A stretch of DNA of 31,884 nt from a virus. Below the pieces are notes generated by a model. That model did not search any database. It saw only the letters and a program-made list of their open reading frames with translations, and was not told the DNA's origin. The stretch covers positions 1 to 31,884 of IMG/VR virus record IMGVR_UViG_3300046513_000023, one strand, 5' to 3'. A program made the translations under genes and the position numbers. This document shows positions 1 to 31,884 of this stretch, piece after piece; the first letter of the stretch is position 1, and each line of letters begins with the position of its first letter.

Positions 1-1
1 C

Positions 2-148
2 ATCGAGTGCAAGGTGCGGCCCGCAGAAGGGACGCGGGTGGTGTTCAGCCCCCGTGAGGATCTGGGCCGAGACCCGCTGCCCTGGCTCCTGGAGGGCGAG
101 CAGCACGACTGGGCCCGCTACCGGAGTCGGGAGGTAGGGGCGCGGTGA
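2..148 (+). CDS. C-terminal end of an unidentified protein (5' truncated by window)
   Basis: An open frame enters at the left edge and ends at TGA 146-148, giving about 48 residues that finish in a basic tail rich in Trp, Arg and Glu. I recognise no family. It matters because its stop codon is separated from the first hammerhead ribozyme by a single base, so cleavage at 172/173 would leave this mRNA with a ribozyme stem III hairpin as its 3' end. It is transcribed in the same direction as the small genes that follow. Real coding is likely from the position of the stop and the lack of space for anything else, but the start and function are not visible. Confidence 0.6.
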   Translation: MECKVRPAEGTRVVFSPREDLGRDPLPWLLEGEQHDWARYRSREVGAR

Positions 149-149
149 A

Positions 150-208
150 GGCGAAACACCCGTGAGGGTGTTTGGCCGGGTGGTGCCCGGTCACTGATGA
201 GCCAACCA
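150..208 (+). ncRNA. Type II hammerhead ribozyme 1
   Basis: Stem II is GGC 150-152 with GCC 201-203. The core GAAA is at 153-156. Stem III is CACCC 157-161 with GGGTG 166-170, closed by GTGA, plus the A156-U171 pair. H17 is U172, so cleavage is predicted at 172/173. Stem I is TGGCCGGG 173-180 with CCCGGTCA 186-193 (8 bp, one G-U). CUGAUGA is at 194-200. Loop I TGGTG (181-185) can pair with ACCA 205-208, just 3' of stem II, as a pseudoknot. All conserved core positions of the hammerhead family are present in the stem-II-open permutation. The 3' product would begin 50 nt before the GTG at 223. Confidence 0.93.
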
Positions 209-222
209 ACGAGGAGCGCAGC

Positions 223-354
223 GTGGACGGATACAGCATCACTCCCGAGTACAGCGTCGAGGAGCTGGCTGAGCTCCTGGCCGACCTGGAGCACACGGAT
301 CGGAGAAGGGTCCTGGAGCTGGCCGACAAGATCGCGGCATCGCACTACGAGTGA
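223..354 (+). CDS. Small acidic hypothetical protein (43 aa)
   Basis: GTG 223 is preceded by GAGGAG at 211-216 with six bases between, which fixes the start after ribozyme 1. The product starts MDGYSITPEYSVEELAELLA and is mostly helix-forming, with acidic and leucine residues and a basic stretch DRRRV in the middle; it has no Cys and no membrane segment. TGA at 352-354 is followed three bases later by ribozyme 2, so this gene is bracketed by ribozymes and would be released as an RNA of about 208 nt. I do not recognise a family. Host-takeover or regulatory function would be guesswork. Confidence 0.7.
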   Translation: MDGYSITPEYSVEELAELLADLEHTDRRRVLELADKIAASHYE

Positions 355-357
355 CAA

Positions 358-415
358 GGCGAAACACCCGAGAGGGTGTCTGACCAGGTGGTTCCTGGTC
401 ACTGATGAGCCAACC
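358..415 (+). ncRNA. Type II hammerhead ribozyme 2
   Basis: This is the cleanest copy. Stem II is GGC 358-360 with GCC 409-411. GAAA is at 361-364. Stem III is CACCC 365-369 with GGGTG 374-378, closed by a GAGA tetraloop, with U379. H17 is C380, so cleavage is predicted at 380/381. Stem I is TGACCAGG 381-388 with CCTGGTCA 394-401, a perfect 8 bp that differs from ribozyme 1 by compensatory changes. CUGAUGA is at 402-408. Loop I TGGTT (389-393) pairs with AACC 412-415 through GGTT, a 4-bp pseudoknot. It sits between the stop at 354 and the small gene at 449. Confidence 0.95.
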
Positions 416-448
416 CAAGGTACTTCGGACGAGGCTGAAAGGCCCTAC

Positions 449-538
449 ATGCAGATCACCATGCACAAGAAAATCTTGCGGGACCAGCGCGGACATCGCG
501 ACGGGAGTAACTGGGAGGTCGCCTTCTTCAGGAGGTGA
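449..538 (+). CDS. Very small basic hypothetical protein (29 aa)
   Basis: ATG 449 follows AAAGG at 438-442 with six bases between, which is a credible ribosome binding site, and the frame runs to TGA 536-538. The product begins MQITMHKKILRDQRGHRDGS and is strongly basic, with 8 Lys/Arg in the first 20 residues. A longer upstream extension of the frame would start inside ribozyme 1 and is rejected. The gene lies between ribozymes 2 and 3, and cleavage at both would free it as a mono-cistronic RNA of about 268 nt. No family is recognised. Support is from the start signal and context only. Confidence 0.5.
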   Translation: MQITMHKKILRDQRGHRDGSNWEVAFFRR

Positions 539-607
539 GCCCGCAAGAGTGCACTGCAACACCTCACACGTAGATCCCCGGCCGGGAGGCCGGGAGGTGT
601 GACTCCA
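539..607 (+). other. Intergenic leader with a GC hairpin
   Basis: Between the 29-aa gene and ribozyme 3 is a perfect 7-bp hairpin, CCCGGCC 577-583 with GGCCGGG 588-594, closed by GGGA. It is nested between ACACCTC (near 560) and AGGTGT (595-600), which can pair as an outer helix. No U-tract follows, so it is not a classical intrinsic terminator, although actinobacterial terminators often lack one. It could end the upstream transcript, stabilise its 3' end, or help ribozyme 3 fold. Confidence 0.45.
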
Positions 608-685
608 TGCGAAACACCCGGTCGACTGCCCTCAGTGGGCCGGGTGTAGGCCCAGGGCGGTGCCTGGGTCCTGATGAGCAGCCAC
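608..685 (+). ncRNA. Type II hammerhead ribozyme 3 (extended stem III)
   Basis: Stem II is TGC 608-610 with GCA 678-680, a covariant version of the GGC/GCC seen elsewhere. GAAA is at 611-614. Stem III is longer than in the other copies: CACCCGG 615-621 with CCGGGTG 640-646 and an 18-nt loop that can fold further (GCCC 627-630 with GGGC 637-640 as an alternative). U647 is followed by H17 = A648, so cleavage is predicted at 648/649. Stem I is GGCCCAGG 649-656 with CCTGGGTC 663-670. CUGAUGA is at 671-677. Loop I is GCGGTG, a variant of the common UGGNN loop; GTG 660-662 can pair with CAC 683-685. Confidence 0.88.
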
Positions 686-708
686 TCACGCCCGAGAGAC
701 GAGAGACC

Positions 709-1326
709 ATGATCTCCATCAAGCCCGACGCCCAGACCCGTGAGCAGTACGTGCGGAACATCATCGACACCTGGCTGGATGCGTCCGCCGAGCAGGAGTT
801 GCAGGGACGCGACTGGTACCCGAGTGCGCACCGCCTGGCCGAGCAGATGACCGAGGGTGACGTCCGGGTCGGCGCCGGCCTCCTGGCAGCGCTGTCTCCG
901 CAGACGGCATGGTGGCTGAACGTCGAGCTGGCCACGGACGCTTACGAGACGGGGACTCCGTCCCGACACCTGGGAGACGCGCTGGCCAAGGCGTCGAAGA
1001 TCCTGGCGGGTGCCGACCCGGCCGAGGTGCTGCCCATGGACCGCAAGACCGGCCACTTCTACCGCTGCATCTTCGACCCGACCGACGCGGACGCGGTCTG
1101 CATCGACCGGCACGCCCACGACATCGCGGTGGGGGAGGAGTACGGCGCCCGTGACCGGGGTCTGGGTGCCAAGGGTCGGTACGCCCTGATCGCGCACTGC
1201 TACCGGGAGGCGGCACAGCGCCTGGGTGAGCTCCCCTCGACCGTGCAGGCGGTGACCTGGGTGGTGTGGCGTGACCGCCTGGTCGGCACGTCTACGAGGG
1301 GAACCATGTTCGCTACTGCGGCGTAA
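709..1326 (+). CDS. Hypothetical actinophage protein, HhH-glycosylase-like appearance (205 aa)
   Basis: ATG 709 is chosen because it lies about 40 bases after ribozyme 3 with GAGAG-type purine stretches upstream; the longer frame from 607 would translate the ribozyme. Near residue 60 the protein has LAALSPQTAWWLNVELA, then CIDRHAHDIAVG at about 140 and VQAVTWVVWRD near the C-terminus. This combination is typical of a family of actinophage proteins of unknown function and is reminiscent of helix-hairpin-helix DNA glycosylase folds (helical, conserved SPQ...N, D/H in the middle). That link is inference from pattern memory. TAA 1324-1326 overlaps a repeated GTAAGTGTGCAAGTGT motif in front of ribozyme 4. 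Confidence 0.75.
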   Translation: MISIKPDAQTREQYVRNIIDTWLDASAEQELQGRDWYPSAHRLAEQMTEGDVRVGAGLLAALSPQTAWWLNVELATDAYETGTPSRHLGDALAKASKILAGADPAEVLPMDRKTGHFYRCIFDPTDADAVCIDRHAHDIAVGEEYGARDRGLGAKGRYALIAHCYREAAQRLGELPSTVQAVTWVVWRDRLVGTSTRGTMFATAA

Positions 1327-1343
1327 GTGTGCAAGTGTGCCAA

Positions 1344-1402
1344 GCCGAAACCGTCGAGAGGCGGTCGGGCGGAGTGGATCTCCGTCCCTGATGAGGCAAC
1401 CA
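1344..1402 (+). ncRNA. Type II hammerhead ribozyme 4
   Basis: Stem II is GCC 1344-1346 with GGC 1395-1397, inverted in sequence relative to copies 1 and 2 but still paired. GAAA is at 1347-1350. Stem III is CCGTC 1351-1355 with GGCGG 1360-1364 (one U-G), GAGA loop, U1365. H17 is C1366, so cleavage is predicted at 1366/1367. Stem I is GGGCGGAG 1367-1374 with CTCCGTCC 1380-1387 (one G-U). CUGAUGA is at 1388-1394. Loop I TGGAT (1375-1379) can pair through TGG with CCA 1400-1402. The compensatory GCC/GGC swap is strong evidence for stem II. Confidence 0.93.
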
Positions 1403-1422
1403 AGCGTGAAGGTGTGACAGAG

Positions 1423-1980
1423 ATGATCCCGAGCAACGTGGTGCGGTGCCTGGACGACAACGGCCCGATCCTCTACCCGCTGAAGCCTGGCCCGTACAAG
1501 TGCGAGACCTGCGGGGGAGGGCTGAAGCCCGGACAGTCCGCCGGTGTCGGCGAGTACTGGACCGAGAGCTACGGCTACCTCTGCCTCGCGGAGGTGGTGG
1601 AGGACGAGCGCGACACCGAGGAGGAGATCGAGGATATGCACTCCGCGATCTCGGTCTTCGCTCGCATCCTCGGCGACACGATGACTGCACAGGGGGTGGG
1701 CGGCCACTTCACCTGCACCGAGGCGGAAGACCTGGCCCGCGCGCTGGCCGAGAGCGGTCACAAGCACGCGGCGATGACCTTCCTGGAGGGCCACGCCTAC
1801 GGCGACGACGACCCGGACGATCTGCACGCAGACATCGACGACTACGAGGCGTGGGTCCTGGAGCTGGCAGGCCAGCCCGTACCTGAGCTGGTCGAGGGTC
1901 CCAAGTCCAAGTCCCTGCCCGAGGCCGAGCTCCCGGTCGTGACGACAGAGGAGCTGCTCACGCTGATGAACCTGGACTGA
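1423..1980 (+). CDS. Hypothetical protein with a CxxC motif (185 aa)
   Basis: ATG 1423 is preceded by GAAGG at 1408-1412 with ten bases between, the same leader layout as the gene at 2754. GTG 1414 in the same frame is too close to that site. The protein has one CETC motif near residue 27 and a second Cys near residue 50, so a partial zinc site is possible. A long acidic middle and C-terminal half follows (many Glu/Asp, EDERDTEEEIED at about 65), with no membrane segment. No family is recognised. It sits between ribozymes 4 and 5, and its TGA 1978-1980 is three bases from the start of ribozyme 5. Confidence 0.75.
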   Translation: MIPSNVVRCLDDNGPILYPLKPGPYKCETCGGGLKPGQSAGVGEYWTESYGYLCLAEVVEDERDTEEEIEDMHSAISVFARILGDTMTAQGVGGHFTCTEAEDLARALAESGHKHAAMTFLEGHAYGDDDPDDLHADIDDYEAWVLELAGQPVPELVEGPKSKSLPEAELPVVTTEELLTLMNLD

Positions 1981-1983
1981 CCC

Positions 1984-2040
1984 GGCGAAACCCCTTCGGG
2001 GGTCCGGGGAGGGTGGCATCCCCCCGCTGACGAGCCTGCC
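1984..2040 (+). ncRNA. Type II hammerhead ribozyme 5 (CUGACGA core)
   Basis: Stem II is GGC 1984-1986 with GCC 2034-2036. GAAA is at 1987-1990. Stem III is CCCC 1991-1994 with GGGG 1999-2002 on a UUCG tetraloop, and U2003. H17 is C2004, so cleavage is predicted at 2004/2005. Stem I is CGGGG 2005-2009 with CCCCG 2022-2026, a bulged A2010, then GGG 2011-2013 with TCC 2019-2021. The core is CUGACGA 2027-2033, allowed because position 7 is variable. Loop I is TGGCA (2014-2018), and GGCA pairs with TGCC 2037-2040. This is the most telling covariation for the pseudoknot, since other copies use GGUU with AACC. Confidence 0.9.
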
Positions 2041-2061
2041 GCACATGCAAGGAGCACCACA

Positions 2062-2205
2062 GTGACCCCCAAGTTCCGCACCCACGACCTGAACGTCCGC
2101 GACTCGAAGCGCAAGGACAAGGCGACCACGCTGGCCCGCAAGCACGTCCGCCAGAACAAGTACGAGGGCACCGAGGCCGTCGTCCGCATCGCCGCCAACG
2201 CCTGA
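2062..2205 (+). CDS. Small basic hypothetical protein (47 aa)
   Basis: GTG 2062 is preceded by AAGGAG at 2049-2054 with seven bases between, and the frame ends at TGA 2203-2205. The product starts MTPKFRTHDLNVRDSKRKDK and is very basic (about 14 Lys/Arg/His in 47), with no Cys. Such a charge suggests binding to nucleic acid, but I recognise no family. It lies directly downstream of ribozyme 5, and the next gene follows after 17 bases with its own GAGGAG, so this and the 2223 gene would share one ribozyme-processed RNA. Confidence 0.65.
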   Translation: MTPKFRTHDLNVRDSKRKDKATTLARKHVRQNKYEGTEAVVRIAANA

Positions 2206-2222
2206 GACTGAGGAGCCAGACA

Positions 2223-2633
2223 GTGCCGAGCATCGACGAGATCAAGAAGTCCGTCACCGACGAGAACGTCAAGGACATCATCGACACGGGAGCGTACGGG
2301 GGTATCACCTACTGGGCCACGGAGCCGACCGACGAGGAGTTCGCCGGCCTGCCCGAGGGCAAGACGTGGACGATCGCGGAGGGGTTCGATGACTTCCCCT
2401 TCGGTGGGCGCGAGGTGGACGAGGTTCACTACCTGAGCGCCGACGACATCCGTGAGGCGTACCGCAAGCTGCTCGACATCGACCAGCCGTACGTGAACCG
2501 GGAGTTGTACGGGTACATCTCCGACTCCTGGCTGGAACGGGAGGACGACGGCATCGACCTGAGCTACATCGACGCCAGCGCTGCCGACGTGATCATCCAG
2601 CTCGCTGCGCTCGGAGAGATCAGGTACGGCTGA
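2223..2633 (+). CDS. Acidic hypothetical protein (136 aa)
   Basis: GTG 2223 follows GAGGAG 2210-2215 at seven bases. The protein is acidic and rich in Asp/Glu and aromatic residues (ITYWATEP near 29, DDFPFGG near 56, ISDSWLEREDDGIDLSYID near 100). No Cys cluster, signal peptide or membrane segment is seen. I do not recognise a family; an acidic small early phage protein could be a DNA-mimic or host-protein binder, but nothing shows it. TGA 2631-2633 is followed by 43 bases containing a GTGATACTGTGACA motif before ribozyme 6. Confidence 0.7.
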   Translation: MPSIDEIKKSVTDENVKDIIDTGAYGGITYWATEPTDEEFAGLPEGKTWTIAEGFDDFPFGGREVDEVHYLSADDIREAYRKLLDIDQPYVNRELYGYISDSWLEREDDGIDLSYIDASAADVIIQLAALGEIRYG

Positions 2634-2635
2634 GG

Positions 2636-2662
2636 TTGTGTAACCTGCGCAGCAGTGATACT
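2636..2662 (+). promoter_or_regulatory. Possible promoter (TTGTGT-15-GATACT) within the GTGATACTGTGACA motif
   Basis: GATACT at 2657-2662 resembles an actinobacterial -10 element. TTGTGT 2636-2641 is a weak -35 at a short 15-bp spacing. It would start transcription just before ribozyme 6. The motif around it (2655-2668) recurs at 4459, 5344, 15113 and 18051. The promoter role is uncertain because of the spacing. Confidence 0.3.
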
Positions 2663-2676
2663 GTGACACACAGAGA

Positions 2677-2736
2677 GGCGAAACCGGGGAGACCCGGTCG
2701 GCGGGAGTGGACCTCCCGTCCTGACGAAGCCAACCA
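2677..2736 (+). ncRNA. Type II hammerhead ribozyme 6 (one-base core insertion)
   Basis: Stem II is GGC 2677-2679 with GCC 2729-2731. GAAA is at 2680-2683. Stem III is CCGGG 2684-2688 with CCCGG 2693-2697, GAGA loop, U2698. H17 is C2699, so cleavage is predicted at 2699/2700. Stem I is GGCGGGAG 2700-2707 with CTCCCGTC 2713-2720 (one G-U). The core is CUGACGA 2721-2727. An extra A2728 lies between the core and stem II, which the other six copies lack; it may slow cleavage or be bulged out. Loop I TGGAC (2708-2712) can pair through TGG with CCA 2734-2736. Confidence 0.85.
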
Positions 2737-2753
2737 CTGTGAAGGTGTGACCG

Positions 2754-3140
2754 ATGGACATCACCGAACGGATCAACCACTACGACCCGCCGACCCTGGC
2801 CCGCCTCGCCGAGTGCGCCGAGCCTGACTCGCGGGTGAGTGAGGGTGCCGACTTCCTCGCCCTCGTACGGGACAAGGTGGTCGACCTGGTCCAGGAGTAC
2901 GGGGAGGTGGCCCCCTACCGGGAGGCCATCCAGGACGCAGCCGCTGAGGCTGGCAAGAGCGCCGACCTCGGCGTGAAGTGGCGCCAGTTCGTAGACCTCG
3001 GCGCCTACAAGGAGAACCTCACCGAGTTCGGTACACCCAGCCCTGACACCCCTGAAGGGCATGCCGACCTGGCCCTGTTCTTCATCGGGTTCCGCCTGGC
3101 CAAGACCCTGCTGGATGAGATCGAGGAGGCAAGCAAGTGA
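2754..3140 (+). CDS. Hypothetical helical protein (128 aa)
   Basis: ATG 2754 follows GAAGG about ten bases upstream, and the leader is nearly the same as that of the 1423 gene. The protein starts MDITERINHYDPPTLARLAE and looks mainly alpha-helical, with balanced charge and a Leu/Ala-rich C-terminus ending EEASK. No Cys, signal peptide or catalytic motif is visible and no family is recognised. Its last codon and stop overlap the next start as GTGA, so it and the next two genes are probably translationally coupled behind ribozyme 6. Confidence 0.75.
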   Translation: MDITERINHYDPPTLARLAECAEPDSRVSEGADFLALVRDKVVDLVQEYGEVAPYREAIQDAAAEAGKSADLGVKWRQFVDLGAYKENLTEFGTPSPDTPEGHADLALFFIGFRLAKTLLDEIEEASK

Positions 3141-3349
3141 GCCGCATGGGAGACCTGGTCATCGACCTGATCAGCTACGAGTCGGGCGAGCTGGACGACG
3201 CCGAGACGCTGGAGCTCTTCGCCCTGCTGATCAAGAGCGGGATGTGCTGGAAGCTCGGCCGCCACTACTGGGACACGGGCAGCAGACTGATCGACGCTCG
3301 CCTGATCACCGAGGAGGGGGACATCCTCCCGGAGGTGGCCCTGACGTGA
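3137..3349 (+). CDS. Hypothetical protein (70 aa)
   Basis: GTG 3137 overlaps the TGA of the gene before (GTGA), the coupling signature used throughout this phage. The 70-residue product begins MSRMGDLVIDLISYESGELD. Near residue 40 it carries GMCWKLGRHYWDTGSRLIDA, an aromatic and basic patch. It is too short to classify. It ends in another GTGA overlap with the gene at 3346, making a three-gene coupled set. Confidence 0.7.
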   Translation: MSRMGDLVIDLISYESGELDDAETLELFALLIKSGMCWKLGRHYWDTGSRLIDARLITEEGDILPEVALT

Positions 3350-3771
3350 GCGAGGACATGCCCCGCCAGTTGAGTGCGCGGGTGGATCGGAGCCTGGCGC
3401 AGGACGTGATGATCCTGCGCCGGACCGGCCTCTCGTACAGCGAGATGATCAAGATGGCGATCCACCTGCTGGCCATGGTGTGCCACACGGCGTGGATCAA
3501 CCGAGCGGTCGAGCCGGGCGAGGTGCCCGAGCTGATCGCCTACAAGTTCCGTATGACCCCGAAGCCCCGCCCGATCGAGGGCGAGCTCACCCTTGAGGAG
3601 ACACCTGATGAAGACCGCAGCCCGCTACGTCCTGACGTTCCTGGTCCTCGCCCTGCTGGGCTCCCTGACCTGGAACTCGCCGGCCTCCGCCTCGGACGCC
3701 AAGCCCGTGACCCTGCCCGCCAAGGTGAAGTACGTGCCCGTGTTCCACATCCCGACCAAGCCGTGCGCTGA
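3346..3771 (+). CDS. Ribbon-helix-helix-like or small HTH DNA-binding protein with an overlapping 3' end
   Basis: GTG 3346 overlaps the previous stop. The first 85 residues look genuine: RQLSARVDRSLAQDVMILRR near residue 7, then GLSYSEMIKMAIHLLAMV. A short strand with two helices is the pattern of ribbon-helix-helix repressors, but the call is tentative. From about residue 88 the frame runs 164 bases into the secreted-protein gene at 3608 in a different frame, and that tail is Arg/Pro-rich like a shadow frame. Either a real long overlap exists or the stop of this gene was lost by a base change. The true C-terminus is uncertain. Confidence 0.6.
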   Translation: MSEDMPRQLSARVDRSLAQDVMILRRTGLSYSEMIKMAIHLLAMVCHTAWINRAVEPGEVPELIAYKFRMTPKPRPIEGELTLEETPDEDRSPLRPDVPGPRPAGLPDLELAGLRLGRQARDPARQGEVRARVPHPDQAVR

Positions 3772-4036
3772 CGACAGCGACGACACGAACTGCTACTGGG
3801 ACGCGGCCAAGCGGGGCAACGGCAAGGGGTACTCGTACTACGTCGACCGGGCGGGCAACGTGACGTACCTGAACCCGAAGCTGAACGACCCGGCCAAGCG
3901 TCAGGCGTGGGTCAAGCAGAACAAGGCCGCGCACCGTGAGTACTGGGGCACCGTGTGGGGACACCGCCTGTGCTGGGCGAAGGTCGGCGACACCTCGTAC
4001 ATCTACTGCTTCGACGGGTACCGCGAGACGTCCTGA
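3608..4036 (+). CDS. Secreted or membrane-anchored hypothetical protein (142 aa)
   Basis: ATG 3608 follows GAGGAG 3596-3601 with six bases between. The first 28 residues form a signal peptide or anchor: MKTAARY, then the hydrophobic VLTFLVLALLGSLTW, then an Ala-Ser-Ala style cleavage region (PASASDA). The mature part has Cys near residues 55, 63, 123 and 137, which could pair as disulfides outside the cell, and many Tyr and Trp. No enzyme motif is visible. An early exported phage protein would fit superinfection exclusion or cell-surface change, but this is inference from location only. Confidence 0.8.
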   Translation: MKTAARYVLTFLVLALLGSLTWNSPASASDAKPVTLPAKVKYVPVFHIPTKPCADDSDDTNCYWDAAKRGNGKGYSYYVDRAGNVTYLNPKLNDPAKRQAWVKQNKAAHREYWGTVWGHRLCWAKVGDTSYIYCFDGYRETS

Positions 4037-4048
4037 CTGTGCAAGTGT

Positions 4049-4112
4049 GGCGAAACACCCCGGCCAGGGGTGTCGGCGTGGAGTGGTAGCCCACGCCCTG
4101 ATGAGCCAGACC
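4049..4112 (+). ncRNA. Type II hammerhead ribozyme 7
   Basis: Stem II is GGC 4049-4051 with GCC 4105-4107, extendable by U4048-A4108. GAAA is at 4052-4055. Stem III is CACCCC 4056-4061 with GGGGTG 4067-4072, loop GGCCA, U4073. H17 is C4074, so cleavage is predicted at 4074/4075. Stem I is GGCGTGG 4075-4081 with CCACGCC 4091-4097 and a larger loop AGTGGTAGC. CUGAUGA is at 4098-4104. Loop GGT 4085-4087 can pair with ACC 4110-4112. It is preceded by the TGACTGTGCAAGTGTGGC motif that spans the stop of the previous gene. Confidence 0.93.
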
Positions 4113-4132
4113 GTGAGCAGAGGAGATACACA

Positions 4133-4462
4133 GTGAACGTGCACATCCCCACCCTTCAGGCTGCCGAGGCTGCGCGGGACGAGGCCATGCAGCGCGTGTA
4201 CGAGAGCGCGTCCGACGAGTGGAAGGCGCAGGCCCACGCCACGATCATCGCTGTCGCCGACTCGCTCGGTGAGTTCACTGTCGATGACCTGTGGGACGCG
4301 GGCCTGGTCAAGCCCGAGGAGCCGCGAGCGATGGGCCCGGTGCTCCGCAAGGCTGCGGGCGAGGGGTTCATCAGGACCACCGGCCAGTACCGCAAGAGCC
4401 GGTACCGCAACGCCACTCCGATCCCCGTGTGGTCGGACGCCACTCTCCCCGTCCAGGTGTGA
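4133..4462 (+). CDS. Winged-helix-like hypothetical protein (109 aa)
   Basis: GTG 4133 follows GAGGAG 4120-4125 with seven bases between; the longer frame from 4070 would translate ribozyme 7. The protein has helices at about 10-45, then FTVDDLWDAGLVKPEEPRAMGPVLRKAAGEGFIRTTGQYRKSRY. This is the helix-turn-helix and wing pattern seen in common actinophage proteins that end in ATPIPVW-like strings, as here (NATPIPVWSD). DNA binding is inferred; the target is unknown. Its stop lies within the second GTGATACTGTGACA copy that also holds the next start. Confidence 0.7.
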   Translation: MNVHIPTLQAAEAARDEAMQRVYESASDEWKAQAHATIIAVADSLGEFTVDDLWDAGLVKPEEPRAMGPVLRKAAGEGFIRTTGQYRKSRYRNATPIPVWSDATLPVQV

Positions 4463-4466
4463 TACT

Positions 4467-4766
4467 GTGACATGGAAGCGGGACGAGCTCGGCAACTGGG
4501 CGTACCTCCCCGATGTGGCAGGCGCCCGAGCCGACATCCACGGCCAGTACGACAAGTGGTACGGCGAGGAGTACGACCAGCTCTCCGATGAGTTGGATAC
4601 CCTGGTCGGCGCCGTTGGTCGAGAGGTCATCGAGCTGATCAAGACCGAGTTCCCCGACCCGAATCCCCTGGGTTCCCTGTTCAGCCCGTACGTCGGTGAC
4701 CTGATCATCGACCGCATCAAGCAGAAGTTCCTGAACCTGAACTCGAAAGAGGCGAGCTACGAGTGA
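4467..4766 (+). CDS. Hypothetical protein (99 aa)
   Basis: GTG 4467 is the start that fits the gap: the AGGTG at 4455-4459 lies eight bases upstream, and the previous gene ends at 4462. The start codon is inside the GTGATACTGTGACA motif (4459-4472). The product begins MTWKRDELGNWAYLPDVAGA and is acidic and helical in the middle, with a basic C-terminal part (DRIKQKFLNLNSKE). No Cys or membrane segment is seen. No family is recognised. It is coupled by a GTGA overlap to the dNMP kinase gene. Confidence 0.65.
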   Translation: MTWKRDELGNWAYLPDVAGARADIHGQYDKWYGEEYDQLSDELDTLVGAVGREVIELIKTEFPDPNPLGSLFSPYVGDLIIDRIKQKFLNLNSKEASYE

Positions 4767-5347
4767 GTGACCAACTGATCATCGGGCTGGCAGGGTATGC
4801 CCGCTCAGGTAAGAACGAGGCAGCCGAAGCCCTGATACAGCACGGCTGGAGGCAGGCAGCCTTCGCCGACAAGCTGAAGGACTTCCTCTACGCCCTCGAC
4901 CCCCTGATCCCTGGGTTCTACGGGGCAGGGAACCTGCGACTGTCGAAGCTGATCGACCAGGCAGGATGGGACTACGCCAAGACGACGTACCCCGAGGTGC
5001 GCGCCCTGCTCCAGCGGGCCGGCACTGACGCTGGCCGGCGCGTGCTCGGCGCCAACGTGTGGGTGGACGCCCTGTTCCGTGACCACACCGACGCCCCCGC
5101 CCTGGTCCTGACTGACGTGCGCTTCCCCAATGAGGCGCAGGCTGTCGCCGACCGAGGTGGCGTGATGATCCAGATCGAGAGGCCGCGCGTCGGCCCGGCG
5201 AAGGACCGACTGGGTCGAGTACATGAGAGCGAGGTCGCCCTCGACGACTGGTCCTTCGACCACGTCCTGAAGAACGACGGCTCGGTACGTGACCTGCACC
5301 TGAAGCTGTACGGCGTGGCCGACTTGGTGCAACTGGCGCGAGTGTGA
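4763..5347 (+). CDS. Deoxynucleoside monophosphate kinase
   Basis: The N-terminus reads IIGLAGYARSGKNEAAEAL, a P-loop of the phage dNMP kinase type. The protein then has AAFADKLKDFLYALDPLIPG, LLQRAGTDAGRRVLGANVWV and LVLTDVRFPNEAQAV. This order of P-loop, AFADKLK, gtdagR and a TDvRfpNEa segment is characteristic of phage dNMP kinases, which phosphorylate dNMPs to dNDPs in the cytoplasm. The length of 194 residues fits. It works with ThyX, dCMP deaminase and the reductase encoded elsewhere in the window to raise dNTP supply. The start GTG overlaps the preceding stop (GTGA). Confidence 0.88.
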   Translation: MSDQLIIGLAGYARSGKNEAAEALIQHGWRQAAFADKLKDFLYALDPLIPGFYGAGNLRLSKLIDQAGWDYAKTTYPEVRALLQRAGTDAGRRVLGANVWVDALFRDHTDAPALVLTDVRFPNEAQAVADRGGVMIQIERPRVGPAKDRLGRVHESEVALDDWSFDHVLKNDGSVRDLHLKLYGVADLVQLARV

Positions 5348-5351
5348 TACT
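5324..5351 (+). promoter_or_regulatory. Candidate promoter TTGGTG-16-GATACT
   Basis: TTGGTG 5324-5329 and GATACT 5346-5351 are separated by 16 bp, and the -10 is within the repeated motif GTGATACTGTGACA (5344-5357). The motif also contains the stop TGA of the kinase and the GTG start of the next gene, so the repeat could instead reflect a favoured translational junction. A promoter so close to the start codon would give a leaderless or 5'-shortened message. Confidence 0.35.
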
Positions 5352-5765
5352 GTGACACTCACAACGATCAGAGAGCTCGACGAACTGCCCGAGGGTACGA
5401 CGATCGAGCTCCTGGACAGACGGGGGAGTCGGCTCCGGAAGGTCGGAGGCCACTGGCGCTGGGCCGAGAAGGCCCCTGACTCCACCTGGAACATGATCGC
5501 GTACGTCAACGTCCGGCGCTGGGGAGCGCGGGTCCTCACCGAGGAGGGTGTGCAAGTGAAGCTGCGGGAAGAGATCGAGAAGATCATCAAGGAGTACGAG
5601 GAGCGGGAGGAGGGCCGTGAGAAGGAGCTGAAGAAGTACCAGGACGAGGACGGCGAGGTCTTCGACTGGTACGGGTATGACTCCACTCGCACCGACCAGG
5701 ACATCGCCGACGCAGAGCACTACGGCGTCCTGATAAACCGCCTCGCCGGGCTGATCGAGAAGTGA
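5352..5765 (+). CDS. Hypothetical protein with charged coiled-coil segment (137 aa)
   Basis: GTG 5352 lies four bases after the kinase stop. Residues 1-55 form a beta-rich unit (MTLTTIRELDELPEGTTIEL, then a Trp-rich HWRWAEKAP). This is like short actinophage modules where a LPxGT segment precedes a strand with a Trp. Residues 70-100 are a highly charged helix (EEIEKIIKEYEEREEGREKE) that would form a coiled coil. The two halves could be separate proteins joined in one frame. Function is unknown. The next gene overlaps by GTGA. Confidence 0.7.
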   Translation: MTLTTIRELDELPEGTTIELLDRRGSRLRKVGGHWRWAEKAPDSTWNMIAYVNVRRWGARVLTEEGVQVKLREEIEKIIKEYEEREEGREKELKKYQDEDGEVFDWYGYDSTRTDQDIADAEHYGVLINRLAGLIEK

Positions 5766-6262
5766 GGCTCACCCCGAGGGCGCATGAGATCAAGAGGGTG
5801 GTCGACATCCTCGAAGATCCCACCTTCGACACCCCAGAACAGCTCGCCAAGGCGGTGATCAAGGAGGTCGCCGAGATCGTGCAGATGCGGGACCTCTTCG
5901 CGATGGTCCACACCTGGGCGGACGGAAGCAAGGGCTTGAACTTCGGCCCGTTCGGCAGCGCGGCCGAGGCTGAAGCGTTCGCCAAGAAGATGAGCTTCGG
6001 AGGCACCGGCAAGCTGGTCCCGCTGACGTCCTCGGGTGTGATGCTGGCCAACCATGACGGCAAGACGAGCTGGCCTGGCTACTGCTGGAACCCGGAGTGT
6101 GGTCACGCTCCCTGGATGCACGCCGTTGACGGGGCGAGCCGTGGCAAGTGCTACCTGGAGTCGTGCAAGTGTGACCGGTTCGTCAAGGACGACCCGAACA
6201 AGAAGAAGTCGACCGTCAAGAAGGTCACCAAGGGAAGGAGTCAGGGCGTCAATGAGCTGTAA
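5762..6262 (+). CDS. Cys-rich putative zinc-binding protein (166 aa)
   Basis: GTG 5762 overlaps the preceding stop. After a helical N-terminal half, the segment at about 110-140 reads CWNPECGHAPWMH...GKCYLESCKCDRF, with five Cys and two His suited to a zinc site. The C-terminus is Lys-rich (DPNKKKSTVKKVTKGRSQ), as in nucleic-acid-binding tails. The family is not recognised. It begins a run of three neighbouring Cys-rich products (with the 6252 and 6488 genes), which suggests a shared metal-dependent or RNA/DNA-binding theme. Confidence 0.75.
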   Translation: MRLTPRAHEIKRVVDILEDPTFDTPEQLAKAVIKEVAEIVQMRDLFAMVHTWADGSKGLNFGPFGSAAEAEAFAKKMSFGGTGKLVPLTSSGVMLANHDGKTSWPGYCWNPECGHAPWMHAVDGASRGKCYLESCKCDRFVKDDPNKKKSTVKKVTKGRSQGVNEL

Positions 6263-6491
6263 GCCACTGGACTGGAGGGCCTGCCCCTGCGGGGTGAAGC
6301 GAGGCTTCGCGACTGAGCGAGACGCCGACAAGGCGCTCGGCCGGGCCCGAGCCAAGAGGAGCAGGCAGGGCGAGGCGCGAGGCACCATGCGGGGCCTGAA
6401 GGTGGAGAGCAGGTTCTACGAGTGCGACTTCGGCGCCTACCACCTGACCTCTGAGTCCCGAGCCTCGTACGAGAACCGGATCAGCGCGTGA
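6252..6491 (+). CDS. Small zinc-ribbon-like protein (79 aa)
   Basis: ATG 6252 overlaps the end of the previous gene by 11 bases and has AAGGAG at 6235-6240 upstream. The longer frame from 6054 is rejected. The sequence MSCKPLDWRACPCGVKRGFA is followed by a basic helix and then RFYECDFGAYHLTS. The CPCG...YxCxxGxYHLT arrangement is a familiar small zinc ribbon of actinobacteria and their phages: two Cys first, then Cys and His. DNA or RNA binding is likely but unproven. Confidence 0.75.
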   Translation: MSCKPLDWRACPCGVKRGFATERDADKALGRARAKRSRQGEARGTMRGLKVESRFYECDFGAYHLTSESRASYENRISA

Positions 6492-6637
6492 AGGCGGTCA
6501 AGCCGCGCGGAGTCTGCGAGTGCACTGACTCCATCCGCTCCGCGATCGGGACCTGCCCCGACAGATGGCATCGCGAGTACACGCACTGCCCCAAGCAGAC
6601 ACCGATCAAGACGCAACGAGAGGAGACCAGCAAGTGA
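6488..6637 (+). CDS. Cys/His-rich miniprotein (49 aa)
   Basis: GTG 6488 overlaps the TGA of the gene before (6489-6491), and TGA 6635-6637 overlaps the next GTG (6634), so the frame fits exactly into the coupled series although it is short. The product begins MKAVKPRGVCECTDSIRSAI and has Cys at 10, 12, 23 and 34 and His at 28 and 33, enough for one zinc site. It ends in a polar tail. No family is recognised. Confidence 0.65.
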   Translation: MKAVKPRGVCECTDSIRSAIGTCPDRWHREYTHCPKQTPIKTQREETSK

Positions 6638-7146
6638 GCAACGGATGGGACTGGATCGCTGAGGGCAAGCGCATCGCGGAGGCGGCGCGGAGCGTGGACG
6701 TCGAGGCCATCAAGGCTGAGTCGATCGTATTCGAGGGGCCGCTGGACTACCTGAAGGCGGCCAAGATCGAGCACCTGGAGGCCGAGCCGGCGCCCAAGGT
6801 GGGCGGACTGGCCGGAGACCTGGCCGACATCGTCCGAGAGGTCGAGCTGTGCCGCGCCGGCCACTGCGAGGCCGCCTATAAGCAGAACTCGCAGGGCGGG
6901 GAGGCCCGGCACATCGTGGCCGAGATCGCGAAGGTGATCGGCGTGCAGCTCAGCTCCGCCTTCATCCGCCCGCTGGACGGCAACGTCTGGAGCCCCAGGA
7001 ACATGGCTCGGGTGCTCGAAGGTGTGCAGCAGCTCGTCAACGAGAACCAGGTATTGCGCGAGGAGCACCACGCTCGCGACAACAAGGAAACCGTCACCGT
7101 CAAGGCCCTGCATGAGGCCCTGACTCACCTCGGAGAGGGTGTGTAA
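6634..7146 (+). CDS. Hypothetical protein (170 aa)
   Basis: GTG 6634 overlaps the previous stop. The protein begins MSNGWDWIAEGKRIAEAARS and is largely helical. A central segment has two Cys with His (ELCRAGHCEAAYKQN, about residues 70-84), and the C-terminal third is a predicted amphipathic coiled coil (GVQQLVNENQVLREEHHARD). It has no recognisable enzyme motif. Its TAA stop at 7144-7146 falls within GTGTAAGTGTCGC, a motif that also occurs after the genes at 13148 and 19435. Confidence 0.75.
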   Translation: MSNGWDWIAEGKRIAEAARSVDVEAIKAESIVFEGPLDYLKAAKIEHLEAEPAPKVGGLAGDLADIVREVELCRAGHCEAAYKQNSQGGEARHIVAEIAKVIGVQLSSAFIRPLDGNVWSPRNMARVLEGVQQLVNENQVLREEHHARDNKETVTVKALHEALTHLGEGV

Positions 7147-7455
7147 GTGTCGCTTCACATTGGGCCGCTTGAGCCGGTCACTGACGAGGACATCCTGATC
7201 GTGTACGGCTTCCACCAGGCTCGGGTCTACCCCGAGTTCAACAAGAGCAACGTCTACACCCTGCATGGAGTCTTGGCCTTCGCCAAGCTACGAGGGCGAG
7301 AGCCCAAGCGCATCTTCCACACCGGCCTCGGCCTGAGTCGGGAGGCTGACCGGCTGAGGCAGGTACTCCGAGAGCTGGAGCACAAGTACGGCACCAAGGT
7401 GCACCACGTCAACGAGCTCTACATGTACGACGAGGAGGCGCCGACCGATGCCTGA
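7147..7455 (+). CDS. Hypothetical protein (102 aa)
   Basis: GTG 7147 follows the upstream TAA directly. The product begins MSLHIGPLEPVTDEDILIVY and seems to be a mixed alpha/beta domain, with no Cys, signal or metal motif. FHTGLGLSREADRLRQVLRE at about 56-75 is a probable helix. I recognise no family. The first 60 bases can form a hairpin (TGTGTAAG with CTTCACA around 7140-7160), which may affect translation of this gene. Confidence 0.7.
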   Translation: MSLHIGPLEPVTDEDILIVYGFHQARVYPEFNKSNVYTLHGVLAFAKLRGREPKRIFHTGLGLSREADRLRQVLRELEHKYGTKVHHVNELYMYDEEAPTDA

Positions 7456-7540
7456 GTTCCGGACCGTCCTGGTCTTCTCCATCGCCGCACTGATCACCGG
7501 GTTCGTACTCGGGATCGTCACCGCCACACCCGCCCACTGA
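7448..7540 (+). CDS. Single-pass membrane miniprotein (30 aa)
   Basis: ATG 7448 overlaps the end of the previous gene by eight bases and is preceded by GAGGAGG near 7430-7437. The peptide starts MPEFRTVLVFSIAALITGFV and continues through LGIVTATPAH. Residues 7-25 are one uninterrupted hydrophobic helix with a GxxxG-like spacing that could support oligomerisation. It lies directly in front of thyX and is kept in a tight coupled series, which argues for a real gene. Function is unknown. Confidence 0.6.
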   Translation: MPEFRTVLVFSIAALITGFVLGIVTATPAH

Positions 7541-7556
7541 GAGGAGCACGCAACCA

Positions 7557-8264
7557 GTGACTGAGGTCAAGTTCCGGAGCGACGTCTCCGTGACGCTCAT
7601 GAAGGCCAGCGCGATGGACTACGACGTAACGATGGCCGCCCGAGTCAGCACCATCGGGTCAGCCTCGGCCGAGAAGGAGGACTCGGCTCCGGGTCTCATC
7701 AACTTCCTGATGCGGGACCGACACGGCAGCCCCTTCGAGCACACCAGCTTCACCTTCCTGATCGAGGCCCCGATCTTCGTAGCCCGCGAGCACTTCCGAC
7801 ACCGCGCTGGCTGGTCATACAACGAGGAGAGCGGTCGCTACACCGAGCTGAAGCCAGTCTTCTACACCCCGGCGAAGGACCGGAACCTGGTGCAGGTAGG
7901 CAAGCCCGGCGCCTACACCTTCGAGCCCGGCTCCGACTACCAGCAGGGCCTCGTCAACTACGTGCTCACCGGGGCCTACCGGGACGCGTACAACGACTAC
8001 CGCTCGCTCATCGACGAGGGCGTGGCCAAGGAGGTAGCCCGCATGGTCCTGCCGGTGGGCATCTTCACCTCGTACTTCGCCACCTGCAACGCCCGCAGCC
8101 TGATGCACTTCCTGTCCCTGCGCACGATCGACGAGGGCTCGACGTTCCCCTCCTTCCCTCAGCGGGAGATCGAGATGGTCGCCGAGCAGATGGAGGAGCT
8201 GTTCGCAGCCCACATGCCCATCACACATGCCGCCTTCGTCAAGAACGGTCGAGTGGCGCCATGA
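7557..8264 (+). CDS. thyX: Flavin-dependent thymidylate synthase ThyX
   Basis: The signature RHRAGWSYNEESGRY at about residues 81-95 matches the ThyX motif RHRxxSxNExSxR (with one residue shift), which binds dUMP and FAD. ThyX makes dTMP from dUMP using methylenetetrahydrofolate and reduced flavin. The length of 235 residues is normal. Later segments ARMVLPVGIFTSYFATCNAR and LMHFLSLRT are also typical. GTG 7557 has GAGAGGAG at 7540-7547. It is separate from the dCMP deaminase and reductase genes, which lie on the other strand, so dTMP synthesis is split between early and replication operons. Confidence 0.97.
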   Translation: MTEVKFRSDVSVTLMKASAMDYDVTMAARVSTIGSASAEKEDSAPGLINFLMRDRHGSPFEHTSFTFLIEAPIFVAREHFRHRAGWSYNEESGRYTELKPVFYTPAKDRNLVQVGKPGAYTFEPGSDYQQGLVNYVLTGAYRDAYNDYRSLIDEGVAKEVARMVLPVGIFTSYFATCNARSLMHFLSLRTIDEGSTFPSFPQREIEMVAEQMEELFAAHMPITHAAFVKNGRVAP

Positions 8265-8449
8265 CGACACGACCTGAGTTCCTGATCCAGCGGTACCCGA
8301 CGCTCATGAGCTCCGAGCGAGAGGCCCGGCTCCCGAAGTGGGCGCAGGCCAAGCTCGCCGACCTCCGACTCCTTCTGATGCAGGAGGCTGGCCGGTACGA
8401 GGACGCGCTGGAGCAGATCGACCGCCTGGAGAGCGGTCACCACAACTGA
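8261..8449 (+). CDS. Small hypothetical protein (62 aa)
   Basis: ATG 8261 overlaps the thyX stop by four bases (ATGA), implying coupled translation. The product begins MTTRPEFLIQRYPTLMSSER and is helical and basic in the middle (EARLPKWAQAKLADLRLLLM), ending in SGHHN. No family is recognised. It is the last gene before the strong terminator hairpin at 8462-8494 and thus closes the plus-strand early region. Confidence 0.7.
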   Translation: MTTRPEFLIQRYPTLMSSEREARLPKWAQAKLADLRLLLMQEAGRYEDALEQIDRLESGHHN

Positions 8450-8461
8450 GGACAAGGCAAG

Positions 8462-8494
8462 GCCCCGGTACCCCCGAATGGGGGTAGCCGGGGC
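8462..8494. terminator. Strong bidirectional hairpin terminator
   Basis: GCCCCGG 8462-8468 pairs with CCGGGGC 8488-8494, and TACCCCC 8469-8475 with GGGGGTA 8480-8486, leaving a GAAT loop and one bulged G8487. This 14-bp hairpin lies between the convergent small gene (ending 8449) and integrase (ending 8508). It is followed by TTCGTCGTAT on the plus strand and can serve both directions. Confidence 0.9.
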
Positions 8495-8507
8495 TTCGTC
8501 GTATCTA

Positions 8508-9917
8508 CTACTCGGCCACGTCACGCCACTCGACGCTGACGTGATCGTCCGTGGTCATCCCGGACATGTGCCGACCCTTCGCTGGGTTCAGCGTGACCAC
8601 CAAGCAGAAGTCCACCCATGCCCGCTGAGTCGGGAGCGGAGTAGCGGGCCAGCCGGAGATCAGGCCAGCCACTCCAGCCACCGGATCGAACGGCGGGAGA
8701 CCAGCCGACCCCACCAGCTCAGACTCGACGGCTTCGAGCTTCTTGTTGATCGCCGCCGAGCCGGCCGTCATCTGCGACAGGCTGATCGCACCCTCCGCGT
8801 AAGCCGTAGCCAGCCCGTCAAGGCGCTCGCGCAGCGTCTGGGCCTCCGAGTGCAGGGACGCTGCCGACTGGCCGTCCTGCGCCTGCCCAGAGCCCAGGAG
8901 CTGGCCCAGGAAGTCGGGGAACATGAGCCGGGCGAGGGTTGCAGTGCCAGCGCGAGCGTCAGCGATGCTCCGAGGCGTCCGAGTGTGCGTCGCCTTGCAT
9001 CCGTAGACCAACACGCCTCGGTAGCCACGTCCGTTGACCGTCTCGCCGCACTCCCCGCACAGGGCGATGCCTGCGAGCAGGGTTCCAGGCGTCCGGCCCG
9101 TCCGCTTGCCCCCACTGAAGCGCTCCGGGTTGTTGAGGATGGCGACGACACCGTAAAAAACGTCCGGATCGAGGATCGGGGGCCACTGCCCCTCGCCTAC
9201 GACCTCGCCCAGATAGGTGGACCGCCCGACGTAGCGCGGAGACGTCAGCACCTTCTTCACGCCACGCAGAGACCACGCCTTGGCGCCACGAACGAGGCTG
9301 CGAGGAGACTGGAGCCCGAGCTCCGTCCAGTAGCGAGCCACGGCGGACAGAGACCAGCCATCGAGCACCATCTTGGCGCCGTCGCGGATGGCCGCAGCCT
9401 CCTCCGCAACGATCGTCATGTGGTCGTCGCCGTACCCGAAGGGCCGGATGCCTGCGGTGTACGGTCGGCCGTCCTTGGCGGCCTGGATGTTGGCCAGCTT
9501 CTGCCGCTCAGCCTTCTGCTCACCCTCATACGTGGCCCAGGCCGTCACCGTGCGAGCGACAGCTCGACCGGCAGGCGTGGACAGGTCCAGGTGCCCGGCC
9601 ATCACAGCGTGGACGTTGATCTTGAGGTCGATCACCCGCTCCAGGTCCCGCGTCACGCGGATGAGCCGGTCTGTGTGCCAGCAGATGATCGCCTCGGGCT
9701 TGCTGACGAGCAGCGCCTCGAAGTCCGGGCGGACGACGTTCTTCTTGGTGGCGCTCAGGTCGTTGTCGACGAAGACGTGTCGCACCTCGTAGCCGAGGTG
9801 AGCGCACAGCTCCCGGCACTTCTCCTCTTGGCGCGCGACGCCCAGCTCTTCCCCTGTGACATCCTGGCTGATTCGCACGTAGATGTCGGCCCGTATCGTG
9901 GGCCCCCCTTGTTTCAT
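8508..9917 (-). CDS. int: Large serine integrase, R4 type (469 aa)
   Basis: The protein starts MKQGGPTIRADIYVRISQDV, and Ser17 is the expected nucleophile in the YVRIS resolvase motif. DNDLSATKKNVVRPDF, WHTDRLIRVTRDLERVIDL and LDLSTPAGRAVARTVTAWAT follow in the catalytic domain. A recombinase domain comes next (about 190-260), then a zinc ribbon ALCGECGETVNGRGYRGVLVYGC near 320-345 and a coiled coil. It carries out attP x attB recombination. The 469-residue length and this sequence match my memory of the Streptomyces phage R4 integrase. The frame is open for another 333 bases upstream through attP, but the ATG at 9917 equals the R4 start. The ribosome binding site is weak. Confidence 0.96.
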   Translation of the reverse strand: MKQGGPTIRADIYVRISQDVTGEELGVARQEEKCRELCAHLGYEVRHVFVDNDLSATKKNVVRPDFEALLVSKPEAIICWHTDRLIRVTRDLERVIDLKINVHAVMAGHLDLSTPAGRAVARTVTAWATYEGEQKAERQKLANIQAAKDGRPYTAGIRPFGYGDDHMTIVAEEAAAIRDGAKMVLDGWSLSAVARYWTELGLQSPRSLVRGAKAWSLRGVKKVLTSPRYVGRSTYLGEVVGEGQWPPILDPDVFYGVVAILNNPERFSGGKRTGRTPGTLLAGIALCGECGETVNGRGYRGVLVYGCKATHTRTPRSIADARAGTATLARLMFPDFLGQLLGSGQAQDGQSAASLHSEAQTLRERLDGLATAYAEGAISLSQMTAGSAAINKKLEAVESELVGSAGLPPFDPVAGVAGLISGWPATPLPTQRAWVDFCLVVTLNPAKGRHMSGMTTDDHVSVEWRDVAE

Positions 9918-9924
9918 CACGTCC

Positions 9925-9985
9925 GAGAGGTTACCCCAAAGCTGAACCGCTCGTTCGAGTATTACCGCTTTGGGGTACGTCGCCT
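9925..9985. other. attP: Predicted phage attachment site attP
   Basis: TACCCCAAAGC 9932-9942 and GCTTTGGGGTA 9967-9977 are perfect 11-bp inverted arms. Inside them CTCG 9950-9953 and CGAG 9956-9959 share the same centre, TT 9954-9955. The site is 15 bases from the integrase start. From memory, R4 attP has the same plan (CCCCAAAGC arm, inner dyad, GCTTGTGGG arm) next to int. Serine integrases exchange strands at the central dinucleotide, so TT is the inferred crossover. The exact limits (usually about 50 bp) are inferred. Confidence 0.75.
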
Positions 9986-10225
9986 GGCGATTGCCGGGAA
10001 GGGTGAGTACCTGGGGTAGAAGTGGTCTGAGCAGGCGGAAGTGCGCCTGTCGAGCGTCGGCTCGCCGCACACGTAGCCGTACACCCAGACCTCCTCGCCC
10101 TCGTCGCCGATCGGTTTGATCTTCGATACCAAGTATCGACACGTCAAGATCCTGTCGCTTCCATCGTTGGCCTCTGCGCTTGAGCGACGTTGATCCTGCG
10201 CTTGAAGCAGCCAAGGGTAAAGCAT
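9962..10225 (-). CDS. Possible small protein ending inside attP
   Basis: The frame from ATG 10225 (or a TTG near 10149) runs to TAA 9962-9964. The part from ILTCRYLVSKIKPIGDEGEE to YGYVCGEPTLDRRTSACSDH looks protein-like, with three Cys and beta-strand-like stretches, while the first 25 residues are poor. The last codons (RRRTPKR) are made by the right arm of attP, so integration would change its C-terminus. An excision factor near int would be attractive, but there is no motif to support it. GGAA lies nine bases before ATG 10225. It could be non-coding. Confidence 0.4.
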   Translation of the reverse strand: MLYPWLLQAQDQRRSSAEANDGSDRILTCRYLVSKIKPIGDEGEEVWVYGYVCGEPTLDRRTSACSDHFYPRYSPFPAIARRRTPKR

Positions 10226-10269
10226 CTTGAATCATTCCAGAAATGGACAAAGGGGGAGGCCCCCGCCTT

Positions 10270-10443
10270 CTACTCGAAGGACGAGGGCCAGTGGACCTGC
10301 CTGATCTGCGGTGGATGGCATGGGCAGGCGCATCGGAACCGTTCGTACGTCACGCCGTGGATGAGGCAGTCGGCGTTCCCGTCGCAGACCTCATGGAGGT
10401 CGAGCTCGCAAGCTGGCGCGCGATCTCCAGTCGGCTTCGCCAT
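10270..10443 (-). CDS. Cys-rich small protein (57 aa)
   Basis: ATG 10443 is preceded by GAAGGAGGGG about ten bases upstream, a strong site. The product begins MAKPTGDRAPACELDLHEVC and has Cys at residues 12, 20, 26, 38, 40 and 42 with nearby His, giving CDGNADC and CACPCH groups suited to zinc. It overlaps the 3' part of the gene at 10577 by 94 bases in another frame. No family is recognised. A rival plus-strand frame across the same bases has no good start signal. Confidence 0.55.
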   Translation of the reverse strand: MAKPTGDRAPACELDLHEVCDGNADCLIHGVTYERFRCACPCHPPQIRQVHWPSSFE

Positions 10444-10577
10444 GGCTTCATCCCCTCCTTCGTCATGCAGGTGGAGCAGGCGACTCGGATGAACGGGGGG
10501 CCGGACATGCGTTCGACGGCGACGACGACCTCGACGTGCACCACCGGCAGCCAGCAGTAGTTGCATGTGGCTTCCAT
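10350..10577 (-). CDS. Zinc-ribbon-like small protein (75 aa)
   Basis: The frame begins MEATCNYCWLPVVHVEVVVA and later has VACSTCMTKEG. The CxxC...CxxC spacing of about 30 residues is that of a small zinc ribbon. After GMKPW the frame continues for about 30 residues that overlap the next gene and look like shadow sequence (many Ser/Thr/Arg). The ATG at 10577 has no strong ribosome site. It is divergent from the GntR-type gene and may be under its control. Confidence is limited by the overlap. Confidence 0.5.
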   Translation of the reverse strand: MEATCNYCWLPVVHVEVVVAVERMSGPPFIRVACSTCMTKEGMKPWRSRLEIARQLASSTSMRSATGTPTASSTA

Positions 10578-10585
10578 CGCTGAAG

Positions 10586-10660
10586 CGTAGTCGACCGTAG
10601 TCGGCCATGGCGACCCATTCCCCGGTCGCGGAGCATGGTCGACCGTCGTACCGTCCGGTC
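10586..10660. promoter_or_regulatory. Repeats in the divergent promoter region of the GntR-type regulator
   Basis: CGTAGTCG occurs twice in direct order with two bases between (10587-10604), and the plus strand then has GGTCGACCGTCGTACCG near 10638. The shared element TCGACCGT recurs and includes the GGTCGACC palindrome. These lie between the minus-strand zinc-ribbon gene and the plus-strand regulator, where autoregulatory operators of GntR proteins usually are. Confidence 0.4.
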
Positions 10661-10661
10661 C

Positions 10662-10910
10662 ATGGAGATCGACAGGAGGCGAGCGGCGTGGCCGCAGATC
10701 GCTGAGGAGATTCGTCGGCGAGTGAAGAGCGGTACGTATCCGGCCGGCTCGGCTGTGCCGTCGACCGTCGCCCTGTCTGCCGAGTTCGGGGTGAGCACCA
10801 GCACCATGCGCCGTGCGCTCGTACGCCTGATCGAGGAGGGAACCCTCTGGGCGGAGCCGGGCATGGGGACGTACGTAAACGACGAAGAACCCCCCACCCA
10901 GGAAGGGTGA
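10662..10910 (+). CDS. GntR-family transcriptional regulator, DNA-binding domain only (82 aa)
   Basis: The sequence WPQIAEEIRRRVKSGTYPAGSAVPSTVALSAEFGVSTSTMRRALVRLIEEGTLWAEPGMGTYV is a clear GntR winged helix: helix 1, the sGxyxpGs turn, a HTH, and the beta wing ending in GxGTYV. The usual C-terminal effector domain is missing, as in phage and ICE short GntR proteins. ATG 10662 is preferred; ATG 10635 would add nine residues, and neither has a good ribosome site. The stop overlaps the terminator hairpin. Location near int and attP suggests control of lysogeny or of the small genes divergent from it. Confidence 0.9.
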   Translation: MEIDRRRAAWPQIAEEIRRRVKSGTYPAGSAVPSTVALSAEFGVSTSTMRRALVRLIEEGTLWAEPGMGTYVNDEEPPTQEG

Positions 10911-10917
10911 GGGGTTC
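10887..10917. terminator. Hairpin terminator between convergent genes
   Basis: GAACCCC 10887-10893 pairs with GGGGTTC 10911-10917, and after a small internal mismatch CACCC 10895-10899 pairs with GGGTG 10905-10909. The hairpin overlaps the stop codon of the GntR-type gene (10908-10910) and separates it from the converging ribonucleotide reductase gene. Confidence 0.8.
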
Positions 10918-10980
10918 GGTGATCGTCATCCTCAACCCGGAAGAGGTGAGGGCGTTGATCCAATGGGCGCTTCGTAGAGA

Positions 10981-13068
10981 TTACCGCACAGGGCAGGCAC
11001 CGGTGGTGCAATCCTCGTCCGTGCTGTCCTCGATCGAGGTCACGGCGTAGGTGTTGAACTCTTCCTCGGTGATCCGCTCGTACGGAGCCTGGGCCCGCGT
11101 GCCGTCCGGCATCAGGGTGGTGCCCTTCAGCTCCGGCAGGAACGCCTTGATGATGTCGGCCGCCTCCTCGGTGGAGTACTTGCCCTCGGGGAAGTTCACC
11201 GTGAAGGAGACCGCGTTGTCGGCGTACTCCGTCTGGTACATGGCCTGGAAGTTGAGCATGTCGTAGAGGCTGATCTCGTCCGCCGACTCGACGATGTCTG
11301 CCGGGTAGCCCAGCTCCTCGACCTCGGCGACCAGCTTCTCCTTGGTCGGGAAGGCGACGACCATCGTGTTGCCGCTCTGGTCGTACACGTCCTTCTCGAC
11401 GAGGAAGCCCTGGTTCATGTAGCCCTGCACCGTCGCGGCCTGCGCCGGGTCGGGCATGGAGAACCGGACTCGACGCATGAAGTGCCGGGCGTAGATCGGG
11501 TGGATGCCCTCGCTCACTCCGGGCAGCTTCGCGATCGAGCCGGTCGGCGCAACGGTCGTCACCTTCACGGGCTCCGGGATGCGGAGGTGGAAGGAGTAGG
11601 CCCGAGCCTCCTCGCGCACCGTGTCGTACAGGTCGTTCAGCAGGTTGCGGAACGCGTACGAGTGGGGCGCCTTCGAGTAGGCGATGCCCTGCTTCGCGAG
11701 GAAGCCCTGCACCCCCAGGTGACCGACACCGATGCGTCGGTTCTGGGCGAGCTTGGCCGCCTGCTCGGCGTCCGTCACGTCACCTTCGGTGGCTCGGATC
11801 AGGAAGCGGGTCATCAGTTCGTGTGCCCGGAGCAGGCCCTTGCGGTCCAGCCTTGCGCCACTCGCCGACTGGGCGAAGTAGTCCAGGTTGATGTGTCCGA
11901 GGTTGCAGTTCTCGGCAGGCTCCAACGCGATCTCTCCGCAGGGGTTGGTCGCGATGACCTCGCCGACCTCGCCCTCGTTGGAGTAGCTGGAGTTCCAGTA
12001 CCCCGGCTCACCGTTGAGGAGCATCGCGCCAACGGCTCGGTTGTGCACCTCGACGGCTTCCGCGTGCCGTCCGTCCGTCACCTCATTGAGGGCCTGGATG
12101 AAGCGGTTGTCGATCTCGACGGAGATGTTCGTCGTCCAGTGCTTCGAGCCGTCCGCCTTGCAGTCGAGGAAGTCGTGGATGTACTCGTCATCCCACTTCA
12201 CGATCGCCATGCGGGCAGAGCGGCGGACGCCACCCGAGACGACGCACTCGGCGATGGCGTGGTCGATCTCCATCGCTTCGGTCGGCTTCAGGTGGGCCAG
12301 CTCGAAGGGGTCGTTCGGGTCGAACGCGCCGTTCATGACCTCGGCGACCTGGTGCAGCATCCGGGCGAACGGGCCAGGGCCCGAGGCGGTACCGCCGAAC
12401 GTCTTCAGGCGCGAGCCCTTGCAGCGCACTCGGCTCACGTCGTAGACGCGGGCCTTGTGCTTCACCGCGCCGTCGCTCATGAACGTGTCGATCAGATCGA
12501 CGAGAGCGTCAGCCCATCCCTCACGGGAGTCCTCGACCTCAAAGGCTCCGGCCCAGTCGGAGTCGTACTCCTCGGACAGGAGGCCGGCGAGCTTCATCTC
12601 GTTGTAGTCCTGGTGCATCGGGTCGCACACGATGTGGACGTCGAGCTCACGGCGCGGGGCACCGAAGGGGCGGAGATACTTCGAGGAGTAGTTGCCGCCT
12701 ACGCCTCCGCCCTCCATCAGGCGCATGAACGTGAACTCGAAGTGCCGGGACAGCTTGTCGCCCCACGGTGCGACGTGGCAGTTGAACAGGTACTGCCGAC
12801 CCTTCACGCCGGTCGCCCACAGGTGGCGGCCAGCAGGGATGATGGCGAACACGTCCATGAACTTGACGAGTTCGTCGTACTCGGCCTTCGCCTCCTGCGA
12901 CCAGCTCTCGAAGTCCTGTCCGTGGACGAGGGCGAGGTTGCCCCGAGCTACACGGCGGACGGTGTCCGGCCAGGTCTCCTTCGACCCGTCGGCCAGGGTC
13001 CGGGAGTACGTGCGGTTGTAGACGAGCTCGCCGGTCGGGCCGAAGGGAACGTCGAAGGTGTCAGTCAC
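10981..13068 (-). CDS. Adenosylcobalamin-dependent (class II) ribonucleoside-triphosphate reductase
   Basis: Key segments are LFNCHVAPW near residue 115 (N-terminal active-site Cys), a glycine-rich MEGGGVGGNYSS, ECVVSGGVRRSARMAIVKWD near 270, NPCGEIALEPAENCNLGHIN near 375 (radical and Glu active-site loop), and a C-terminal CTTGACPVR tail whose Cys pair re-reduces the site. With 695 residues it fits the monomeric RTPR type of class II enzymes. It converts NTPs to dNTPs using vitamin B12 as radical source, oxygen-independently. GTG/ATG 13068 has AGGAGG upstream. No B12 riboswitch is seen before it, only a UUCG-type hairpin. Confidence 0.95.
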   Translation of the reverse strand: MTDTFDVPFGPTGELVYNRTYSRTLADGSKETWPDTVRRVARGNLALVHGQDFESWSQEAKAEYDELVKFMDVFAIIPAGRHLWATGVKGRQYLFNCHVAPWGDKLSRHFEFTFMRLMEGGGVGGNYSSKYLRPFGAPRRELDVHIVCDPMHQDYNEMKLAGLLSEEYDSDWAGAFEVEDSREGWADALVDLIDTFMSDGAVKHKARVYDVSRVRCKGSRLKTFGGTASGPGPFARMLHQVAEVMNGAFDPNDPFELAHLKPTEAMEIDHAIAECVVSGGVRRSARMAIVKWDDEYIHDFLDCKADGSKHWTTNISVEIDNRFIQALNEVTDGRHAEAVEVHNRAVGAMLLNGEPGYWNSSYSNEGEVGEVIATNPCGEIALEPAENCNLGHINLDYFAQSASGARLDRKGLLRAHELMTRFLIRATEGDVTDAEQAAKLAQNRRIGVGHLGVQGFLAKQGIAYSKAPHSYAFRNLLNDLYDTVREEARAYSFHLRIPEPVKVTTVAPTGSIAKLPGVSEGIHPIYARHFMRRVRFSMPDPAQAATVQGYMNQGFLVEKDVYDQSGNTMVVAFPTKEKLVAEVEELGYPADIVESADEISLYDMLNFQAMYQTEYADNAVSFTVNFPEGKYSTEEAADIIKAFLPELKGTTLMPDGTRAQAPYERITEEEFNTYAVTSIEDSTDEDCTTGACPVR

Positions 13069-13113
13069 TGGGTAATTCCTCCTTGAAGTCTGCGGTCTCT
13101 CTCACTGCCTCAA

Positions 13114-13139
13114 GGCGACAGCTCCGAAGAGCTGCCGCC
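13114..13139 (-). terminator. 11-bp UUCG hairpin before the reductase gene
   Basis: Read on the minus strand, GGCGGCAGCTC pairs with GAGCTGTCGCC (11 bp, one G-U) around a UUCG tetraloop. It starts nine bases after the stop of the 13148 gene and sits about 45 bases before the reductase start. It may end part of the upstream transcript, cap its 3' end, or shape the reductase leader. No U-tract follows. Confidence 0.55.
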
Positions 13140-13147
13140 TGCGACAC

Positions 13148-13504
13148 TTACACGGGTCGGCCGGTCAGTTCACCGAGCACCAGGATCAGGCGCTTCAGCG
13201 TGCCTGCGCTGTACGCCGCCAGGTCGGACAGCACCTTGACCTGCGCCGCCATCTCCTCGGCGGTGGGCGCCGGGTTGGCGAAGTACGTCAGGCTCAGGTC
13301 GATCCGGGCGTCGAGGTAGCCGATCGCCTCCTCGGCCTGCGCTCGCAGCCCGTCGAGCTGGAGCCGCTGCTCCTTGCCGGCCTGCTCCTCGTCGGTGTAG
13401 GGGCGGGAGTAGATCTGGCCGTCATCCGAGACGAACCAGTAGAACATCCCACCCACGTCGTCGTAGTACTGACCCTGGTCTCGCGCGATCTCCTCGGGTG
13501 TCAC
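13148..13504 (-). CDS. Hypothetical helical protein (118 aa)
   Basis: GTG 13504 overlaps the stop of the sigma-region-4-like gene (GTGA). The N-terminus MTPEEIARDQGQYYDDVGGM is followed by a beta hairpin with aromatic residues (FYWFVSDDGQIYSRPY) and a long helical remainder. No Cys or catalytic motif is seen. It does not match a family I know. Its stop lies in GTGTAAGTGTCGC, the same string found at the end of the gene before 7147. Confidence 0.7.
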   Translation of the reverse strand: MTPEEIARDQGQYYDDVGGMFYWFVSDDGQIYSRPYTDEEQAGKEQRLQLDGLRAQAEEAIGYLDARIDLSLTYFANPAPTAEEMAAQVKVLSDLAAYSAGTLKRLILVLGELTGRPV

Positions 13505-13884
13505 TGCTCATCCTCCAACTGGTCGTATCCGTCGATGTACTTGTCGCCGTTCAGGTGAGCTGTCAGCTTGCCGACGCCCCGCTCGCACCGGTACGACACC
13601 GCCTGCTGGGATACGCCCTGAAAGGAGGCGATGACCCCCTGCGTGCAGTCGAGGAAGTACCTCATGAACAGGGCCTGCCTCTCCTCGAAGGAGAGGGGCG
13701 CCGCACTCCATCCGTGCCGGATGTCCGCGAGGTGGGCGAAGAGCGGACTGCCCTTCTTCGGGTCCTTGTGACCCTTCGGCATGTCGGCGTCGGGGACCTG
13801 CTCGTTCTTGATGCCGTACGCCGCCTCGGTGTCCCAGACGGCCGGGAGGATGTGCTCGACGAGAGCTCGGCTGTACCCGCTCAC
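13501..13884 (-). CDS. Sigma-70 region 4-like protein (127 aa)
   Basis: GTG 13884 overlaps the previous stop (GTGA); the longer frame to 13989 is rejected. The C-terminal half reads LSFEERQALFMRYFLDCTQGVIASFQGVSQQAVSYRCERGVGKL, i.e. L...R.al.lRYf...tq..IA...GvSqqaVS...rgv.kL. This is the helix-turn-helix pattern of sigma region 4.2, which binds the -35 element. There is no region 2. The gene directly upstream encodes a region-2-like protein, so the two together could form a bipartite sigma factor. Coupled translation fits such a complex. Confidence 0.75.
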   Translation of the reverse strand: MSGYSRALVEHILPAVWDTEAAYGIKNEQVPDADMPKGHKDPKKGSPLFAHLADIRHGWSAAPLSFEERQALFMRYFLDCTQGVIASFQGVSQQAVSYRCERGVGKLTAHLNGDKYIDGYDQLEDEQ

Positions 13885-14231
13885 ACAGTCTCCGGGTCGA
13901 ACGCTTCGAGGTTCGCCTCGTACGAGGTGTGCTGCGTCCTGTGCTTCGCCTCGGTGAGCACCTTGTCTCGCAGGCGCTGGCCGACCCATCGGTAGAACAG
14001 GCCCTCGCCCTTCGCCAGCGCGGCTCGCGCCTGGTTGGCTCGGGTTGCAGCGATGAACGCCGCCTCCTGGTAGGCGTCCTCGTACTCCAGCGTCAGGCCG
14101 TACTGGTCGGCCGCCTTGCGGGCGGCCCGCTGGAGGATGCCCTCGACTCCCTTCTCGGCGAGGATGGACCAGTCGGTCGACGCCTCCTCGACGGACTCGC
14201 TGAACTCGGTCTCGATCAGATTCAGGGTCAC
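13881..14231 (-). CDS. Sigma-70 region 2-like protein with MTLNLIE N-terminus (116 aa)
   Basis: GTG 14231 has GGAGGT upstream and overlaps the metallophosphoesterase stop (GTGA). Residues 33-85 read ILQRAARKAADQYGLTLEYEDAYQEAAFIAAT and then GLFYRWVGQRLRDKVLTEAKHR. This resembles sigma region 2: a helix, the (D/E)D..QEa.i.a core-binding segment, and an F..w....lr.k helix after it. Region 4 is absent but is encoded by the next gene. The first residues MTLNLIETEF are shared with the genes at 19872 and 21517. The assignment is by pattern and needs a profile search. Confidence 0.6.
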   Translation of the reverse strand: MTLNLIETEFSESVEEASTDWSILAEKGVEGILQRAARKAADQYGLTLEYEDAYQEAAFIAATRANQARAALAKGEGLFYRWVGQRLRDKVLTEAKHRTQHTSYEANLEAFDPETV

Positions 14232-15421
14232 TTGCTGACTACCTCCTTCACGGGTACACGCCCGTCCTTGGTTACTGCGACGATCAGTCCGGGGGCTCCT
14301 CCCGAGCCCTTGCTGTGCCGGAACCACGTCGACTCGGATTCCATCGACGGCGCCTGGATGAAGGTCCGGGGCCCGTCTGCTTCGATCAGTTCGTGGTGCA
14401 GGTGACCGGCGAGGAGGACGTCCGCCTGGTGCATCGCGGAGTCCTTGTTGAACGCCTGGCCCTTCCACCAGTCCCACTGCTTGCCCGGCCTGAACTGGTG
14501 GCCGTGGACGTGGGCGACGACGGTGCCGGAGCACTCGACGACGACGCTCAGTTCGTCCGTGTCGGGGACGTAGAACTCGACGTGACCGAACCGCTCGGGG
14601 TTCAGGTCGGCCGCGTCCTTGACCGCGATCAGGGACTCGGTGTCGTGGCTGTCGTCGTAGCGCGTCACGCCCTTGCCGGAGAACCGGATGGCCTCGCCGT
14701 GGTTGCCGGGCACCGCGACCATCGTGAGCCGCGAGCACATCGGCGCGAAGAGCAGGAGCGCATGCAGCATCACTCGACGCGTCAGGCGGATCTGCTCGTT
14801 CAGGGTGAGCGGCGTGCGCCACACGTTGGCCCCGCCCTGCGAGACGAAGCCTTCGATGTGGTCGCCGGCCCAGGCGATGTGGACGTGGGCGATCGAGAAG
14901 CGGAGCCGGTACTGCTCCAGGAGGTGGGCCGCCTCGTTCAGGTTCTCGACCGTCCGGCGCAGCGTGCCTTCCACTCCGTCGCCGTCGATCTTGCCGAACT
15001 GCATGTCGCCGAGGATGACCAGGAAGGTGTGCTCGCCGGCCTGCTCGTCGCGCTCGATGACCGGGCTGGAGTCGATCGCTGCAAGCAGCTCGTCGATGTC
15101 CTGTCCGGTACTTGTCACAGTATCACAGCTCTTGCGGGCGAAGGAGAAGCGGGTGCTCACGCCCGTGTCCCCGTTGGCCATGGTCCACTCCGAGGAGCGG
15201 AAGCCGGTGACCGTCCACTCGGCAGGGTCCAGGCCCTGGCCGCGCAGTACGTCGGTTGCCGCCGTCTCGGTCTGCTCGAACGTCTCAGCCCGGACGGTCA
15301 CGTCCGCCGCGTCGCCCTTGACCTCGATCTGCTTGGTGAAGTCCTTCTCGGGGTCCGTGGTCCTGGACGGGACCGTGGGGCCGATCGGCTTGGCGAGGAG
15401 TCCGTCAAGCAGCTCGCTCAC
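14228..15421 (-). CDS. Calcineurin-like metallophosphoesterase (397 aa)
   Basis: The metal-binding series of the calcineurin fold appears in order: LVILGDMQFGKIDG (about 135-148), AWAGDHIEGF (about 190), VAVPGNHGEAIR (about 240), VVAHVHGHQF (about 305) and LLAGHLHHEL (about 340). These are the D-x-H-like, GDxxE, GNHxE, H and GHxH motifs, with the first His replaced by Gln. The family hydrolyses phosphodiesters; a DNA repair or recombination nuclease (SbcD/Mre11-like) is likely in this setting, though RNA repair is possible. The first 100 residues are a separate mixed domain. A GTGATACTGTGACA copy lies in frame near residue 100, at the domain junction. Confidence 0.85.
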   Translation of the reverse strand: MSELLDGLLAKPIGPTVPSRTTDPEKDFTKQIEVKGDAADVTVRAETFEQTETAATDVLRGQGLDPAEWTVTGFRSSEWTMANGDTGVSTRFSFARKSCDTVTSTGQDIDELLAAIDSSPVIERDEQAGEHTFLVILGDMQFGKIDGDGVEGTLRRTVENLNEAAHLLEQYRLRFSIAHVHIAWAGDHIEGFVSQGGANVWRTPLTLNEQIRLTRRVMLHALLLFAPMCSRLTMVAVPGNHGEAIRFSGKGVTRYDDSHDTESLIAVKDAADLNPERFGHVEFYVPDTDELSVVVECSGTVVAHVHGHQFRPGKQWDWWKGQAFNKDSAMHQADVLLAGHLHHELIEADGPRTFIQAPSMESESTWFRHSKGSGGAPGLIVAVTKDGRVPVKEVVSK

Positions 15422-15635
15422 TGGAGCCTCCTTCCTGCCGAAGTGCTCGGCGGTACGTGCGGATGGTGGTGGCGGACACGTCGTGTCCGTGCTTGCGCAG
15501 GAAGCCCGACAGCCAGTCGGCCGAGGTCTCGCCCAACAGGTGCGGCGCGAAGGCGACTTGCTCCGCCTCGGTCATCGCCGCGTAGATGTCGTGCAGGGTG
15601 GGGCCCGGCTCACCGGGCAACTCCTTCAGGCTCAC
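15405..15635 (-). CDS. Small HTH-like protein (76 aa)
   Basis: GTG 15635 lies two bases after the preceding stop. The product begins MSLKELPGEPGPTLHDIYAA. The segment TSADWLSGFLRKHGHDVSATTIRTYRRALRQEGG looks like a helix-turn-helix: a helix, turn HDVS, then recognition helix ATTIRTYRRAL. This is typical of small phage DNA-binding proteins. It overlaps the phosphoesterase start by 17 bases. The target is unknown. Confidence 0.65.
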   Translation of the reverse strand: MSLKELPGEPGPTLHDIYAAMTEAEQVAFAPHLLGETSADWLSGFLRKHGHDVSATTIRTYRRALRQEGGSSERAA

Positions 15636-15636
15636 A

Positions 15637-15825
15637 TCACACCGACCTGGTCACGGCGAGCTCGACGATCTCGACGTCTTCCGGCCAGTCCGTGTGCTCG
15701 GTTCCGAAGTAGGCGAAGTACCCAGGGGAGTCGGAGTCGTACTGGCAGAACTTGGCCAGCACCACTTCGTGCGTTCCTGGCGGAACAACGTAGGCAAGTC
15801 GGCCATGCTTCAGTTCGGCAGCCAC
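15637..15825 (-). CDS. Small hypothetical protein (62 aa)
   Basis: GTG 15825 follows directly on the TGA of the gene before. The product begins MAAELKHGRLAYVVPPGTHE and is rich in beta-forming and aromatic residues, with one Cys (FCQYDSDSPGYFAYFG). It could be a small beta-barrel. No family is recognised. Support comes from perfect packing between neighbours and typical third-position GC. Confidence 0.6.
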   Translation of the reverse strand: MAAELKHGRLAYVVPPGTHEVVLAKFCQYDSDSPGYFAYFGTEHTDWPEDVEIVELAVTRSV

Positions 15826-16035
15826 TCAGTCGAACACCCCCAACTCCGAGGCCCAGTACATCTGGACCAGCTCGAACGTCTCTTCCTTGGTGAAGCCCTC
15901 CTTGCGGAGGGATGCGCGCAGGTCACCCACGATGGAGGCGGCCCGCTTCGCGGCGGAGAAGTGATCGACGACCTCGGGCTCGGCCGTGATCTCGACTCCC
16001 TCCCACTCCTCGGGGAACTCCTCTTCGGCGCTCAC
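15826..16035 (-). CDS. Small acidic hypothetical protein (69 aa)
   Basis: GTG 16035 overlaps the stop of the gene before (GTGA). The N-terminal 25 residues are very acidic (MSAEEEFPEEWEGVEITAEP). The rest is helical, with KRAASIVGDLRASLRKEGFT and a final WASELGVFD. Such a fold could bind a partner protein. No family is recognised. Confidence 0.65.
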   Translation of the reverse strand: MSAEEEFPEEWEGVEITAEPEVVDHFSAAKRAASIVGDLRASLRKEGFTKEETFELVQMYWASELGVFD

Positions 16036-16367
16036 TTGTCGTCATCCAGGCGCTCGGCTGCGACCAGGGCTGCGGCAGCGAGCTGAATCAGAGCCTGCCT
16101 GCGATCCTCGACGAAGTGGCCCAGCGCACCGTAGGCGTGCGACATGACCAGCTTGTCGGTCCCGCCCTCTCGGCCGTACTCGCGACCCCAGGCGCGCCCA
16201 CGGTCCGCGTAGTGGCGCCTGGTGTGAGTCGGGTAGTCGCCGACGTGAACCTCGCCCAGGTTCTTGATCTCGGCCTTCAGTTCGTTGATGAGCTGCGTCA
16301 TCGGGTCCGGCTTCCGGCCGCCCTTCTTCGGCGTCTGCTCCGTCTCGACCGTCTCGGTCTCTGCCAC
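16032..16367 (-). CDS. Hypothetical protein (111 aa)
   Basis: The start at 16367 lies just after the primase stop. The first 20 residues are a polar linker with EQTPKKGGRKPDPM. The remainder is helical, with a basic aromatic stretch HTRRHYADRGRAWGREYGRE in the middle and an Ala-rich helix at the end. Such Arg/Tyr-rich sequence may contact nucleic acid. It follows the primase genes, so a replication accessory role is possible, but no family is recognised. Confidence 0.65.
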   Translation of the reverse strand: MAETETVETEQTPKKGGRKPDPMTQLINELKAEIKNLGEVHVGDYPTHTRRHYADRGRAWGREYGREGGTDKLVMSHAYGALGHFVEDRRQALIQLAAAALVAAERLDDDK

Positions 16368-16369
16368 TG

Positions 16370-17032
16370 TCAGTCCTCCTTCTTCTGGACCAGGGAGAGC
16401 AGGTGCTCTGCCCCGTGTTCCATGTAGGTGTCGGTCACGTCGGCCCGCAGTCGTACCGCCTTGGCGGAGCGAAGCTGCCGCGTGATCTTGCCAGTGAGCT
16501 CGGCCCCCGCGTCGTCCGGGTCAGCCCACGTCCACACGCGGTTGAAGCCAGCCAGCATCCGACGATGCCGCCCGAACCACATGTTGGCGCCGGGGATGGC
16601 GACAGCCGGGAGTCCGATCTTGTTCAGGATGATGGCGTCGAGCTCACCCTCGGTGACGTGGATCTCTTCGCCGGCCTTGTGGACAGCCCCGATGTTGAAC
16701 ATGCGGGGGATGTCGTCCTTGATGGTGTTGTACTTGCCGTGGAAGTAGTCGCGGTGGTTGTGCTCGGTCAGGCAGCGGAACCGCACGGTGAGCGGCTGGG
16801 CGTCCTTCCCGAGGTAAGGGATCGCGAGCATCCCTCGATACTTCTCATGGCCAGGGGCGGGGTCGGCGACGATGCCGAGCCGGAAGGCCAGTGCCTCGTC
16901 CCGCCCGATGCCTCGACTCATCAGGTATCCCGCAACGTCGGCAGTGAGGTGCGCCTGGTAGGTGCTCACCGCCTCCTCCAGCATCTCCTTCTGGGATGTC
17001 GAGAGCGGCGTGAGCGGTTCGTGCTCGGCCAA
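16370..17032 (-). CDS. TOPRIM-domain DNA primase subunit (220 aa)
   Basis: TTG 17032 is chosen as start because GGAGGA (plus strand 17040-17045) lies seven bases upstream and the frame beyond it is shadow-like. Residues 45-75 (VAGYLMSRGIGRDEALAFRL) and GMLAIPYLGKDAQPLTVRFR are typical of the DnaG catalytic-core N-part. EIHVTEGELDAIILNKIGLP gives the TOPRIM Glu, and VWTWADPDDAGAEL the DxD metal site. It synthesises RNA primers and needs the zinc-binding partner encoded just upstream. At 220 residues it lacks the helicase-binding domain, so the primase is split over two genes. Confidence 0.88.
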   Translation of the reverse strand: MAEHEPLTPLSTSQKEMLEEAVSTYQAHLTADVAGYLMSRGIGRDEALAFRLGIVADPAPGHEKYRGMLAIPYLGKDAQPLTVRFRCLTEHNHRDYFHGKYNTIKDDIPRMFNIGAVHKAGEEIHVTEGELDAIILNKIGLPAVAIPGANMWFGRHRRMLAGFNRVWTWADPDDAGAELTGKITRQLRSAKAVRLRADVTDTYMEHGAEHLLSLVQKKED

Positions 17033-17045
17033 GCTGTTCTCCTCC

Positions 17046-17477
17046 TTACTTACGCTTCCAGGCGGGCACGTAGCCGCCTCCTGGCTTCTGTCCGGGCTTC
17101 TTGCCCGCTGCCTTCCGGCCGCCTCCGTAGCGGCTGGTGTAGCCCGTCTCCTTGGCGACCGCGCCCTCTTCGAGGCCGTGCTCCTTGGCGTACGCCTTGG
17201 TCTGCTTGAAGTCGATCGCCTTGTTGAGCTGCATGTCGTGGTACTTCTCGATGAGGGTGAAGCTGTCTCCGCCGTTCGAGCAGGAGTGGCAGTTCCACAG
17301 GCCCTCGTCGAGCTTGTAGCTGAACGACGGGGTGTTGTCGTCATGCAGTGGGCACTTGGCCATGCCGCTGTTTCGCTGGTCGTTGAAGTCCACGTCGAAG
17401 TGGTGCATCACTGCTTCGAGTAGGGGCTTGCTGTCCGAGCCTCCGCCCTGGTCGGAGTCGATGCGGTGGAACCTCAC
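17046..17477 (-). CDS. CHC2-type zinc-binding primase subunit (143 aa)
   Basis: The zinc motif is plain: KCPLHDDNTPSFSY, then LWNCHSCSNGGDSFTLIEKY, i.e. CPxH...CHxC as in the N-terminal domain of DnaG. After it comes a helical region and a Lys/Gly-rich tail (GGGRKAAGKKPGQKPGGGYV) that could contact DNA. It recognises the template for primer start. GTG 17477 overlaps the stop of the 50-aa gene before. With the TOPRIM gene 13 bases downstream it forms a two-subunit primase, a known variation among actinophages. Confidence 0.92.
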   Translation of the reverse strand: MRFHRIDSDQGGGSDSKPLLEAVMHHFDVDFNDQRNSGMAKCPLHDDNTPSFSYKLDEGLWNCHSCSNGGDSFTLIEKYHDMQLNKAIDFKQTKAYAKEHGLEEGAVAKETGYTSRYGGGRKAAGKKPGQKPGGGYVPAWKRK

Positions 17478-17626
17478 GGGTGCGTCACCTCCAGGGCCTC
17501 CTCCATGGCGAGGATCGTCTCCAGGTCGGAGTCGGGGTCTTCGTTGTAGGCGAAGAACGCCTCCGTCTCGTCATGTAGTGCGTCGCGTTCGGCCTGAGTC
17601 ATGTCCCAGCCCATGAACCCGATCAC
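17474..17626 (-). CDS. Small acidic protein between nuclease and primase (50 aa)
   Basis: GTG 17626 overlaps the nuclease stop and TGA 17474-17476 overlaps the primase GTG, so the frame fills the gap with two GTGA overlaps. The product begins MIGFMGWDMTQAERDALHDE and is strongly acidic after residue 18 (17 Asp/Glu overall), mainly helical. It has no known family. It could be a partner protein of the primase or nuclease. Confidence 0.65.
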   Translation of the reverse strand: MIGFMGWDMTQAERDALHDETEAFFAYNEDPDSDLETILAMEEALEVTHP

Positions 17627-18000
17627 TGGGGGTCCAGCCCGAGGTAGTCCTCGACGGTCGTGAGCACGAACGCCTTGCGCCAGTTCTTGCCGCGCCGCTT
17701 GACGACGACGATCGACTCGACGCTCTCCAGGTCCAGGCCCCGGTGCTTGGCGAAGTGCTCGCGCTCGACCTGGGCTTCACCGAGGAAGACACCCGGCTCG
17801 AACTTCGCGTTCTTCGCCTCGATCACCAGGTACTTGCCGTCGGCTTCTCGGATGACCATGTCGCCTTCGTCCTCCGCGCCGGCCAGTCGAAGGGACTCGA
17901 CGTCGAACCCTTCCTCGCGGAGACCGTCCCGCAGGTCCGTCTCCCAGTCAGCGCCCTTGCGCTTGTTTCGCCGGTTCCTCGCCGCGATGCTGTTGCTCAA
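17623..18000 (-). CDS. Holliday-junction-resolvase-like or VRR/RecB-type nuclease (125 aa)
   Basis: The sequence RNKRKGADWETDLRDGLREEGFDVESLRLAGAEDEGDMVIREADGKYLVIEAKNAKFEP has the PD-(D/E)xK layout: Glu in helix 1, GD near 48, then E-x-K (IEAKN) near 60. Archaeal Hjc-type resolvases start the same way (KG..wE..L...L...GF). It would cut branched or replicating DNA. TTG 18000 is preferred with GGGAGG eleven bases upstream; GTG codons at 18009-18012 are too close to it. The start region contains GTGTAAGTTG, the same -10-like string seen before the 20431 gene. Confidence 0.75.
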   Translation of the reverse strand: MSNSIAARNRRNKRKGADWETDLRDGLREEGFDVESLRLAGAEDEGDMVIREADGKYLVIEAKNAKFEPGVFLGEAQVEREHFAKHRGLDLESVESIVVVKRRGKNWRKAFVLTTVEDYLGLDPQ

Positions 18001-18053
18001 CTTACACACCACCTCCCAGTAGAGCCGGGCTGCTGCCCGGCGATGTCTGCGAC

Positions 18054-18082
18054 AGTATCACACTTTACGAGCCCAGGTTCAA
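18054..18082 (-). promoter_or_regulatory. Candidate promoter TTGAAC-17-GATACT
   Basis: On the minus strand TTGAAC (18077-18082) is followed after exactly 17 bp by GATACT (18054-18059), inside the recurring motif GTGATACTGTC. It lies at the end of the ATPase gene and would start transcription of the nuclease and primase genes. This is the best-spaced of the GATACT promoter candidates. Confidence 0.45.
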
Positions 18083-18949
18083 CGCGACCTTCGTCGGGCT
18101 CCACTCCTCGGCAGGCTTCGCCTGTGCAGCCTGGATGATGGCCCGCTTCTCTGCCTTCGCGAAGCGCGTGTACTCCGGCTGGCAGATCATCGTCGCGAAG
18201 CGTCCAGCAGTCGGGTCACAGGGGCCCATACGCTGCTTGATGCACGCCACGTTGTAGGCCAGCGAGGTCGGGTCCAGAGCCACGGAGAGCGAGAGCTCCG
18301 GCTTCTCGGACAGGCCGCCCTTGACCTGGTCGCGGGACGGGGGAGCCCAAGGGTTCGTCTTGGCTTCCCAGTTCTTGTCGCTCGCGTGGTGAAGGATGAT
18401 GACCGTTGCGCCCGTGTGACGGGCCAGCTCGGTGCACCCCTGCATCACGGCCATCTGCTCGGTGTAGTCCGACTCGGCGCCCTCGAAGTCCATCAGGTTA
18501 TCGAACACGATCACCTCGGGGTACCGGTCCCACAGCTCGACGTACGCCTCCAGCTCCTCGTCGACAGCCCGCCAGGTGATGGGGGAGCCGAAGGAGAAGG
18601 TGATGTTCGAGTCGGCCAGCGCGTCGATGTACGCCTGCCTGTACTTGCCGCCCTCGGCCATGCCCGCCTCGACCATCTCGGTCGTGTCCTTCGTAGCCAT
18701 GGACGCAAGCCGTGAGCTCGCCGTGAAGGCGCTCATGTCGGCGGAGAAGTACAGCGACGGCAGGTTCATCTGGGCAACCCAGAAGAGAGCGAAGCCCGAC
18801 TTCTGTGTACCGGAGCGACCGGCCACCATGATGACCTCACCGTGCCGGGGCCGAACACCCATGGCATACAGGTCGTCGAAGGCTTCTACGCGCGGGAGTT
18901 CACGGCCGCTTGCAGCGTGGAGCGCCAGGGACCTTCCTGGGGTGAGCAC
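18065..18949 (-). CDS. DnaB/RecA-like helicase ATPase (294 aa)
   Basis: VIMVAGRSGTQKSGFALFW (about 40-58) is a Walker A motif, and EVIVFDNLMDFEG (about 145) is Walker B. TVIILHHASDKNW has the sensor-like HH after the strand, typical of replicative DnaB-type helicases. GTG 18949 is preferred because it keeps the conserved lead-in LPRVEAFDDLYAMGVRPRHG and gives a 64-base overlap with the deaminase gene; a start at ATG 18862 would remove it. At 294 residues it has only the C-terminal ATPase domain of DnaB, without the N-terminal primase-binding domain. It would unwind the phage fork with the split primase. Confidence 0.85.
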   Translation of the reverse strand: MLTPGRSLALHAASGRELPRVEAFDDLYAMGVRPRHGEVIMVAGRSGTQKSGFALFWVAQMNLPSLYFSADMSAFTASSRLASMATKDTTEMVEAGMAEGGKYRQAYIDALADSNITFSFGSPITWRAVDEELEAYVELWDRYPEVIVFDNLMDFEGAESDYTEQMAVMQGCTELARHTGATVIILHHASDKNWEAKTNPWAPPSRDQVKGGLSEKPELSLSVALDPTSLAYNVACIKQRMGPCDPTAGRFATMICQPEYTRFAKAEKRAIIQAAQAKPAEEWSPTKVALNLGS

Positions 18950-19359
18950 TCTTCGGTCTCCTCTCCTCGGACGACAACGCGTCCGATACCTACGGAAGTG
19001 ATCAGGGTGGTGCAAGCGGGGCACGGCTTGCGCGTGACGTACAGCGTCGACTCCTTCAGCAGGTCGGGGTGGATGCCCTTGTCGAGCACGTCCTCGATCG
19101 CGTTGCGCTCAGCGTGCGTGGCCGAGCAGTTGGAGTAGTCGGTATCGCGGGCGCACTCCTCGACGGAGAGCTGCCCTCGCGGGCAGTTGCCCGCACTGGC
19201 GCAACCAGGGATTCCAGGAGGCAGGCCGTTGTAGCCCAGCCCCAGTACCCGCTTGCGCTTGCTCAGGATCACGGCGCCCACCTGGGCCCGCGTACAGTCG
19301 GCCATCGTGGCGACCTCGGCGGCGATGTTCAGCGCCCACTGATCTCTCGAAGGTCTCAC
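18886..19359 (-). CDS. dCMP deaminase
   Basis: The zinc-dependent deaminase motifs are clear: SATHAERNAIEDVLDKG (HAE) and LYVTRKPCPACTTLI (PCxxC). CASAGNCPRGQLSVEECARD gives extra Cys typical of dCMP deaminases with a second zinc site. The enzyme makes dUMP from dCMP and so feeds ThyX. Length is 157 residues. GTG 19359 has GGAGGGAGGG upstream and overlaps the stop of a 12-codon leader ORF, which suggests coupled or attenuated translation. Confidence 0.95.
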   Translation of the reverse strand: MRPSRDQWALNIAAEVATMADCTRAQVGAVILSKRKRVLGLGYNGLPPGIPGCASAGNCPRGQLSVEECARDTDYSNCSATHAERNAIEDVLDKGIHPDLLKESTLYVTRKPCPACTTLITSVGIGRVVVRGEETEECSPQEGPWRSTLQAAVNSRA

Positions 19360-19394
19360 TCGACCCTCCCTCCTGCCCGCAGGGGCGGGCTCAT
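19356..19394 (-). CDS. Putative 12-codon leader ORF of the dCMP deaminase gene
   Basis: ATG 19394 has a strong AAGGAGG site a few bases upstream, and the frame codes for MSPPLRAGGRVE before TGA 19356-19358, which overlaps the deaminase GTG (GTGA). Within it a 6-bp hairpin (GCCCGC 19375-19380 with GCGGGC 19385-19390) precedes the second ribosome site AGGAGGGAGGG. Translation of the leader would open the hairpin. The peptide has no features of its own. Confidence 0.4.
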   Translation of the reverse strand: MSPPLRAGGRVE

Positions 19395-19434
19395 GAACCT
19401 CCTTCCGGTTCGTAGCGACACTTACACAGTCAGG

Positions 19435-19872
19435 TCAGTCGAAGTCGGGAGCGTCAGCGACAGCCTCCTCGGCCGCCTTCTCCCGCTCCTCGGCGTACGC
19501 GACGACCGCGTTGCGGACACCCGCGTCGGTCACCGGACGCCACACCCACGCCGGGTGCGCACCGGGCTTCTTCGGGGGCACCTGCTCCAGGCGCACGATC
19601 GTGGCACCACCGACGATGGTCTCCAGGTCGCGGGCGAGGATGGTCTGCTCGATCCTCTGGCCCTTGGTCACCTGCGGGGTGCCGGCCTGGAGAGCGCCAC
19701 CGTCCTGGAAGACGGTCACGTCAGCGAGGACGGAGTCCTTCGGGCCGTTCGGGGTCGGCCGCTGACGCTCGAAGGAGTGGACCTCCAGCAGGATGGCGGG
19801 AGCGCTTAGGTTGTCCTTCGGCTTGAACCAGCCGCCGCCCTGGACCGGGATGTCGATGAGGTTGAGGGCCAC
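19435..19872 (-). CDS. Candidate single-stranded DNA-binding protein (145 aa)
   Basis: The protein starts MALNLIDIPVQGGGWFKPKD. It has beta-type segments (APAILLEVHSF, DSVLADVTVFQD, IVGGATIVRLEQVP) and AHPAWVWRPV. It ends in an acidic tail with aromatic end (EEAVADAPDFD), as is usual for SSBs. The overall layout fits an OB-fold SSB-like protein of actinophages, but no signature proves it. The first nine residues are the same as in the nuclease at 21517 and similar to the sigma-region-2-like protein. It sits among replication genes. Confidence 0.55.
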   Translation of the reverse strand: MALNLIDIPVQGGGWFKPKDNLSAPAILLEVHSFERQRPTPNGPKDSVLADVTVFQDGGALQAGTPQVTKGQRIEQTILARDLETIVGGATIVRLEQVPPKKPGAHPAWVWRPVTDAGVRNAVVAYAEEREKAAEEAVADAPDFD

Positions 19873-19945
19873 TGTGTTGATCTCCTTCGTTCGTTGCCCA
19901 CGCGGGCAGTTACGGTGCGATGTGTTGGTTGGTACTGCGGTTGGA

Positions 19946-20431
19946 TCAGGCGGCGCTGAGCGCCTTGCCCTTCGCCTTCCATGCGGCCATGACTGCCGGG
20001 TCGGCGAAGAAGGACTGGTTCTCGGCCCAGAGCTTCTTCAGCTCCTGGACGGTGGTCTTCTTCTCGATCTCCCCAAGGATGTACGCGTTGGGGTCTTCCT
20101 TCTTCGGCTCTGCGACACTTGCACTGCCCGGCCAGGGGGCGGACTGGGTTGCAGACGCAGCAGCCCACGGGTCGTCGGTCGGAGGCTTGGCCGGCTCGGT
20201 GATCTCCTCAACCACCGTGGCTCCGAGCGCCGTAGCGATCAGCCCCTTGCCGTGCGCGATCTGGGTCGCGTTCGTCACGACGCTGCTCAGGCTCAGGCCC
20301 ACCTGTGTCGCAGGGTCCATCCCGAAGAAGTCCAGGATGTCGGCCCTGATCTCCGAGGTCGTCCCTCGGAAGACCGCCCAGGTGGCGTCGTGCCCCTTGT
20401 CGTACTTGATCGTGACGCTCAGTTCACTCAC
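19946..20431 (-). CDS. Hypothetical actinophage replication-region protein (161 aa)
   Basis: GTG 20431 lies behind two tandem promoter candidates. The N-terminal domain (MSELSVTIKYDKGHDATWAV... to about residue 65) is a compact beta/alpha unit with TSEIRADILDFFGMD and SSVVTNATQIAHGKG. A Pro-rich linker follows, then a helical C-terminal domain (KKTTVQELKKLWAENQSFFA). This two-domain plan with a DNA-metabolism neighbourhood is common in actinophages, but the function is unknown to me. It could be an SSB or recombination partner. Confidence 0.75.
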   Translation of the reverse strand: MSELSVTIKYDKGHDATWAVFRGTTSEIRADILDFFGMDPATQVGLSLSSVVTNATQIAHGKGLIATALGATVVEEITEPAKPPTDDPWAAASATQSAPWPGSASVAEPKKEDPNAYILGEIEKKTTVQELKKLWAENQSFFADPAVMAAWKAKGKALSAA

Positions 20432-20467
20432 TGTGTTTCGTTCCCCTCTCTCTCGCCGTCGTTGTCC

Positions 20468-20496
20468 AACTTACACGATCTCGGTAAGCTGTGCAA
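20468..20496 (-). promoter_or_regulatory. Promoter P2: TTGCAC-17-TAAGTT
   Basis: On the minus strand TTGCAC (20491-20496) and TAAGTT (20468-20473) are 17 bp apart. The -10 lies in a 17-bp element (plus strand CGTTGTCCAACTTACAC at 20460-20476) repeated exactly 72 bp away in P1. It would transcribe the gene at 20431 with a short leader. Confidence 0.55.
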
Positions 20497-20539
20497 CTCT
20501 CGCCCTGCATCTCCGGGGCGTTCCCCGTTGACGTTGTCC

Positions 20540-20568
20540 AACTTACACACTCTGGGAGTTGAAGTCAA
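20540..20568 (-). promoter_or_regulatory. Promoter P1: TTGACT-17-TAAGTT
   Basis: On the minus strand TTGACT (20563-20568) and TAAGTT (20540-20545) are 17 bp apart, close to the vegetative sigma consensus. The -10 with its downstream GGACAACG is identical to P2. The -35 lies inside the 18-bp palindrome at 20555-20572, a likely operator. Confidence 0.6.
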
Positions 20569-20572
20569 CTCC
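20555..20572. promoter_or_regulatory. Perfect palindromic operator candidate
   Basis: GGAGTTGA 20555-20562 and TCAACTCC 20565-20572 are exact inverted repeats around AG, covering the -35 of P1. A protein bound here would block that promoter. Confidence 0.55.
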
Positions 20573-20575
20573 GGT

Positions 20576-21517
20576 TCATGTGGCCTGCGTCACGAAGGGC
20601 TTCAGTGCACCCTTCGTCCCGCGCGCCTTGCGGATGGTGAGTGCAAGGTTCGCGAGTGCCCACCCGATGTTCAGGTCGGCCCAGTACAGGTTACACACTC
20701 CAGTGCCAGCAGGCAAGTGGACGATGATGCCCCAGTCCTGGTTAACAGGAGGCAGCGGCGAGTAAGCCTGGGCGGCCTGCTCGGCGGTGAACTCCTGCTT
20801 CTTCCATGCCTTGATCGCGTCCTTGTCGTCCGCGTTCACGGGGAAGAGCGTGTGGTCGTACAGCTTGCCGCGCGAGTACACCGCGAGCTGTGACGCCATC
20901 TTCAGCTTGCCGTACTCGATCGAGCCGGTCTTCGTGTCCGTGATGAAGTTGCCCGAGATCGGCTTGCCGTCCGGGCCGGGGCCCTCGTAGTACGACAGCC
21001 GGTCGAACGTGCCACCCACCGACAGGTCAGGCACCACGACGAACTGCTCGATGGCCACGACGGTCAGTGCGGCCGTGGCTGCCATGTACGCCGCCATGTC
21101 GTCGAGGTCCGCGCCCGAGATGGTCCTGGGCAGCGGGTCTCCACGGTCGACATACTCCGACAGGTCGTGCAGGTAGGTGCCCTTGCGCGACTTGTCGTTC
21201 GCGCCGGCTGCATCCTCCGCCTGCTCGACGAGGGCGTTCAGCTTCTTCTTGTCGCTGGAGTCCTCGGGGTCCAGGTGCCGCGCCTTGTCCGCCAGGTCCG
21301 GGCGCCTCGTCATGCCGACCAGGACGTTGCGGGCCTTCCAGTCGATCAGGTTCGACTTGTCCTCGATGCAGTCGATGAACGTCGTCGTGCGGGTGTGGCC
21401 CTTCGGGTTGCCGCCGAGCTCGGGGACGATGAGCGGACGGCCCCAGCCGTCGCGCGGTACGGACAGGTTCGGATGCAGGGGCTTCGCCTGCGGGATCTCG
21501 ATGAGATTCAGGGCCAC
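20576..21517 (-). CDS. Cas4/RecB-type PD-(D/E)xK exonuclease (313 aa)
   Basis: The core is SVGGTFDRLSYYEGPGPDG followed by ISGNFITDTKTGSIEYGKLKMASQLAVYS, i.e. G..DRl..........DtKTG......k...Ql..Y. This is the RecB/Cas4 nuclease motif with D, D-x-K and the Q..Y helix. KGTYLHDLSEYVD gives the upstream His/Glu helix. It probably resects DNA ends for recombination or replication. No Fe-S Cys cluster is visible. The start MALNLIEIPQA is shared with the gene at 19872. It follows the 21529 gene closely. Confidence 0.85.
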   Translation of the reverse strand: MALNLIEIPQAKPLHPNLSVPRDGWGRPLIVPELGGNPKGHTRTTTFIDCIEDKSNLIDWKARNVLVGMTRRPDLADKARHLDPEDSSDKKKLNALVEQAEDAAGANDKSRKGTYLHDLSEYVDRGDPLPRTISGADLDDMAAYMAATAALTVVAIEQFVVVPDLSVGGTFDRLSYYEGPGPDGKPISGNFITDTKTGSIEYGKLKMASQLAVYSRGKLYDHTLFPVNADDKDAIKAWKKQEFTAEQAAQAYSPLPPVNQDWGIIVHLPAGTGVCNLYWADLNIGWALANLALTIRKARGTKGALKPFVTQAT

Positions 21518-21528
21518 TCAGTTCTCCT

Positions 21529-21996
21529 TCAGTTCGAGTTCGATACGGCAGGGACGACGGAGGAGATCGGCTCGACGTTCGCCGGGGACTTCTCCGCAGT
21601 GGATGCAGGGCCGTGGGCGAGCGGGCTCGGTATCAGGAACGCGATCGAGACGCTTGCCGCAAGGCCGAAGCCGAGGGCGATGCGCTTGCCGGTGGAGCAC
21701 TTCGCCTTGACCGGCACGACGGCGTACAGCTCGACGGGCGCGAGGTAGATGCGGATGCTTCCGTCCTCAAGGATCTCGGGGTCCATCTCGTCCTCGTCCA
21801 GTACTTCCAGACCTCGCGACTTGGCCACGTCGAGCACCGTCCTCATGGCGCTCGGCTTGTGCCCCGGCCTCGCGACGATGTGGAAGTCGTAGTCCTCCTC
21901 GTCGACTATCAGCGTGATCAGCTTGTCCGGAGAGCTGTACTCCGCGCTCCATCCTCCTGGGTAAGTAGCAGCGCCCGCCCCCTCATGGTTTCCCAC
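21529..21996 (-). CDS. Single-pass membrane hypothetical protein (155 aa)
   Basis: GTG 21996 has AGGAGG eight bases upstream. Residues 1-105 are soluble, with LITLIVDEEDYDFHIVARPG and DEDEMDPEILEDGSIRIYLA. A hydrophobic segment RIALGFGLAASVSIAFLIP at about 110-128 forms one membrane helix, followed by a Ser/Ala/Pro tail. With a late helix and no signal peptide the N-part would stay in the cytoplasm. No family is recognised. It is the first gene of the leftward replication block, after the regulatory zone. Confidence 0.7.
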   Translation of the reverse strand: MGNHEGAGAATYPGGWSAEYSSPDKLITLIVDEEDYDFHIVARPGHKPSAMRTVLDVAKSRGLEVLDEDEMDPEILEDGSIRIYLAPVELYAVVPVKAKCSTGKRIALGFGLAASVSIAFLIPSPLAHGPASTAEKSPANVEPISSVVPAVSNSN

Positions 21997-22206
21997 TTGA
22001 TCAACCTCCTTGTGTGCAAGTGTCGCTGACTCGGATCATCATGCACGCCCACCAGAAGGGAGTCAAGCTCGACCTCCACGATGTGAGACGAACCGATCAC
22101 ACACTTCATGATCCGGAATGTATGACTCCACAACTGTGGAGATGGTTGCACGGGATGCGCATAAATTTGAAGTTTCATCTACTGACGGGTCAACTTGGAC
22201 ACGAAG
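21997..22206. other. Long intergenic regulatory zone, locally AT-rich
   Basis: No convincing gene lies in this stretch. It has the GTGTGCAAGTGTCGC motif at 22013-22027 and an AT-richer section near 22155-22185 (ATAAATTTGAAGTTTCATC). On the minus strand it has possible promoter elements (TTGACC near 22192, TACATT at 22118-22123) in front of the leftward operon. Two weak ORFs, one on each strand, have no ribosome sites. Confidence 0.5.
22126..22141. promoter_or_regulatory. Palindromic operator candidate
   Basis: CTCCACA 22126-22132 and TGTGGAG 22135-22141 are perfect inverted repeats around AC. The site is immediately upstream, on the minus strand, of a possible -10 TACATT (22118-22123). A 16-bp perfect dyad in a gap between operons is a likely repressor site, and the neighbouring HTH gene is an obvious candidate binder. 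Confidence 0.5.
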
Positions 22207-22237
22207 GAGCCCCCCGCAGCTTCACTACGAGGGGCTC
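22207..22237. terminator. Hairpin terminator after the HTH gene
   Basis: GAGCCCC 22207-22213 and GGGGCTC 22231-22237 pair over a 17-nt loop. It is about 30 bases beyond the stop of the HTH gene on the minus strand and would separate that transcript from the replication operon. There is no U-tract. Confidence 0.65.
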
Positions 22238-22267
22238 TACTCGACACCGTTGTCAGACCTGACTTCG

Positions 22268-22726
22268 TCAGTCCTTGTCCGCATTGGGGCGCGGTGTCGT
22301 CTTGTGCTTCGGGCGGTGGATGAGGTCATCGTCGCCCTCCTGACGTGGGACGTAGAAGAATCCTTCATCAGTCTCCGGGTCGTAGTGAACGACCGCGTCC
22401 TCCTCCTTCAGCATCTCCAGCCAGTTCCCCAGCCGGGAGGTGTCCGTCTCGGTCAGGTCTTTGCCGGCCCGGCGCCGAGCCTCTGCTCGGAGCATCGCCA
22501 GCGGGTAGGCCCAGCGGTGCTCTTCCTTCACGAACCAGGGGATGAGCTCGTCATCCCGGACGATTCGACGGTCCAGTCCGCGCCGACGCCGGAAGTTCCC
22601 CCACATCGAGGCGACGGTGTCGATGTTGTACTTGCGTTTGTATTCCTTGATCATCCAGTCGTAGGTGCGTCCCTCCTCGAACCAGCGAATGACCTCCTGC
22701 TCGTCCTGGATCTTGCGCTTACCCAT
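22268..22726 (-). CDS. HTH DNA-binding protein, candidate immunity repressor (152 aa)
   Basis: ATG 22726 has GAGGAGGC directly upstream; the longer GTG start at 22738 overlaps that site. Residues 10-50 (EVIRWFEEGRTYDWMIKEYKRKYNIDTVASMWGNFRRRRGL) look like a HTH with a basic recognition helix. A second helical unit (DELIPWFVKEEHRWAYPLAM) and RLGNWLEMLKEEDAVVHYDP...FFYVPR, a winged-helix-like hairpin, follow. The gene stands alone between a divergent promoter region with direct repeats and a terminator, as expected for a phage repressor. That role is inference from position. Confidence 0.75.
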   Translation of the reverse strand: MGKRKIQDEQEVIRWFEEGRTYDWMIKEYKRKYNIDTVASMWGNFRRRRGLDRRIVRDDELIPWFVKEEHRWAYPLAMLRAEARRRAGKDLTETDTSRLGNWLEMLKEEDAVVHYDPETDEGFFYVPRQEGDDDLIHRPKHKTTPRPNADKD

Positions 22727-22776
22727 GAGCCTCCTCACTCCGTTGTGATCTTGGGACTGTGTAACACTTCCACACT

Positions 22777-22800
22777 ACCGCGCACTGGTCAACCGCGCAC
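22777..22800. promoter_or_regulatory. Direct-repeat operator around a TTGACC -35 element
   Basis: ACCGCGCAC occurs at 22777-22785 and 22792-22800. Between them, on the minus strand, is TTGACC (22787-22792), a good -35, with a weak -10 AAGTGT 17 bp later. The repeats flank the -35 of the presumed HTH-gene promoter and lie in the divergent gap, so they could control both directions. An outer inverted repeat, ATCTTGG (22748-22754) and CCAAGAT (22820-22826), surrounds the region. Confidence 0.5.
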
Positions 22801-22844
22801 GGGTATCGTTGAAGTCACACCAAGATGCACACCGGGAGGGCGGC

Positions 22845-23183
22845 ATGAAGCTGCAAGTGATCGCTTGCGACATCGATCAGAAGTTCCCCGCCAAGACTTA
22901 CACCATCACAGCAAGCGATGGTCGCAGCATCACGAAGGATCTGTGCGAGGAGCACGCCGAACCCTTCGAGGAATGGCTGGAGGAGGCGGAGCTCGGCGAG
23001 GCGTCGGAGGCGGGGCCGACCGAGGAGTTCGTCGCGCAGGTGACGAAGGCGCTCAGCGAGCATGAGGCTGGAGAGCGCAAGGAGCGAGCCGCTGCGGTGA
23101 AGAAGACGGCCGCCAAGAAGACGACAGCTCGACGGCGACCGAAGATCGTGTCACTCGAAGAGATCGAGGCCAAGAAGGGCTGA
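22845..23183 (+). CDS. Small protein with basic tail, Lsr2-like or nucleoid-type (112 aa)
   Basis: ATG 22845 has GGGAGGG four bases upstream. The first 45 residues (KLQVIACDIDQKFPAKTYTITASDGRSITKDLCEEHAEPF) resemble the small actinobacterial module CDxD...A...y.i..dG....DLCxxH, which pairs Cys and His. An acidic helix follows, then a Lys/Arg-rich tail with KKTAAKKTTARRRPK, much like nucleoid proteins or AT-hook-like arms. It is the only plus-strand gene in this half and is divergent from the HTH gene. A role in silencing or chromosome-structure mimicry is plausible but unproven. Confidence 0.7.
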   Translation: MKLQVIACDIDQKFPAKTYTITASDGRSITKDLCEEHAEPFEEWLEEAELGEASEAGPTEEFVAQVTKALSEHEAGERKERAAAVKKTAAKKTTARRRPKIVSLEEIEAKKG

Positions 23184-23194
23184 GACGACGAGAG

Positions 23195-23226
23195 AGCCCC
23201 CGCCAGCCACAGGGCCAGCGGGGGCT
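23195..23226. terminator. Bidirectional hairpin terminator between convergent genes
   Basis: AGCCCCCGC 23195-23203 pairs with GCGGGGGCT 23218-23226 (9 bp) over a 14-nt loop, followed by T. It lies between the convergent basic-tail gene (ends 23183) and holin gene (ends 23232) and can stop both. Confidence 0.9.
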
Positions 23227-23231
23227 TCCGC

Positions 23232-23444
23232 TTACTCGGAGTCGGACTGCTCGACGAAGCCGAACGCGGTCAGCGCCTGAATGGCGAGCGCGACCTGCGG
23301 GTAGTCGGTGCCGAAGTAGGTGGCCAGGGACAGGGCCACGCCGATACCGGCCGCGACCAGTCCGGCCTTGGACTTGTACTTGGTGGGCAGGGCCCCGGCG
23401 ATACGCGCCAGGCCCTTGCTCGTCACCTTCGCGTGCTTACTCAC
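23232..23444 (-). CDS. Holin (70 aa)
   Basis: GTG 23444 overlaps the lysin stop (GTGA); longer frames read into the lysin gene. After a basic N-terminus (MSKHAKVTSKGLARIAGALP) come two hydrophobic stretches, AGLVAAGIGVALSLATYFG (about 27-45) and VALAIQALTAFGFV (about 51-64), and a short acidic tail. Two membrane helices, small size and position next to the endolysin fit a phage holin that opens the cytoplasmic membrane at lysis. It is the last gene of the late operon before the terminator. Confidence 0.85.
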   Translation of the reverse strand: MSKHAKVTSKGLARIAGALPTKYKSKAGLVAAGIGVALSLATYFGTDYPQVALAIQALTAFGFVEQSDSE

Positions 23445-24352
23445 TTGATGCCAGCCTCCTTCTGGAGCTCCTTGAAGCCGGACTTGCCGATGACCGGGTC
23501 GTACGACTTGCCTGCGGTGCGCAGGTGGGGGTTCTTGTTGTGGAACCGGGCGACCGCCTTCTGGGTCTCCGGGCCGTAGTAGGTGGAGTACGCGCCATGG
23601 ATCGGGCCGTAGCCCGCCTTCACCAGGAAGTGCTGGAGATCCTTGACCTGGGCGTGCCGGGCGCCAGGCTTGACGGCCGGGTTCAGGGCGACGACCTTCG
23701 AGACCGGCTTGGGAGCAGGCTTCGTAGGAGCGGGCTTCGCCGGGGCAGGCTTGGTGGGGGCGGGCGTGCCCTTCTTCGCCTTGACCAGCTCGATCAGCCG
23801 CTTGATCGGGAAGTTGCCGGGGTCGCCGTGGTCGTTCTCGGGAACGTGCTGGTGACCGCAGATCCCCTTGAACGCCTCCCACTCGGCGAAGCTCATGCGC
23901 TGCCCGCTCTTCGAGCCGTAGCTCGTCGGGTAGCTCAGCCACGGCTTCGAGGTGGAGACGAGCGGAACGTCGTAGGTGTCAGTCAGCCAGTCGACCAGGT
24001 CGACGAGGCCGGCGAGGTCAGCGTCGGACGCGCCCGGCCAGAACAGGCCCGGCCCACCCTTGGCACAGGTGCCGACGAGCTCGATCTGGATGACGTTGAG
24101 GGTGTTGGTGTCAACACCCCCAGCCTTGTTGACCAGGGCCCGAGCGGAGTGGTTGGCGTAGAAGTGCTGGTGCACCTCCTTGCCCTTGACGGTGAAGGTC
24201 GGCGCCGAGCCGCCCCCTCCGTACGAGGGGAACGAGCCGCCCTCGGTGGTGTGGATGACGATGACGTTCGGGTGGGGCATGGCGTCACCGGAGTACGCCT
24301 TGCCGAACCACTGGACGGTGGCGTTGCCACCGGGGTAGATGTGCGCAGTCAA
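23441..24352 (-). CDS. Endolysin: Amidase_2 domain with peptidoglycan-binding domain (303 aa)
   Basis: The N-terminal domain has NVIVIHTTEGGS (first zinc His near 32), HQHFYANHSARALVNKAGG and GHQHVPENDHGDPGNFPIKRL, the zinc-ligand and active-site set of N-acetylmuramoyl-L-alanine amidase type 2. A Thr-Lys-Pro-Ala-Pro linker at about 200-215 follows. The C-terminal part (KDLQHFLVKAGYGPIHGAYSTYYGPETQKAVARFHNKNPHL) is a peptidoglycan-binding repeat. There is no signal peptide, so it needs the holin. Its gene is separated from the upstream gene by a strong hairpin. Confidence 0.96.
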   Translation of the reverse strand: MTAHIYPGGNATVQWFGKAYSGDAMPHPNVIVIHTTEGGSFPSYGGGGSAPTFTVKGKEVHQHFYANHSARALVNKAGGVDTNTLNVIQIELVGTCAKGGPGLFWPGASDADLAGLVDLVDWLTDTYDVPLVSTSKPWLSYPTSYGSKSGQRMSFAEWEAFKGICGHQHVPENDHGDPGNFPIKRLIELVKAKKGTPAPTKPAPAKPAPTKPAPKPVSKVVALNPAVKPGARHAQVKDLQHFLVKAGYGPIHGAYSTYYGPETQKAVARFHNKNPHLRTAGKSYDPVIGKSGFKELQKEAGIK

Positions 24353-24375
24353 GAGAGCGAACCTCCTTGGGTACG

Positions 24376-24412
24376 CCGAAGGCCCCGCCTCGCTTGGAGA
24401 CAGGGCCTTCGG
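24376..24412. terminator. Hairpin terminator upstream of the lysin gene
   Basis: CCGAAGGCCC 24376-24385 pairs with GGGCCTTCGG 24403-24412 (10 bp) over a 17-nt loop. It lies between the DUF2746-like gene (ends 24424) and the lysin start, so it may reduce read-through or cap the 3' end of tail transcripts. Confidence 0.75.
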
Positions 24413-24423
24413 GGGTGGGTTGG

Positions 24424-24777
24424 TCAGGCAGCGGCCGAGACGATGTGGTCGTCCAGGCGCTCTTCGACGGACAGGCGCTCACGACGCTCATGCGCGATCT
24501 CGTCGCGCAGGCTTCCGAGGTCCCTGCTGTGTCGGTCCAGGGCTTCGCCGTGGCGGTCCTGATTGTCGATGACGCGGTCGATGCGGAACATCACCGAGTC
24601 GAGGTCGTCGCGCAGGTTGGTGTCGTGAGTGTTGGAGACCTGATCACGCACCTCGGAGAGGGTGTTGGTCTGGCGGCGGATGAGCTCAGCGAAGACACCG
24701 ACGACGGCCACCATGACGGTGCCGCCTGCGGTCACCAGCGCCACTTGCACACCGCTGTCAAGGGCGAGGGCAGTCAC
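24424..24777 (-). CDS. DUF2746-like membrane and coiled-coil protein (117 aa)
   Basis: One membrane helix near the N-terminus (VTAGGTVMVAVVGVFAELI, about 15-33) is followed by a charged coiled coil to the end (DSVMFRIDRVIDNQDRHGEALDRHS and on). This matches the DUF2746 plan found near lysis genes of actinophages, where it is probably a second holin or spanin-like protein. The start at 24777 overlaps the fibre gene stop by four bases. Confidence 0.75.
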   Translation of the reverse strand: MTALALDSGVQVALVTAGGTVMVAVVGVFAELIRRQTNTLSEVRDQVSNTHDTNLRDDLDSVMFRIDRVIDNQDRHGEALDRHSRDLGSLRDEIAHERRERLSVEERLDDHIVSAAA

Positions 24778-26048
24778 GACAGCTTGGCCTCCAGGCGGGC
24801 CAGACGCTCTTCCAGATCGCTGATCTGCTTGGCCTGGCGCTGGACGACGGGGAGCAGGGCCACGCCCAGGAGGTCGTAGCGCAGGGCGTCGACCTCGCCG
24901 TCCATGTACTGGACGATCCAGTTGAGCCCGAGGTCGTGGGCCTCGTCAGCGATCAGGCCGACCTCGCCCTTGCGGCCCGGACGGAGCTTGCCGGTCTCCT
25001 CGTCGACCTGGTCCTTGCGGTCGTAGATGACCGGCCGCATCTTCAGGACGGTGTCCGGGTCGATCTCGAAGTCCTGGATGTTCTCCTTGAACTTCCGGGC
25101 AGAGGTGTTGCGGCAGAAGGTACCGGAGCCCTCGACCCAGACCGCGTACCAGGTGCCGTCCGTCGCCGTGTTGGAGTACGGCTTCTTCGAGCCGTTCGCC
25201 CAGGAGATCGTGTCGCCGGACTCCAGGTAGCTGGAGTGGGAGTGCGAGCTCGGCGTGAAGGTCGACGGCTTGGAGGTGATCGAAGTCCAGGAGTGCGAGT
25301 GGGTCGACGGTGCGAAGGTCGTAGGCTTGCCGGTGACGTCGTCCCAGTCGTGCGAGTGTGCGGACGGAGCGAAGGTGGTCGGCTTGCCGGTGACGTCGGC
25401 GTACGCGTGCGTGTGCGTCGAGGGCGTGAAGCTGGACGGCTTGTTGGTCAGCGTGTTCCAGTCAACCGCCGCGACCAGCGAGGTCCAGGCCGTACCGTTC
25501 CAGTACTCCCAGGTGCTCGTCGACTGATTGAAGCCCAGGCGCCCGACGCGAGGCGAGGCGGGGCGGGTGTTGGTGGTCCAGCCGCCCACCGAGTTCCCGA
25601 GGAACTGGCGCTCGCCCTGCACGGAGGCAGCGGAGATCGAGGTGACGTTGGCACCGACCGCGACCGTAGCCAGGCCGAACTCGTAGACTCCCGTGTCCGT
25701 CTGGGTCAGGGCAGGCGGAGTCGACGAGCCGGCCGTTCCGGTCTTGACGGCCAGCGTGATGGAGTTGGTGGCCGGGTCCAGCTTCAGGACCACGCGGTCC
25801 ACGCGGGCCGAGGTGTTGGACGCCGCGATCGTCAGGTTCTCGGTCGCCGTCGAGTAGATGGCGTGGCCGCGAACGATGGCGAAGCCAGGGCTGACCTTGG
25901 CGGTCATCCCGGTGCCGTCTGCGTAGGTGTAGAGCGCGCTGCCACCGACACCGTCAGCGACGCCAGTCTCCTGGAACTCGCGGAACAGGCGCGAGTAGTC
26001 GGTCTCGGTAATCGACTGAGCGTCGAAGGGGTACGAAGTGATCGCCAC
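24774..26048 (-). CDS. Tail fibre with His-rich repeats and S74 intramolecular chaperone (424 aa)
   Basis: The N-terminal half is a structural tail protein. At about 205-290 four tandem units of the form NKPSSFTPSTHTHAY / GKPTTFAPSAHSHDW repeat a KPxTFxPSxHxH pattern, which in other phage fibres coordinates metal ions along the trimer. The C-terminal part SARKFKENIQDFEIDPDTVL begins an S74 peptidase domain; the Ser and Lys are the expected auto-cleavage pair. DRKDQVDEETG, VGLIADEAHDLGL and a final coiled coil complete it. The chaperone would be cut off after trimerisation. Confidence 0.9.
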   Translation of the reverse strand: MAITSYPFDAQSITETDYSRLFREFQETGVADGVGGSALYTYADGTGMTAKVSPGFAIVRGHAIYSTATENLTIAASNTSARVDRVVLKLDPATNSITLAVKTGTAGSSTPPALTQTDTGVYEFGLATVAVGANVTSISAASVQGERQFLGNSVGGWTTNTRPASPRVGRLGFNQSTSTWEYWNGTAWTSLVAAVDWNTLTNKPSSFTPSTHTHAYADVTGKPTTFAPSAHSHDWDDVTGKPTTFAPSTHSHSWTSITSKPSTFTPSSHSHSSYLESGDTISWANGSKKPYSNTATDGTWYAVWVEGSGTFCRNTSARKFKENIQDFEIDPDTVLKMRPVIYDRKDQVDEETGKLRPGRKGEVGLIADEAHDLGLNWIVQYMDGEVDALRYDLLGVALLPVVQRQAKQISDLEERLARLEAKLS

Positions 26049-26066
26049 TCGGAAGTCCTCCTTGGG

Positions 26067-26453
26067 TTACAGGGTGTAGGTGCCGGTGATCCGGAGATTC
26101 CGGTTGGTGACGACGGACTGGTTGTAGCTCGTCGTGCGAAGCTGGATCTCGCCAGTGCTGAGGATGACCGCCTCGCCGCTGACGGTCCCGTCGCCCCAGG
26201 CTGCGTTGACCGTCACGGGCGGCCGGTAGCCGTCCGGGAGTGTGGCGATCGTCGGCTCGGGAGTGAGGTTCTCGGTGTTCGATGTAGGGGTGAGGGATGT
26301 GGCGTCCACGAACTTCAGGTACGCATGGAAGGTCGCCACTCCGTTGATCTTCGATGCGTAGAAGCTGTTGATGGTCCACGAACTCGACACGGTGAGGCCC
26401 GTGGTTGTCGTGGTTGGCGCCTCGGCAGGAGGCGGGTAGAGGGATGCTCCCAC
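26067..26453 (-). CDS. Small tail-associated protein (128 aa)
   Basis: GTG 26453 has AGGAG seven bases upstream; GTG 26459 is too close to it. The sequence starts MGASLYPPPAEAPTTTTTGL and is beta-rich, with SWTINSFYASKINGVATFHA and EAVILSTGEIQLRTTSYNQS. This looks like a small fibre-tip or C1q/jelly-roll-like head domain. It lies between two large fibre genes on the same strand, so it is probably a receptor-binding component. Confidence 0.7.
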   Translation of the reverse strand: MGASLYPPPAEAPTTTTTGLTVSSSWTINSFYASKINGVATFHAYLKFVDATSLTPTSNTENLTPEPTIATLPDGYRPPVTVNAAWGDGTVSGEAVILSTGEIQLRTTSYNQSVVTNRNLRITGTYTL

Positions 26454-26464
26454 TTGCACACTCC

Positions 26465-28777
26465 TTACGCGAGGGCGGCCCAGAAGCGGTTCGCGGACCG
26501 CTGCATGGAGCCGATGGTCAGCGAGGTGTACGAGGAGTTCTGGCTCGATGCGTCGTACACGCCGAAGAGCTTCGTGCCATTCAGGCCGAAGACGTTGGGG
26601 GGAGCTGCCGCGCTGTTCTCGTACTGAAGCAGCTCGGGCCCGTCCACGGGGGAGGTGGTGTAGACGAAGCGCCACACGATGTAGTACAGGCCGGGCGGGA
26701 GGGTTGTCGCCGTCACTGGAACGTAGGACGCGTCGCCACCGGCAGTGACAACCGTCGCAGGCTCGTTCGCGCCGGTAGAGATCGCGTCGTTGTACACCAT
26801 CCGCGTGCCTGACGAGTTGTAGACAGCGGCCCAGGAGTTGGCGAGCAGGCCGCCTGCGTAGCCCCGGAAGTGCCACACGATCTTCGAGATCGACTTCGGC
26901 TCGCGCAGGTACACGGCAGCGACTCGGGCGTTCGTGGTGCCCGAGTAGGCGCCGGTCGACATGCAGGCTGCCGGGTTTCCGGTCCAGGCCGCCAGGCCAA
27001 GGTCTTCCGGCTGGAGCTCGTTCCCTCGGGGCAGGATCTCGAACTGAGTAGTGCCGCCCGTCGCACCCGTACTGCGCTTCACCCACGGCCTACCGGCTTT
27101 CGAGTAGAAGTGTGCGCCGAGTGAGGAACTGGTCGGGTCCGAGCCTTGGTCGACGATGCCGAGAGCGCCGCCATCCACAGCCAGGCGGGCACCGTTCATG
27201 ACGTTCGTCGAGCCGATCACCGTCGAGCCGGAGGCCCGGTCGGCGAAGAGGTGGTACGTCTTGTCGGCTTCGTCATCGGTGTACGACTGGATTATGAAGT
27301 TCGAGCCGACGTCGGAGCCGGTCTCCGAGGCGCCGGTCACGGCGAACGACCAACGCTTCTTGTTCAGCTTGCGCAGGGCGACCGTGCCGTAGTTGGTGGC
27401 AGCCGACGCATTGATGATCATGAAGTCGTTGAAGGTCGGCGAGCTGCTGTTCTGTACGTAGTTCGTCAGATCGGCAGCGTTGGTGGCGGTGACGATCGTG
27501 CCGTCAGCCTGCCGGATCTTGAGCACGCCGCCCTCGGAGTAGACGACCACGCCCGCAGTCGGGTTCGTCGTCGGGATCGTGGTCGCGTCGTTCAGGCCGA
27601 GCATCGCGCCAGAGCCGCCACCCCAGTTGGTGGACGATGAGCCGACCTGGAGGCCGCCAGCCATGTACGCGGCACCCTGGCCCACGAAGTTGCCGTTCGC
27701 CCCGATGCGGGCAGCGAGGCCGCCCGTAGGGTTGCGCCACTCCATGATGTTGTTCGTGCCGTCGCCCTGGAAGATGGCGCGCACGCTGGTCTGGTAGGCC
27801 GCGTCGTTCGCCTTCAGTGCGCCGACGTCCGATGCGGTCAGGGTGACCGCTCCGGTGTATCCGTTCACCGAGGAGACGGCGCCTCCGCCACCACCGGCAG
27901 CGAGCTGGAAGACGGTGCCGTCCCCCTGCTTGACGTAAGCCAGGCCGCCCTTCGAGTAGATGAAGACGCCGCCCGTAGTGGTGGCCGGGTCAGTCGTGTC
28001 ACGCAGGCCCAGGGAGGCGGGAAGGGTGGCGGTCGCCGTGCCGTGGATCGTCGTGGTGTTGAAGGCGATCTGGCCGGTGCTCCGGCTCGCGTAGACGACG
28101 GTCTTGTTGAAGGAGCCGTCATCGTTGCGGGCGGACAGGCGGAAGTTCGAGCCGGCATTCGAGCCGGACTCGGCGGTGTCGTCTACCTGGAAGAGCCAGC
28201 GATCCACGCCTGCGGTCTTGTAGCCGAAGGCTCGGTAGGTACCGGCCGCCGTGCTGAGCCAGACGTACTGGCCGTCGATCTGCGAGTTGCCGGTGGTCGC
28301 AACGGACTTGACGACCTGGAACTTCTCAGCCCCGCTCGCGGTCTGCACCCACAGCTTGCCGGCCTTCGAGTAGAGCTGGGCGCCCATGGTCGTGGTGGCC
28401 GGGTCGGTCCCGGTGTCCCGCGTACCGATGGCGCCGTTGACGCTGAGGGCGACGCCGCTCTGCGTGCTGTTGGCGATGCCGATCGAGACCTGGCCGAGCG
28501 TGCGGGAGATCCAGATGGGGTCGTTCAGCTTGGCGCCCGAGTCGTCGAAGGCTTCCACCCACAGGTCGGAGCCGTTGTTCGAGCCGGTCTCGCTGCCCGC
28601 AGAGCGGATCTTCCAGCGCAGCGAGCCGTTCTTCTTGATGTCGATGTTCGGGTCGCCGGAGGTGTCGTTCACCGCCATCGAGCCAGTGAACGTCGGATCG
28701 GACGGGATCGTACCGGCCGGACCCTGCGGGCCCGTGAAGCCGGAGATGGCAGGTTCCGGGATTACGGAGAAGCCCAT
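26465..28777 (-). CDS. Large tail fibre / receptor-binding protein with collagen-like start (770 aa)
   Basis: Residues 14-24 (FTGPQGPAGTIP) are a short collagen-like element. Then at least three modules repeat: each has a GS..G..WKIRSAGSETGSNNGSDL type strand set, followed by an RxTGQ segment and a D-x-G/T..DPATTT..G...YSKxGxLxV segment (for example near 135, 265 and 560). The last 190 residues (EILPRGNELQPEDLGLAAWT on) form a different domain with CMSTGAYSG, likely a carbohydrate-binding or head domain. Repetition suggests a trimeric beta-structured fibre that contacts the host cell wall. Confidence 0.85.
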   Translation of the reverse strand: MGFSVIPEPAISGFTGPQGPAGTIPSDPTFTGSMAVNDTSGDPNIDIKKNGSLRWKIRSAGSETGSNNGSDLWVEAFDDSGAKLNDPIWISRTLGQVSIGIANSTQSGVALSVNGAIGTRDTGTDPATTTMGAQLYSKAGKLWVQTASGAEKFQVVKSVATTGNSQIDGQYVWLSTAAGTYRAFGYKTAGVDRWLFQVDDTAESGSNAGSNFRLSARNDDGSFNKTVVYASRSTGQIAFNTTTIHGTATATLPASLGLRDTTDPATTTGGVFIYSKGGLAYVKQGDGTVFQLAAGGGGGAVSSVNGYTGAVTLTASDVGALKANDAAYQTSVRAIFQGDGTNNIMEWRNPTGGLAARIGANGNFVGQGAAYMAGGLQVGSSSTNWGGGSGAMLGLNDATTIPTTNPTAGVVVYSEGGVLKIRQADGTIVTATNAADLTNYVQNSSSPTFNDFMIINASAATNYGTVALRKLNKKRWSFAVTGASETGSDVGSNFIIQSYTDDEADKTYHLFADRASGSTVIGSTNVMNGARLAVDGGALGIVDQGSDPTSSSLGAHFYSKAGRPWVKRSTGATGGTTQFEILPRGNELQPEDLGLAAWTGNPAACMSTGAYSGTTNARVAAVYLREPKSISKIVWHFRGYAGGLLANSWAAVYNSSGTRMVYNDAISTGANEPATVVTAGGDASYVPVTATTLPPGLYYIVWRFVYTTSPVDGPELLQYENSAAAPPNVFGLNGTKLFGVYDASSQNSSYTSLTIGSMQRSANRFWAALA

Positions 28778-29082
28778 CAGGCTGTCACCTCCACTCCGCT
28801 GATGAAGTACTGGCAGGTCGTCGTGTTGCCCTGCACATGGATCGTGTTGCCCGCGTCCATCACCTGGGCGATGTCGAGGGTGAAGATGCCGTTACCGGGG
28901 ATCGAGGTGTTCGGGATGATCGCCAGCCCGTTGAGCTGGATCAGGACCGTCGCCGCACTGGTGCCCGAGTTGGCCACCACGATGTTCGTCACGATCGTCG
29001 TCGCGCCTGTCGGCACCGAGTAGACGTTCGTGAGCGTCGTCGAAGTGTTGCCTCTGGAAAGGCGCTTCGGCGTGTTCGCCAT
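28777..29082 (-). CDS. Small beta-rich tail protein (101 aa)
   Basis: ATG 29082 is followed by MANTPKRLSRGNTSTTLTNV and strands separated by short loops (TTIVTNIVVANSG, ATVLIQLNGLAII, FTLDIAQVMDAGNTIHV). This is the look of a beta-sandwich structural protein. The stop overlaps the fibre start (ATGA), so it would be made in fixed ratio with the fibre. Likely a fibre attachment or minor tail protein; function not certain. Confidence 0.7.
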   Translation of the reverse strand: MANTPKRLSRGNTSTTLTNVYSVPTGATTIVTNIVVANSGTSAATVLIQLNGLAIIPNTSIPGNGIFTLDIAQVMDAGNTIHVQGNTTTCQYFISGVEVTA

Positions 29083-29085
29083 CGC

Positions 29086-30300
29086 TTACCACACCCCCAT
29101 GATGTGCATGATCTGATCGGACGAGGACGAGCCGCCTCCCGTGGAGTTGCGCTCCAGGTTGGACAGGCGGGTCTCGGTGTTGGCCACGCGCTTGTTCAGC
29201 GCGGCGGAGGCGTCGAAGCCGGTCGGGTCGCCGAGTAGGGCGCCGAGCTTGAAGCCATCGGAGCCAGCCTTGATGACGTATCCGGTGACCGTGGACTTCA
29301 GCTCCTGGTCATCGACGATGACGACCAGCGCGTCACCCAGTCCCCACTCCTTGCCGAAGCGGGCCTGGCTGTCTTCCATCGGTACGACCTGGACGTTGAT
29401 GGCCGTGAAGCCTGCGTCCCCCAGGGCCTCGTCACCGGCCTGCTGGAGCTCGGTCCAGTCGTCGGTGTTGCGCTGGTCGATGAACTGCTCGATGCGCCGG
29501 CCCCAGTCGGTCTCGGCGGCGATGGACTCGGCGTTGTCGACCTGGAGGAACTGGCGATCAGTGAGGTCGCCTTGGCCCGCCACGATGGCGCGCGTGACGC
29601 CGGGCGGGGAGATGCCGACCTTCTGCCCGGAGAGCGTCCCGTTGCGGACGTCGAGCCGGACGAACGCCGTGCGGTCGGTGATGGCGTAGGTCTCGAAGAC
29701 CAGGTTCGCCCCACGCTGCACGACACGGAAGCCGAGCTGTCCGAGGAGGGCGATCTCAGTGAGCAGGTTGCCCAACACTGGGAAGCGCGCGGACTGGTTG
29801 ATGATCGGTCCGCGCGCTCCGTCCGCGCCCATGATGAGCCCCGTCTTGCGACGAGCGGCTGGAGCTGACGGACCGATGTTGGCGTTGACGTAGGCATGCA
29901 TGACAGTCTCGGCGCGACCGCTGCGCACGTCATGCGCCTCTGTCTGACTGGCGCCGTCCGGGTTGGACGGCTGCGGGAAGGACAGGGAATCTGCAAGACA
30001 GACAGTGTCTGACACGCCCTCGAAGGCGACTGTCCCGTCCGGGTCGGTGGGGGTCGAGGCGAACTCCGACTTCACCATCGGCCCGGACAGGAGTACGTCG
30101 TCGGGGCCGGTCACGATGATCCCGGCGCCGGGCGTCCGCAGGATGTCACACAGCGGGTGCTCGGACGCCAGGTTCAGTGACCAGGAGCCGAGGTTGTTGA
30201 AGTTGTCCGTGAGTTCGAGGTCCAGCTCCTCGGGGCGAATGATGCCCCGACGAACCAGCGTCTTGTCACGCACCTCGACAGTGATGTCTTCCAGGCGCAC
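29086..30300 (-). CDS. Gp37-like minor tail protein (404 aa)
   Basis: The N-terminal part (MRLEDITVEVRDKTLVRRGI, NFNNLGSWSLNLASEHPLCDILRTPGAGIIVTGPDDVLLSG) is the family start of the ReqiPepy6 Gp37-like tail proteins of actinophages. These correspond to a baseplate/hub protein (Tal-like) binding Dit. The middle has GFRVVQRGANLVFETYAITDRTAFV. A C-terminal coiled-coil segment (ALNKRVANTETRLSNLERN) ends the protein. It sits between Dit-like and fibre genes, as expected. Confidence 0.88.
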   Translation of the reverse strand: MRLEDITVEVRDKTLVRRGIIRPEELDLELTDNFNNLGSWSLNLASEHPLCDILRTPGAGIIVTGPDDVLLSGPMVKSEFASTPTDPDGTVAFEGVSDTVCLADSLSFPQPSNPDGASQTEAHDVRSGRAETVMHAYVNANIGPSAPAARRKTGLIMGADGARGPIINQSARFPVLGNLLTEIALLGQLGFRVVQRGANLVFETYAITDRTAFVRLDVRNGTLSGQKVGISPPGVTRAIVAGQGDLTDRQFLQVDNAESIAAETDWGRRIEQFIDQRNTDDWTELQQAGDEALGDAGFTAINVQVVPMEDSQARFGKEWGLGDALVVIVDDQELKSTVTGYVIKAGSDGFKLGALLGDPTGFDASAALNKRVANTETRLSNLERNSTGGGSSSSDQIMHIMGVW

Positions 30301-31158
30301 TCAGATCACCATCCACTTCCGGGGGTACCAGGAGCAGGTGATCTGCGAGGCGCTGGTGGTGTTCAACAGAGAGGCGGTCGCGGTGGAGCTGCCAGGCTGG
30401 ACGGTCCAGAAGCGAGGCGCGGTGTCCAACAGGTCGTACCGGTTGGTGCCGGTCTCGTCTTGCACCGTCCCCTTGCGGGTGTCGACGATCAGCTTCTGTC
30501 CGGCAGTCAGGGTGCCGTTCCACTTCAGCGTCTCGCCGCTGGGTGACGTCGCGACGAACGTGTCACCCGGACCGCGCACCTCCCACACCGGGTACGCCGC
30601 AGCGTCACCCGAGTTGAAGAGGTCGATGGAGCCGATCGCCTGCGAGGGGGCGACGGTCATGTTCACCATGTTGGCCAGGAACGCGCCCGCGCTGGACGCG
30701 CCCGAGATCGTACGCACCTGCTGCGCCGAGCTGGTGAAGTACGGGTCGCCGGCCCGCAGCGTGATGACCGTCTGGAACTCGCGCTCGCCGATCGTGTCTG
30801 CGCCGTAGGTGTACTCACCACCGCCGACGCGGTGAACCTCGGTCGACCAGGACGAGCCGTCGTTGTCGAGCAGGACCAGGGAGCACCCCCCGGCCAGCGC
30901 AAGTGCCAGCCGGGAGAGCTTTTCCTGAAGGTCCGCTCGGTCGTTCGCCAGGATCTCGACCGGCAGGTCGATGTCCCTGGTCTGAACACGGGTCCTACGG
31001 AAGGTGGCGCCGTCTCCGGCGCCCTCCAACCACTGGACCGAGACCGGGGGCAGGCCCAGGCCAGTCACACCGGACTTGGCCTGGAACCCGATCCCGTAGT
31101 CGTCGATCTCGTTGAGGTCGATCGTGTCTGCACCGCTCACCAGCAGGAGCTTCGGCAC
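30301..31158 (-). CDS. Distal tail (Dit-like) protein (285 aa)
   Basis: The fold pattern of siphovirus distal tail proteins is seen: an N-terminal beta-rich half with RTRVQTRDIDLPVEILANDRADLQEKLSRLALALAG (the RxxxxRxIxLPVxI..........L....L typical of Dit). Then come SLVLLDNDGSSWSTEVHRVG and REFQTVITLRAGDPYFTSS. A galectin-like C-terminal half (FNSGDAAAYPVWEVRGPGDT) follows. It caps the tail tube and joins the Gp37-like hub. Gene order after the tape measure agrees. Confidence 0.9.
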   Translation of the reverse strand: MPKLLLVSGADTIDLNEIDDYGIGFQAKSGVTGLGLPPVSVQWLEGAGDGATFRRTRVQTRDIDLPVEILANDRADLQEKLSRLALALAGGCSLVLLDNDGSSWSTEVHRVGGGEYTYGADTIGEREFQTVITLRAGDPYFTSSAQQVRTISGASSAGAFLANMVNMTVAPSQAIGSIDLFNSGDAAAYPVWEVRGPGDTFVATSPSGETLKWNGTLTAGQKLIVDTRKGTVQDETGTNRYDLLDTAPRFWTVQPGSSTATASLLNTTSASQITCSWYPRKWMVI

Positions 31159-31163
31159 TTACT

Positions 31164-31883
31164 TCACCATCCCATCCTGGCTCGGTTGGCGGCGGCGAAC
31201 AGATCCTCCTCGGAGCCGAGCGAGGAGCCGGGGGCCGCGTAGTAGTTCAGGGTCTTCGAGCTGCTTGCCGTCGCACTGCCGGTGCCCAGCGCGGAGCCCA
31301 CCGCAGAGGCGATGTTCCGTGCCGTGCTGTTCGACGTGGCGCCGACGAGCAAGCTGTCCTCGACCGCCTGGGCGACGTTGGACCGCTCGGAGAGCAGACC
31401 CTTCTGGAATCCGAGACCGACGTAGGAGCCGATCTTGGCGAGGACCCGCGAGGGGGAGTGGATGCCGAGCTGCTTCTTGATGGCCTTGACCATCGAGTCG
31501 GCAATCTTCAGCATCTGCTTCTCGATCGCGCCAGCCTGGGACTCCAGCCCCTTGACCAGACCCTCAGCCATGTGGATGCCGTTGTCGTACATCACCTGGC
31601 TGGCAGTCGCGCCGACCTTGTTGGCCGCGCTCGCGATCTCCTTCTCAAGCTGGTTGACCTGGTTGACGCCAGCCTGACCAGCACCGAGGATCGCCTCGGC
31701 CGCTTCCATGCCAGCCTGGGGGCCGGCCTGCGCGAGCTGGTCGAACATCTCCGAGTTGAGGCCCAGCTTCTTCAGCTTGGCCAGCACGTCAGCGAAGTGC
31801 TTCGCCTGATCCCGAGCCTGCGTGAGCTGCTCGATGATCCCGGTGAAGCCGCCTTCCATGTTCGTGACGTTGGCGTCGTCGAT
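31164..31883 (-). CDS. Tape measure protein, C-terminal part (truncated by window)
   Basis: The frame is open to the right edge and ends at TGA/TAG 31164. About 240 residues are visible, with a Gln/Lys/Leu-rich helix (AKLKKLGLNSEMFDQLAQAG), many small-residue stretches (QAGVNQVNQLEKEIASAANK) and QLGIHSPSRVLAKIGSYVGL. The HSPSRvla.iG..vg.G segment is the usual C-terminal mark of siphovirus tape measure proteins. It sets tail length. The N-terminal bulk lies outside this window. Confidence 0.9.
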   Translation of the reverse strand: MDDANVTNMEGGFTGIIEQLTQARDQAKHFADVLAKLKKLGLNSEMFDQLAQAGPQAGMEAAEAILGAGQAGVNQVNQLEKEIASAANKVGATASQVMYDNGIHMAEGLVKGLESQAGAIEKQMLKIADSMVKAIKKQLGIHSPSRVLAKIGSYVGLGFQKGLLSERSNVAQAVEDSLLVGATSNSTARNIASAVGSALGTGSATASSSKTLNYYAAPGSSLGSEEDLFAAANRARMGW

Positions 31884-31884
31884 G

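Follow-up and report, generated by a model that had tools for sequence, protein, structure and literature searches.

A candidate promoter and operator region upstream of the immunity repressor gene of an R4-like Streptomyces phage

We propose that the gap between an immunity repressor gene and a divergently transcribed small basic gene in a 31,884-base virus record (the window, meaning the whole stretch of DNA that was analysed) holds the promoter and operator of the phage's repressor gene, with a weak repressor site lying over the -10 of its promoter, Prep; we put the probability of this reading at roughly 0.75. The features in and beside the gap are the following:

22268..22726, minus strand: gene of the putative immunity repressor, 152 aa, with an HTH and a stoperator-type domain (phrog_3929 at 8.5e-88; 86% identical to R4 gp29)
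22761..22774, minus strand: stoperator-like site TGTGGAAGTGTTAC over the presumed -10, oriented with repressor transcription (profile score 14.5)
22764..22769, minus strand: presumed -10 AAGTGT of the repressor promoter, within the operator-like site, assigned by spacing and conservation
22777-22800, minus strand: direct repeat GTGCGCGGT-TGACCA-GTGCGCGGT with copies at 22777-22785 and 22792-22800, found in 1 of 36 distinct regions
22787..22792, minus strand: -35 hexamer TTGACC of the presumed repressor promoter (TTGAC with AAGTGT 17-18 nt on in 32 of 36 regions)
22788..22801, minus strand: degenerate site CGTGCGCGGTTGAC over the -35 (core score -9.2 in the window), with a counterpart TGTGCAAGGTTGAC in some relatives
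22804..22809, plus strand: candidate -10 TATCGT of the divergent gene, proposed from its complement GATAC, which is conserved in 28 of 36 regions
22814-22832, minus strand: conserved element GTGTGNATNTTGGTGTGAC in the leader of the divergent gene, containing an ATCTTGG arm and resembling a degenerate site
22845..23183, plus strand: divergent small gene, 112 aa, defined by an alignment of 27 sequences and by a profile

In the mechanism that we envisage, the repressor presumably targets some two dozen asymmetric sites of 14 bp across the window, of which a sub-consensus copy at 22761-22774 would cover the Prep -10, while a more degenerate copy, eroded here, would cover the -35. Plentiful repressor would fill the strong sites first and then the weak Prep sites, and in this way throttle its own synthesis, and scarce repressor would leave Prep free. 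The silencing of lytic genes itself would be the task of a strong operator at 22013-22026 together with the stoperators. Such an autoregulatory logic is known in kind since cluster A phages have a repressor-binding site upstream of rep (according to PMC6550527). The repressor family, the site family, the orientation and conservation of the sites and the relative weakness of the Prep site are read from the sequence; from these we infer the activity of Prep, repressor binding, autoregulation and any effect of the repressor on the divergent gene.

A tblastn search with R4 proteins shows that the window has the genes of Streptomyces phage R4 in the same order, in the opposite orientation to the R4 record; we identify the window as part of the genome of an R4-like Streptomyces phage. 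R4 belongs to Arquatrovirinae, R4-like phages are assigned to group BD in PMC10276819, and the DNA around the control region matches 172 Streptomyces phage records at 60-80% identity. A match spans 80% or more of the repressor in 172 phage records. Two other genes of the window are worth recording. An endolysin gene with Amidase_2 and PG_binding_1 domains lies at 23441-24352 (minus strand), and the R4 lysin had no tblastn match in the window at 1e-5, so that the lysin may have been exchanged relative to R4. At 2754-3137 (plus strand), the window encodes a homologue of the R4 OCR-like antirestriction protein with an identity of only 39%.

For comparison of the control region, we assembled 45 sequences (the window, R4 and 43 IMG/VR loci), which left 36 distinct regions after merging of duplicates; locus L003 is identical to the window in the control region and was merged with it. 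An additional alignment of 34 regions comprises 32 distinct regions and genome loci L080 and L085, all chosen for containing TTGAC and AAGTGT at a distance of 17 or 18 nt, so that the invariance of these two words among the 34 regions is by construction and the unbiased figures are those from the 36 regions. Relatives of the repressor were also found at 31 genome loci (L080-L110), including Micromonospora, Nocardioides, Cellulomonas, Lentzea, Kitasatospora, Glycomyces and Blastococcus. These loci are probably prophages, and the repressor family reaches beyond Streptomyces phages.

The preliminary description of this DNA had called the left gene an HTH gene, and homology makes its product most likely an immunity repressor of the L5/TipsytheTRex type. 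Among the PHROGs, the protein matches phrog_3929 ("transcriptional repressor") at 8.5e-88 and, more weakly, phrog_357 at 5.7e-10; its relatives among the matches listed are annotated as "immunity repressor" or "transcriptional repressor", and the R4 record labels its homologue as "similar to L5 gp71". The solved structure that clearly resembles it is PDB 7r6r, a cluster A2 mycobacteriophage repressor bound to DNA, which is both the best profile match and the best fold match. Chain 7r6r_A was found at 2e-6 with phmmer, where two designed proteins ranked above it by a match limited to a repeated 18-residue stretch, and at 3.8e-9 with the profile. In a Foldseek search with the repressor model (pLDDT 83.7), 7r6r was the sole match at E 0.001 or better (2.9e-5), and VIA-align superimposed 134 residues (residues 2-144) at Z 10.5 and an rmsd of 3.8; the other VIA-align matches (Z under 7, mostly over residues 1-54) were set aside as generic helical ones. 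The N-terminal 50 residues are helical in the model (9-17, 22-33 and 39-48), as expected for an HTH. Positions 51-145 of the repressor profile align to residues 80-182 of the 7r6r chain and would thus represent the stoperator domain, because this domain spans residues 75-181 in the numbering of PMC9283540.

The search for the presumed binding sites of this repressor started from word counts. Of the words present in the control gap, AGTGTGGAAGTGT and ACTGTGGAAGTGT were among those most enriched in the window and in R4 alike; the top words of the first k-mer count also included ribosome-binding-site-like words and GAAGATCGCCGAG words. We then used a site profile grown from a seed word on nine genomes (R4, G001, G002, G003, G005, G006, G009, G010 and G013), with the control regions and the window excluded from training. 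The 342 training sites share an asymmetric 14-bp core, TGTG[C/T/A]AAGT[G/T][T/G]N[G/A]C. At a score of 12 or more, the window has 23 sites, whereas its reversed control has 4 and two Markov sequences have 1.0 on average; R4 has 34 sites in 50.0 of its 51.1 kb, versus 4 reversed and 0 Markov. The reversed-sequence control is thus not empty, with 2-7 matches per genome at score 12. In R4, where intergenic DNA makes up 5.4% of the genome, 11 of the 34 sites at score 10 or more lie between genes, 15 at the edges of genes and 8 within them; 29 point in the direction of transcription, 2 are mixed and 3 point against it. The 24 sites of the window at the same threshold follow its two transcription arms, with 11 on the plus strand (1323-7135) and 12 on the minus strand (13137-26443), and the one exception is the plus-strand site at 22008.

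Together, the repressor and the sites of the window form, as judged from these features, a repressor-stoperator system of the L5/R4 type: We found a repressor with HTH and stoperator domain, many asymmetric sites, and their co-directional placement at gene edges and between genes. A candidate operator at a presumed early lytic promoter is also seen in the sequence, as a strong site beside a TTGAC promoter-like sequence. The repressor-stoperator system of R4 itself is reported in PMC10276819, which cites Smith 2013. As a side observation, a stoperator subtype TGTGATACTGT(G/C)(A/G)C recurs beside the TGTGYAAGTGT types, at 4453, 5338, 15110 and 18045 of the window and at 28349 and 31307 of R4.

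In three more distant genomes outside the training set, matches to the profile were fewer or ambiguous, with 33 sites versus 7 reversed in G012, 8 versus 6 in G014 and 7 versus 6 in G015. In these three, the genomes of loci L040, L042 and L044, respectively, the word TGTGACAGTG is enriched, with 7, 15 and 13 copies versus 0 in one Markov sequence each. This enrichment, together with the few R4-type sites in G014 and G015, suggests that the roughly 75% identical repressor of this group has an altered site specificity. The distant relatives with the differing motif are ones that we take to be Camvirus-like. With a separate profile for them, an opposite-orientation site in the control region scores 13.6 and 14.2 in two genomes, a preliminary result for which the reversed control is uninformative because the motif is nearly the same when read backwards.

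Within the gap, we read TTGACC (22792->22787) and AAGTGT (22769->22764) as the presumed -35 and -10 of the repressor gene. TTGACC had been proposed as a -35 in the preliminary description, and it probably is a real one, as 32 of the 36 regions have TTGAC at a distance of 17-18 nt (counted without the sixth base of the hexamer) from AAGTGT; the arrangement is absent from L040, L042, L043 and L044. Of the 34 regions selected by this pattern, 27 have a spacing of 17 and 7 a spacing of 18, and their best conserved blocks are GATAC, GTTGAC and GTAnTGTGGAAGTGTTACA. AAGTGT is a weak match to the -10 consensus, and a general promoter scan did not report the TTGACC/AAGTGT pair. TAGTGT (22777->22772) was considered as a -10 and discarded, given that it is only 9 nt from TTGACC and that no good -35 for it was seen by eye.

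The presumed -10 coincides with the single match of the site profile in the gap, at 22757-22779 (minus strand) with its core TGTGGAAGTGTTAC at 22761-22774, and GTGGAAGTGT is found in 32 of the 36 distinct regions. The core of this site scores 13.2 or more in 26 of 34 regions and 7.7-11.2 in the other 8; in G013 the site scores 5.0 on the full profile. It is consistently one of the weakest of its family: it ranks 22nd of 23 in the window and 33rd of 34 in R4, and in each of the ten genomes compared its score is one of the bottom six. What sets it apart is a G at core position 5 in all ten genomes, where 361 other sites have C (164), T (117) or A (80), a comparison that is partly circular in that the profile penalises G. 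Core position 13 is normal in 9 of the 10 genomes, and the remaining bases are ordinary for a stoperator or mildly off. An independent word search found GTGGAAGTG in all ten control regions and at just 5 other places in 13 genomes, one of which is stoperator-like (TGGTGGAAGTGTCGC in G001). Since the same G deviation occurs in every R4-type relative, it would result either from selection for low affinity, as in autoregulation, or from promoter constraint; the sub-consensus site suggests one or the other, and sequence alone does not choose between them.

The -35 is overlain by a more degenerate copy, the left part of which is the left copy of the direct repeat. In 4 of 34 regions (L004, L025, L032 and L034), TGTGCAAGGTTGAC or TGTGCAAGCTTGAC stands over the -35 with a score of 13 or more, and most other regions retain TGTGCA and GTTGAC there and differ in the middle. 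The -10 and -35 elements have the same orientation and are 27-28 bp apart. TTGAC occurs 882 times in 13 genomes, and a single occurrence scores 12 or more: that in the G006 control region, G006 being the genome to which L032 belongs. Upstream of the repressor, genome loci L090 and L091 also carry a site whose last bases are TTGAC (scores 15.6 and 13.2, respectively). Besides these, genome loci L081 and L082, where no divergent gene was recognised, carry a stoperator-like site upstream of the repressor, with scores of 21.1 and 14.9, respectively.

The gap had been described as divergent, and it is indeed bounded on the right by a small gene on the opposite strand. A divergent homologue was recognised by profile in 43 of 43 IMG/VR loci (duplicates unmerged) and in 15 of 27 bacterial genome loci (the 31 loci minus four partial matches), the other 12 having none recognised within 900 bp. 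The divergent pair with the repressor spans Streptomyces phages to Micromonospora and Nocardioides genome loci. In the 27-sequence alignment, a CD block in the N-terminal part is followed by a variable, basic middle part and by a conserved C-terminal RRR..(K/R)(V/I)x(S/T)(L/F)xxIE. In the low-confidence model (pLDDT 64.9), the N-terminal part of the protein is possibly Lsr2-like: The best Foldseek match was the Lsr2 dimerization domain 4e1p, not significant at E 0.55, and two deposited relatives are named "Lsr2-like DNA bridging protein". A Pfam search of the 27 family members at E 0.1 found no Lsr2 model, and NCBIfam gave no match for the window's protein. The non-significant 4e1p match and the Pfam result make "Lsr2-like" a lead only. 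PMC8612146 describes Lsr2 in cluster BD as sitting upstream of the integrase, and the divergent gene differs from that Lsr2 by its location. For the divergent gene, we saw no convincing -35 by eye to go with its candidate -10. The GTGTGNATNTTGGTGTGAC element in its leader was left uncounted as a repressor site, being too degenerate, with a core score of -2.8 in the window; the score is low in most relatives and reaches 10.5-13.7 in L010, L015, L019, L024, L032 and L080.

On the other side of the repressor gene, a hairpin, a promoter-like TTGACT-17-CATGAT, a reverse-oriented strong site and the early operon follow in this order:

22207..22237, minus strand: hairpin after the repressor gene, a presumed terminator with a 14-bp stem (a 72-nt stretch folds at z -4.48)
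22038..22066, minus strand: TTGACT-17-CATGAT, the presumed early lytic promoter, ahead of the early operon (from the R4 gp30 homologue on), found by promoter scan
22013..22026, plus strand: TGTGCAAGTGTCGC, a strong operator-like site that faces the presumed early promoter from a short distance downstream (score 23.2)

The hairpin was not called by a terminator scan that requires a T run. TTGAC is found at the corresponding place of the early promoter in most relatives, usually as TTGACA, and a site in the same place and orientation scores 20 or more in R4 and in 36 of the 42 IMG/VR loci that are long enough (duplicates unmerged), the six without it being L038, L039, L040, L042, L043 and L044. 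Among three genome loci checked, it is present in L085 alone. By its sequence and position, the site at 22013-22026 seems the better candidate than the gap for an operator of the lytic switch. With the presumed early promoter and the strong operator-like site both downstream of the repressor gene, the gap looks like a place of repressor autoregulation rather than a lambda-type CI/Cro switch. The suggestion that it is a genetic switch of the phage thus holds insofar as the gap is a real and conserved repressor control region, and this region is probably not the main lytic switch, which we would place around the operator-like site and presumed promoter at 22008-22066.

Attention had originally been drawn to the gap by repeats, and these could themselves be operators: the GTGCGCGGT direct repeats flanking the -35 on the one hand, and an outer palindrome of ATCTTGG and CCAAGAT on the other. 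All of these strings exist where they had been reported. GTGCGCGGTTGACCAGTGCGCGGT occurs once, at 22777-22800 on the minus strand, even with up to 3 mismatches allowed; TTGACC (22792->22787, minus strand) overlaps its upstream copy by one base, and on the plus strand the repeat can be extended to 13 nt at 92% identity (22777-22789 / 22792-22804). CCAAGAT (22820-22826) is the exact reverse complement of ATCTTGG (22748-22754), and the two are thus the arms of a 7-bp inverted repeat, 65 nt apart. When the 104-bp region was simulated with an order-1 model, 49 of 3000 sequences had a 9-nt direct repeat at a spacing of 9-30, as did 12 of 3000 mononucleotide shuffles and 11 of the window's own 306 tiles of 104 bp; the direct repeat is therefore slightly out of the ordinary in DNA of this length. 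The 7-bp inverted repeat, by contrast, is at chance level, since one turned up in 542 of 2000 simulations and in 89 of the 306 tiles, and GTGCGCGGT with at most one mismatch occurs 18 times in the window versus a mean of 18.6 in shuffles, which is not above expectation. It speaks for the repeats that the left copy occupies the position where some relatives carry operator-like sequence over the -35, and that the right copy is within one base of TGTG[C/T]AGGTGTA[T/C]C, which is found in four relatives with core scores of 12.3-13.7. Against them, the exact spaced repeat is confined to the window among 36 distinct control regions, ATCTTGG occurs together with CCAAGAT in 5 of the 36, and both GTGCGCGGT copies score far below the site profile. 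Neither repeat can therefore be upheld as a conserved signal: We dropped the direct repeat as an operator on its conservation and the profile score of both copies and the palindrome for being at chance level, and an explanation of the gap by these repeats has hardly any chance of being right.

Two other explanations deserve more weight. The conserved TGTGGAAGTGT might be nothing but the -10 region of a promoter, its likeness to a stoperator being a coincidence or a relic without repressor binding. It does coincide with the presumed -10, so that a promoter alone could account for its conservation, and both its low rank in all ten genomes and its G at core position 5, absent from other profile sites, would fit. 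Yet ten of the eleven leading core bases agree with the stoperator consensus, and Markov sequences yield 0-1 matches per genome at a score of 13 or more, whereas a site with such a score is present at this very place in 9 of 10 R4-type genomes. The sites upstream of the repressor in bacterial genome loci L081 and L082 lack the G, and in cluster A phages the gap that corresponds to this one contains a repressor site (according to PMC6550527); on balance we consider a promoter-only origin quite unlikely. A lambda-like switch, in which the repressor and the divergent product, as a Cro analogue or antirepressor, compete for the gap, would match the divergence of the gene pair, seen in all 43 IMG/VR loci and in 15 of 27 genome loci, and the candidate -10 TATCGT with its complement in 28 of 36 regions. 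The divergent protein, however, has no match to an HTH family and no helical HTH in its low-confidence model, the gap contains no conserved palindromic operator beyond the chance-level inverted repeat, and the strong operator-like site and the presumed early promoter are located elsewhere, all of which renders this explanation very doubtful.

Beyond our preferred reading of the gap as Prep with a weak repressor site, a broader arrangement can be imagined: R4-type phages and related actinobacterial elements might share a divergent two-gene switch in which paired sub-consensus operators over -35 and -10 (27-28 bp apart) set the repressor level after the strong sites are filled, with the divergent, possibly Lsr2-like protein, which would be transcribed from the same gap, as second silencer or counter-regulator. 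We regard this as unlikely. If true, a divergent two-gene stoperator switch would have no described counterpart in cluster A phages, for which PMC6550527 reports evidence neither for a Cro analogue nor for divergent transcription of the CI/Cro type. Within the listings and passages that it covered, our literature search found no description of this control region or of its divergent partner. Regulation of repressor synthesis in L5 and D29 was called not well understood in 2017 (PMC5712189). A conserved and consistently weak Prep site beside 22-44 other sites per record makes a titration-type model of autoregulation directly testable in laboratory Streptomyces, and the small basic gene on the opposite strand offers a specific candidate for a further regulator.

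Most likely, the control region is explained by an already known kind of system. It is closest to the repressor-stoperator system of R4, with which it shares a repressor of 86% identity, the surrounding gene order, the site family and the site over the -10 in the control region; the GTGCGCGGT repeat is particular to the window, and R4 has GTGCACAGTTGACCGTGCTGAG in its place. Compared with L5, whose Pleft lies at the right genome end, the repressor gene of the window is found near lysis genes, divergent from a small basic gene and with the presumed early promoter directly downstream. Like the window, the cluster A mycobacteriophages (L5, TipsytheTRex) combine a repressor of two domains with numerous asymmetric sites of 13-14 bp that follow the direction of transcription and with a repressor site upstream of rep, as described in PMC6550527, PMC9283540 and PMC5712189, while the L5 site has a different sequence, GGTGG(C/A)TGTCAAG (PMC5712189). 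According to PMC6550527, the repressor-binding site in the intergenic region upstream of rep is conserved in cluster A and has been proposed to serve autoregulation in L5. The divergent product, finally, may resemble the actinobacterial nucleoid-associated protein Lsr2 in a short beta-beta-alpha unit and a basic part of its low-confidence model, and differs from it by the lack of a Pfam Lsr2 match and by its RRR..(K/R)(V/I)x(S/T)(L/F)xxIE tail.
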